From: Pseudomonadota bacterium
GTDB taxonomy: Bacteria > Pseudomonadota > Gammaproteobacteria > Burkholderiales > Burkholderiaceae_C
Direction of reading: 5' to 3'
NCBI GenBank assembly: GCA_019351955.1
Contig: JABBOE010000007.1
Coordinates: 1-43,172, forward strand
Length of the DNA: 43,172 nt
The notes under the pieces: model-generated
Databases searched by the model: none
The model's input: only the letters and a program-made list of their open reading frames with translations
What the model was told of the DNA's origin: nothing
Made by a program: the position numbers and the translations under genes
Shown here: in pieces, positions 1 through 43,172 of the stretch
Position numbering within the stretch: the stretch's first letter is position 1
How the letters are laid out: each line of letters opens with the position of its first letter

Positions 1-55
1 ACAGCGCCCTGTGGTACCAAAACTTCCTCAGCTCACAACCCGACAAATCCGTCGC
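1..55 (+). repeat. 55-bp exact inverted repeat, left copy
   Basis: Bases 1-55 equal the reverse complement of 11040-11094 with no mismatch. Identity stops at base 56. It may extend further left beyond the window. It covers the 3' end of a GH1 coding sequence. Confidence 0.95.
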
Positions 56-83
56 CTCGGACCGGCTGCGGGCAGCGGCTTGA
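1..83 (+). CDS. GH1 beta-glucosidase, C-terminal end only (cut by window edge)
   Basis: Reading from base 3, the frame encodes the last residues of a family 1 glycoside hydrolase and stops at TGA 81-83. The first 18 complete codons are identical at DNA level to the end of the internal GH1 gene (11030-12394), including the SALWYQNFLSSQPDKSVA stretch. The two then diverge: this copy ends SDRLRAAA, the other ends VG. The rest of the gene lies outside the window, so nothing can be said about its catalytic residues. It lies upstream of, and in the same direction as, the GH16 and GH17 genes that follow, which fits a cytoplasmic beta-glucosidase in the same pathway. It could also be an assembly-branch overlap rather than a true second gene. 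Confidence 0.6.
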   Translation, partial: SALWYQNFLSSQPDKSVASDRLRAAA

Positions 84-343
84 ACCGTCCTTTGCCGATC
101 GATTCCCCTCCCCTTTTCGCAACGAGCGCAAAAGCTGCCCGTCCCGCTCAATGCGCCTGGACTCACCGCCGTGGAAGCACGCTGCCTACCGCCCGTTAGG
201 ACCCTTTGCGGCAATGCCACGCAGCACTGCGCAGCGCAGGTGCCACAGTCATTCGGTCTTACGCCAGCACCCAAAGCGGAAACGGCAAGCACTACGGCTT
301 CGATATCTGCCCTTGGCCAAGGCTCCCAATTGGCGTGCGCGGC

Positions 344-1285
344 ATGAAGAAAATTATCACATCGCGTAATTTCAAACCCACGGACGATTCCGAATGGACT
401 CTGGTTTGGAGCGATGAGTTCGATGGTGATCAGGTGAATCCCCAAAAATGGGATTTCGATTTGGGCAACGGCTTTTTCGCTGGAAAGGACAAAACCTGGG
501 TTTCGGGTTGGGGCAATGACGAACTCCAGTATTACACGCGCGACCCTTCCAATATCTTCGTCCGAGACAGCGTGCTCCATATCCGAGCGCTACAGAAAGC
601 ACTGCACGGCTGTGCGTATACGTCGGCGCGCATAAAAACGCGGCGCCGCGACGGCGCGCCCCTGTTCGTCAAGCAGTATGGTCGATTTGAATTTCGTGCC
701 AAGGTGCCGTGTGGCAAAGGACTCTGGCCCGCGCTTTGGTTGTTGCCGCATGAAGATCACTATGGCAGTTGGGCTGCCTCAGGCGAGATCGACGTCATGG
801 AGATCCTCGGGGAACACCCCGAAAACGTCTTGGGAAGCATTCACTTCGGCTCCACGTTTCCCGAGCGGAAACTTGTGACACACACGCATACCGTGCCCGA
901 TGGAGGCAACGTCGGAGATTGGCATATTTATGCAGTTGAATGGGACCCAGGTGAGATTCGTTGGCTGTTTGACGGGGTGACGTGGGCACGGCAGAACTTC
1001 TGGTGGAGCTGCAGCTCGACCCACGATGGTCACGGCACAGCTCCCCTGGGCCCATCCGAATTAAATGCTTGGCCTGCGCCGTTCGATAGGCCCTTTTATA
1101 TCGTGGTGAACGTAGCCGTGGGCGGGAATTTTCCCGGCGCGCCAAATGGGCAGACCCGTTTCCCCGCCGATCTTTTAGTGGATTACGTTCGCGTCTACGA
1201 CCGTGCGAAAGGGTATGGAGCACCCCAGCCGCGAGGTGAAGGCCCGCTTCCATGGACCACGCCACGATACGAGCCGCGTTCATGA
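344..1285 (+). CDS. GH16 endo-beta-1,3-glucanase (laminarinase-like), no signal peptide
   Basis: The 313-residue protein has the GH16 beta-jellyroll pattern: an early WSDEFDGD strand, then FEFRAKVPCGKGLWPALWLLP, the catalytic motif GEIDVME (Glu148 nucleophile, Asp150, Glu153 acid/base) and the late NVAVGGNFPG strand. Family knowledge assigns endo-hydrolysis of beta-1,3 or mixed-linkage glucan. I chose ATG 344, 24 residues before the conserved WSDEFDGD; an upstream in-frame ATG at 206 adds 46 residues that look neither like a domain nor a signal peptide. No strong ribosome binding site is seen for either. No leader is visible, which is unusual for GH16 and suggests it works on imported oligosaccharides in the cytoplasm. 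The next gene starts 30 bases on, so it is probably cotranscribed with the two GH17 genes. Confidence 0.85.
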   Translation: MKKIITSRNFKPTDDSEWTLVWSDEFDGDQVNPQKWDFDLGNGFFAGKDKTWVSGWGNDELQYYTRDPSNIFVRDSVLHIRALQKALHGCAYTSARIKTRRRDGAPLFVKQYGRFEFRAKVPCGKGLWPALWLLPHEDHYGSWAASGEIDVMEILGEHPENVLGSIHFGSTFPERKLVTHTHTVPDGGNVGDWHIYAVEWDPGEIRWLFDGVTWARQNFWWSCSSTHDGHGTAPLGPSELNAWPAPFDRPFYIVVNVAVGGNFPGAPNGQTRFPADLLVDYVRVYDRAKGYGAPQPRGEGPLPWTTPRYEPRS

Positions 1286-1315
1286 CGTTCATGCACGCCA
1301 GCTACCGGAGCCACG

Positions 1316-2260
1316 ATGTCCAAAACCCTGTACCACCACGACGGCAATGATCTCTATCAAGGGCGTTCCGGCGGCGACACGGTAACGCCGTGGACTGCTT
1401 CGGCGCCTCCGATACGTCAATCCCTTGAGGAGCCGCGTAGCCTGAAAGAGGCCTTCCGCACGACGCTTGAAAAAGGCCTCCACGGGCTATGCTTCAGTCC
1501 CTATCTTGACGGTCAGGGCCCGGGGTCATCCATCGCCGCGCTCCAAATCCGCTCGCGCCTGGAAATTGTCCGCTCGCACGTGCGCTGGATTCGAAGCTTC
1601 TCATGTACTGAAGGCCACGAGGCCACGCCACGCATCGCGCATGAACTCGGCTTGAATACGCTCGCCGGCATGTGGCTTGGGGCGGACTCTGCCACCAACG
1701 AGCGTGAGTTTGAATCCGCCGTCGCGATTGCACGCGCTGGATATGTGGACATCCTTGCAGTCGGCAATGAAGTTCTCTTACGCGAGGATCTTTCCGAAGA
1801 CGAGTTGCTCGGTTACTTGAGGCGAGCGAAGCAGGCGCTTCCCGGCATCCCAATTGGCTATGTCGATGCGTACTTCCTTTTTGAAAAACACCCTCGTGTC
1901 ACCCAGGCGTGCGACGTTGTTCTGGCCAACTGCTACCCATTCTGGGAGGGCTGCCCCCTCGATGAAGCCGTCCCTTACATGCAGACGATGTATGCCCGCG
2001 CTCTAGCTACCGCGCCCGGCAAGCCAGTGATCATTAGCGAAACCGGTTGGCCGCATCGCGGCACAGCCTTCCACAGCGCTACACCTTCTGTCGACGGCGC
2101 GATGCGTTACTTCATCGAGTCCCAGCAATGGGCGCGCGACCATCACGTCCCCATTTTCTATTTCGCGGCTTTTGACGAAGCATGGAAAGTCGCCGCCGAG
2201 GGGGACGTCGGCGCTTTTTGGGGTCTTTGGAATCAGAACGGCCAGCACAAGTTCATCTAA
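1316..2260 (+). CDS. GH17 beta-1,3-glucanase-like hydrolase, cytoplasmic
   Basis: This 314-residue protein is a GH17 (beta/alpha)8 enzyme. The acid/base Glu152 is in AVGNEVLLRED, and the nucleophile Glu242 in IISETGWP is the GH17 signature. The family includes endo-1,3-beta-glucanases and, in bacteria, beta-1,3-glucan transglycosylases, so hydrolysis versus transfer cannot be decided here. No signal peptide is present; the first 45 residues are a non-conserved polar extension. The start at ATG 1316 has GGAG five bases upstream. It is clearly paralogous to the GH17 domain fused to the symporter at 22705-25077, sharing long blocks such as RIAHELGL, NCYPFWEGC and GYVDAY. It sits between GH16 and a second, more distant GH17. 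Confidence 0.88.
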   Translation: MSKTLYHHDGNDLYQGRSGGDTVTPWTASAPPIRQSLEEPRSLKEAFRTTLEKGLHGLCFSPYLDGQGPGSSIAALQIRSRLEIVRSHVRWIRSFSCTEGHEATPRIAHELGLNTLAGMWLGADSATNEREFESAVAIARAGYVDILAVGNEVLLREDLSEDELLGYLRRAKQALPGIPIGYVDAYFLFEKHPRVTQACDVVLANCYPFWEGCPLDEAVPYMQTMYARALATAPGKPVIISETGWPHRGTAFHSATPSVDGAMRYFIESQQWARDHHVPIFYFAAFDEAWKVAAEGDVGAFWGLWNQNGQHKFI

Positions 2261-2277
2261 TCGACCAAACGACACCA

Positions 2278-3258
2278 ATGATCAAGCTCCCAACGGGCCT
2301 CGCGATCTGTTATTCCGGCTACCGCGAAGGCCAAAGCCCTGTCGAGAAACAGTATCCATCACACGGTGAGATCGCCGAGGATCTAACCCTTTTGCGGGAC
2401 CGCTGGTCGCTCCTGCGCCTTTATGACTGCAGTGCACATGCACAGCGGGTTCTGGAGGTCATTCGACGGGACCGCCTTCCCTTTCGGGTCCTGCTTGGCG
2501 CCCATTTGGCCGCAGAAGTCAACAACCCCGCCTGCCCTTGGGGTGGCATGTACGCGGATCGACAACTTGAAGCGAACAGGGCCGAAAATGATGCCGAGAC
2601 GCAGCGTCTCATCGCGTTAGCCAGACGCTATCCGGATATTGTCTTTGCTGTTGCTGTTGGCAATGAGGCCATGGTCGATTGGACCGACCACCTTGTGCCC
2701 ATGGAACGGATGATTGCCCTTGTGCGTCGCGTCAGAGCACATTTACCTCAACCTGTCACCTTTTGTGAAAACTATATTCCATGGCGACACCAACTTTGGG
2801 ATCTTGCCGCTGAACTGGATTTCATCTCGCTGCACACCTACCCGGTTTGGGAATACAAAAACGCTCATGAAGCGATTGACTATACGCGGGACAATTACTA
2901 CAGCGTGGCAAGCCTATATCACAATAAACCGGTTATTATCACCGAAGCAGGATGGACAACCCGCTCCAATGGCCGTGGCATTGAACCGCACCATGCATCC
3001 CAGGCATTTCAAGCCATCTATCTCGAGAATCTGCTGACCTGGACACGCAACGCAAATATCCTCACATTCATCTTTGAAGCCTTTGACGAGCCATGGAAGG
3101 GCTCAAACGACCCCCTTGAACCTGAGAAGCACTGGGGACTGTACAGCGTGGACCGGCAACCTAAGGCGTTTATCACGGGTTGGGACAGCGCGACGACCTT
3201 CGTCGCGCTTATGCCACCGGAGTTGCAGCCGATGGCGCCCAGCACCAACATCGGATAG
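2278..3258 (+). CDS. Divergent GH17-like glycoside hydrolase, cytoplasmic
   Basis: The 326-residue protein has a GH17-type barrel with acid/base Glu130 in AVGNEAMVDW and nucleophile Glu223 in IITEAGWTTR, followed by FEAFDEPWKG, which the other two GH17 proteins also carry. The nucleophile motif reads TEAGW rather than SETGW, so it belongs to a different branch. No signal peptide is seen. ATG 2278 is chosen because the conserved sequence starts right there (LPTGLAICYSG); a longer frame upstream overlaps the preceding GH17 gene and lacks conservation. It begins 17 bases after the stop of that gene, so they are likely translated from one message. The substrate is probably a short beta-1,3-gluco-oligosaccharide, by family and context. 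Confidence 0.82.
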   Translation: MIKLPTGLAICYSGYREGQSPVEKQYPSHGEIAEDLTLLRDRWSLLRLYDCSAHAQRVLEVIRRDRLPFRVLLGAHLAAEVNNPACPWGGMYADRQLEANRAENDAETQRLIALARRYPDIVFAVAVGNEAMVDWTDHLVPMERMIALVRRVRAHLPQPVTFCENYIPWRHQLWDLAAELDFISLHTYPVWEYKNAHEAIDYTRDNYYSVASLYHNKPVIITEAGWTTRSNGRGIEPHHASQAFQAIYLENLLTWTRNANILTFIFEAFDEPWKGSNDPLEPEKHWGLYSVDRQPKAFITGWDSATTFVALMPPELQPMAPSTNIG

Positions 3259-3285
3259 GTGGCGCGGCAAGCGCTGACGCGCCAC
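3259..3285. terminator. Hairpin between convergent genes
   Basis: GTGGCGCG (3259-3266) and CGCGCCAC (3278-3285) form a perfect 8-bp stem with an 11-base loop directly after the GH17 stop codon and before the end of the convergent GH16 lipoprotein gene. No T-run follows on either strand, so it is only a possible terminator. Confidence 0.35.
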
Positions 3286-3312
3286 GTCGGAACGCGGCGT
3301 GTTCCTCTCTCT

Positions 3313-4380
3313 TTAGGGCGTCATATACCTCACGTAGGCCACATCCATCGTTTGACTATAATTCGCTGGAAGCGCTGAATTGTTTCCGTTTGGGGCGCCC
3401 AGGTTGCCTCCCACGGCCAAATTCATGATCAGGTAGTAGGTTTGATAAATCCCCCCGTATGGCCAAAAGGCAGATGCCGGCAGCAGAGGAGAACTTGGAT
3501 CGGCAGGGGTACAAACAAGGGTACTCTTCGAGCACGTCGTCAACACCGTATTATCGACAGCAAACTGGATCTGGGTCGCCGTCCAGGCAAGCTGATATAA
3601 ATGAAAGCTCGTATCAATGGGCGTTGAAAGCGTCGCCTTCACATACTGGTAGGCGTCCGTGTAGGCTGGGCTCGATACCCCCGATGGCAAATGAAAGGTG
3701 CTTTGAATCACAGAATTCTGCGTTCCAAAATACCTACTCAGCCATTCCACCATATCAATCTCGCCCCCCGCCGGCCATGTTGGCTGCGTTGCAAGCTGCG
3801 CGGTGGTTGGTGGGAAACTCTGCCCTGGCGATTGGCCAGGAAGAAGCCAAATTGCAGGCCAAGATCCGGTTCCCGTGGGAAGCTTCGCCTTCACTTCAAG
3901 AAAACCGGGCTGACTTAAATCAATGGCTTTCCGAGACGTGACCTTCGCTGACGTGAAGCTGTAGCCCGTCTGCGAATTGTCTGCCTTCCCCGTGATTACC
4001 AAATCTCCGTTCCCAACTGCGGCATTCGAGGGCAGGTAATATTCGGCCTCGTTGTTGCCCCATCCCGGGTTTCCGTACTCTGCTCCGTTTCCAGTTTCCA
4101 TGGCCCATAGACTTGTATTGGGCGTGCCGGACGGGTCCTGTGAAAAATCATCAAACCACACTGTCTTCGCATAACTCGCTGCGAGCCCGGTGCTCGGTAG
4201 TGAACCGGAACTACTGGTCGGTGTCGTCGTGGTGGTGCTGCTTCCACCCGTCGTTGTAGTATTCGTCCCTACGCTCGTGCTTGTCGGATTGGTGCTTGCG
4301 GTCGTGGTTCCCCCACCGCCTCCTCCGCACGCACTCACGACGACCGTACCAATTGCAATGGCCATTGCTGCTTTACGCAT
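3313..4380 (-). CDS. GH16 endo-beta-1,3-glucanase lipoprotein, surface or periplasmic
   Basis: About 355 residues. A short signal sequence ends in the lipobox VSAC (about residue 18 from the second Met), followed by six glycines and a Thr/Ser-rich linker of about 40 residues, then a GH16 domain. The domain shows WFDDFSQD, GSWPAIWLLPG, the catalytic GEIDMVE motif (Glu, Asp, Glu at about 206, 208 and 211) and the late MNLAVGGNLG strand. Two ATGs lie in tandem (4381-4383 and 4378-4380); the second is better spaced from AAGGAG. The lipid anchor and flexible linker suggest it faces polymer outside the cytoplasm, unlike the leaderless GH16 at 344-1285. It is the last gene of the minus-strand series, 159 bases after the GH81 gene. 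Confidence 0.88.
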   Translation of the reverse strand: MRKAAMAIAIGTVVVSACGGGGGGTTTASTNPTSTSVGTNTTTTGGSSTTTTTPTSSSGSLPSTGLAASYAKTVWFDDFSQDPSGTPNTSLWAMETGNGAEYGNPGWGNNEAEYYLPSNAAVGNGDLVITGKADNSQTGYSFTSAKVTSRKAIDLSQPGFLEVKAKLPTGTGSWPAIWLLPGQSPGQSFPPTTAQLATQPTWPAGGEIDMVEWLSRYFGTQNSVIQSTFHLPSGVSSPAYTDAYQYVKATLSTPIDTSFHLYQLAWTATQIQFAVDNTVLTTCSKSTLVCTPADPSSPLLPASAFWPYGGIYQTYYLIMNLAVGGNLGAPNGNNSALPANYSQTMDVAYVRYMTP

Positions 4381-4539
4381 CATCTCTCCTTTTTGCCTCG
4401 CTCGACGGCATATTCAAAACGCTGAACTATTGCCGCATTTATCGACTTTCGCATTGGGCAACGCTCGCCATGGAATATCAACGCTTTCTCCAGCCGATCC
4501 ATTTGAAATCCTAAGACCGCGCACACACTGATGGCCGAC

Positions 4540-6882
4540 CTAGTTTAGTTTGCTTTCGCTTATTTTCGGTGTCGCTCCGGGCGCGCTCACAACCATGCTC
4601 GTCAATGCGTGACGCGTTGCAACAAGCTTTGCCCCATCGCTGTATTTGACCGGGATTGAACTATCACTTGGATTAAAGGCAAGATACGTTTCTGCGCCAT
4701 CCGATTTTTTGAACACCGCGTACAATGGTGTATCCGCCGTGACTCCAAAGTCTGGCTCCCCCATGTATTGCAGACTTTTAATCCAATAATAAGCATGGGT
4801 GCGACTGTCTCCCGATTCGGAAGATCCCTGCGATTTCCAATCACCTCGCGCCACCTTTGGGAAGGCCAATGCCTTGTATTCCGCAAAGACGTCTTGCCAG
4901 ATATCCGATGGCGTGCCATCCGACATGCCACTGCTTGCGTACTGGGCCTCCTCTTTCTTTAAGCCGTCGAAGAAAAGTCTGATGTATTTTGGATCGCGGC
5001 CAAGATAAGTGGAGGCTGGAGTGATTGGCAAGAGATTAATGCCTTGGACTTCACGCGGATTCTGTGTCCACCACGTGTTGTACGCGTATTTATCACCAAA
5101 CACCTGAGCTGCCAATACCCGGTTGTAATTTGGCGCAAATACAATGTGATGAATATCAAACCAGTAATCGTCAACTGCCTGAACCTCTGTTGTATACAGA
5201 TAGATTCCGAGATTCCTGAGCTTGTCGTCGCCAGTTGCCGCCCCCCAGAAAATAAGACCGGCCCACGCATTGATCGCCTCTGACGATGATTCCTGATTAT
5301 TACCGTCATTCATCATCTCATCGCCACTGGCCCAGGAATGGCCCTCATAGGGGTCAAAATTTCGAAGATAAGGATCCCTCTTCAGGCCACGCCTGTCGGT
5401 CGCAATGTCGTGGACCAATTGATCGACCATCCCGCCCCAATGATCTTTCGCTGCCCATGTCGGGTCCCGCAGTGCCACTTGCGCGGCAGCGTTAATCCAG
5501 TAGCCGTAATGAAAATGATGGTCATTCATGTGGCTCACACTTCCATATTCCTGCGGGTAGCCGATAGTTGTTCCAATCGATCGATCCACCACAAAATATG
5601 TTGAGGAGTTCTTGCCCGAAAAAAAGTCCTCCATGTGCTGGGTCAACATGTTCTCTAGTTTCTGCGCCTCGCCCGCTTTGCCTTGCACTGCAGCGATATC
5701 CATAAGTTGCGCGGCGCGGCCGAGCCCCTTGCCAATCCAATAGGTTCCGGGGCCTTGGACACCAAATGCGCCATACATCTTCGCCACGTCGCCACCGAGC
5801 AGGGAGTCCACTCGGCTTCCGCCAACCGCAGCAGGAAGCTTCGGCCAGAACGGGATGATTCCGTGGTACGTCATCTGCGTAGTGAACTCATCCGCGGCGA
5901 GGAGTTTGATCGTGCCCCGGACACTTGGAAAAACATCGGGAAGCAGACCCGGAATGCTTTGATCAAACCATTGATGCGGATATAGCCCAAGAATTGGAGT
6001 CGTTTCGCCGCCCTGCATGGCGTGCGTTGTCACGACGAAGTGCGTAATGACTCGACTGGTCTTAGCGTCATAAGTCCACTCCGCCCGGGTGTTCGTAACA
6101 AATGCATAGGCATGCTGCTTAAACAGCTTGATCGTTTGCATCGAATCGTTGGGCAATGCCGCAACGGAGAAATAGCCGGAGTCAGCGGGAAGGTGCAAGA
6201 TCATTTCCCGCGGCGAAACCCAGGTGAAGCTGCACCCGGAAGGGCCAAAAACTGCATATGGGTGGCCATCAACCACAAAGCTCGCCACCCCCGATGGCAC
6301 CCCATGCTCAGCGATTACGGCGTCAGAGTCGAATCTCAGGCGCACGTCTCCGCGTGTGATTTTGTAATAGCTGAAGGGACTGCCATGAAGGATCGTGGCA
6401 TCAAATTTGTCACTCCCGTTGGCCATTTCGACCTTGACATTCCAGTCCCCATGCCCGGCCAGGCGAGCGTCGACGGGCTTGAATGCAGTCGGGTTGATCG
6501 TCAGTTCTGCACGGTGTGGCCAGATCACCTCCTTGTATCCACTCTTTGCCTGGCTCACAGTGGGGGTCGGCACGCCGACCTCGAAGCCGTTTGGCCCGGC
6601 GCGATAGCTAACTGGGGTCGCGAACAGCGGATAGGACCAGCGCTCAAACATTAAGGATGAATACCACTGGTTCGTAGGCGCCGCCATTTTCATCATCGCG
6701 GCCGTACGGTAATTGGCTTCTGGCGGCGACGGATCCGATGGCCCAAAAAAACCACCGGGATGCGGCGCTAAAAAATAGGCCCCAAGCCCATCCTTAATAG
6801 GGCTATTGGAGGTCGCGTTGGCTTGGGCCGGTCCAGTAAATGCAAACAGTGCCGCTACCGCAAAAACTTCCAGGTATCTCAT
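4540..6882 (-). CDS. GH81 endo-1,3-beta-glucanase, secreted
   Basis: The 780-residue protein matches GH81 in length and motifs. It has a signal peptide ending near PAQANA, the N-terminal TNQWYSSLMF motif, then HHFHYGYWI and SWASGDEMMNDG, followed by the catalytic NQESSSEAINAW box with its paired glutamates. GH81 enzymes are inverting endo-1,3-beta-glucanases. The ATG at 6880-6882 follows GGAGGT by four bases; a TTG just before it is less likely. It is exported, so it probably cuts polymer in the periplasm or outside the cell, feeding the porin and ABC transporter. It lies 51 bases downstream of the porin gene and is probably cotranscribed with it. Confidence 0.93.
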   Translation of the reverse strand: MRYLEVFAVAALFAFTGPAQANATSNSPIKDGLGAYFLAPHPGGFFGPSDPSPPEANYRTAAMMKMAAPTNQWYSSLMFERWSYPLFATPVSYRAGPNGFEVGVPTPTVSQAKSGYKEVIWPHRAELTINPTAFKPVDARLAGHGDWNVKVEMANGSDKFDATILHGSPFSYYKITRGDVRLRFDSDAVIAEHGVPSGVASFVVDGHPYAVFGPSGCSFTWVSPREMILHLPADSGYFSVAALPNDSMQTIKLFKQHAYAFVTNTRAEWTYDAKTSRVITHFVVTTHAMQGGETTPILGLYPHQWFDQSIPGLLPDVFPSVRGTIKLLAADEFTTQMTYHGIIPFWPKLPAAVGGSRVDSLLGGDVAKMYGAFGVQGPGTYWIGKGLGRAAQLMDIAAVQGKAGEAQKLENMLTQHMEDFFSGKNSSTYFVVDRSIGTTIGYPQEYGSVSHMNDHHFHYGYWINAAAQVALRDPTWAAKDHWGGMVDQLVHDIATDRRGLKRDPYLRNFDPYEGHSWASGDEMMNDGNNQESSSEAINAWAGLIFWGAATGDDKLRNLGIYLYTTEVQAVDDYWFDIHHIVFAPNYNRVLAAQVFGDKYAYNTWWTQNPREVQGINLLPITPASTYLGRDPKYIRLFFDGLKKEEAQYASSGMSDGTPSDIWQDVFAEYKALAFPKVARGDWKSQGSSESGDSRTHAYYWIKSLQYMGEPDFGVTADTPLYAVFKKSDGAETYLAFNPSDSSIPVKYSDGAKLVATRHALTSMVVSAPGATPKISESKLN

Positions 6883-6933
6883 CAAGACCTCCGCTCGAGG
6901 CGCCTTCTCAACGCCGATATGTGATGTTTTCGC

Positions 6934-8271
6934 TTAGAACGTCACTAAAACACCGAGTGTCACCGACTCGCCAGATCGCGTCGTGCGAGGATCGATGCCG
7001 GCGAAGGCAGTATTGCTCGGCATGCTCAGAGGGGCGGGTCCCAAACGGCCAAAATGGACGTAACCAAGACCACCGTAGATGCTTAGATTACGGTAAAGCT
7101 CAGGAACCTTTCTGTAAATACCAAGATTGGTGAAGATTGCCGAATTGCTCTGCCCCCACTCCGTTGGGTTGTCGGTTTTTGCCTTGCCGAGATAAACCAT
7201 CCCTGCGGTGTAGGTCCAGAGACCATGGTAATGTGATATGCCAAGCAGAAAATCATTCACATTCGCAGCGTAGCCGGGGTTTATCCCACTGAGGCCCGAA
7301 TAATTAAAGCCCGCGTTATAAACGCACCCCGAGTATTGAACCGCATAGTCACACGTCAAGGCGGCACCTGACCAATAGCTATGCCTTACGCCCCAGGTCA
7401 GCATCCATTGCGGATTAAACCAATGGTCGCCCTCCAGAATTGCGACGCTTTGGCGAGGAATGGAGCTGTAGCGTCCAGTTGTCGTTCCGGGTAGCGTCTG
7501 AGGGTCGCCAGGGGCACCGACAAACGGTGATTTTCCCCACGACGACTGAGCACCGCCATGGCTGAGTTCCAAGGTCAGCTCAATCAAATTTTTCTGATTG
7601 GAAAATTGCGCGAACAACTCAAGCATTTGAGGCGTCGGCGTATCGACGGGTACGGGCGGGTTTTTGTTGAAATACGTGTCGTACGCGGTTTCCGTGGCGT
7701 AGGTCGCCTCGAGAGTTAGTTTGCCAAGCGAAAAATTTATTTGCGGCGTTGTATAGCGAATGGATTGAGGGAACAGACCAAACCCAGCGCCGGATTCGCT
7801 CCATGGACTTGAAAGGCCGATGGGATAACTGAACGCGTCCTGTCGTGACCACGCGCGCGCAAGTTGCGTGCCCACGCGGATCGTGCCAAACGTCGGATAT
7901 GAGACCCCAATGTTTTTGTCGAACCAGTACTGTCCCACAATGTCATTCGATCCATTGCGGATGCGTTTGGTCAGTCTTCCATCGACGGTCCAGCCCGAGT
8001 CAAACTCGTGCTGGGTGGACGCCGTCACCTGAATCATCGGCGTGGGCGTGGACACTGTCCCGGTGGTGGTGGGCGCGCCACACCCGGGGAAGGCCGTTCC
8101 CAACACACCACGCGTGTCGCCGAAGCAGTTGGTCGCAGGGGGTGCGACGTTGTTGGCAACGCTCACCTCATCTTTGGCAAAGCCGGACAGATTGATCAGG
8201 CCAATTTGGGCGCCAAATGCAGAGGCCGAAGCAAGGCACGTGACTGCACCGAGCGCAAGTTTAATTTTCAA
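6934..8271 (-). CDS. Outer-membrane porin-like beta-barrel protein
   Basis: 445 residues with a cleavable signal peptide (cleavage near SAFGA), alternating polar/hydrophobic strands rich in Tyr and Trp throughout, and a C-terminal SVTLGVLVTF ending in Phe, the usual signal for outer-membrane insertion. It has no plug domain or TonB box, so it is a passive porin rather than a TonB-dependent receptor. The start codon is TTG (8269-8271), with GGAG about seven bases upstream. A LacI-type operator lies 38 bases upstream. Together with the following GH81 it suggests diffusion of glucan fragments across the outer membrane. The exact porin family is not recognised, and sugar specificity is inferred from context. 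Confidence 0.75.
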   Translation of the reverse strand: MKIKLALGAVTCLASASAFGAQIGLINLSGFAKDEVSVANNVAPPATNCFGDTRGVLGTAFPGCGAPTTTGTVSTPTPMIQVTASTQHEFDSGWTVDGRLTKRIRNGSNDIVGQYWFDKNIGVSYPTFGTIRVGTQLARAWSRQDAFSYPIGLSSPWSESGAGFGLFPQSIRYTTPQINFSLGKLTLEATYATETAYDTYFNKNPPVPVDTPTPQMLELFAQFSNQKNLIELTLELSHGGAQSSWGKSPFVGAPGDPQTLPGTTTGRYSSIPRQSVAILEGDHWFNPQWMLTWGVRHSYWSGAALTCDYAVQYSGCVYNAGFNYSGLSGINPGYAANVNDFLLGISHYHGLWTYTAGMVYLGKAKTDNPTEWGQSNSAIFTNLGIYRKVPELYRNLSIYGGLGYVHFGRLGPAPLSMPSNTAFAGIDPRTTRSGESVTLGVLVTF

Positions 8272-8308
8272 TCTGATCTCCTTTCGTCTTCTCGCTACAC
8301 TTCCCGAC

Positions 8309-8322
8309 TGAAAGCGCTTTCA
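8309..8322. promoter_or_regulatory. LacI-type operator upstream of the porin gene
   Basis: Perfect 14-bp palindrome TGAAAGCGCTTTCA with the central CG typical of LacI/GalR operators. It lies 38 bases before the porin TTG start, in the gap to the GH30 gene. It implies that porin-GH81-GH16 can be transcribed from an internal regulated promoter. It is one of five copies in the window. Confidence 0.8.
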
Positions 8323-8441
8323 TTGAGGTTAGGTGAAGCCCCCCCTGCATGTCAATAGCAGAAATACCGAGTCGCGTAGAGCGTCATTCCTGGAATCGGT
8401 AGGGCCGACTCCTCGGCGCAACGATGCGGGCGCCGACACCC

Positions 8442-9794
8442 TCAGTGCGGCACCGCCGCGGCAAGGGACACAATTGCATGCCCGGGTATCTGCGTGAGGA
8501 ATCGGCTTCCATCCAGTCGAAGCATGAACGATACAGGGGCATCCGTTCGGTTCATCACAATCAGCACGGGCGAGCCGTCGGGGTTGCGAAATGCCGTGCA
8601 CTCGAGCGCTGCGACCGATGAGGCGCACAGGACACGACGTGCCCCGGGAACCACAAAGCGGCAGAAGTGCCCGATGTAATAAAAGGAACTCTGCTGGTAC
8701 AGCGCATCATGGGCTGTGTCGATCAAAATGGGGGCGCTGCAGAAATTTCCGACGTGATTGGGCCCACCCTGCAGGTCGAGAACGAGATTCCAGTCAATCC
8801 ACCCTACCGTCCACCGGTTGAGATCGTTGATCATCGAATGCGCATAACGCTCGCCGAGCGCCCAGCTGCCCATATGTGCGCCCCCTTCCTGACAGCCTTC
8901 GGTAAACAGCAACCGCTTTTCAGGCCAGGCATCGTGGACACGCTGAACATGATCGAAGTGATCCTCTCCATACCAATGGAAGCCGAGCCCCCATGCATAT
9001 TTCGAGGCCTCGGGGTCGCCGTAGATGACGCTCGCCCGATCAACCATCAAATCACGGTTGTGGTCCCAAACGACAATCTTGATATCAGCAAGTCCTGCCC
9101 GCACAAGCTCGGGTCCCAAATAGTCACGGATGAAATCTCGCTCCTCCTCGGCGGAGTAAACGCATGAATCCCAACGCTGTGTTGCCATTGGCTCGTTTTG
9201 CACCGTGACGCCCCAGATCGGAACCCCCTCTTGTGCGTAGGCTTCGATGAACCGCACAAAACACCGCGCCCAAGCGAGTCGATATTCGGGTCGCAGCTTG
9301 CCGCCATGGTTCATGCTGCCATTGGTTTTCATCCAAGCCGGCGGACTCCATGCCGACGCCAGCAGCTTGATGGGATGCCTTGTGACCCGCTGGGCCGCCT
9401 TGATGAACGGCAACAGGGCTTGCTGATCGCGGCTGATGTTGAAGCTGCGCAAATCCACGTCCCCGGTGGTCTGCACATGCGCATAATTATCAAGGGCGAA
9501 ATCGCAACTATTCATGTGCACACGGCAAAGGGCATAGCCGTGCCCGTCTTCAGCTGGCGTAGCGAAGTATGCCCTCAACGCAGCGTCGCGCTGGTTTGGA
9601 CTCAGTGCCATCCAAGATACTGCCCCTGCCTCTGTGAACGCCCCACCAAAGCCCTCGATGATTTGGAATTGATGCGTCGTGTCAACCGTCAGTACCGGCA
9701 ATCCCGGTGTTTCAACACTAGACGGCTCAAGGGCGGGCTGCTCCGAAAGCCGCGCCTCCGAGTCACGTGCCGTCAACACATAGCGAAGCAACAT
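8442..9794 (-). CDS. GH30 beta-glucosidase / beta-1,6-glucanase-like, cytoplasmic
   Basis: 450 residues from the ATG at 9794, which has AGGA seven bases upstream; the frame extends further upstream but without conserved sequence. GH30 hallmarks are IIEGFGGAFTEAGA near the N-terminus, SAWSPPAWMKTNG, acid/base Glu201 in TVQNEPMATQRW, nucleophile Glu299 in LLFTEGCQEGG, and a C-terminal beta-sandwich ending in AIVSLA. GH30 members include glucosylceramidases, beta-1,6-glucanases and beta-glucosidases. In a laminarin locus, removal of beta-1,6 branch glucose is the likeliest role. No signal peptide is present, so it acts after import. It follows the ABC ATPase gene by 156 bases. Confidence 0.87.
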   Translation of the reverse strand: MLLRYVLTARDSEARLSEQPALEPSSVETPGLPVLTVDTTHQFQIIEGFGGAFTEAGAVSWMALSPNQRDAALRAYFATPAEDGHGYALCRVHMNSCDFALDNYAHVQTTGDVDLRSFNISRDQQALLPFIKAAQRVTRHPIKLLASAWSPPAWMKTNGSMNHGGKLRPEYRLAWARCFVRFIEAYAQEGVPIWGVTVQNEPMATQRWDSCVYSAEEERDFIRDYLGPELVRAGLADIKIVVWDHNRDLMVDRASVIYGDPEASKYAWGLGFHWYGEDHFDHVQRVHDAWPEKRLLFTEGCQEGGAHMGSWALGERYAHSMINDLNRWTVGWIDWNLVLDLQGGPNHVGNFCSAPILIDTAHDALYQQSSFYYIGHFCRFVVPGARRVLCASSVAALECTAFRNPDGSPVLIVMNRTDAPVSFMLRLDGSRFLTQIPGHAIVSLAAAVPH

Positions 9795-9950
9795 GTCATC
9801 ATCCTGTAGATCCGTAAATTCCCTACACGATTGCCGACGTTTGGGAGGAGTTGCAGGGCTTGGCATCCGCTTGTGATGCGAAGCCGGAGCCATTCGATGA
9901 ATTGGGGTCCGCGCGGAACCACATACCACCAGCCACGATCACCATGCTCA

Positions 9951-11012
9951 TCACATGACGATTCGCCTTGCCGTTGCATCGAAGGCCAGAGCCCACGCAG
10001 GGTCTGGCACCAGCCCCACGGTCTGGCCCGCATCGCACGGCACAGCGCAGTCGCTGCGGATCGTGGCCGCCCAAACAGATTCAACACCTTCTACACGGAG
10101 GTAAATAATCGACGAGTCGCCCAGATGCTCAGCCAACTCGACCGTTGCGGGGATTCCCTGACTGGCTGGAACCACGGCGAGGTGCTCCGGGCGCACGCCC
10201 GCGCGCTGCGCGCTGTCAGCTCTTCGTCCAATTAGCGCCTGCCAAAGCTGACGCTGCGCCGCGGAGGCGCCCGAGCCAGGCTTGTCGATCAGATTTATGC
10301 GCGGGGTCCCGAGAAACGTCGCAACGAACTCATTTGCCGGGCTATTGAAAAGCGCCATGGGTGCACCAAGCTGCTCGATCACGCCTTTGTTGAACACAGC
10401 GATTCGATCGCCCATCGTCATGGCCTCGACCTGATCATGCGTTACATAGATCATGGTCGTCCCCAACTCCTTGTGTAAACGCGTCAATTCGATGCGCATA
10501 TTGACCCGCAAGGCCGCGTCGAGGTTTGATAGCGGTTCGTCAAACAGGAATACCTTGGGCTTACGCACAATGGCTCGCCCAATCGCAACACGCTGGCGTT
10601 CACCACCCGAGAGTTGCTTCGGATAAAAGTCCAGCTGATGACTAATGCGGAGAATCTCAGCAGCACGAGCCACACGCTCCTTTCGAATGGGTTTCGCTAT
10701 ACCTGCCATCTTCAGCGAAAAACCCATGTTCTCCGCGACCGTCATATGCGGGTAAAGAGCGTAGCTTTGAAAGACCATTGCCGCGCCCCGCTCGGCCGGA
10801 CGCACGTCGTTGGCTCTTGCGCCGTCAATCTCCAAGTCGCCTTCAGTGATGCTCTCCAAACCCGCAATCATTCGCAGCGTGGTCGTCTTGCCGCACCCGG
10901 ATGGGCCAACAAAAACCAGGAACTCTCCGTCGTGCACCTCGAGGTCGACCCCTTTGATGACATCGACACTGCCGTAACGCTTGCGCACGCCTCTTAAAGT
11001 CACCCGACACAT
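9951..11012 (-). CDS. ABC sugar transporter ATP-binding protein (MalK/UgpC type)
   Basis: 353 residues. Walker A GPSGCGKT at 36-43, signature LSGGERQRVAIGRA, Walker B FLFDEPLSNLDA, the H-loop in YVTHDQVEAM, and a C-terminal TOBE-type extension of about 120 residues as in MalK-like subunits. It powers the importer made with the two permeases at 12484-14264 and the binding protein at 14304-15578. The start at 11010-11012 has GGAG six bases upstream. It begins 17 bases after the GH1 stop, so the hydrolase gene sits inside the transporter operon, between permease and ATPase. Confidence 0.93.
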   Translation of the reverse strand: MCRVTLRGVRKRYGSVDVIKGVDLEVHDGEFLVFVGPSGCGKTTTLRMIAGLESITEGDLEIDGARANDVRPAERGAAMVFQSYALYPHMTVAENMGFSLKMAGIAKPIRKERVARAAEILRISHQLDFYPKQLSGGERQRVAIGRAIVRKPKVFLFDEPLSNLDAALRVNMRIELTRLHKELGTTMIYVTHDQVEAMTMGDRIAVFNKGVIEQLGAPMALFNSPANEFVATFLGTPRINLIDKPGSGASAAQRQLWQALIGRRADSAQRAGVRPEHLAVVPASQGIPATVELAEHLGDSSIIYLRVEGVESVWAATIRSDCAVPCDAGQTVGLVPDPAWALAFDATARRIVM

Positions 11013-11029
11013 ATCACGCTCCAATCGAT

Positions 11030-12394
11030 TCAGCCAACTGCGACGGATTTGTCGGGTTGTGAGCTGAGGAAGTTTTGGTACCACAGGGCGCTGTCTTTGA
11101 GGGTTCGGCGCTGGGTTTGGTAGTCGACATGCACGATGCCAAAGCGCTTGGCATAGCCGCTTGCCCACTCGAAGTTGTCGAGCAGGCTCCACACCATGAA
11201 ACCGCGCAGGGGCACGCCTTGGTGCAGGGCCTTGCCCACGGCGGCGATGTGGTTGGCGATATAGCGCATGCGTGCGATATCGTGGACCCGTCCATTGACG
11301 AGTTGGTCCTTGAAGGCGGCCCCGTTTTCCGTCACGTACAGGGCCGGAGTGGCGTAATCGCGGTGCAAACGCACCAGCAACTCGGTGAGGCCCTCGGGGT
11401 AGACTTCCCAGCCCATGTCGGTGATCTCGGCACCGCTGTCGTGCGGATCTCGGGGGCCGGAGGCGCTGAAGACGGCGCGCGAGTAGTAATTCACGCCGAG
11501 GAAATCCATCGGGGTCGCGATGATGGCCATGTCGCCGTGTTCAATGCGCGGGGCATCCCCGCCCAGGAAAGCCAGCACATCCTCGGGATAGGCCGCCTTG
11601 AAGAGGGGGTCCATATACCAGCGCACCAAGCGGCCATCCTCCAGATGGGCGCGTGCCAGATCCTCCGCAGCACTGGAGGCGGCTTGGATGGGAGCGAGAT
11701 TGAGCACGATGCCCAGATCACTCTGGATGCCCAGCGTGCGCAACGCTTGCACGGCCATGCCGTGGCTGAGCAACAGGTGGTGTGCCGCTTGCATGGCCAC
11801 GCCCCTGTCGCGCACCCCCGGGGCGAAGATGCCCGTTTCATGCCCGAGGATGGACTGCACAAAGGGTTCGTTATGCGTCGTGATCGACACCACACGGTCG
11901 CCAAGTCGCTGGGCCACGCCGCAGGCGTACTCGACAAAGCGGTGCACGGTGTCGCGACTCGCCCACCCGCCCTTGTCCTGCAGTGCCTGGGGCAGATCCC
12001 AATGATTGAGGGTCAGATGCGCGCCAATGCCGCGCTCGAGCAGTCCATCAACCAGACGGTCATAAAACGCCATGCCCTTGGCGTTCCATGCGCCTTCGCC
12101 CAAGGGCTGCACGCGTGGCCACGCCACCGAGAAACGGTACGCATTGACCCCGAGACTGGCGATCAACTCCAGATCCGTGGCCCACCGACGATAGTGCTCA
12201 CAGGCCACATCCCCGCTGCTGTTATCGGCAATCGCACCGGGCAGTCGGCAAAACGTATCCCAGATCGACGCGCCCCGCCCGTCCTCCGCCACCGCCCCCT
12301 CAATCTGGTACGCGCTCGTCGCCACCCCCCAGATGAAACCGTCCGGAAACGCTGTCGAGTGTGCAAACCCGTCAACCGCACCGTTGCTGTACAT
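11030..12394 (-). CDS. GH1 beta-glucosidase, cytoplasmic
   Basis: 454 residues, typical for GH1. FPDGFIWGVATSAYQIEG marks the N-terminus, LNHWDLPQALQ the middle, acid/base Glu176 lies in THNEPFV and nucleophile Glu356 in YVTENGAAF; the C-terminal MVWSLLDNFEW motif contributes the sugar-binding Glu and Trp. It releases glucose from the non-reducing end of beta-gluco-oligosaccharides. No signal peptide is present. ATG 12394 is chosen as the closest start before the conserved FPDGF; a weak GAGG lies 14 bases upstream. Its last 55 coding bases are repeated exactly at the left edge of the window. It lies in the ABC transporter operon. Confidence 0.93.
   Translation of the reverse strand: MYSNGAVDGFAHSTAFPDGFIWGVATSAYQIEGAVAEDGRGASIWDTFCRLPGAIADNSSGDVACEHYRRWATDLELIASLGVNAYRFSVAWPRVQPLGEGAWNAKGMAFYDRLVDGLLERGIGAHLTLNHWDLPQALQDKGGWASRDTVHRFVEYACGVAQRLGDRVVSITTHNEPFVQSILGHETGIFAPGVRDRGVAMQAAHHLLLSHGMAVQALRTLGIQSDLGIVLNLAPIQAASSAAEDLARAHLEDGRLVRWYMDPLFKAAYPEDVLAFLGGDAPRIEHGDMAIIATPMDFLGVNYYSRAVFSASGPRDPHDSGAEITDMGWEVYPEGLTELLVRLHRDYATPALYVTENGAAFKDQLVNGRVHDIARMRYIANHIAAVGKALHQGVPLRGFMVWSLLDNFEWASGYAKRFGIVHVDYQTQRRTLKDSALWYQNFLSSQPDKSVAVG
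11040..11094 (-). repeat. 55-bp exact inverted repeat, right copy
   Basis: Reverse complement of bases 1-55, within the 3' end of the GH1 gene. The 10.98 kb between the copies holds the GH16/GH17 cassette and the distal half of the minus-strand series. Recombination between the copies would invert that block. Confidence 0.95.
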
Positions 12395-12483
12395 CGTTGC
12401 TATTGCATCCTCATGGTAGAAATGCGCAGTGTCTGATCGCCATCTGATCGCACGAAAAGCAGGAATACGGCCACTCCATTGCC

Positions 12484-13326
12484 CTACTTGACCGCGCCCG
12501 CCGTCAGTCCCGATATCAACTGGCGCGACGAAAACACAAAGAGCACGATGAGTGGCAGTGTTGCAATGGCAGACCCGGCCATGAGTGCACCCCATTGAGT
12601 ATCCACTGGACTTTGCAGACTGCGCAGGGCAAGTGGCACCGTATACATGTCAGGTGACCGCATCACAATCAATGGCATGATGAAATTGTTCCAGGACGCG
12701 ATAAATGTGATGAGGCCAAGCGTGCCAATGGCAGGCCCCAATAGAGGAAGCACAATGCGCACGTAAATGCCGATTTCCCCACAACCATCCATGCGGGCTG
12801 CCTCCACAAGCTCACGTGGAACCGACGATCCGATGAATTGGCGCATTAGAAAAATGCCAAACGCGCTTGCTGCACCCGGCACATAAAGCGCACGTGGCTC
12901 GTTGATCCAGCCCAATGCATCCATAATCATGAATGTGGGAATCATGTTCATGAACTGAGGCAAAAGCATTGTCCCCATGACAAGAACGAAAAGAATATTT
13001 TTAAGGCGAAACTCAAACATTGCAAACGCATAACCAGCCATCGAGCAAAATAGCAGCGTCAACGCCGTTGATGCGAGTGCAACGTAGAGACTCCAGCCTA
13101 AGTTCTGCCAAAATGGAATCGTCGACACTAAAATATCAATATTGCGTACGAGATATCCACTAAAATATACCGGTGGCGGAACGCTAAAAATTGACGTACG
13201 CGAATGCGTGGCAAAAACAAACATGAAATAAAATGGCGCCAGCATAATTAATGCACCGATCCCAACGATACCGTAAGCAAACCACTTTCCGGCATTTCCC
13301 TTGTTTGGATTCATTGCGGGCCTCAT
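12484..13326 (-). CDS. ABC sugar transporter permease (MalG/UgpE type)
   Basis: 280 residues with about six membrane segments, the first at GIVGIGALIMLAPFYFMFVF, and the cytoplasmic EAA loop VEAARMDGCGEIGIYVRIVLPLLGP that docks onto the ATPase. By length and motif it is the second, MalG-like permease. Its ATG overlaps the stop of the upstream permease by four bases (13323-13326), indicating translational coupling. The GH1 gene starts 89 bases downstream. Substrate is inferred from the surrounding beta-glucanases, probably short beta-glucan oligosaccharides. Confidence 0.92.
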   Translation of the reverse strand: MRPAMNPNKGNAGKWFAYGIVGIGALIMLAPFYFMFVFATHSRTSIFSVPPPVYFSGYLVRNIDILVSTIPFWQNLGWSLYVALASTALTLLFCSMAGYAFAMFEFRLKNILFVLVMGTMLLPQFMNMIPTFMIMDALGWINEPRALYVPGAASAFGIFLMRQFIGSSVPRELVEAARMDGCGEIGIYVRIVLPLLGPAIGTLGLITFIASWNNFIMPLIVMRSPDMYTVPLALRSLQSPVDTQWGALMAGSAIATLPLIVLFVFSSRQLISGLTAGAVK

Positions 13327-14264
13327 GCTGACCGATTACGTGGGCGAAACGCTAGATTCGTCAACCAAGTCAACAAAGCGACGAACGCAAACAAGACCCA
13401 CGACATTGCACTCGCTCCGCCGAAGTCATCAAAATCAAACGCTTCCCGGTAAAGATAAAGCGCAGTCGTTAATCCAGCCTGATCGGGGCCGCCGTGACCT
13501 CCTGTCAGAATAAAAGCTTCATCGAAGAGCTGCAGCCCGCCAATAACGCTCAACGTCACCGCGAAATACATCATTGGGCGGATGCTCGGAAGCGTTATAT
13601 TCCAGAACTGCTGCAAACTACTGGCGCCATCCATCGTGGCCGCTTCATAAATATCCTTCGGGATGGTCTGCAGTGCTGCGAGATACAAAACGACGTTGAA
13701 TCCGACATAGCGCCAAAACACGATCACCGCAATCGCCGGCTTTACATATTGCGGCCGCCCCAACCAATCAATAGGACCGACAGGAAGCAGGAGTCGCAGC
13801 ACCGGAATGTGGCTGAGCCCATGGAGCGCCTGGTTGATCAATCCATAATCTGTCGAAAATAAGGAGCTAAAAAGAATAGCGATCGCCACCGTCGATGTGA
13901 TGTAGGGCATAAAATAAACGCCAACAACTACATTACGAAAACGTTTGAACCCGGCCTGAATAAAAACGGCTAAAGGGATAGCGATCAAATGCTGAGGCAC
14001 TCCTGCGGCAAGCGCCAACCAGGTTGTGTTACCCATCGATTTCCAGAACCAGGGATCGCGAAGTGCAAATTCAAAGTTTCTCAAGCCCACAAAACTCATG
14101 GAAGCCAGGCCGCTTGCGGGCTCCCATGAATGAAAGGCGAGATACAAGGAAAATCCAAGCGGAAACAATCCAAAAATGATGAAAAGCGTGACGAACGGGC
14201 TGAGAAGGACATACGGAGCCCAAGCGGGCGAGAGTCGTAGGCTCTTCGGGATCTTCATGGACAT
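13323..14264 (-). CDS. ABC sugar transporter permease (MalF/UgpA type)
   Basis: 313 residues with six predicted membrane segments, beginning YVLLSPFVTLFIIFGLFPLG, and an EAA loop YEAATMDGASSLQQFWNITLPSIRP. It pairs with the MalG-like permease to form the membrane channel. It starts 39 bases after the binding-protein stop and overlaps the next permease by four bases. The base composition of this stretch looks more AT-rich than the GH1 gene nearby, but I have not calculated it. Confidence 0.92.
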   Translation of the reverse strand: MSMKIPKSLRLSPAWAPYVLLSPFVTLFIIFGLFPLGFSLYLAFHSWEPASGLASMSFVGLRNFEFALRDPWFWKSMGNTTWLALAAGVPQHLIAIPLAVFIQAGFKRFRNVVVGVYFMPYITSTVAIAILFSSLFSTDYGLINQALHGLSHIPVLRLLLPVGPIDWLGRPQYVKPAIAVIVFWRYVGFNVVLYLAALQTIPKDIYEAATMDGASSLQQFWNITLPSIRPMMYFAVTLSVIGGLQLFDEAFILTGGHGGPDQAGLTTALYLYREAFDFDDFGGASAMSWVLFAFVALLTWLTNLAFRPRNRSA

Positions 14265-14303
14265 GTCATGTGTTCTTCGGAAGCCGCAGCGGAGCTCTTT
14301 AAT

Positions 14304-15578
14304 TCAACGCCCAACACGCCGTTCAAGTAGGCTCTGAGCCTGAGCAAGCGATGCTTTGATCGATTTCCCCTCGTGCAGAACCTTGAACAATGCAGTGTTA
14401 ACAACCTCTGCGGCAAACGCGTCTTGGCTGTGAACCTGAACAGCTCTGATGTTGAGTGCTGCTTCGCGCCACAATTGGCGTGCTCTTTGGCCGCCTAAAA
14501 ACGGAATTGGATCGTCAAAAAATGGCGCATGGTAGGTGTTGACCAATACGGGAAAGGCATCTTCAGATTCAAAAGCCGCTAGCTGGCGCTTCGCGTTCAG
14601 AGAGAGGAGCTTGAGGAAGTCCCAGGCGTAGCGTTTCTTTGAGGCCGTTATGTTCTTGGGGAGAGCGAGGAATGACCCCCCGTACGCTGCCCAAGTTTTT
14701 TGGGGCAACTGGGCGGCGCGCCAGAGACCTTTTGTTTGAGGGGCTAACCAATTGCTCATGTGTCCGACAAGCCAGGCGCCCGACATCAGGGTCGCAATTT
14801 TTCCGTTTCGGATGCCTTGTGCCCAGTCAGTTGACCAGGCCTGGACCTGCGCATCCAGGCTGGCCTTTCGTATTTGAGCGGCCAACGTGAAACCCTCAAC
14901 AAACCGGCTTGTTGTTATTAGCGGTTGGCCGTTCTCATCGAAATACAGCCCTTGATTAGACTGCACGCCCGTGCGAATCAAAATGTTGACTACGTCCGAG
15001 GCGTTGGCGACGAGATAAGCGCCTGAAGCTCGCTTGAGCTTGATGCCAACAGCGACGAAGTTTTCCCAGGAATTTTGCAAATCCTCGATCGTAGAGCCAG
15101 CCTCTTGCAATATATCGTGACGGTACAGGAGTGTTCCCGGCCCAACGTCGCTAGGCGCGGCGACGACCGAATCGGTCTTGGTCGTCGCCTCGTCAAAGGC
15201 ATATGGCACAAATTCTGGCTTGAATGCTTCAATGCCAAACGGCGGCTGAGCCAAATTCTCGAGTCCACCGCCTCGGGAAAATCGACCCAGATAGCCCACC
15301 TCTATCGCCATTACGTCCGGCAGATAGGAGTCCGTGGCCAAGGCGGTCATCATGGCCGTATGGTGGTCGGTGATCTGCCGGCTGATCACTTCGATGTTGA
15401 GGTCTGGATGGATTCGCTTCCATGCGGGTATTGCCGCTCGGGCAATCGCGTCGACTGAGGGGTAGGCGGCCACGACGAGCGTTTGATCAGACGTTGAGGC
15501 GGTGCGGCCGCAACCCACCAAGCCGCCACTAACGCCAACGGCCCCTACGGCCTTAAGAAATTCCCGACGTCGATACAT
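14304..15578 (-). CDS. Extracellular solute-binding protein, ABC sugar importer (lipoprotein)
   Basis: 424 residues. The N-terminus MYRRREFLKAVGAVG carries a twin-arginine-like RRREFL motif and a lipobox GLVGC, so it is probably a Tat-exported lipoprotein. The rest resembles family 1 solute-binding proteins, with the DVMAIEVGYLGRFSRGG region near residues 90-105 and GKIATLMSGAWLVGHM near 235-250. It would deliver oligosaccharides to the permeases encoded downstream. It is the first gene of the transporter operon; a LacI-type operator lies 175 bases upstream. Confidence 0.88.
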   Translation of the reverse strand: MYRRREFLKAVGAVGVSGGLVGCGRTASTSDQTLVVAAYPSVDAIARAAIPAWKRIHPDLNIEVISRQITDHHTAMMTALATDSYLPDVMAIEVGYLGRFSRGGGLENLAQPPFGIEAFKPEFVPYAFDEATTKTDSVVAAPSDVGPGTLLYRHDILQEAGSTIEDLQNSWENFVAVGIKLKRASGAYLVANASDVVNILIRTGVQSNQGLYFDENGQPLITTSRFVEGFTLAAQIRKASLDAQVQAWSTDWAQGIRNGKIATLMSGAWLVGHMSNWLAPQTKGLWRAAQLPQKTWAAYGGSFLALPKNITASKKRYAWDFLKLLSLNAKRQLAAFESEDAFPVLVNTYHAPFFDDPIPFLGGQRARQLWREAALNIRAVQVHSQDAFAAEVVNTALFKVLHEGKSIKASLAQAQSLLERRVGR

Positions 15579-15950
15579 ACTGCGAATCTGGAGCCAGTTG
15601 ATGGGTGGGCAGCGAAATGAAGCGCGAAAAACAAGAGAAGGCGCCGAACGTCAGCCGCCAATCCAGGTCGATCATCGGCAAGGAGCGTTCAGCCCCACCA
15701 CTGTGATCCAACGACTGGCGTCACGGCTTGCTTGAAGGGCAAGCCCATCGTCTGAAAGCGCTTTCATTTACTGTAGGGGCGAGTCACCTGAGTGTCAACG
15801 CAGGGAAATCCCGAATGGTCAGCCCTGACACGCACGAACGCGGCAAATCGCTTGCGAGGCTTGGATAGGAGGGGGACCCCCATCAATCGCAAACGCCAAG
15901 GCTACACGACATCCCGGCAACGGCGTAGGGCCCAATGCTCGGGCTTGCCG
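15579..15950. other. Gap between lacI-type gene and transporter operon
   Basis: 372 bases without a credible gene. It holds the operator at 15753-15766 and presumably the promoter of the minus-strand transporter operon. No strong -35/-10 pair stands out. No terminator is evident after the regulator gene, so read-through into the operon is possible. Confidence 0.6.
15753..15766. promoter_or_regulatory. LacI-type operator upstream of the ABC transporter operon
   Basis: Perfect palindrome TGAAAGCGCTTTCA, 175 bases before the solute-binding-protein start and downstream of the lacI-type gene. It probably controls the whole binding protein-permease-GH1-ATPase-GH30 series. Confidence 0.8.
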
Positions 15951-17015
15951 TCAGCGCGATGGAGCGGCAGTGGACTCGCGCACGATCAGGCGGGGGCTCG
16001 GCATGCTGAGCACCGGCCTTTCGCCATGAAGCAGTTGCAGCATGGCTGTGGCCGCAAGGGTGCCCATTTCGTGACTCGGCTGGTGGACTGTGGTGAGCGG
16101 AGGGATGGCGTAAACCGAGGGCTGCAAGTCGTCGAAACCAATTAGCGAGATGTCATCAGGAATGTGCAGTGCATGTCGGTAAAGTGCGAGGGCGGCCCCA
16201 AATGCCATCTGGTCATTGGCGGCGAAAATCGCAGAAAATTTCTTTCCTTCCCTCAACAGCCCTTCAACGGCGCGAAGACCACTCTCTTCGGAAAAGTTGC
16301 CAGGAACAACCAACTCTTCGTCGATTGCGACACCCCGAGCCCGCAAAGCTGCCCGATAGCCGTGTTGTCGCTCCAGGGCATCCTGATGTGCCGGATCACC
16401 GGCTATAAACACAATGCGCCGATGACCAAGCTCAATGAGGTATTGAGTGGCCTGCTCGGCTCCTTCAAAATTGCTGAAATGCAACGAGACGACATTCGGC
16501 GCCTGTAGCGAACGTCCGGTGATCACCACTGGCAGGTTTCTCGCCAATGAACACACATCCGCATCGTCGACGCGCCCATCAAGAATGATGATCCCGTCGA
16601 CACGGCGCGCACGCAGCAAATCAAGACACCGCGCCTCCTCCAGTTGGTTCCACTGACCACTGATGAACAGGGGCGTATAGCCAACCTTCTGGAACTCAAT
16701 TTCGATGCCACGCAGCGCAGCGCCATAAAACGGACTGTCGAGCGACTGGGTGACAACCCCAATACTCAGTGTACGTCCTCCAGCAAGCCCGCGAGCCACA
16801 GGATTTGGGATGAATCCTAATTGATCTATCGCGCTATTTACCGCTTGCCTCTTAACATCCGCAACACCCGCAGTGCCGTTAAGAATTCTTGAAACCGTGC
16901 TTGGCGAGACTCCTGCGGTCTTCGCCACCATCTCAATCGTGACAGGCAACCGCCTCTGCGAATCAATTTCTAGCTTGCCACTGATGGATTGACTTTTACC
17001 GGGCCTGGATTTCAT
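15951..17015 (-). CDS. LacI/GalR-family transcriptional regulator
   Basis: 354 residues. After about 25 polar residues comes the LacI helix-turn-helix, VTIEMVAKTAGVSPSTVSRILNG, with the hinge helix NPVARGLAGG, followed by a periplasmic-binding-protein-like effector domain to the end (LIGFDDLQPSVYAIPPLTTVHQP near the C-terminus). The recognition helix and the five TGAAAGCGCTTTCA sites nearby make it the obvious regulator of the locus, probably a repressor released by a glucan breakdown product. Start ATG 17013-17015 has AAAGG nine bases upstream. No copy of the operator is seen before its own gene, so autoregulation is not supported. Confidence 0.9.
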   Translation of the reverse strand: MKSRPGKSQSISGKLEIDSQRRLPVTIEMVAKTAGVSPSTVSRILNGTAGVADVKRQAVNSAIDQLGFIPNPVARGLAGGRTLSIGVVTQSLDSPFYGAALRGIEIEFQKVGYTPLFISGQWNQLEEARCLDLLRARRVDGIIILDGRVDDADVCSLARNLPVVITGRSLQAPNVVSLHFSNFEGAEQATQYLIELGHRRIVFIAGDPAHQDALERQHGYRAALRARGVAIDEELVVPGNFSEESGLRAVEGLLREGKKFSAIFAANDQMAFGAALALYRHALHIPDDISLIGFDDLQPSVYAIPPLTTVHQPSHEMGTLAATAMLQLLHGERPVLSMPSPRLIVRESTAAPSR

Positions 17016-17058
17016 TTCGATTTACCTTTATCTTCGACCATTGCACCCAAAGGTTTGC

Positions 17059-18171
17059 TTACTTTGAGAAAAGCCGCCGAGCCGATGTATTGGTGGCTGC
17101 CTCTCGCGTTGACGCACCATGCTCAACTGAATCAGCCTGGTCCGACCCCGCCGCCGGCGACACTATAACGTCAGTGCGCGCATGTTTTGATTTTTCCCGG
17201 TTGCCTCTGGCTCTTGATGACAGGTCGTGCGCGTTACCCGCCTTTCGCAGCCGCCAGGTTCGGCGATCGAAGCCCAGTCTTTGGATAAATTGATCGAAAG
17301 CTGGATGCCACGCTCCCGGGTTGCGGTTGAAGATGAAGTGCCCATTGTTTTTATCGGCGGGTAACGTCACAAACTCGCCGCGGCCACCCGAGTCGGTGAA
17401 ATCACGAAACCATATTTTCGGATAGATGGGGCCCCATAATCGATCATTGGCGCTGTACATCCACAGCGTGGGCAAGCGATTGGAACGCCCATAGGCGGCG
17501 AGCGTCTCGCTCATCTGATCCGGACGGCAGGGATGGTCCACATGACGAACCGAATCCCCACCGTCGCCTCCCGAAATATTGATTGCGGCAACGACCCCTG
17601 GAATGCCTGCGGAGGCAATCGCGATCGCTGCAACACCACCGAATGAATCCCCGACCACCAACCCTCGACCCCGATCGACATCGGGCAAACGACTCGCGAA
17701 ATCCAGGACTTGGCGGGTTTCCTCAACGATGGCTGCCATGCCTTGGCTGAAGTTCTTATCAAAACAGGTCCCTGTGTATTCGAGATCGGGGCCGCCTGTC
17801 ACCCCATACCCTACCCTCGTCGGAATCAAAACGACGAAGCCCAGCCCCGCAAAGTAGCTTGCATTGCCGGGGAAAGTGACTTGGCCTAATCGAATGCGCG
17901 CGTCCACGCTAGCGGGCCGCCCATGCAAAAGAACCAGGAAAGGCCTGCGGCGGCCTCCTTCGCGATCTCGTACAACAGTCAAGACGAGATCCTGCTTCAC
18001 AATTTGACCGAACCCATTTCGCAGGCTCACCGGCACCCTGAACGAGCTTTGCCTTATCGGCGAGCTTGGGAACGCAAAACCCGTAGCCGGAAGAATCCAA
18101 AGAAGAAACACTTGGACAGTTCGCATGACGAGGTGCTTCGCGCTCCCTCGCCATCGCTCCGGCTTGACCAT
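17059..18171 (-). CDS. Exported alpha/beta hydrolase (esterase/dienelactone hydrolase-like)
   Basis: About 370 residues from the ATG at 18169-18171 (GAGGG about 12 bases upstream); a second candidate, 18124-18126, starts directly at the hydrophobic signal segment VQVFLLWILPATGFAF. Alpha/beta-hydrolase features are the oxyanion strand FLVLLHGRPAS, the nucleophile elbow VGDSFGG and a late Asp in MYSANDRLWG with a His in NNGHFIF. The C-terminal 60 residues are charged and low in conservation. Export and position inside the glucan locus suggest an esterase acting on a substituted polysaccharide, for instance removing acyl groups, but no substrate can be named. It runs opposite to the downstream lipoprotein gene and shares the intergenic operator at 18347-18360. 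Confidence 0.7.
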   Translation of the reverse strand: MVKPERWRGSAKHLVMRTVQVFLLWILPATGFAFPSSPIRQSSFRVPVSLRNGFGQIVKQDLVLTVVRDREGGRRRPFLVLLHGRPASVDARIRLGQVTFPGNASYFAGLGFVVLIPTRVGYGVTGGPDLEYTGTCFDKNFSQGMAAIVEETRQVLDFASRLPDVDRGRGLVVGDSFGGVAAIAIASAGIPGVVAAINISGGDGGDSVRHVDHPCRPDQMSETLAAYGRSNRLPTLWMYSANDRLWGPIYPKIWFRDFTDSGGRGEFVTLPADKNNGHFIFNRNPGAWHPAFDQFIQRLGFDRRTWRLRKAGNAHDLSSRARGNREKSKHARTDVIVSPAAGSDQADSVEHGASTREAATNTSARRLFSK

Positions 18172-18346
18172 TCGGGGCGATCCCTCTCTATGTCTGGTCG
18201 TGTTGGACCCGATTGCATGGCTGAACGGGCCCCGGTTGTTCGGCATGCCAAAGCTCCTGCGTTGATCCACATGCAACAAGCCTAAGCCGCACGTGCGGGT
18301 AAATCCGGATTGGCGGCCACCGCTTTGAAAACTAAAAAGATCGGTA

Positions 18347-18360
18347 TGAAAGCGGTTTCA
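18347..18360. promoter_or_regulatory. LacI-type operator with one mismatch
   Basis: TGAAAGCGGTTTCA differs at one base from the perfect palindrome found elsewhere in the locus. It lies between the divergent hydrolase gene and the lipoprotein gene, 88 bases before the latter's start, so it could act on both. Confidence 0.65.
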
Positions 18361-18448
18361 GCATGAGACTTCGGCAACTATCGTACTCGTGCTTGTCCGG
18401 CAGCCCTCGGATCGGGCTTTACAAAATCTGAACATCCAAGGAGAAAGA

Positions 18449-19330
18449 ATGAAAGTCACATCGACGCTCGCTCGCGGGGCGCTCACAGTGTCTGTCCTCA
18501 CCGCTGCGACCGCCATCCTGGCGGCCTGCGGCGGCGGCAGCACTGTACCGCTCGCGTCCATCACCGGCACAACCAGCAGCACGACAGGTACGACAGGTAC
18601 GACAACCGGCACAACGTCGACCAGCGGTGGCGGCGGAACCACAGTCGCCCAATCGCCTTACCTTCTCTTTGCAAATGACTACATCACTTACGCCAGCCAA
18701 GCTCCGGACAGTGCATTCCTGCATTCGATCCAAGGCGGTGACGTGATCACCGGATTCGGTGGTAATTACACCTACGGGAATTACTCGTCTCCACAGACAG
18801 ATATGAACCGTACCGGTTTCTACAACTTGCAAGCCCAGGCCAAGGCAACCGCTCCTACGACGGCTGGTGACTATGAATATGTCGCCGTATTGGCGCCCGG
18901 TAATTCGATCTTCGATATTAGCCAATCCAATAGCTTGCTAATCACGATGGGCAATACGGTTGCCCCTTCATCTACCGGTTCGACAATTGGCGGCCACGTT
19001 AACGTGCTGACAGTCGATATCAACAACGCTGTAGGAACCAAGGCAGCGACCGGTGACTGCTCGTACGACCAGACGCTCAGTGCAGTAGGGCCCGGCCAAT
19101 TATCTGCGACTGGTGTGCGCAATTACGCTATTCCTTTGTCATCGTTTACATGCACGGTGGGAAGCATGACGACTCTGCAATCGACAGGTATTACCGCCGT
19201 TGTCGTCAAAATTGTCGGCAATAAAAACCCGAATGTCCTCCCGAACGAATTTGACACCGTTGCGGTGGGAACGATCGGATTCAGCAATTGGTCGGCGTCG
19301 GCAAGTGATCAGGCTGCTCTTGCCCAGTGA
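18449..19330 (+). CDS. Lipoprotein with putative glycan-binding domain
   Basis: 293 residues. AAGGAG precedes ATG 18449 by six bases. A signal peptide ends in the lipobox LAAC (Cys27), then GGG and a Gly/Thr/Ser linker to about residue 66, then a globular domain of about 220 residues. The family is not recognised. The domain shares ordered motifs with the C-terminal part of the next lipoprotein (19787-21670): G[D/E]Y followed by VLAPG (147-151) and [N/V]Y.IPLSSFT (228-234). The alternating beta pattern and absence of evident catalytic motifs suggest a jelly-roll carbohydrate-binding protein, by inference. A short in-frame 9-base tandem (ACGACAGGT) lies in the linker at about 18582-18605, so linker length could vary. 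An operator copy precedes the gene. Confidence 0.75.
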   Translation: MKVTSTLARGALTVSVLTAATAILAACGGGSTVPLASITGTTSSTTGTTGTTTGTTSTSGGGGTTVAQSPYLLFANDYITYASQAPDSAFLHSIQGGDVITGFGGNYTYGNYSSPQTDMNRTGFYNLQAQAKATAPTTAGDYEYVAVLAPGNSIFDISQSNSLLITMGNTVAPSSTGSTIGGHVNVLTVDINNAVGTKAATGDCSYDQTLSAVGPGQLSATGVRNYAIPLSSFTCTVGSMTTLQSTGITAVVVKIVGNKNPNVLPNEFDTVAVGTIGFSNWSASASDQAALAQ

Positions 19331-19527
19331 GGCGATTGAAACATACAAATTTGGTGCGGGCGACAGTCATGTACGACCGCAACCAATAAGGACCCCGAGC
19401 AGTCCATCTTCAAGTTCGCGACGGCCTCACCGTGCGATTCAACATGAGGAGAAAATAGCCATTCAACATTCTCAAACTCAGTCCATGCACATCCTAGGTT
19501 AATCGTTCATATTTTTTTTATCCTTAC

Positions 19528-19541
19528 TGAAAGCGCTTTCA
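19528..19541. promoter_or_regulatory. LacI-type operator overlapping a probable promoter
   Basis: Perfect palindrome TGAAAGCGCTTTCA. TACAAT at 19548-19553 fits a -10 element, with a weak -35-like TTACTG at 19524-19529, so the operator would lie within the promoter, as expected for repression. It faces the gene starting at 19787. Confidence 0.78.
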
Positions 19542-19706
19542 TTTTACTACAATAAGCCACCTGGAGATTCTTAGTCGTGATAGACGTTGAGAATATCAAT
19601 TAAATACGCGTCACTCTTTAATGTAGCAATTTTGTGATTTTCTGACCCCATCCTATATACCGATATCAAAATCGGACGCAACTGAAAATAGTATTTTTTG
19701 AAGCGC

Positions 19707-19724
19707 GGCTATGCCGCCATAGCC
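19707..19724 (+). promoter_or_regulatory. Leader hairpin upstream of the repeat lipoprotein gene
   Basis: GGCTATG and CATAGCC form a perfect 7-bp stem with loop CCGC, 62 bases before the ATG and inside the predicted leader. No T-run follows, so it is not a standard terminator; mRNA stability or translation control are possible. Confidence 0.35.
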
Positions 19725-19786
19725 ACGATCGATTTCATCGTGTTCAAGAACATTATTCCGCTTTTAATTACATAGGAAGAGACGAA

Positions 19787-21670
19787 ATGATTTCCATTCG
19801 AAGGTCTTTACCCAGGCTAGCCACTGGGCTTGCCGTCGCGGCGTTGCTCAGTGCCTGCGGCGGCGGCGGAGGGGGAGGGGGAGGCACGACGACGCCATCC
19901 ACGACCTCGTCGTCCTATCTGATTTCCGGCTCGGTCAAGGGGCTCGCCAGCGGGACCAAGGTCACGCTGCTCGACAATAACGGCAACCCCGACAGCGTCA
20001 GCGCGAACGGGTCGTTCGCCTTTAGCACCGACATTCCATCGAATGGGAGTTTTGCCGTCACCGTTGGCACTCAACCGACCGGAGAGACCTGCACGGTTTC
20101 AAACGGTACCGGCGCTGGCGTAACCGCAAATGTCACCAACGTGACCGTGACTTGCTCAACGAACACCTACACCCTTGGTGGTTCCGTATCCGGGCTTCCG
20201 AGTGCAGAACAGGTCGTTTTGCTGGATAACGGAGGTGACGCCGCAACCGTCTCGGCCAATGGCACATTCAACTTCAATACGCCCGTCGCCTACAACGGCA
20301 GTTACGCGGTAACAGTTGGAACACAGCCGACCGGCGCCACGTGCACGGTCGCACACGGAACAGGGGCGGGAGTGACCGCGAACGTCAACGGCGTCGCAGT
20401 TACCTGCGCGACAACTGCAACGAGCACCTATACGATTGGCGGCTCGGTCAGCGGGTTGACGGGGACGAACCAAGTCACTCTTGCCAATAACGGGGCAGAC
20501 CTGACGACGGTCACCAGCAATGGCAGCTTCGCCTTCGCCACGCCTATCGCATCCGGCACGGGGTACTCGATCACTGTGGGAACACAGCCCAACGGGGAGA
20601 CTTGCACAGTCACCAGCGGGACGGGATCGAATGTGACGGCTAACGTCACCAATGTTGCCGTTACCTGCGCGACGACGAGCACGGGGACCTATACGATTGG
20701 CGGGACAGTCACTGGCTTGACCGGCACCAATCAGGTCACGCTCGACAACAATGGTGCGGATCCGACGATCGTCAGTGCCAGCGGCAACGCAGCCTTCACG
20801 TTCGCGACACCCATTGCCTCTGGCACCGGTTACGCCGTCACTGTCGGAACCCAACCGACGGGGGAGACCTGCACCGTCACCAACGGCACGGGGTCCAATG
20901 TGACCGCCAACGTCACCAACGTCAGCATCACTTGCAGCAGCACCACGTCGACTCTGGTGTATTCCACTGGTTTTGCCGCGTCATCATTGACAGCCGAAGG
21001 CGGTACGTACGGCGGATACAGCGGTAGCAATCTTGATAGCTACTACTGCCCGCCCGGAACGCCAGCAGATTGTGGCACGGGTAGCACCACGATTTCTTCC
21101 ACCGTTACGGCCGCCAATAGCAGCTTCTACAGCTACTACCAGTCGACCACGCCCACTTCAGGGGAATACGTGGGTGCCTTTGTCCTGGCACCTGGGGTGA
21201 CCCAGCTTAGTGGAGCCGCGGATACGAACGGTGTTCAGGTCACCAACCAGACGCATGTCAACTTTACGTTCAATGAAAACCCCGAGTGGGCAAGCAGCCC
21301 CGACAACAACTTCATGGTGGAGTTGACTCTTGGGAAATTCTTCAGTGTCGGCGGAGGCTGCCATGTGCAATTGCAAGCGGTCGTTCAGCCTGCCTCGGCA
21401 GCCAGCGCACAGACGGCAACGGTCTACAGCATTCCGCTGAGTTCGTTCACCGTGGCACAAAACTGCGGCCAAGGAGCTCTGACGCCAACGAGTCCGATCC
21501 AGGCTCTGACGCTGTATCCGGTCTCGCAATTTGATGTTCAAGGCGATAGCGGTGCTGCTGCAATTACGCGAAGTGGCCTGACAACGGGAGCCAACACCTC
21601 CAACATTACTTCCGCGGGCGTGTATCCGACGACTGTCGCGCTCCAAGGAGGCATCACGTTTACACCTTGA
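19787..21670 (+). CDS. Surface lipoprotein: four Ig-like repeats plus putative glycan-binding domain
   Basis: 627 residues. The signal peptide ends in the lipobox LSAC (Cys24), followed by nine glycines and a Thr/Ser linker. Four tandem repeats of about 80 residues follow (about 44-123, 128-207, 215-294 and 301-383). Each opens with (Y/S)xxxGxVxGL, contains VTVGTQP(T/N)G, and has one Cys in TCTV and one in VTC, likely a disulfide. The remaining 240 residues form a domain sharing VLAPG (466-470) and YSIPLSSFT with the preceding lipoprotein. The repeat type occurs in other proteobacterial surface proteins; the C-terminal domain is not recognised. The architecture (lipid anchor, Ig-like stalk, terminal domain) resembles Bacteroidetes SusE/SGBP proteins, so glycan capture at the cell surface is inferred. 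No catalytic motif is seen. Confidence 0.8.
   Translation: MISIRRSLPRLATGLAVAALLSACGGGGGGGGGTTTPSTTSSSYLISGSVKGLASGTKVTLLDNNGNPDSVSANGSFAFSTDIPSNGSFAVTVGTQPTGETCTVSNGTGAGVTANVTNVTVTCSTNTYTLGGSVSGLPSAEQVVLLDNGGDAATVSANGTFNFNTPVAYNGSYAVTVGTQPTGATCTVAHGTGAGVTANVNGVAVTCATTATSTYTIGGSVSGLTGTNQVTLANNGADLTTVTSNGSFAFATPIASGTGYSITVGTQPNGETCTVTSGTGSNVTANVTNVAVTCATTSTGTYTIGGTVTGLTGTNQVTLDNNGADPTIVSASGNAAFTFATPIASGTGYAVTVGTQPTGETCTVTNGTGSNVTANVTNVSITCSSTTSTLVYSTGFAASSLTAEGGTYGGYSGSNLDSYYCPPGTPADCGTGSTTISSTVTAANSSFYSYYQSTTPTSGEYVGAFVLAPGVTQLSGAADTNGVQVTNQTHVNFTFNENPEWASSPDNNFMVELTLGKFFSVGGGCHVQLQAVVQPASAASAQTATVYSIPLSSFTVAQNCGQGALTPTSPIQALTLYPVSQFDVQGDSGAAAITRSGLTTGANTSNITSAGVYPTTVALQGGITFTP
19916..20935 (+). 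repeat. Four tandem coding repeats of about 240-260 bp
   Basis: In-frame repeats encoding the Ig-like modules: 19916-20155, 20168-20407, 20429-20668 and 20687-20935. Copies three and four are most alike at protein level (TGTNQVTL, FATPIASGTGY, GSNVTANVTNV), suggesting the most recent duplication. Copy number could vary between strains. Confidence 0.85.
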
Positions 21671-21680
21671 TTTGCCTTGC

Positions 21681-21713
21681 CTTCGTTCCGCATCCTGAAT
21701 GATCGGAGCGAAG
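21681..21713 (+). terminator. Hairpin after the repeat lipoprotein gene
   Basis: CTTCGTTCCG (21681-21690) pairs with CGGAGCGAAG (21704-21713), a 10-bp stem with one G-T wobble and a 13-base loop, 11 bases after the stop codon. There is no T-run, so termination efficiency is uncertain. Confidence 0.45.
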
Positions 21714-22704
21714 CCAGGTTCATCCGAAGAGAATTGGCAGTACGGGGCTCACTGATGCGTCGAAGGCGTACCAGTGGGCCTCTTGTCTTTTGGGGCGGGA
21801 CCGTGTTGAGCTGAGGAAGAAAGAGCGACATGCGGGTCTAAATCACGCATCCCGGAATCGGCCATTGCTTCCTGTCACGGCTGACGATGCGCGCATCAGG
21901 CCGTGCGCGCGATATCCATACCCCCAAGCCAAGGATGTAAGAGGCTGTAAGGGGTTGGACGAGAAAGCGCGGGCCAGCAGCAGCGGCGTCATCATCGATG
22001 AAAACCCCAACTACGCAATGCGAATAGGCGACCCTTACATGCTCACTTTTTTTGGCGAGCACGAGGCGATCATGTCCAGGTTGCGTTGAAATCGTACAGA
22101 TGGCTGCGCCACCCCGACCCGGGAACCACCGGTGACGCGTCGCGGCTCGCTTACTTGGGTGTTCGTCGCCATCCTGGTCGTCGCCGCGAAGTGGCCAATG
22201 CCTCTGCCATGCGATCCTTTGGCCATCAAGGACTGCCGGGGCCGGGCCGGAGTTACAACAGCACTTGGGGAATACCCTCTCTAAGGCATTGAATCCTTGC
22301 GATACATTCAAAATGAAAGCGCTTTCATTTTGTGCTGCGTCGGCGCCCTTCCCTGCGAAAACTACCCGCGCAGCTAGCTGCAATCCATTCTGGCCCTCGG
22401 TACGCGTTGATGCGCACAGTTTGCAAGCCTCTGCACTACGCCTTACGTTCGCAAGCCGCTCTGTGCGCTCGCGCGCGGCGCAGCGCCGAAGCCAACCATC
22501 ATGAAGAACCGGGCATGAAGGCCATAAACCCGACCCACAATCGCTGCACACGGTACCTGGCAGAGTTAAACCTCGGTACCGTCCCTGCCCAGATTGCAAT
22601 CAGCATGCTACCGCCCCAAGGCAGTGCTGCCAGCACGTCAAGCTGCCTGGCACCACGGTGGTCCGTCCATTGCGCATCCAGTCGCCTTAGCCTTGGAGCT
22701 TCCT
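21714..22704. other. Long gap before the symporter fusion gene
   Basis: About 990 bases. No frame resembles a known protein; open frames on both strands have unlikely composition, and one overlaps the operator at 22314-22327. It may hold decayed sequence as well as the leader of the fusion gene. Confidence 0.5.
22314..22327. promoter_or_regulatory. LacI-type operator upstream of the symporter fusion gene
   Basis: Perfect palindrome TGAAAGCGCTTTCA, extended by AAAA and TTTT to a 22-bp perfect palindrome (22310-22331). It lies 377 bases before the proposed TTG start, implying a long leader or an unseen small gene between. Confidence 0.8.
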
Positions 22705-25077
22705 TTGGCCTCTGAATCGTCCCGCTTATCAATCGCCGAAAAGATTGGATACGGTTCGGGGGACTTTGCGTCGAACTTGTTTTGGCAAATGTTTTCGATT
22801 TTCATTGCCAAGTACTACACGGACGTCTTTCTGCTCAGCGCTGCGACGATGGGAACCATGATGTTTGTGACGCGACTCGCAGACGCATTCATCGACCCGA
22901 TGATCGGCGCCCTTGCTGACCGCACGCACACCCGTTGGGGCCACTTCCGCCCTTACCTGCTATGGATGGCCGTTCCGATGGCGGCCACAGCCGTCCTGAC
23001 GTTCACCGTGCCCAGCTTTGGCGGCACAGCCAAGCTCGTCTACGCCTATGTGACCCTGAGCCTGATGATGGTCGCCTACTCGGCAATCAATATCCCCTAT
23101 TCCGGGCTGCTCGGCGTGCTGACACCGAGCTCCGCTGAGCGCACCAGCGTCTGCTCCTACCGCTTCGTGATGGCATTATTGCCCGTGTTCATCATTGTCA
23201 ATACGGCTCTGCCTTTAGCAACGCACTTTGGCGGCTCCGAGAATTCCCCGGCCGGTTGGCAGATGACGATGCTCATTTATTCGATCATCGCCATTGCCTT
23301 TTATTTCACGACATTCGCCATGACGCGGGAACGGGTCAAGCCTGAGAGGAGGAGCAAGGGATCCTTCCGCAGCGACATCAAGGATCTTGGGCACAATCGG
23401 CCGTGGATGATCCTTTGTATTGTTGGCGTTTCTGCGCTGGCCTACGCGAACATCCGTGGCACAGTCAGTATCTATTATTTTCAGGATGTCGTTCCAAACG
23501 GAAACGCCTATTTCGGCAGGGTCATGACAACGGGCGCCATCGCCTTCATCTTGGGCGTCATGGTGACCTCTCCTTTGTCCCGAGTGTTCGGCAAGCGGAA
23601 CTTCTATATGGTGTCGATGGCGCTATCCGCCGTCTTGACCTGTGGCTTCTATTTTGTCCCGCCGCAGAATATCGCCCTCGTGTGGGCTTCGCACGCCTTG
23701 ATCAGCTTTTGCGCAGCTCCGACTGCACCCCTTGTATGGGCGATGTATGCGGATACCGCCGACTATTCCGAGTGGAAGCACGGTCGACGGGCAACGGGCC
23801 TTGTGTTTTCCGCCGCCTCGTTCGCTCAGAAATTTGGCTGGGCCATTGGCGGCGCTGGAACCGGCTGGCTGCTGGCGTACTTCGGCTACCTGCCCAATGT
23901 TGCACAGAATCCGACAACCATCGTCGGTATCAAGCTGATGATGAGTTTCATCCCGGCGGTGGGTGCGGTCATTGCGGTCATTGCTCTGTGGTTTTATGAA
24001 CTTGATGAAGAGATGGTCACGCGCGTGAGCAAGGACCTCAGCGATCGGCGTGCACAAGACCGGCAGTCCACTTCTGAACCGGATCGTCCCGCCGCGCAGC
24101 ACCAAGCAGCGTTCCGCGAGAAGGCGCGACGTGTCCCGCAGCCTCACAGCGCCTTCGGATCTTCATCGGGTTCCCGGCCGGTTATGCAATCGCTGAATCC
24201 CGCGCTGGGGATGGATACGCCGTTGATATCGCCGCAAAAGCGTGCAGTGCTGCTTAAACAGTGTGACGAGATCCTCAGGACCGGCATTCACGGCTGGTGC
24301 TTCAGTCCCTACCTCCAGGGCCAAGGACCCGGCGCACCGGTCACCGAGCAGCAGATCCGCGCACGCCTCCAGCTCATCAGGCCGCACGCCGATTGGATAC
24401 GCACGTTCTCATGTACGAATGGAAATGAACACACGCCGCGCATCGCCCATGAACTCGGGCTGAAGACTCTGGCAGGCGCATGGCTTGGGTCCGATCATCG
24501 GGCCAACGTGTGCGAAATCGAAAACCTCATTCGAATCGCGCGCCTGGGTCATGTCGATCTTGCCGCCGTCGGTAACGAGGTACTGTTGCGCGATGATTTG
24601 CCGGAGCACGCGCTGCTGAGCTACATCCATGACGTCAAAGCGGCATTGCGCGACATTCCGGTGGGATATGTTGACGCCTATTACATGTTTGAAAAGTACC
24701 CACAAGTGACTGCTGCTTGTGACGTCGTTCTGGCGAACTGCTACCCGTTCTGGGAGGGCTGCTCGAATGCTCAGGCAGGCACTTGTCTACAAACCATGTT
24801 CAAGCGTGCAAAGGCCGCTGCCATGGGCAAGCCTGTGATCATCAGCGAGACGGGTTGGCCTGACAAAGGAAGTCCGTTTCAGCATGCCACGCCATCGGCC
24901 GACGGAGCGCTGTCCAATTTCGTCGAAACAGTCCGCTGGGCCAAGCAGGCGGAGGTCAAAATTTTTTATTTCGAAGCCTTCGATGAACCATGGAAAGCTG
25001 GCACCGAGGGTGACGTCGGAGGGCATTGGGGATTGTGGGATACAAATGGATTGCCCAAGTATTCCGGAACGCCCTGA
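22705..25077 (+). CDS. GPH-type sugar symporter fused to a GH17 glucanase domain
   Basis: One continuous frame of 790 residues. Residues about 10-433 form a 12-segment GPH (glycoside-pentoside-hexuronide) symporter, beginning KIGYGSGDFASNLFWQ, with RLADAFIDPMIGALADRTHTRWGHFRPY, the family signature. Residues about 434-510 are a polar, Gln/Ser/Arg-rich linker. Residues about 520-787 are a GH17 domain with Glu625 (AVGNEVLL) and Glu715 (IISETGWP), closely paralogous to the GH17 gene at 1316-2260. GPH symporters have cytoplasmic termini, so the hydrolase would sit on the inner face and cleave sugars as they enter. TTG 22705 is chosen because GGAG lies six bases upstream and conserved sequence follows; a TTG at 22594 lacks support. 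In-frame Met codons at 24184 and 24211 could give a separate GH17, but neither has a clear ribosome site. Confidence 0.88.
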   Translation: MASESSRLSIAEKIGYGSGDFASNLFWQMFSIFIAKYYTDVFLLSAATMGTMMFVTRLADAFIDPMIGALADRTHTRWGHFRPYLLWMAVPMAATAVLTFTVPSFGGTAKLVYAYVTLSLMMVAYSAINIPYSGLLGVLTPSSAERTSVCSYRFVMALLPVFIIVNTALPLATHFGGSENSPAGWQMTMLIYSIIAIAFYFTTFAMTRERVKPERRSKGSFRSDIKDLGHNRPWMILCIVGVSALAYANIRGTVSIYYFQDVVPNGNAYFGRVMTTGAIAFILGVMVTSPLSRVFGKRNFYMVSMALSAVLTCGFYFVPPQNIALVWASHALISFCAAPTAPLVWAMYADTADYSEWKHGRRATGLVFSAASFAQKFGWAIGGAGTGWLLAYFGYLPNVAQNPTTIVGIKLMMSFIPAVGAVIAVIALWFYELDEEMVTRVSKDLSDRRAQDRQSTSEPDRPAAQHQAAFREKARRVPQPHSAFGSSSGSRPVMQSLNPALGMDTPLISPQKRAVLLKQCDEILRTGIHGWCFSPYLQGQGPGAPVTEQQIRARLQLIRPHADWIRTFSCTNGNEHTPRIAHELGLKTLAGAWLGSDHRANVCEIENLIRIARLGHVDLAAVGNEVLLRDDLPEHALLSYIHDVKAALRDIPVGYVDAYYMFEKYPQVTAACDVVLANCYPFWEGCSNAQAGTCLQTMFKRAKAAAMGKPVIISETGWPDKGSPFQHATPSADGALSNFVETVRWAKQAEVKIFYFEAFDEPWKAGTEGDVGGHWGLWDTNGLPKYSGTP

Positions 25078-25202
25078 CACACAGGCAACAGCCTTAGCTG
25101 CCTTCCACTCTGCGCCACCGTCTGCCGTTGCCAACCGACCACTCTTCACGGCCGTGTGCGGCGCGCAACGGCACATCCTGACCACAATTACGCGGGACAT
25201 CC

Positions 25203-25565
25203 ATGAACATCGCCTTAATTGCCCACGATGCAAGGAAGGACGCAATCGTCACGTTGGCCAAAACCTTCGCACCACAGTTGCGCAAGCATTTGCTGCTCGC
25301 GACCGGAACCACTGGATGCAGGCTACATGAAGAGGTCGGACTCGATGTCGAATGCTTGCTCAGCGGGCCGTTCGGCGGCGACTTGCAGATTGGGGCTCGG
25401 CTCGCCCAAGGAATGGTCGACTTGGTTGTCTTCCTACGCGACCCGATGACGGCACAGCCCCATGAACCCGATATCAATGCCCTTCTGCGCGCTTGCGATG
25501 TTCACAACGTTCCCTGCGCGACCAACAATGCGACGGCGAGTTTGCTACTGAGTCACCTCGCTTAG
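25203..25565 (+). CDS. mgsA: Methylglyoxal synthase
   Basis: 120 residues; converts dihydroxyacetone phosphate to methylglyoxal and phosphate. Family motifs are ALIAHDARK at the N-terminus, LLATGTTG, the [12 protein letters not shown] box with the catalytic Asp, and [12 protein letters not shown] with the His and second Asp, then [11 protein letters not shown]. The protein is shorter than the roughly 150-residue E. coli enzyme at both ends, but the core is complete. It starts 125 bases after the symporter fusion gene, on the same strand, and may be cotranscribed with it. In this setting it could act as a relief valve when sugar phosphates accumulate. The start is ATG 25203. Confidence 0.92.
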
Positions 25566-26008
25566 CTCACCGCGTTTTCATGTGTGGCGCGAACCGCTGA
25601 GCCGATAATCGCCAACGGCTAAATTTTGCGACCCCAATAATGGACGTCCCGACGCGGCTCGCTGCTGTGCCGCGCGGGCCCAAGCGCCGGATGCGCCCGC
25701 GCCGGACCCAGCCAGCGTCGGAACGATCCGAAGTCACGCCCCCGCAGACCACGGGCAGTCCGGATGGCAGCAATGCCGTTCAGCTCGGGGCGCTGACGTG
25801 GGAAACGCCGCCTCAACACATCGTGTTTGGCGGTGGGAGCGTTTATCCGCTCACCATGCGACGGCGTAAGCGGTTACATGCGCCGGCCTATGCTGGGCAC
25901 AGCGCAATAGCCAAGACACAGACGCATATGCGGTGATCCGGTTGGGCCGTTCTGGTGATCAGGCGCCAGCCCACGCCTGCCTTCGCGTCGGCACTCAGGT
26001 GGTGCTAA
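25566..26008. other. Gap between mgsA and eda
   Basis: 443 bases with no recognisable gene. mgsA and eda converge here. A GC-rich inverted repeat (25672-25679 with 25695-25702, 8 bp) is present, without a T-run. Short open frames on both strands have no recognisable similarity. Confidence 0.5.
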
Positions 26009-26644
26009 CTATAGGGTGGGAGCCGTCCGCATCGCCGCCGCAGCTTGGGCCAAGCGCGTGATCCGCAACCAATCGCGATTTTCAACTGCATCGTCCGGAA
26101 CCAGCCATGACCCGCCGACGCAAACAACGTTCGGCAATGCGAGATAGTCCAACGCATTTTCCGGATTGATTCCGCCCGTCGGACAAAACCGAAGATCGGG
26201 AAAGGGTCCATAAAGCGCCTTCAACAATGAGCGTCCCCCAATTGCTTCCGCAGGAAAGAGCTTCTGCACTGAAAATCCCTCGTCGTGTGCACGCAACGCT
26301 TCGGTAGCGGTGCCGACTCCAGGAAGAAAGGGCAAGTTCGCACTTCGCGCCGCTGAAGCAACTTCAGACGTCAAACCCGGACTCACGCCAAATTGGGCGC
26401 CGGCGTCAACGGCTCGTTCCCACTGTGCACGATTGAGGACTGTGCCCGCCCCAACGATGGCATCCGGAACCGCGTCGCGTATGAACCGAATGGCCGCAAA
26501 GGCGGCGGATGTTCGAAGCGTAACTTCCAGGGTTCGGATGCCTCCCGAGGTGAGTGCCATGGCTAGATCCACCGCGTACGCGGCGTCTCGCACCACGATG
26601 ACAGGCATCACTGGTCCTTCAAGCAGAAGTTCGAGGGCGTTCAT
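26009..26644 (-). CDS. eda: KDPG aldolase (2-dehydro-3-deoxy-phosphogluconate aldolase)
   Basis: 211 residues, normal for the family. It splits 2-keto-3-deoxy-6-phosphogluconate into pyruvate and glyceraldehyde 3-phosphate, the last dedicated step of the Entner-Doudoroff pathway. The catalytic Glu40 lies in RTLEVTLRT and the Schiff-base Lys128 in FSVQKLFPAE; VGAGTVL and CPTGGI, typical of the trimeric class I aldolases, are present. It starts three bases after the edd stop, so both are translated from one message. Confidence 0.96.
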   Translation of the reverse strand: MNALELLLEGPVMPVIVVRDAAYAVDLAMALTSGGIRTLEVTLRTSAAFAAIRFIRDAVPDAIVGAGTVLNRAQWERAVDAGAQFGVSPGLTSEVASAARSANLPFLPGVGTATEALRAHDEGFSVQKLFPAEAIGGRSLLKALYGPFPDLRFCPTGGINPENALDYLALPNVVCVGGSWLVPDDAVENRDWLRITRLAQAAAAMRTAPTL

Positions 26645-26647
26645 GAT

Positions 26648-28486
26648 TTAGGAAGAACTCCATTGCGGATGTTGGAAACACGCGGCACCCTGCTCGGCGC
26701 CATCGGCGTTGGCGCGAAAGACCGAGAACAATTCGCGGCCTACACCGTATTGATTCGAGGACAGGTCAACCGACTCGGGTTGACGAGCATCCCAATCATC
26801 CGGCGCCACCAGTGCCTGAAGGATGCCACGCTCGGCATCGACCATGATCAGATCGCCTGTACGAACCTTGGCCAGGGCTCCTCCGCTGGCGGCTTCAGGC
26901 GTGACATGAATCGCCGCAGGAACTTTGCCTGACGCACCGGACATGCGCCCGTCGGTCACCAGCGCAACCTTGAACCCTCGTTCCTGCAAAACGGCTAACG
27001 TGGGCGTGAGCTTATGAAGCTCAGGCATGCCGTTGGCCCTTGGCCCCTGAAAGCGAATCACGGCCACCATATCTCGCTCCAGCTCGCCGCGCTTGAAAGC
27101 GTCCAAAAGATCGTTCTGGTGATCGAACACACGAGCCAATGCCATGACCACACGATGCTCGGGCTTAACCGCGGAGACCTTGATGATCGCGCGGCCAAGG
27201 TTTCCCGTCATCAATCGCAGCCCACCATCCGGAGCAAACGGATCCTGGTAACTGCGCACCACATCGGCGTCCATCGATGTTGCAGGCGCATCGCGCCACC
27301 GAATCTGCTCGCCATCAAGGTACGGTTCCTGGGTGTAGCGATCGATGCCCGGACCAACGACTGTATTGACCTCCGCATGCAGCAGTCCACCCTGCAGCAA
27401 CTGCCGGATGACGAAGCCCATCCCACCTGCAGCCTGAAAATGATTGATGTCTGCCTGACCATTCGGGTATACACGTGTGAGTGTCGGCACCACCTTCGAG
27501 AGATCATCAAAGTCAGTCCAATTGATTTCGATGCCCGCGGCACGTGCAATCGCGACGAGATGAATGGTGTGATTCGTCGATCCCCCCGTTGCCAGCAGGC
27601 CGACGATACCGTTGACGATTGAGCGCTCGTCAAGCATTTCGCCAATTGGAGTGAAAGACTCGCCTTCAGCCGAGATCGCTACGGCACGCCGCGCGGCAGC
27701 TTCTGTCAGTGCGCCACGCAAAGCCGTGTCGGGGTTCACGAAAGCCGATCCGGGTAGATGCAATCCCATGATCTCCATGAGCATCTGATTGGAGTTGGCG
27801 GTGCCGTAAAAGGTACAGGTCCCGGGCCCGTGGTAAGACTTGGATTCGGCCTCCAGCAGCTCTTCTCGCCCGACCTTGCCCTCCGCGTAGAGCTGCCGAA
27901 TTCGCGCTTTATCGCTGTTGGGCATGCCGGTCGTCATGGGTCCGGCGGGGAGAAAAATGGCAGGCAGATGACCAAACGTCAATGCGCCGATCAAAAGACC
28001 CGGAACAATCTTGTCGCAGACTCCCAGATAGAGTGCAGCGTCGAACATCTGGTGGCTCAGGGCCACGGCCGTTGCCATCGCAATGACATCACGTGAGAAC
28101 AGCGACAACTCCATTCCCGCTTGCCCTTGAGTCACGCCATCGCACATCGCGGGCACACCGCCCGCAAACTGCGCCGTCGCACCCACCGCATTTGCTGCCT
28201 GCTTGATCAGCGATGGAAATCCGCCGAGAGGCTGGTGGGCTGAGAGCATGTCGTTGTAAGCCGAAACAATGGCAAGATTTGGACGTGCTGCAGTCTTAAC
28301 TTCCTTCAGCATGATTTTGTCCCCTGCCGGCATAGCCGCCATCGCGTGCGCCAAGTTCGTGCAGGACAGAAGGCTGCGCTCGACCTTGGTGCCAATCGCC
28401 GTTTTGACTCCTTCGAGATAAGCGGCTCGACGATTGCGGCTGCGCTCCGTGATGCGCGCCGTGACCTGGCTGAGAACGGGATGCAT
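26648..28486 (-). CDS. edd: 6-phosphogluconate dehydratase
   Basis: 612 residues; dehydrates 6-phosphogluconate to KDPG. It belongs to the IlvD/Edd family, with the conserved Cys-containing motifs [17 protein letters not shown] and [13 protein letters not shown] that hold the 4Fe-4S cluster. The start at 28484-28486 ([17 protein letters not shown]) matches the usual Edd N-terminus, which in E. coli begins MNPQLLRVTNRIIERSR; an upstream in-frame codon adds 11 unlikely residues. It is divergent from zwf, with a 281-base shared regulatory region. Confidence 0.96.
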
Positions 28487-28695
28487 AGGGTGTCCTGAAC
28501 GATGGTTTGGCGATCTCATAAATGAAAGATCATTACTTTTTGCATTCTATCAGTGTGCGCGCCGACGGTCGATCGAGATCAACTATTTTTGAAATCTTAT
28601 TTTTTGTTTATTTTTCATTATGTTAGAAACGCTCTCCGAACATCTATCTGTCGACGCCTTTGCCAAGCACCCTAGGAAACCTTAAACCCGCCATG

Positions 28696-28725
28696 TTGAC
28701 TAGATGTAGCTTTACTACATACACT
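28696..28725 (+). promoter_or_regulatory. Predicted zwf promoter
   Basis: TTGACT (28696-28701) and TACACT (28720-28725) with an 18-base spacer resemble a sigma-70 promoter, 43 bases before the zwf ATG. The HexR-like site occupies the spacer. Confidence 0.5.
28704..28720. promoter_or_regulatory. HexR-type operator in the zwf/edd intergenic region
   Basis: ATGTAGCTTTACTACAT is an inverted repeat (TGTAG, 5-base spacer, CTACA) that fits the known HexR consensus TGTARTWWWAYTACA with one difference. It sits between the predicted -35 and -10 of zwf. hexR itself is encoded four genes downstream. One site could serve both zwf and the divergent edd-eda. Confidence 0.75.
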
Positions 28726-28767
28726 ATGCGCTAACCTTCTTGTCGACAACCCCCTTATGAGCTCCCC

Positions 28768-30228
28768 ATGACGACGACGCCTCCCTTTGACATGATTCTG
28801 TTCGGCGGCACGGGAGATCTGGTCATGCGCAAGCTTCTGCCGGCGCTGTATCAGGCGCATAAGGCAGGGGCGCTCCACCCCGAGGGGCGCATTCTGGCTC
28901 TTGGGCGCAAAGACTTCGAGCGAGAAGCCTACGTTGCTCAAGTCGAATCGCAATCGCGCCCACACGTCGGGACGGATTGGGTTGCTGATGCGTGGAACAC
29001 CTTCATCGATCGCATCAGCTATCTGAAACTTGACGCGGAGCATCCGCAGGACTTCGCGGCCTTAGCCCAATTCCCGGTCCACGACCCACACCGCGTGACG
29101 GTGTGCTACCTCGCCACCGCCCCACAACTGTTTGCGGGAATTTGCGAGCAACTTGCCCGTGTTGGGCTGAATCACCCTGGGGTCCGAGTCGTTCTGGAGA
29201 AGCCATTGGGCCATGATTTGGCCTCATCGAATGCCATCAACGCTGCTGTGGCCCAATACTTTGACGAAAATCAGCTGTACCGGATCGACCACTACCTCGG
29301 CAAGGAATCTGTCCAAAACCTGATGGCCATTCGCTTCGGCAACGTTCTGTTCGAACCTCTCTGGCGCCGCGACTGGGTGGACAACGTCCAGATCACAATC
29401 GCTGAAGAGTTGGGAGTTGAAGGACGGGGTGACTTCTACGACAAGACAGGGGCTCTTCGCGACATGATGCAGAACCACCTTCTGCAGTTGCTGTGCATGG
29501 TCGCCATGGAGCCGCCCGCCAGCCTCGAGGCAAACGCGATTCGCGACGAGAAGCTCAAGGTTCTCAAGGCACTCAAGCCCTTTAGTGAATCCGATGTCGT
29601 ACGCAAGACAGTGCGCGGTCAGTACCGGTCCGGCGCCGTCGATGGCAAGCCGGTCGTCGGCTATCTCCAAGAGCCCAATATTCCGCCGGGGAGCGTCACG
29701 GAGACCTTCGTGGCCGTGAAAGCGGAGATTGCGAACTGGCGGTGGTCAGGCGTCCCATTCTTTCTGCGCACGGGCAAACGCATGCAGGAGAGACTCGCCG
29801 AGATCGTCATCAACTTCCGTGGTGTGCCGCTATCCCTGTTTGCGGGACCCGACCCCCAGCGCGTTGCCAACAGGCTGGTCATTCGCCTGCAACCGGACGA
29901 AAGCATCCGCCTGCATTTTCTCGCCAAGGAGGCAGGCGATGGAATGCGGCTTCAGCCGACATTTCTCAATCTGGATTTCGAGTCTACATCCCGAACGCGC
30001 CGAGCCGATGCCTACGAGCGCTTACTCCTTGACGTAATCCGCGGCCATTTGGGGTTGTTCATGCGCCGCGACGAACTCGCTGAGGCGTGGCGCTGGGTCG
30101 AGCCGATTCTTGAAAGCTGGGCTCGCAGCAACGAAGCTCCGAAGTCCTATACAGCGGGCACATGGGGTCCAGCCGCCTCCAGCGCCCTTTTGTCGCGTGA
30201 TGGAGTCTCCTGGCACGAGGAGTTGTAA
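28768..30228 (+). CDS. zwf: Glucose-6-phosphate 1-dehydrogenase
   Basis: 486 residues; oxidises glucose 6-phosphate to 6-phosphogluconolactone with NAD(P)+. The nucleotide-binding GGTGDLVMRKLLPALY lies at the N-terminus, the active-site RIDHYLGKE near residue 175, and VLEKPLGHD before it. It is the first gene of zwf-pgl-glk-hexR-pgi. Start ATG 28768 is close to the conserved FGGTGDL. The gnd gene is not in this window, so flow here is towards Edd. Confidence 0.96.
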   Translation: MTTTPPFDMILFGGTGDLVMRKLLPALYQAHKAGALHPEGRILALGRKDFEREAYVAQVESQSRPHVGTDWVADAWNTFIDRISYLKLDAEHPQDFAALAQFPVHDPHRVTVCYLATAPQLFAGICEQLARVGLNHPGVRVVLEKPLGHDLASSNAINAAVAQYFDENQLYRIDHYLGKESVQNLMAIRFGNVLFEPLWRRDWVDNVQITIAEELGVEGRGDFYDKTGALRDMMQNHLLQLLCMVAMEPPASLEANAIRDEKLKVLKALKPFSESDVVRKTVRGQYRSGAVDGKPVVGYLQEPNIPPGSVTETFVAVKAEIANWRWSGVPFFLRTGKRMQERLAEIVINFRGVPLSLFAGPDPQRVANRLVIRLQPDESIRLHFLAKEAGDGMRLQPTFLNLDFESTSRTRRADAYERLLLDVIRGHLGLFMRRDELAEAWRWVEPILESWARSNEAPKSYTAGTWGPAASSALLSRDGVSWHEEL

Positions 30229-30232
30229 GCCG

Positions 30233-30907
30233 ATGCTTATGGAGTATCCCGATGATGAGAGCCTTGTGCGAAGCATGGTCGATTGCATTGCATCGAATCT
30301 TGCCAACACGATTGCTGCCCAGGGGCATGCTGTATTGGCTGTATCCGGGGGCCGTTCGCCAATCTCGCTTTTTCATGCGTTATCCGAGACGCCAATCGAC
30401 TGGCCACGAATTCTCGTCACCTTGGTGGACGAACGCTTTGTTCCGACCGATCACGACGACAGCAACGAGAATCTTGTGCGTCGGCATCTGCTCAAGGCTC
30501 GCGCAGCGAAGGCGCCTTTTCGGGGCCTCGTCACGCATCCAGGAGACCTCATGAGCTGCGTGCTCCAAGCCAACGTCCAGGCACAGCCCATTAGCGTGGC
30601 CGTGCTCGGCATGGGCGAGGACGGCCATACGGCGTCGTTGTTTCCCCATGCGCCTGAGCTTCCACTCGGCCTCGATCCGCACAACCCGAATGCTTATATG
30701 GCGGTCACCCCAACGACAGCACCACATTTGCGTATCAGTCTGACTCTGGCCGCGCTTCTCAAAGCCCGCCACCTGCTCGTCGCACTCAGCGGCAAGCGCA
30801 AGCGTGAGATCTTTGATCAAGCCTGTTTGGCACCTACCGCAAGCCTTCCCATCAGCCTGCTGATTCATCAGACCCTGACACCCTTCGATGCCTACTGGAC
30901 TCGATAA
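30233..30907 (+). CDS. pgl: 6-phosphogluconolactonase
   Basis: 224 residues of the DevB/SOL type; hydrolyses 6-phosphogluconolactone. Motifs are LAVSGGRSP near residue 36, LVDERFVPTDHDDSNE and GMGEDGHTASLFP, the typical lactonase boxes. ATG 30233 is chosen because GAGGAG lies about 10 bases upstream and it follows the zwf stop by four bases; longer frames would overlap zwf. Its end overlaps glk by 20 bases. Confidence 0.94.
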   Translation: MLMEYPDDESLVRSMVDCIASNLANTIAAQGHAVLAVSGGRSPISLFHALSETPIDWPRILVTLVDERFVPTDHDDSNENLVRRHLLKARAAKAPFRGLVTHPGDLMSCVLQANVQAQPISVAVLGMGEDGHTASLFPHAPELPLGLDPHNPNAYMAVTPTTAPHLRISLTLAALLKARHLLVALSGKRKREIFDQACLAPTASLPISLLIHQTLTPFDAYWTR

Positions 30908-31877
30908 TCGTTACCCCCGCCTGCTCGCCGATATCGGCGGAACCAATGCACGTTTTGCCCTCCAGACTGAACGCGGCCTGACGGACATCCGGGTTATGGC
31001 CTGTGCCGAGCATCCGACCTTCGACGCGGCGGTGCGCAGTTATCTCGCCGCGGTCGGAACGCCTGCGGTGCGACACGCGGCCATTGGCATTGCTAACCCG
31101 GTGCACGGCGACTGGGTTCAGATGACAAACCATGATTGGGCCTTCTCGATTGAAGCGACCCGGAAAGCGATGGGGCTTTCAACCCTCTTGGTGATGAACG
31201 ACTTCACGGCTCTCGCCCTGTCTCTCCCCCACCTTTCGCAAAAGGATCTGGTCCAGGTTGGTGGCACAGCAAGCGAGCCGAACGCCGCCATAGGTTTGCT
31301 TGGAGCAGGAACGGGGCTTGGCATTTCTGGGCTCATTCCTGCATCGGGAGGGGCCGTGGGCGCGCTGACTGGCGAGGGGGGCCACGTCAGCTTCACTCCC
31401 TTCGACGAGCAAGAGATTGACCTCTGGCGTTTCGCGCATGCCCGTCACGGGCACGTGTCGGCTGAACGAATTCTGTCTGGGCCCGGCCTGCAACTCATCC
31501 ACGAATGGCTTAGCACGCGCGCGGGTCGTTCCTTTCAGCCTCTACCTGCGGCAGAAATCAGCCGACGCGGGCTTGAAGGGCACGATGCCCTGTGCCGCGA
31601 TGCGATTGACATGTTCTGTGGCGCGCTCGGCACAGTTGCCGGGGATCTTGCGCTGATCCTCGGCGCGAGAGGTGGAGTGTATGTCGGCGGAGGCATTGTC
31701 CCGAAGTTCGGCGAGTATTTTGCGAGCTCTCCATTTCGGAGTCGCTTCCAAAGCAAGGGCAGATTCTCGAAGTATCTTGCCGCCATCCCCGCTTTCGTGA
31801 TCACAAGCGCATGGCCGTCCTTGATCGGGGCAGCAAGTGCCCTTGACGAACACCTGGAGCGCACCGCGCATGCTTGA
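30888..31877 (+). CDS. glk: Glucokinase
   Basis: 329 residues of the bacterial Glk (PF02685) group; phosphorylates glucose from beta-glucan breakdown. LLADIGGTNARFAL forms the ATP phosphate loop, VMNDFTALA carries the catalytic Asp, and GLLGAGTGLG and TGEGGHVSF follow. It overlaps pgl by 20 bases and hexR by 8, so translation is coupled. Start ATG 30888 precedes the conserved motif by 14 residues. Confidence 0.95.
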   Translation: MPTGLDNRYPRLLADIGGTNARFALQTERGLTDIRVMACAEHPTFDAAVRSYLAAVGTPAVRHAAIGIANPVHGDWVQMTNHDWAFSIEATRKAMGLSTLLVMNDFTALALSLPHLSQKDLVQVGGTASEPNAAIGLLGAGTGLGISGLIPASGGAVGALTGEGGHVSFTPFDEQEIDLWRFAHARHGHVSAERILSGPGLQLIHEWLSTRAGRSFQPLPAAEISRRGLEGHDALCRDAIDMFCGALGTVAGDLALILGARGGVYVGGGIVPKFGEYFASSPFRSRFQSKGRFSKYLAAIPAFVITSAWPSLIGAASALDEHLERTAHA

Positions 31878-32712
31878 TCGCATCCGCAATCAATACACGC
31901 AACTTACGCCGGCTGAACGCAAAGTGGCTGATATCGTGCTCCAACAGCCGAACGAGTTTGTGCAAGCAGCGGTTGCCGACATCGCTCGCAAGGCTGGAGT
32001 GAGCCAACCAACGGTCATCCGCTTCTCTCGCTCAGTCGGATGCTCCGGCCTTCAGGATCTGAAACTCAAATTGGCGGGTAGCCTTGTCAGCGGCGTGCCC
32101 TATGTTCACGCAAACGTGCGGCCCGAAGATACGATTCCGGAAATTTCGGCCAAGGTCTTCGACAACGCGATCTCGGCATTGCTCAAATGCCGCAACGAAG
32201 TCAGCCCCCAAAGCCTGGAATATGCCATCAGCCTGATGGCGAGCGCGCGACGCGTCGAATTCCATGGCCTTGGCAATTCGGGCATCATTGCCGCCGATGC
32301 CCAGCATAAATTCTTTCGGTTTGACATCCCCTCCGTGGCCTACGCGGATCCGCACATCCAGGCGATGGCGGCAACCCTGCTAGGCCCCAGAGACGTTCTG
32401 GTCGCGATTTCCAATTCCGGGCGAACCAATGAGCTTCTTGATTCGGTGAACATTGCTCTTGCCAATGGCTGCAAAGTGGTGGCCATCACCTCCCCCGGAT
32501 CGCCTCTTGCCAAGTTGGCGACTGTTGCACTCCTGGCAGATGCTCGCGAAGACGCGGAAATTTACAGCCCGATGATTTCGCGCATTCTGCACCTGACTCT
32601 CATCGATGTACTCGCCGTTGGCGTCGCACTGCAGCGCGGCCCTGCGCTCATCGAAATCTTGGAAAAGACAAAGCGAAGCTTGAGAAATCGCAGACGGCGC
32701 CTTGACGCCTGA
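31870..32712 (+). CDS. hexR: HexR-type transcriptional regulator (RpiR family)
   Basis: 280 residues with an N-terminal RpiR helix-turn-helix ([24 protein letters not shown], about residues 38-61) and a C-terminal SIS sugar-phosphate-binding domain with [13 protein letters not shown] and [14 protein letters not shown]. In other proteobacteria HexR represses zwf and edd and is released by KDPG; the match to the operator at 28704-28720 supports this here. ATG 31870 overlaps the glk stop by 8 bases. Confidence 0.92.
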
Positions 32713-32738
32713 GCAAACCCGGAGCAACGCCGCAACCC

Positions 32739-34397
32739 ATGAATACCTTGTCCCAACTACCCGCTTGGCGTGCCCTATGGAGTCATTTCACGCGCGCACG
32801 TGATTGGCACATGCGCAGTCTGTTCGGGACCGACCCCGATCGCGCGCAGCGCTATTGGATTGAACAAAGCGGGCTGACACTCGATTACTCGAAGAACCGC
32901 ATCACCGACCAGACGCTCACGCTTCTCATCGAGTTGGCTCGGGAAGCGGGTGTGCCGGAACAGATCAACGCGATGTTTCGCGGGGACAAGATCAATACCA
33001 CGGAACATCGCGCAGCGCTGCACATCGCGCTTCGCAATCGTTCCAACACGCCAATCGTGGTTGATGGCGAAGACGTCATGCCGAAGGTCAACGATGTGCT
33101 CGCACGCATGTCGCGCTTTGCGCAGGCGGTGCGCTCGGGCGAATGGCTAGGCTACACAAACCAGCCCATCACGGATATCGTGAACATCGGCATCGGTGGG
33201 TCTGACCTCGGCCCCCTCATGGTTTGCCAAGCGCTGAAGCCGTTTGCGCACCCGCGCCTGAGCATGCATTTCATCTCGAACGTGGACAGCTCCCAGTTGA
33301 AGGAGGTATTGCGTCGGGTGCATTCGGAAACCACCCTCTTCGTCGTGGAATCCAAGACCTTCACCACCCATGAAACGCTCACCAACGCACATACCGCGCG
33401 GGAATGGTTTCTGCATCGGGCGCAAGACGAAGCGACAGTCGCGCGGCATTTTGTAGCCGTGTCCACCAATCAGCAGGCGGTGGCGGATTTCGGCATTGAC
33501 CCGGCAAACATGTTCGAATTCTGGGACTGGGTGGGTGGACGCTTCAGCCTCTGGTCCGCCATAGGATTGCCGATCATGCTTTCCCTCGGCGAGAAGAATT
33601 TCCTGGCCATGCTTGACGGGGCACACAGCATGGATAGCCATTTCCGCACGGCGCCACTTGAGGCCAACATGCCCGTGTTGCTTGCCTTGCTCGGTATCTG
33701 GTACATCAATTTCTTCGGCGCCGGCAGCCACGTCATCACGCCTTACGACCAGTACCTCCATCGCTTTCCCGCCTTCATCCAGCAATTGGACATGGAGTCC
33801 AACGGAAAGCAAACGGCACGTGATGGACAACCCGTCGACTATGAAACCGCGCCAATCATCTGGGGGGACACCGGCATCAATGGGCAACACGCGTTCTTCC
33901 AACTGTTGCATCAGGGCACGCACATTTCGCCCATCGATTTCATTGCCTCCCTCGATCGCCGGAGCTCACTGCCTGGGCACCACGAGATTCTCCTGGCCAA
34001 CATGTTCGCGCAAGGCGAAGCATTTATGCGTGGCAAAGGAGCCGAGGAGGTTCGCCACGAACTGGCAGACCAAGGTCTGAACGCGGAAGAACTCGAAACT
34101 CTTCTGCCTTTCAAGGTCTTTGGCGGAAATCGCCCTTCGAACACGCTGCTGCTGTCCAGACTTGACCCTTTTTGCCTCGGCGCGCTGATTGCCCTGTACG
34201 AACACAAGATTTTTGTGCAAGGAACAATCTGGAACATCAATTCGTTCGATCAATGGGGCGTCGAACTTGGCAAGCGACTGGCAAAGACCATCTTCGATGA
34301 GTTGAGCGGGACGACAGGCGCCTTTATTCACGACGCATCGACCAGTCGACTAATTCAGCTCTACCACGCCTCGAACCGAAGCGCATCGGCGGGCTAG
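32739..34397 (+). CDS. pgi: Glucose-6-phosphate isomerase
   Basis: 552 residues; interconverts glucose 6-phosphate and fructose 6-phosphate. Signatures [12 protein letters not shown], the [13 protein letters not shown] active-site box and [16 protein letters not shown] are present. It follows hexR by 26 bases. With no phosphofructokinase in the window, it may return fructose 6-phosphate to the Entner-Doudoroff route as a cycle, or serve gluconeogenesis. Confidence 0.96.
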
Positions 34398-34504
34398 GCG
34401 CCTTGATTGCAGCCTGAGGCGGCGTCAGAGACGACACAACCCGGTTCTCGAACCCAGAGACGCGGGCGGGCCAGTGTCCATTTCGCCGCTCTCATGAACC
34501 AGCA

Positions 34505-35626
34505 TCAAGACAAGCTCGTTACCGGATCGTTATGCAGCTGGAGCGACGACAATGTACCCATCCCACCGCCCTGATTGAGCCTGATCCGAAGCGCCAAATC
34601 CGTACGTGAATCTGCATTGCCCAGCGCCTCGTCGATCGAGATCATGCCGGCATTGAAAAGGTGATAGAGGGAATCGTCGAACGTCTGCATGCCAACGCCA
34701 GTTCCCTGCGCCATAGCCTCCTTGAGTTTGCCCAGAGCGCCCTTCTCGATGACGTCTGCGATATGTGCCGTTTGGAGAAGAAGCTCCACTGCAGGAATGC
34801 GCCCACCGTCCCGTGCATTCAGGAGTCGCTGGGAAATTACCGCGCGAAGGTTCATCGAAAGATCGATAAGAACCTGGCTTCGCTCGCCCTCGGGAAAAAA
34901 GTTCAAGATTCGATTGACCGCCTGATTGGCATTGCTCGCGTGCAACGTGGCCAAGCACAGGTGACCAGTTTCCGCATAGGCTAATGCTTGGCGCATCGTG
35001 TCGAGCTCGCGGATCTCACCGATCAGGATCACATCCGGCGATTGGCGCATGGCATTTTTCAGGGCTGATGCATAGCTCAAGGTGTCGACACCGATCTCGC
35101 GTTGATCAACGATTGACTTCCTGTGCGAGTGGAGGAACTCGATCGGCTCTTCGATGGTCAGAATATGCCCACTGCGCGTCCTGTTGCGGTGATCAATCAT
35201 CGACGCCAGCGTCGTGGTTTTTCCGGAACCCGTCGCCCCAACAACCAACAACAGACCGCGCGGCACCATGACGAGATCCAGGAGTTTCGCCGGCAAATTC
35301 AACTCCCGCACAGTCGGGATGTCGCGGGGCACGAAGCGCACTGCGATTGCCAAGGTGCCCCGCTGCTGGTACACGTTGATCCGAAAGCGACCGACATCGG
35401 GCACGGCATAGCCCAGATTCATTTCCAGCGTGGATTCGAATTCCCTTTGCTGCTGGGCGCTCATGGTCGAATAGGCCACGGCGTGGACGTCCGGAGCGCT
35501 CAATGCCGCTAGCTCAAGTTGAAATGTCTCACCCTGCACCCGAATCGCGGGTGGTGCCCCGACACTCAAGAACATGTCCGACGCATGACGCGTCACCATC
35601 GTGTGCAGCAAGGTTGCTATGTTCAT
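34505..35626 (-). CDS. pilU: Type IV pilus retraction ATPase, PilU-like
   Basis: 373 residues. PilT/PilU family features are an N-terminal PAS-like half, Walker A VVGATGSGKTT at about 129-139, the Asp box TIEEPIEFLH, Walker B DVILIGEIRE and the His box TGHLCLATLHAS. Length and the long C-terminus (about 30 residues after the last helix) fit PilU better than PilT, but no pilT is present next to it for comparison. GGAG precedes ATG by seven bases. It powers pilus retraction and twitching with PilT. It lies 497 bases downstream of the GspE-like ATPase gene. Confidence 0.8.
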   Translation of the reverse strand: MNIATLLHTMVTRHASDMFLSVGAPPAIRVQGETFQLELAALSAPDVHAVAYSTMSAQQQREFESTLEMNLGYAVPDVGRFRINVYQQRGTLAIAVRFVPRDIPTVRELNLPAKLLDLVMVPRGLLLVVGATGSGKTTTLASMIDHRNRTRSGHILTIEEPIEFLHSHRKSIVDQREIGVDTLSYASALKNAMRQSPDVILIGEIRELDTMRQALAYAETGHLCLATLHASNANQAVNRILNFFPEGERSQVLIDLSMNLRAVISQRLLNARDGGRIPAVELLLQTAHIADVIEKGALGKLKEAMAQGTGVGMQTFDDSLYHLFNAGMISIDEALGNADSRTDLALRIRLNQGGGMGTLSSLQLHNDPVTSLS

Positions 35627-36123
35627 CGCCTACTCCCGTCGATTCCTCAGAAAACCGTGCGCCGCGCAACCCTCTGCGAATCGCGCTGCAGTTAACCGCC
35701 TGCTGCCAGCCGTGGCATCCGAAGGCGTCACTCCACTGATGGCCGATCCGCTCTGGCGTTTCGCAAAACGATCGTCTTGGCAAAGAACAGCCACCGTATG
35801 CCTGACGGTGCGCCGGCAAAGCCTGCGCTGCTGCGAGCCGGCTGAACACCAATTCGCGCCTCATCGTGCCCCATATCTCGCGCGTTCGCTCGCCTATGAC
35901 ATCACAGCCTTTGCAGAAGCACGAATCACGCCATCGTCATTAAGAACTTCCATCTACATTTCCCATCCCTTGTGGAGCATGGCAGATCCTGTAAAGCAGT
36001 TGTGCATGATCTCCGGCAATTGGCGGATCGAGGCCATCAAGGTGGAGCCACTCTTGGGTGGCAAAGGGCTGGGCCAATTGCATCATCACGCTCAGATTCC
36101 AATGGAGGAACGAGCCTCGCTTG
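35627..36123. other. Gap between two ATPase genes
   Basis: 497 bases. Open frames on both strands are unrecognised; one of 48 codons on the minus strand (35940-36086, MMQLAQPFATQEWLHLDG) has plausible composition but no family match I know. It could be a remnant of a lost gene. Confidence 0.4.
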
Positions 36124-38034
36124 CTACTGATTCGTTGCCGCCATCACGTCGGACAGATCCGTCAAGCCTGCAAACATCTTCTCGATACCGTCTTGCCGCA
36201 GCGTGATCATGCCGGTCGATTGCCCCAAGGCAACAATGTCGAGCGCTGGAGCACGGCGACGAATGAGTTCACGCAGGCGTTCATCAGCCACCAGAAGTTC
36301 GTGTAACCCAAGGCGACCGTGGTACCCGGTGCCATCACACTTTGCGCAGCCCTGTCGGCGATATCGCCAAAGATGCCCCTCGGGATCACCGTGCGTCTCC
36401 GCCCAGCGCGCGATCAATGCGCGCCTGTCGATCCCGCTACCGCCGCCACTCTTGATGTGGAGATCCGCCAGATAGTCCAACTCGATGCTTTGCAAGCGCT
36501 CCCTGATTCGGCATTCCGTACAGAGCCGTCGTACGAGCCGCTGCGCAGCGATTGCGAGCAACGAGTCTGAGAACGTAAAGGGATCCATGCCGATCTCAAG
36601 CAGGCGCGTAATGCTCTCGGCGGCCGAATTCGTGTGCAAGGTCGACATCACTAAATGCCCAGTGAGCGAGGCCTCGATGGCGATTCGCGCCGTTTCTTCA
36701 TCACGCATTTCTCCAATCATGATGACGTCCGGATCAGCGCGAAGAAACGTCCGCATCGCCGCCGCGAAGGTCCAACCGATGCGCGCATTGATTTGAACCT
36801 GGCGCAGCCCTTCTTGGGTGATTTCCACCGGGTCTTCGGCCGTCCATATTTTTCTCTTTCCGGTGTTGAGATCACGCATCACGGAATGCAACGTGGTTGT
36901 TTTTCCGCTGCCTGTCGGACCGCAGATCAAGATCAGCCCATACGGCTTTTGCATCACGGCGCGTAGCCCCGCCAGATTGCGCGCACTGAGATCAATGCCT
37001 TCGAGCGGCATCGGCTTGAGACCACTGAGCAAGCGCAGTACGACATCCTCCAAACCATGCGCCGTGGGCACGGTCACCATGCGAAGTTCAACGTGATCGC
37101 CACCGAATCGTGCAAAGTCGATCTTGCCGTCCTGCGGCTTGCGATGCTCGGATATATCCAGGTCCGCCATGATCTTGAGTCTGGAGACAATCGCAAGGGA
37201 ATGACGTCCGGGAAGCTCCAGATAGTCCGAGAGATCCCCATCGATACGTAGCCTGATCTTGACCGGTTTGGGGGCGGCGCACGTTTCGATATGAATGTCC
37301 GATGCGCGCAATTTGATTGCATTGGCGATGAGACGATTGACGAATTGAACGAGCACGCTCTTGGAGTCTGATGCGGATGCAATATCGTTCATCACGACCA
37401 AATCGTCGTTCTGGGCGAGCTCGGCGGTCAGTTCCTGAAGACTACGCTGCGCCGAGACTGGCGCAGCCGATGCCGTGTGCAGATATGCGCGGGCAATCGC
37501 CGGCGCCAACGTCCCCGCCACGCCAGCGACGGGAAGCACTCGTAGATTGGTCCGGAAACGCAATTCATCCAGGATCGCCTTGTTGTCCCAAGGGTCTGCC
37601 ACGGCGACCACCAGTGTGCCCTCCCGAACCATGAGAGGCAGCACCGACTCGCGTTCTGAATACTCTGCAGGAACAAGGTGCAATGCCTCTGCTTCTGGCC
37701 TTATGGCATGCAAATCCACGAAACGAAGGCCAAGCCATTCCCCCATGACGTGGCTGATTTGCTCAGGCCTAAGGATCTTGTTGTCGACCAGGACTGAACC
37801 AAGTGTGCGATGGGGGGGCGTGCGTGCCTGCAGGGCAAGAGCCTGTGATAGTTGATGCCTCGTCAGTAACCCGCGTTCGACCAGAGCCTCGCCGAGGCGT
37901 CTGGCTTGATCTACGGAAGAATACCGAAGCGAATGCCAGAGGGCATCAAGCCTAGACGAGTCGGGCGCGTCTAAATCGCTGGGCGCTAATGAAGGCGCGG
38001 ATTGGTCGTCCTGGATTCGTGGCAGAGCGCTCAT
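36124..38034 (-). CDS. GspE/PilB-family secretion or pilus assembly ATPase
   Basis: 636 residues. An N-terminal MshEN-type domain (about 45-190, with a GEALVERGLLTRHQLSQAL repeat unit) precedes the ATPase core: Walker A CGPTGSGKTT at 371-380, WTAEDPVEI Asp box, Walker B DVIMIGEMRDEETA, His box TGHLVMSTLHTNSA. A zinc-binding tetracysteine follows (CTEC near 515, CAKC near 562). These fit GspE of type II secretion or PilB/MshE of pili; they cannot be separated without the partner genes, none of which are nearby. A longer insert between the CxxC pairs (about 45 residues, Ser/Gly-rich) is notable. Confidence 0.82.
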   Translation of the reverse strand: MSALPRIQDDQSAPSLAPSDLDAPDSSRLDALWHSLRYSSVDQARRLGEALVERGLLTRHQLSQALALQARTPPHRTLGSVLVDNKILRPEQISHVMGEWLGLRFVDLHAIRPEAEALHLVPAEYSERESVLPLMVREGTLVVAVADPWDNKAILDELRFRTNLRVLPVAGVAGTLAPAIARAYLHTASAAPVSAQRSLQELTAELAQNDDLVVMNDIASASDSKSVLVQFVNRLIANAIKLRASDIHIETCAAPKPVKIRLRIDGDLSDYLELPGRHSLAIVSRLKIMADLDISEHRKPQDGKIDFARFGGDHVELRMVTVPTAHGLEDVVLRLLSGLKPMPLEGIDLSARNLAGLRAVMQKPYGLILICGPTGSGKTTTLHSVMRDLNTGKRKIWTAEDPVEITQEGLRQVQINARIGWTFAAAMRTFLRADPDVIMIGEMRDEETARIAIEASLTGHLVMSTLHTNSAAESITRLLEIGMDPFTFSDSLLAIAAQRLVRRLCTECRIRERLQSIELDYLADLHIKSGGGSGIDRRALIARWAETHGDPEGHLWRYRRQGCAKCDGTGYHGRLGLHELLVADERLRELIRRRAPALDIVALGQSTGMITLRQDGIEKMFAGLTDLSDVMAATNQ

Positions 38035-38081
38035 AACTCAGTGTCCATTGGGTTATCCGAACAGAAGTCGGCTATGCGTAG

Positions 38082-38288
38082 GCTACGTTTTCCAGTCAGC
38101 TTGGCAAGCCCCCTCAGACGTCAAAATCTGCAAGCGTGCGAAATTTGTCACGTTCCTTGCGATTTTTGAAATCTGACCATGAGGCGCATATCGAGACCGC
38201 GGCTTACCGCGGCGCGCTCACGGGACTGTCCAACCGGAAGCAACTGCATCAGCCCTTGGCGCGCGAATTTGTCACGCAAGCCGATTAG
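38082..38288 (+). pseudogene. Possible GGDEF-domain (diguanylate cyclase) fragment
   Basis: An open stretch following a stop at 38079-38081 and ending in TAG 38286-38288 encodes YRGALTGLSNRKQLHQPLAREF, which closely resembles the conserved start of GGDEF domains (LTGLxNRRxLxxxL). The GGDEF signature itself is absent because the frame stops about 10 residues later, right where the IS3 orfA fragment begins. It looks like the stump of a gene cut by the insertion. Confidence 0.45.
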
Positions 38289-38491
38289 CCACTTGGTTTG
38301 CGGTTTTTTTCCTCAAGCTGCCGCAACCGGCGCAGCTCTGATCGCCCAACGCCACCATCCTTGGCCCGCCACTTGTAGAACGTCGCATCGCCGATGGCTA
38401 TCTTGCGACAGACCTCGCCGACGCTCGTGCCCAGCTCGGCTTGCTTGAGCACGAACGCAATCTGCTCCTCGGTGAACTTGCTCTTCCTCAC
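38285..38491 (-). mobile_element. IS3-family transposase OrfA fragment
   Basis: From GTG 38489-38491 the sequence reads VRKSKFTEEQIAFVLKQAEL, then VCRKIAIGDATFYKWRAK and ELRRLRQLEEKNRK, the helix-turn-helix OrfA of IS3-type elements. It stops after about 67 residues, before the usual C-terminal coiled coil ends, and no OrfB or terminal repeats are seen. The element is a remnant and not mobile. Confidence 0.75.
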
Positions 38492-38883
38492 GGCATACTT
38501 CTTGGCCCCACTCGGGCCGGTCATGCCAGATATTGCTGTTACCGAACGGTTCCAATTTTGAGAATAGCGTTCAAGCAACAATGCGACCTTTGAAACGGAT
38601 CATTGATCGGTTTACCCGGCCAACTGGCCGGTGCGCGTCGGATTGACTCGCGGCCAAGCGACTGCCTTTTATTGAGGGACCGCGGTCACGATGCCGCCTG
38701 GCGGCAGGGCTTAAAAACCCCGGAACTCAGGTCTGCAGAAGTACTCCGCTCGTCTGTCTGAATCACTCTCGGCGTCAGGAATATGTGAGCGAGGCTTTGT
38801 CCTCCGCCCCACCCACAATCCAACGGCCAGCCGCCGGTATGGGCTTGCTCACCAAAGCGTTTCGCAGCCACCTGCAAACGGAA
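38492..38883. other. Gap right of the IS3 fragment
   Basis: 392 bases with no recognisable gene. The minus-strand open frame continues 30 codons upstream of the OrfA start without similarity. Probably decayed sequence linked to the insertion. Confidence 0.45.
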
Positions 38884-38899
38884 GCCAATCGTTATTGGC
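38884..38899 (-). terminator. Short hairpin at the end of the cytochrome gene
   Basis: On the minus strand GCCAAT-AACG-ATTGGC forms a 6-bp stem overlapping the stop codon, followed by TTCCGTTT. The short stem and imperfect T-run make it a possible terminator. Confidence 0.35.
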
Positions 38900-39776
38900 G
38901 TAGCTTCTCCAATGAGAGGCCAACCTTCTTGAGATTGCTCTCAACCGTATCGGTTTCTGCGCGAACCTTGGCGTTGTAATCGTCGGCCTTCATCCCTTGG
39001 GGAAGGTGCTGCGCCAATACAAAATCCGGGCGTGGTTGGGCGTCAGCGAACAGTGCGACGTCGAACGCGTCCTGCGCACTTAGATGCGCGTTGCCCAAGG
39101 GCATATTGCCCTTGACCCACGTCGCCAGCTTGACAACATTGGCGAGGCCCGCTCCAGCGTTGTAGCTCGCGTTGCCCCACAGCGGCGGGAATGTTCCCGG
39201 TACACCCTGCCCGTCCGCGCCGTGGCATGCAGCGCACTGCGCGCCGTAGAGCGCGCTGCCTCTGGCGTAGTTAGCGTGGTTCGCCGATTTGAGCATGACC
39301 GTGAAATCGCTCGCCACGGCTGGCTTCGCCGCCTGAGCGGATTGGCTTGCTGAATTCTGCTCGCCGTAGATGGGCTTACCTCTGGCAAGCCAGGTTATAT
39401 AGGCTGCCATATCCACCGTGACTTCGCTGTCCAGACTGGGGCGGGTCCCGTTCATGCTGCGCATGAAACAGTTGTCGATTCGGTCTTCCAGGGTCAGGAC
39501 CGTATCCTCCCGCGCAGAGTAGGACGGGAACTTGGTCGCGGTCGTGAGCAAATTTCCAGGCGTATCGGACGTCCCGCCGTCTCGATGACAGCTGGCGCAA
39601 TTGAGCGCATTGCCCACGAACGGTTTCACCTTCGCATTGGTCTGGGTGTTGACGATCATGTCGTATCCGCTGCGTACCGCATCGCCGAGCGGGCCTTTGG
39701 GCAAATCCTTGGGCTCGCCGGCAAGCGCCAGACATGGGACTCCTAGGGTAATGATCGCCAATGGCAATTTCCGCAT
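38892..39776 (-). CDS. tsdA: Diheme cytochrome c, thiosulfate dehydrogenase TsdA-like
   Basis: 294 residues with a signal peptide (cleavage near LALAG), so periplasmic. Two heme sites: CASCH at 60-64 and CAACH at 181-185. Between them DRIDNCFMRSMNG places Cys103 in the context known for TsdA, whose first heme is ligated by His and Cys; Met225 in GNMPLG fits the second heme. TsdA oxidises thiosulfate to tetrathionate or works in reverse. The last 50 residues are helical and charged. The neighbours give no sulfur context, so another diheme cytochrome c is the alternative. Confidence 0.68.
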   Translation of the reverse strand: MRKLPLAIITLGVPCLALAGEPKDLPKGPLGDAVRSGYDMIVNTQTNAKVKPFVGNALNCASCHRDGGTSDTPGNLLTTATKFPSYSAREDTVLTLEDRIDNCFMRSMNGTRPSLDSEVTVDMAAYITWLARGKPIYGEQNSASQSAQAAKPAVASDFTVMLKSANHANYARGSALYGAQCAACHGADGQGVPGTFPPLWGNASYNAGAGLANVVKLATWVKGNMPLGNAHLSAQDAFDVALFADAQPRPDFVLAQHLPQGMKADDYNAKVRAETDTVESNLKKVGLSLEKLRQ

Positions 39777-39966
39777 GGTCAGTCTCCTTTTGCGTCTGGA
39801 TGAATGCGAGGGTTATATCACCGATCCCCCTTGGGTCACGCCGAACTATTCGGCGTTTGACCAATGACAGCTCTTGCCCACATGCCCGCGCATTCCCCTT
39901 CCGAGCCCGGCCCGACGGGCACCGCGCTCAGCCCGTCGCGCAGCAGCCGAAGCCGGGCCTCGTGTC

Positions 39967-40242
39967 TTACCCCAGTTCGCCGCAACGCAGTCCGGCACGA
40001 TGAGGGCGCGGCTGCTGGCTCAGCGGCTGGGCCAGCAGCCGCGCCTCGTCGGGCCGTGGCCGGGCCATGCCCTGGTACAGCCGCAGCAAGCTGAAGGCAT
40101 CGCAGTGCGCGCGCAACCGCGCCGTCAACGAGCCGCGTTCAGCCAGCCAGGCGGCGATGCTGCTTCGCCCGCCGCAGGGGTGCAGCGGCGACCAGGCGTG
40201 ATCAGTGCCAGCCCCCAAGGCGTGTCCTCTGCGCGCGCGCAC
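39967..40242 (-). pseudogene. Broken chorismate lyase gene (ubiC-like)
   Basis: The frame reads IAAWLAERGSLTARLRAH, then LLRLYQGMARPRPDEARLL, matching the N-terminal half of chorismate lyase, which begins the ubiquinone pathway. After RCGELG a stop at 39967 cuts off the half with the active-site Arg and Glu. Frames beyond it (39846-39966) contain only weak echoes of the lost C-terminus, so frameshift and deletion are likely. The TTG start is uncertain. A working ubiC may lie elsewhere. Confidence 0.5.
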
Positions 40243-40573
40243 GCAATGCCTGGGTTACATGGCGGCCGGCACGGCGCTGAGATTGCCGGCCTCGACGGCG
40301 CCAATCAACAACAGGCAGCCGCTCGCTGCGGCAAAAAACAGAAAACGGATTCTCATGATGGTCGAATTTAACCGCGGCAACGCCGCTCGGAGCAGAGCGC
40401 GCAATTTTGAAGCATAGCCAGCGACGACGCGTTTGAGCAGCGCCAAGGTGGTTGGCCTGCGCCAGTCGGAGTCTGCGCAGGGGGCGCAGCCGGGTGGGCC
40501 CACAAAGAAGTAGGAGGCCAACACCATCGGTCAGCTACCAGGGCCTCTACTGCGCCTTGGACTACACCACTAT
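40243..40573. other. Gap between ubiC remnant and tRNA-Ser
   Basis: 331 bases. On the minus strand a 33-codon frame (40255-40356, MRIRFLFFAAASGCLLLIG) looks like a short signal-peptide-bearing peptide or a truncated exported protein. No other gene is supported. Confidence 0.35.
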
Positions 40574-40664
40574 TGGCGGAAAGGGTGGGATTCGAACCCA
40601 CGGTACGGAAGAACCGTACACCGGATTTCGAGTCCGGCGCATTCGACCACTCTGCCACCTTTCC
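40574..40664 (-). tRNA. tRNA-Ser (anticodon CGA)
   Basis: 91 bases including an encoded CCA. Acceptor arm GGAAAGG/CCTTTCC, anticodon arm CCGGA-CTCGAAA-TCCGG with CGA (complement of 40628-40630), a long variable arm (GTACGG-TTCTT-CCGTAC) typical of tRNA-Ser, and T arm GTGGG-TTCGAAT-CCCAC. It decodes UCG and lies 72 bases after serS on the same strand. Confidence 0.97.
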
Positions 40665-40736
40665 AGGGTATTGATTGCTTCCATACACGCCGTCAGCGTG
40701 CCAGAGCAAGCAAACGCGCAAGTTTAGCAGGAAGAC

Positions 40737-43065
<2,329 letters not shown>

Positions 43066-43069
<4 letters not shown>

Positions 43070-43172
43070 AGAACACCCAGAATTTGCACATCGAACACAA
43101 CAGGCTTGCCAGCCAGAGGGTGGTTGAAGTCAAGCTCCACCATGTCGTCACTTACGCCTGTGACCGTCGCGG
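43066..43172 (-). CDS. fkpB: FKBP-type peptidyl-prolyl isomerase, C-terminal end (cut by window edge)
   Basis: The last 34 or so codons read [20 protein letters not shown], then DVQILGVL and stop, typical of SlpA/FkpB-type isomerases that precede ispH. The N-terminal part lies beyond the window. The symbol rests on motif and gene order. Confidence 0.85.

Follow-up and report, generated by a model that had tools for sequence, protein, structure and literature searches.

A GPH-type sugar symporter and a GH17 glucanase are joined in one gene in the window, the stretch of 43,172 nucleotides analysed here. The gene is a real, conserved fusion of a published type that is now found in a further bacterial group. 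With a probability of about 75%, its product is a bifunctional inner-membrane protein of a laminarin-type locus that combines GPH import with GH17 cleavage of laminari-oligosaccharides at the cytoplasmic face. The GPH half would import short laminari-oligosaccharides with a cation, and the C-terminal GH17 domain, which a flexible linker would keep at the cytoplasmic face, would hydrolyse the beta-1,3 links of the incoming sugars. The products would be consumed by GH1/GH30, glucokinase and the adjacent genes of glucose catabolism, with expression probably controlled by a local LacI repressor. The features that bear on this reading are collected in Table 1.

Table 1. Position, strand and basis of the fused gene, its parts and the surrounding glucan genes in the window
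Feature	Position	Strand	Basis
GH16, no evident signal peptide	206..1285	+	domain match, by eye
Separate GH17A (61% identity to the fused GH17), by eye without signal peptide	1316..2260	+	
GH17B, second divergent GH17, start picked by the analyst, no signal peptide by eye	2278..3258	+	
GH16, lipoprotein-like N-terminus by eye	3313..4383	-	
GH81, signal peptide by eye	4540..6885	-	
GH30	8442..9929	-	
Sugar ABC importer (ATPase, two permeases, binding protein) with GH1	9951..15578	-	
LacI-family regulator	15951..17015	-	
LacI-type operator-like palindrome TGAAAGCGCTTTCA	22314..22327	.	upstream of the fused gene
Shine-Dalgarno GGAG, 6 nt upstream of the TTG start	22695..22698	+	anti-SD energy -5.6 kcal/mol
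Fused gene (GPH symporter, linker, GH17), 790 aa, TTG start	22705..25077	+	ORF, Pfam, NCBIfam, AlphaFold
MelB-like GPH symporter part, residues 1-436	22705..24012	+	Pfam, TIGR00792, AlphaFold, Foldseek
D60 and D64, aligned with MelB D55 and D59	22882..22896	+	Foldseek and alignment
Polar, disordered, unconserved linker, residues 437-511	24013..24237	+	alignment, dN/dS, AlphaFold
GH17 (beta/alpha)8 domain, residues 512-790	24238..25074	+	Pfam, AlphaFold, Foldseek
E625, acid/base, equivalent to RmBgt17A Glu99	24577..24579	+	alignment
E715, nucleophile, equivalent to RmBgt17A Glu189	24847..24849	+	alignment

Reading frame and start

The gene reads as a single stop-free frame. The 5' end is known for 22 of the other fused genes: at the position of the TTG start, 12 of them carry ATG and 2 carry GTG, and the remaining 8 start at most 15 codons earlier, at a start codon picked by the analyst. 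The initial annotation described one polypeptide with a linker of roughly 75 residues and named a sequencing error joining two genes as one thing that would refute that description. The description holds, as the frame is open, both domains are matched by profiles, both folds are modelled and the linker spans about residues 437-511. A sequencing or assembly error that merged two adjacent genes has a negligible probability and is discarded. While four relatives do carry an unfused transporter, the identical frame is open in 25 genomes, a 96% identical relative (G021) encodes 790 residues with no indel, and both halves are under purifying selection.

Transporter half

The N-terminal half covers the whole MFS_2 model (PF13347, E 4.6e-101, Pfam) and scores 398 bits against TIGR00792 (gph, cut-off 231, NCBIfam), full-length matches above cut-off that place it among the GPH cation symporters. 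The AlphaFold model has 12 long helices (counted by eye), of which helix 10 is broken in two, and both ends of the symporter are predicted to be cytoplasmic from the model and from positive-inside counts. The top-scoring solved structure for this half in Foldseek is MelB (9oli_A, TMt 0.87). In a structure-based comparison, D60 and D64, invariant in 25 of 25 fused proteins, align with MelB D55 and D59, the latter presumably with a cation role as well. MelB D55 is a cation-site residue according to the title of structure 8fq9.

The entire transporter half, both aspartates included, is like MelB and other GPH symporters (TIGR00792), which by contrast have no GH17 domain. The sugar contacts D19 and D124 of MelB are asparagines (N24 and N129) in all 25 fused proteins, which makes the sugar specificity of transport uncertain. 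Most GPH carriers transport small sugars, and GH17 enzymes often prefer longer chains, so the imported sugar may not be long enough for the enzyme fused to it.

GH17 half and active site

The C-terminal half matches GH17 (PF00332) above cut-off at E 3.3e-11, over only positions 226-303 of the 306 in the Pfam model, and is modelled as a (beta/alpha)8 barrel. Its top-scoring solved structure is RmBgt17A (4wtr_A, TMt 0.86). Each of the 50 Foldseek matches listed, read by eye, covers one half or the other, and none spans both. The earlier statement that both catalytic glutamates are intact is correct: E625 and E715 correspond to Glu99 and Glu189 of RmBgt17A, for which excerpts of PMC11005184 give the catalytic roles. 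Together with W683, E684 and E761 they are invariant in the 25 fused proteins, W683-E684 being the Trp-Glu pair of the aglycone subsites.

The fused domain shares the GH17 barrel, the catalytic glutamates and the Trp-Glu pair with RmBgt17A, MlGH17B and the Glt-type GH17 transglycosylases. The position of RmBgt17A Tyr102 is by contrast leucine (L628) in 25 of 25 fused proteins, so the tyrosine of RmBgt17A-type transglycosylases is replaced throughout. In the same excerpts (PMC11005184), exchange of Tyr102 for Ala abolishes transglycosylation, FbGH17B, which is reported to release glucose, has Met at this position, and the Glt-type enzymes carry a C-terminal GT2 domain, unlike the N-terminal transporter found here. 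The residue at this position weakly favours hydrolysis over transglycosylation as the probable activity of the fused GH17.

Linker and topology

The AlphaFold model, built from 25 sequences, has a mean pLDDT of 81.4 and a pTM of 0.55, a value that leaves the mutual placement of the symporter and GH17 domains unfixed. The barrel is confident at about residues 510-790, and pLDDT falls below 50 at residues 454-506. Over the 25 proteins, the equivalent of residues 451-511 is rich in Ala, Pro and Ser and varies from 33 to 101 residues. Predicted inside loops of the window protein hold 26 Lys/Arg residues and outside loops hold 1 (21-30 and 1-5, respectively, across the 25 proteins). The maximum 19-residue hydropathy beyond residue 433 is 0.88 in the window protein and 1.56 among the 25, and no further membrane segment is seen by hydropathy after this residue in these proteins. 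Given the positive-inside loops and the lack of a later membrane segment, the GH17 domain should lie on the cytoplasmic side. This prediction agrees with the initial annotation, whose proposed mechanism, that sugars are cut as they arrive, is plausible. Channelling, or any kinetic coupling of transport to cleavage, would be a hypothetical addition to that mechanism.

Beta-1,3-glucan locus

The fused gene is part of a beta-1,3-glucan locus (Table 1). Upstream of it, between GH81 and GH30, there is also a putative outer-membrane porin (the analyst's label; Pfam gives no match). Downstream are an MGS-domain gene, eda, edd, zwf, pgl, glk, rpiR and pgi, of which glk, rpiR and the MGS gene are assigned by Pfam and the others by eye from sequence. 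Many of the same genes lie near the fusion in relatives, in varying order. The palindrome TGAAAGCGCTTTCA occurs five times with at most two mismatches, against 0.26 expected; one copy lies about 380 bases ahead of the start codon, and further copies are at 8309, 15753, 18347 (1 mismatch) and 19528. These copies may be operators of a local regulon.

Adjoining the fused gene at 19787-21670 is a lipoprotein-like repeat protein (DUF4369), possibly a glucan-binding surface protein. Relatives of this protein at three other loci (L052 250-2160, L056 6613-8388 and L059 480-2249) also hold a GH17B-like stretch.

Distribution and conservation

Sixty relatives were searched, 27 of them of the same genus. 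Within the genus, the fusion occurs as a single frame in 7 of the 27 (G005, G012, G013, G016, G018, G021 and G022), one genome (G017) carries just the transporter, and no close transporter match is found in the other 19, including two (G002 and G009) that carry GH17A and GH17B. The unfused transporter of G017 lies at 16886-18277 of locus L029, and its genome has no GH17 match at E 0.001 with the fused protein as query.

A scan of genome contigs gives 32 loci, two of which (L067 and L068) encode remote GPH carriers. The other 30 include 23 with the fusion (6 from same-genus genomes already counted, thus 17 further), four that are unfused (L055, which is G017, L056, L057 and L058) and two in which the gene is cut by contig ends (L059 and L060). 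At another locus, L065, only a decayed transporter remnant is seen (8142-8441), beside open GH17A and GH17B frames. The 23 fused loci, the window and G021 make up the 25 fused proteins, which are alignable across both domains; one (L049) has no 5' end. The fused loci are labelled Gallionellaceae, Nitrosomonadales, Rubrivivax, Paucibacter, Steroidobacteraceae, Betaproteobacteria and unnamed Gamma- or Proteobacteria. Among them, Paucibacter sp. KBW04 (L046) is an isolate; the other fused loci are from metagenome-assembled genomes (MAGs), of which the taxon labels may be wrong.

In evenly drawn, overlapping samples, scored at up to two candidates per genome such that divergent fusions could escape, no full-length match besides the genome itself is found in the order (0/398), class (0/368) or phylum (0/397). 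The GH17 search within the class matches 38 of 339 genomes, the own genome included. Among 77 GH17 frames from the order, class and GH17 searches (at most 30 loci per search, some duplicated), a long membrane-rich N-terminal part is present only in the two entries of the window's own gene, and the others are judged to have a membrane C-terminal part, to be free or to be cut by the end of the locus. Of the plasmid records, 445 match the fusion, none with a single place covering 80% of it, and 11 match the GH17 part; the annotation of the Runella, Vibrio and Haliscomenobacter plasmid regions names no transporter-GH17 fusion.

Selection on both halves is purifying, with dN/dS across nine pairs of 0.02-0.15 in the transporter and 0.04-0.31 in GH17; the linker is less constrained (0.16-1.15 in the eight computable pairs). 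In seven genomes of the window's genus, mean identity is 84% for the transporter, 68% for the separate GH17A and 60% for the fused GH17, which is less identical than GH17A in 18 of 21 pairs. This faster evolution suggests that the role of the fused GH17 may be specialised or relaxed.

Two other readings of the fused domain bear on these patterns. The linker may be a mere tether that keeps the enzyme near the membrane but uncoupled from the transporter, where it would also serve sugars imported by the ABC system. An unconserved, Ala/Pro/Ser-rich linker of very variable length and low model confidence is consistent with this reading, as is the ABC importer within the same locus; that the fusion is retained despite a separate GH17A in 10 of the 25 loci is not, and uncoupled tethering is held to be somewhat less probable than not. 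Alternatively, the GH17 domain could have lost catalysis and now serve the transporter as a sensor or regulator, for which the IIA domain of LacS offers a comparison. That the fused copy evolves faster in the window's genus would fit such a change, but the invariant catalytic and subsite residues and the purifying selection make it very improbable.

Possible internal starts and origin of the fusion

The initial annotation noted that the fusion reading would fail if the GH17 part were made only from an internal start. No convincing internal start is seen in the window gene: the linker ATGs at codons 494 and 503 have anti-SD values of -3.2 and +0.4, and the GTG and TTG codons of the linker have a Shine-Dalgarno match of at most 3 bases. 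Thus, the fusion reading stands.

Some relatives differ. Across the fused genes, 6 of 30 linker ATGs have an anti-SD energy of -7 kcal/mol or lower, compared to 6 of 635 other in-frame ATGs (9 of 30 and 11%, respectively, at -5 kcal/mol or lower). A linker ATG at -5.9 or lower is present in 9 of the 25 fused genes (L037, L038, L039, L043, L045, L061, L063, L064 and L066). Six of these nine sites start with the residues MS, like the free GH17A of the window, and the internal ATGs lie 53-82 residues ahead of the barrel motif, compared by eye to about 55 in that free enzyme. With a possible internal ribosome-binding site (RBS) and ATG in the linker, one gene may in some relatives give both a tethered and a free enzyme. 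No such site was found in Paucibacter sp. KBW04.

The possibility that two proteins are made from the fused gene, namely the entire fusion and a cytoplasmic, free GH17 begun in the linker, is considered open to doubt, at odds below even. Strong linker ATGs are enriched, and they occur in 9 of 15 loci with no visible separate GH17A compared to 0 of 10 with one, the window among the latter (Fisher 0.003, with thresholds set post hoc, related rows and some contigs that end near the gene). The internal site of L043 and L045 (-5.9) is stronger than the gene's own start (-1.9 and -3.0, respectively). By contrast, the site is missing in the window gene and in 6 of the 15 loci with a single GH17A, while that of L061 is elsewhere in the linker and is absent from the sister L048.

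Two gene layouts recur among the fused loci: GH16, MFS-GH17A and GH17B, or GH16, GH17A and GH17B with a separate MFS-GH17A. Free, adjacent GH17A and GH17B are found in L128, L130 and L132. On a Vibrio fortis plasmid (L141 7917-9729), a free GH17 and another gene, labelled 'glycosyl hydrolase', overlap by a few bases and may be an unfused GH17A-GH17B pair. On a plain reading, a transporter gene was read into GH17A, whose start partly survives.

Whether this occurred once is neither shown nor rejected by the GH17 trees, from which duplicate rows of the same genomes were removed. Free trees need 5 or 4 changes of state, and the fused domains form one group in 0% of 200 bootstrap trees; constraining them to one group costs 21 log units (AU p 0.167). 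Starred branches of the transporter tree force at least 3 changes of the fused state, a count that is not relied on since its rows include two near-duplicates and the contig-cut L059 and L060, labelled as unfused. A speculative and rather unlikely history is that, in Betaproteobacteria and some Gammaproteobacteria, the transporter gene ran into an adjacent GH17A with its own RBS, independently of the marine fusions. Lineages with only the fused GH17A would then make tethered and free enzyme, and those with a second GH17A, such as that of the window, would have lost the internal start and kept a purely tethered, faster-evolving copy.

Relation to published fusions

The initial annotation knew of no description of a transporter-linked GH17; this claim does not stand, as excerpts of two papers report such fusions. 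In those of Unfried et al. 2018 (PMC6246565), FbGH17b (FORMB_24740, AOR29491.1) of Formosa sp. Hel1_33_131 is described, with enzyme kinetics, as an N-terminal 12-helix MFS with a C-terminal GH17 that hydrolyses debranched laminarin and converts laminari-oligosaccharides to glucose. The fusion is stated there to be common among marine Flavobacteriia, and its authors knew of no description in other bacteria. FbGH17b resembles the window protein in domain order, in being encoded by one gene and in its laminarin locus; it differs in that it belongs to Bacteroidota with a SusC/D-type system and has Met where the fusion has L628 and RmBgt17A has Tyr. This comparison is by description, and the passages name no MFS subfamily.

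In excerpts of a 2023 study (PMC10108472), expression of variant 1 laminarin loci is stated for 11 of the 15 active Bacteroidota MAGs and for 7 of the 18 active gammaproteobacterial ones. Most of the loci of these 11 and 7 MAGs carry a GH17-MFS fusion, the passage being silent on which single MAGs do so. Like the window's gene, these fusions (Bacteroidota, SAR92, Luminiphilus and SAR86 MAGs) join a transporter to GH17 in laminarin loci, there expressed during a bloom. By description, they differ in being marine and, for SAR92, in loci flanked by sigma-factor genes rather than a LacI regulator and an ABC importer.

No report of a transporter-GH17 fusion in Betaproteobacteria was recognised among the open-licence PMC papers listed, and the words 'fused' and 'fusion' are absent from PMC11345257 and PMC12844025. 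What is new here is the Betaproteobacteria lineage, the GPH assignment and the possible internal RBS and ATG in some linkers. Transporter-glucanase fusions are thus extended from marine laminarin degraders to Betaproteobacteria with a MelB-like carrier, including an isolate, Paucibacter sp. KBW04. Whether joining the importer to the hydrolase accelerates sugar use, a suggestion of the 2018 authors, thereby becomes testable.
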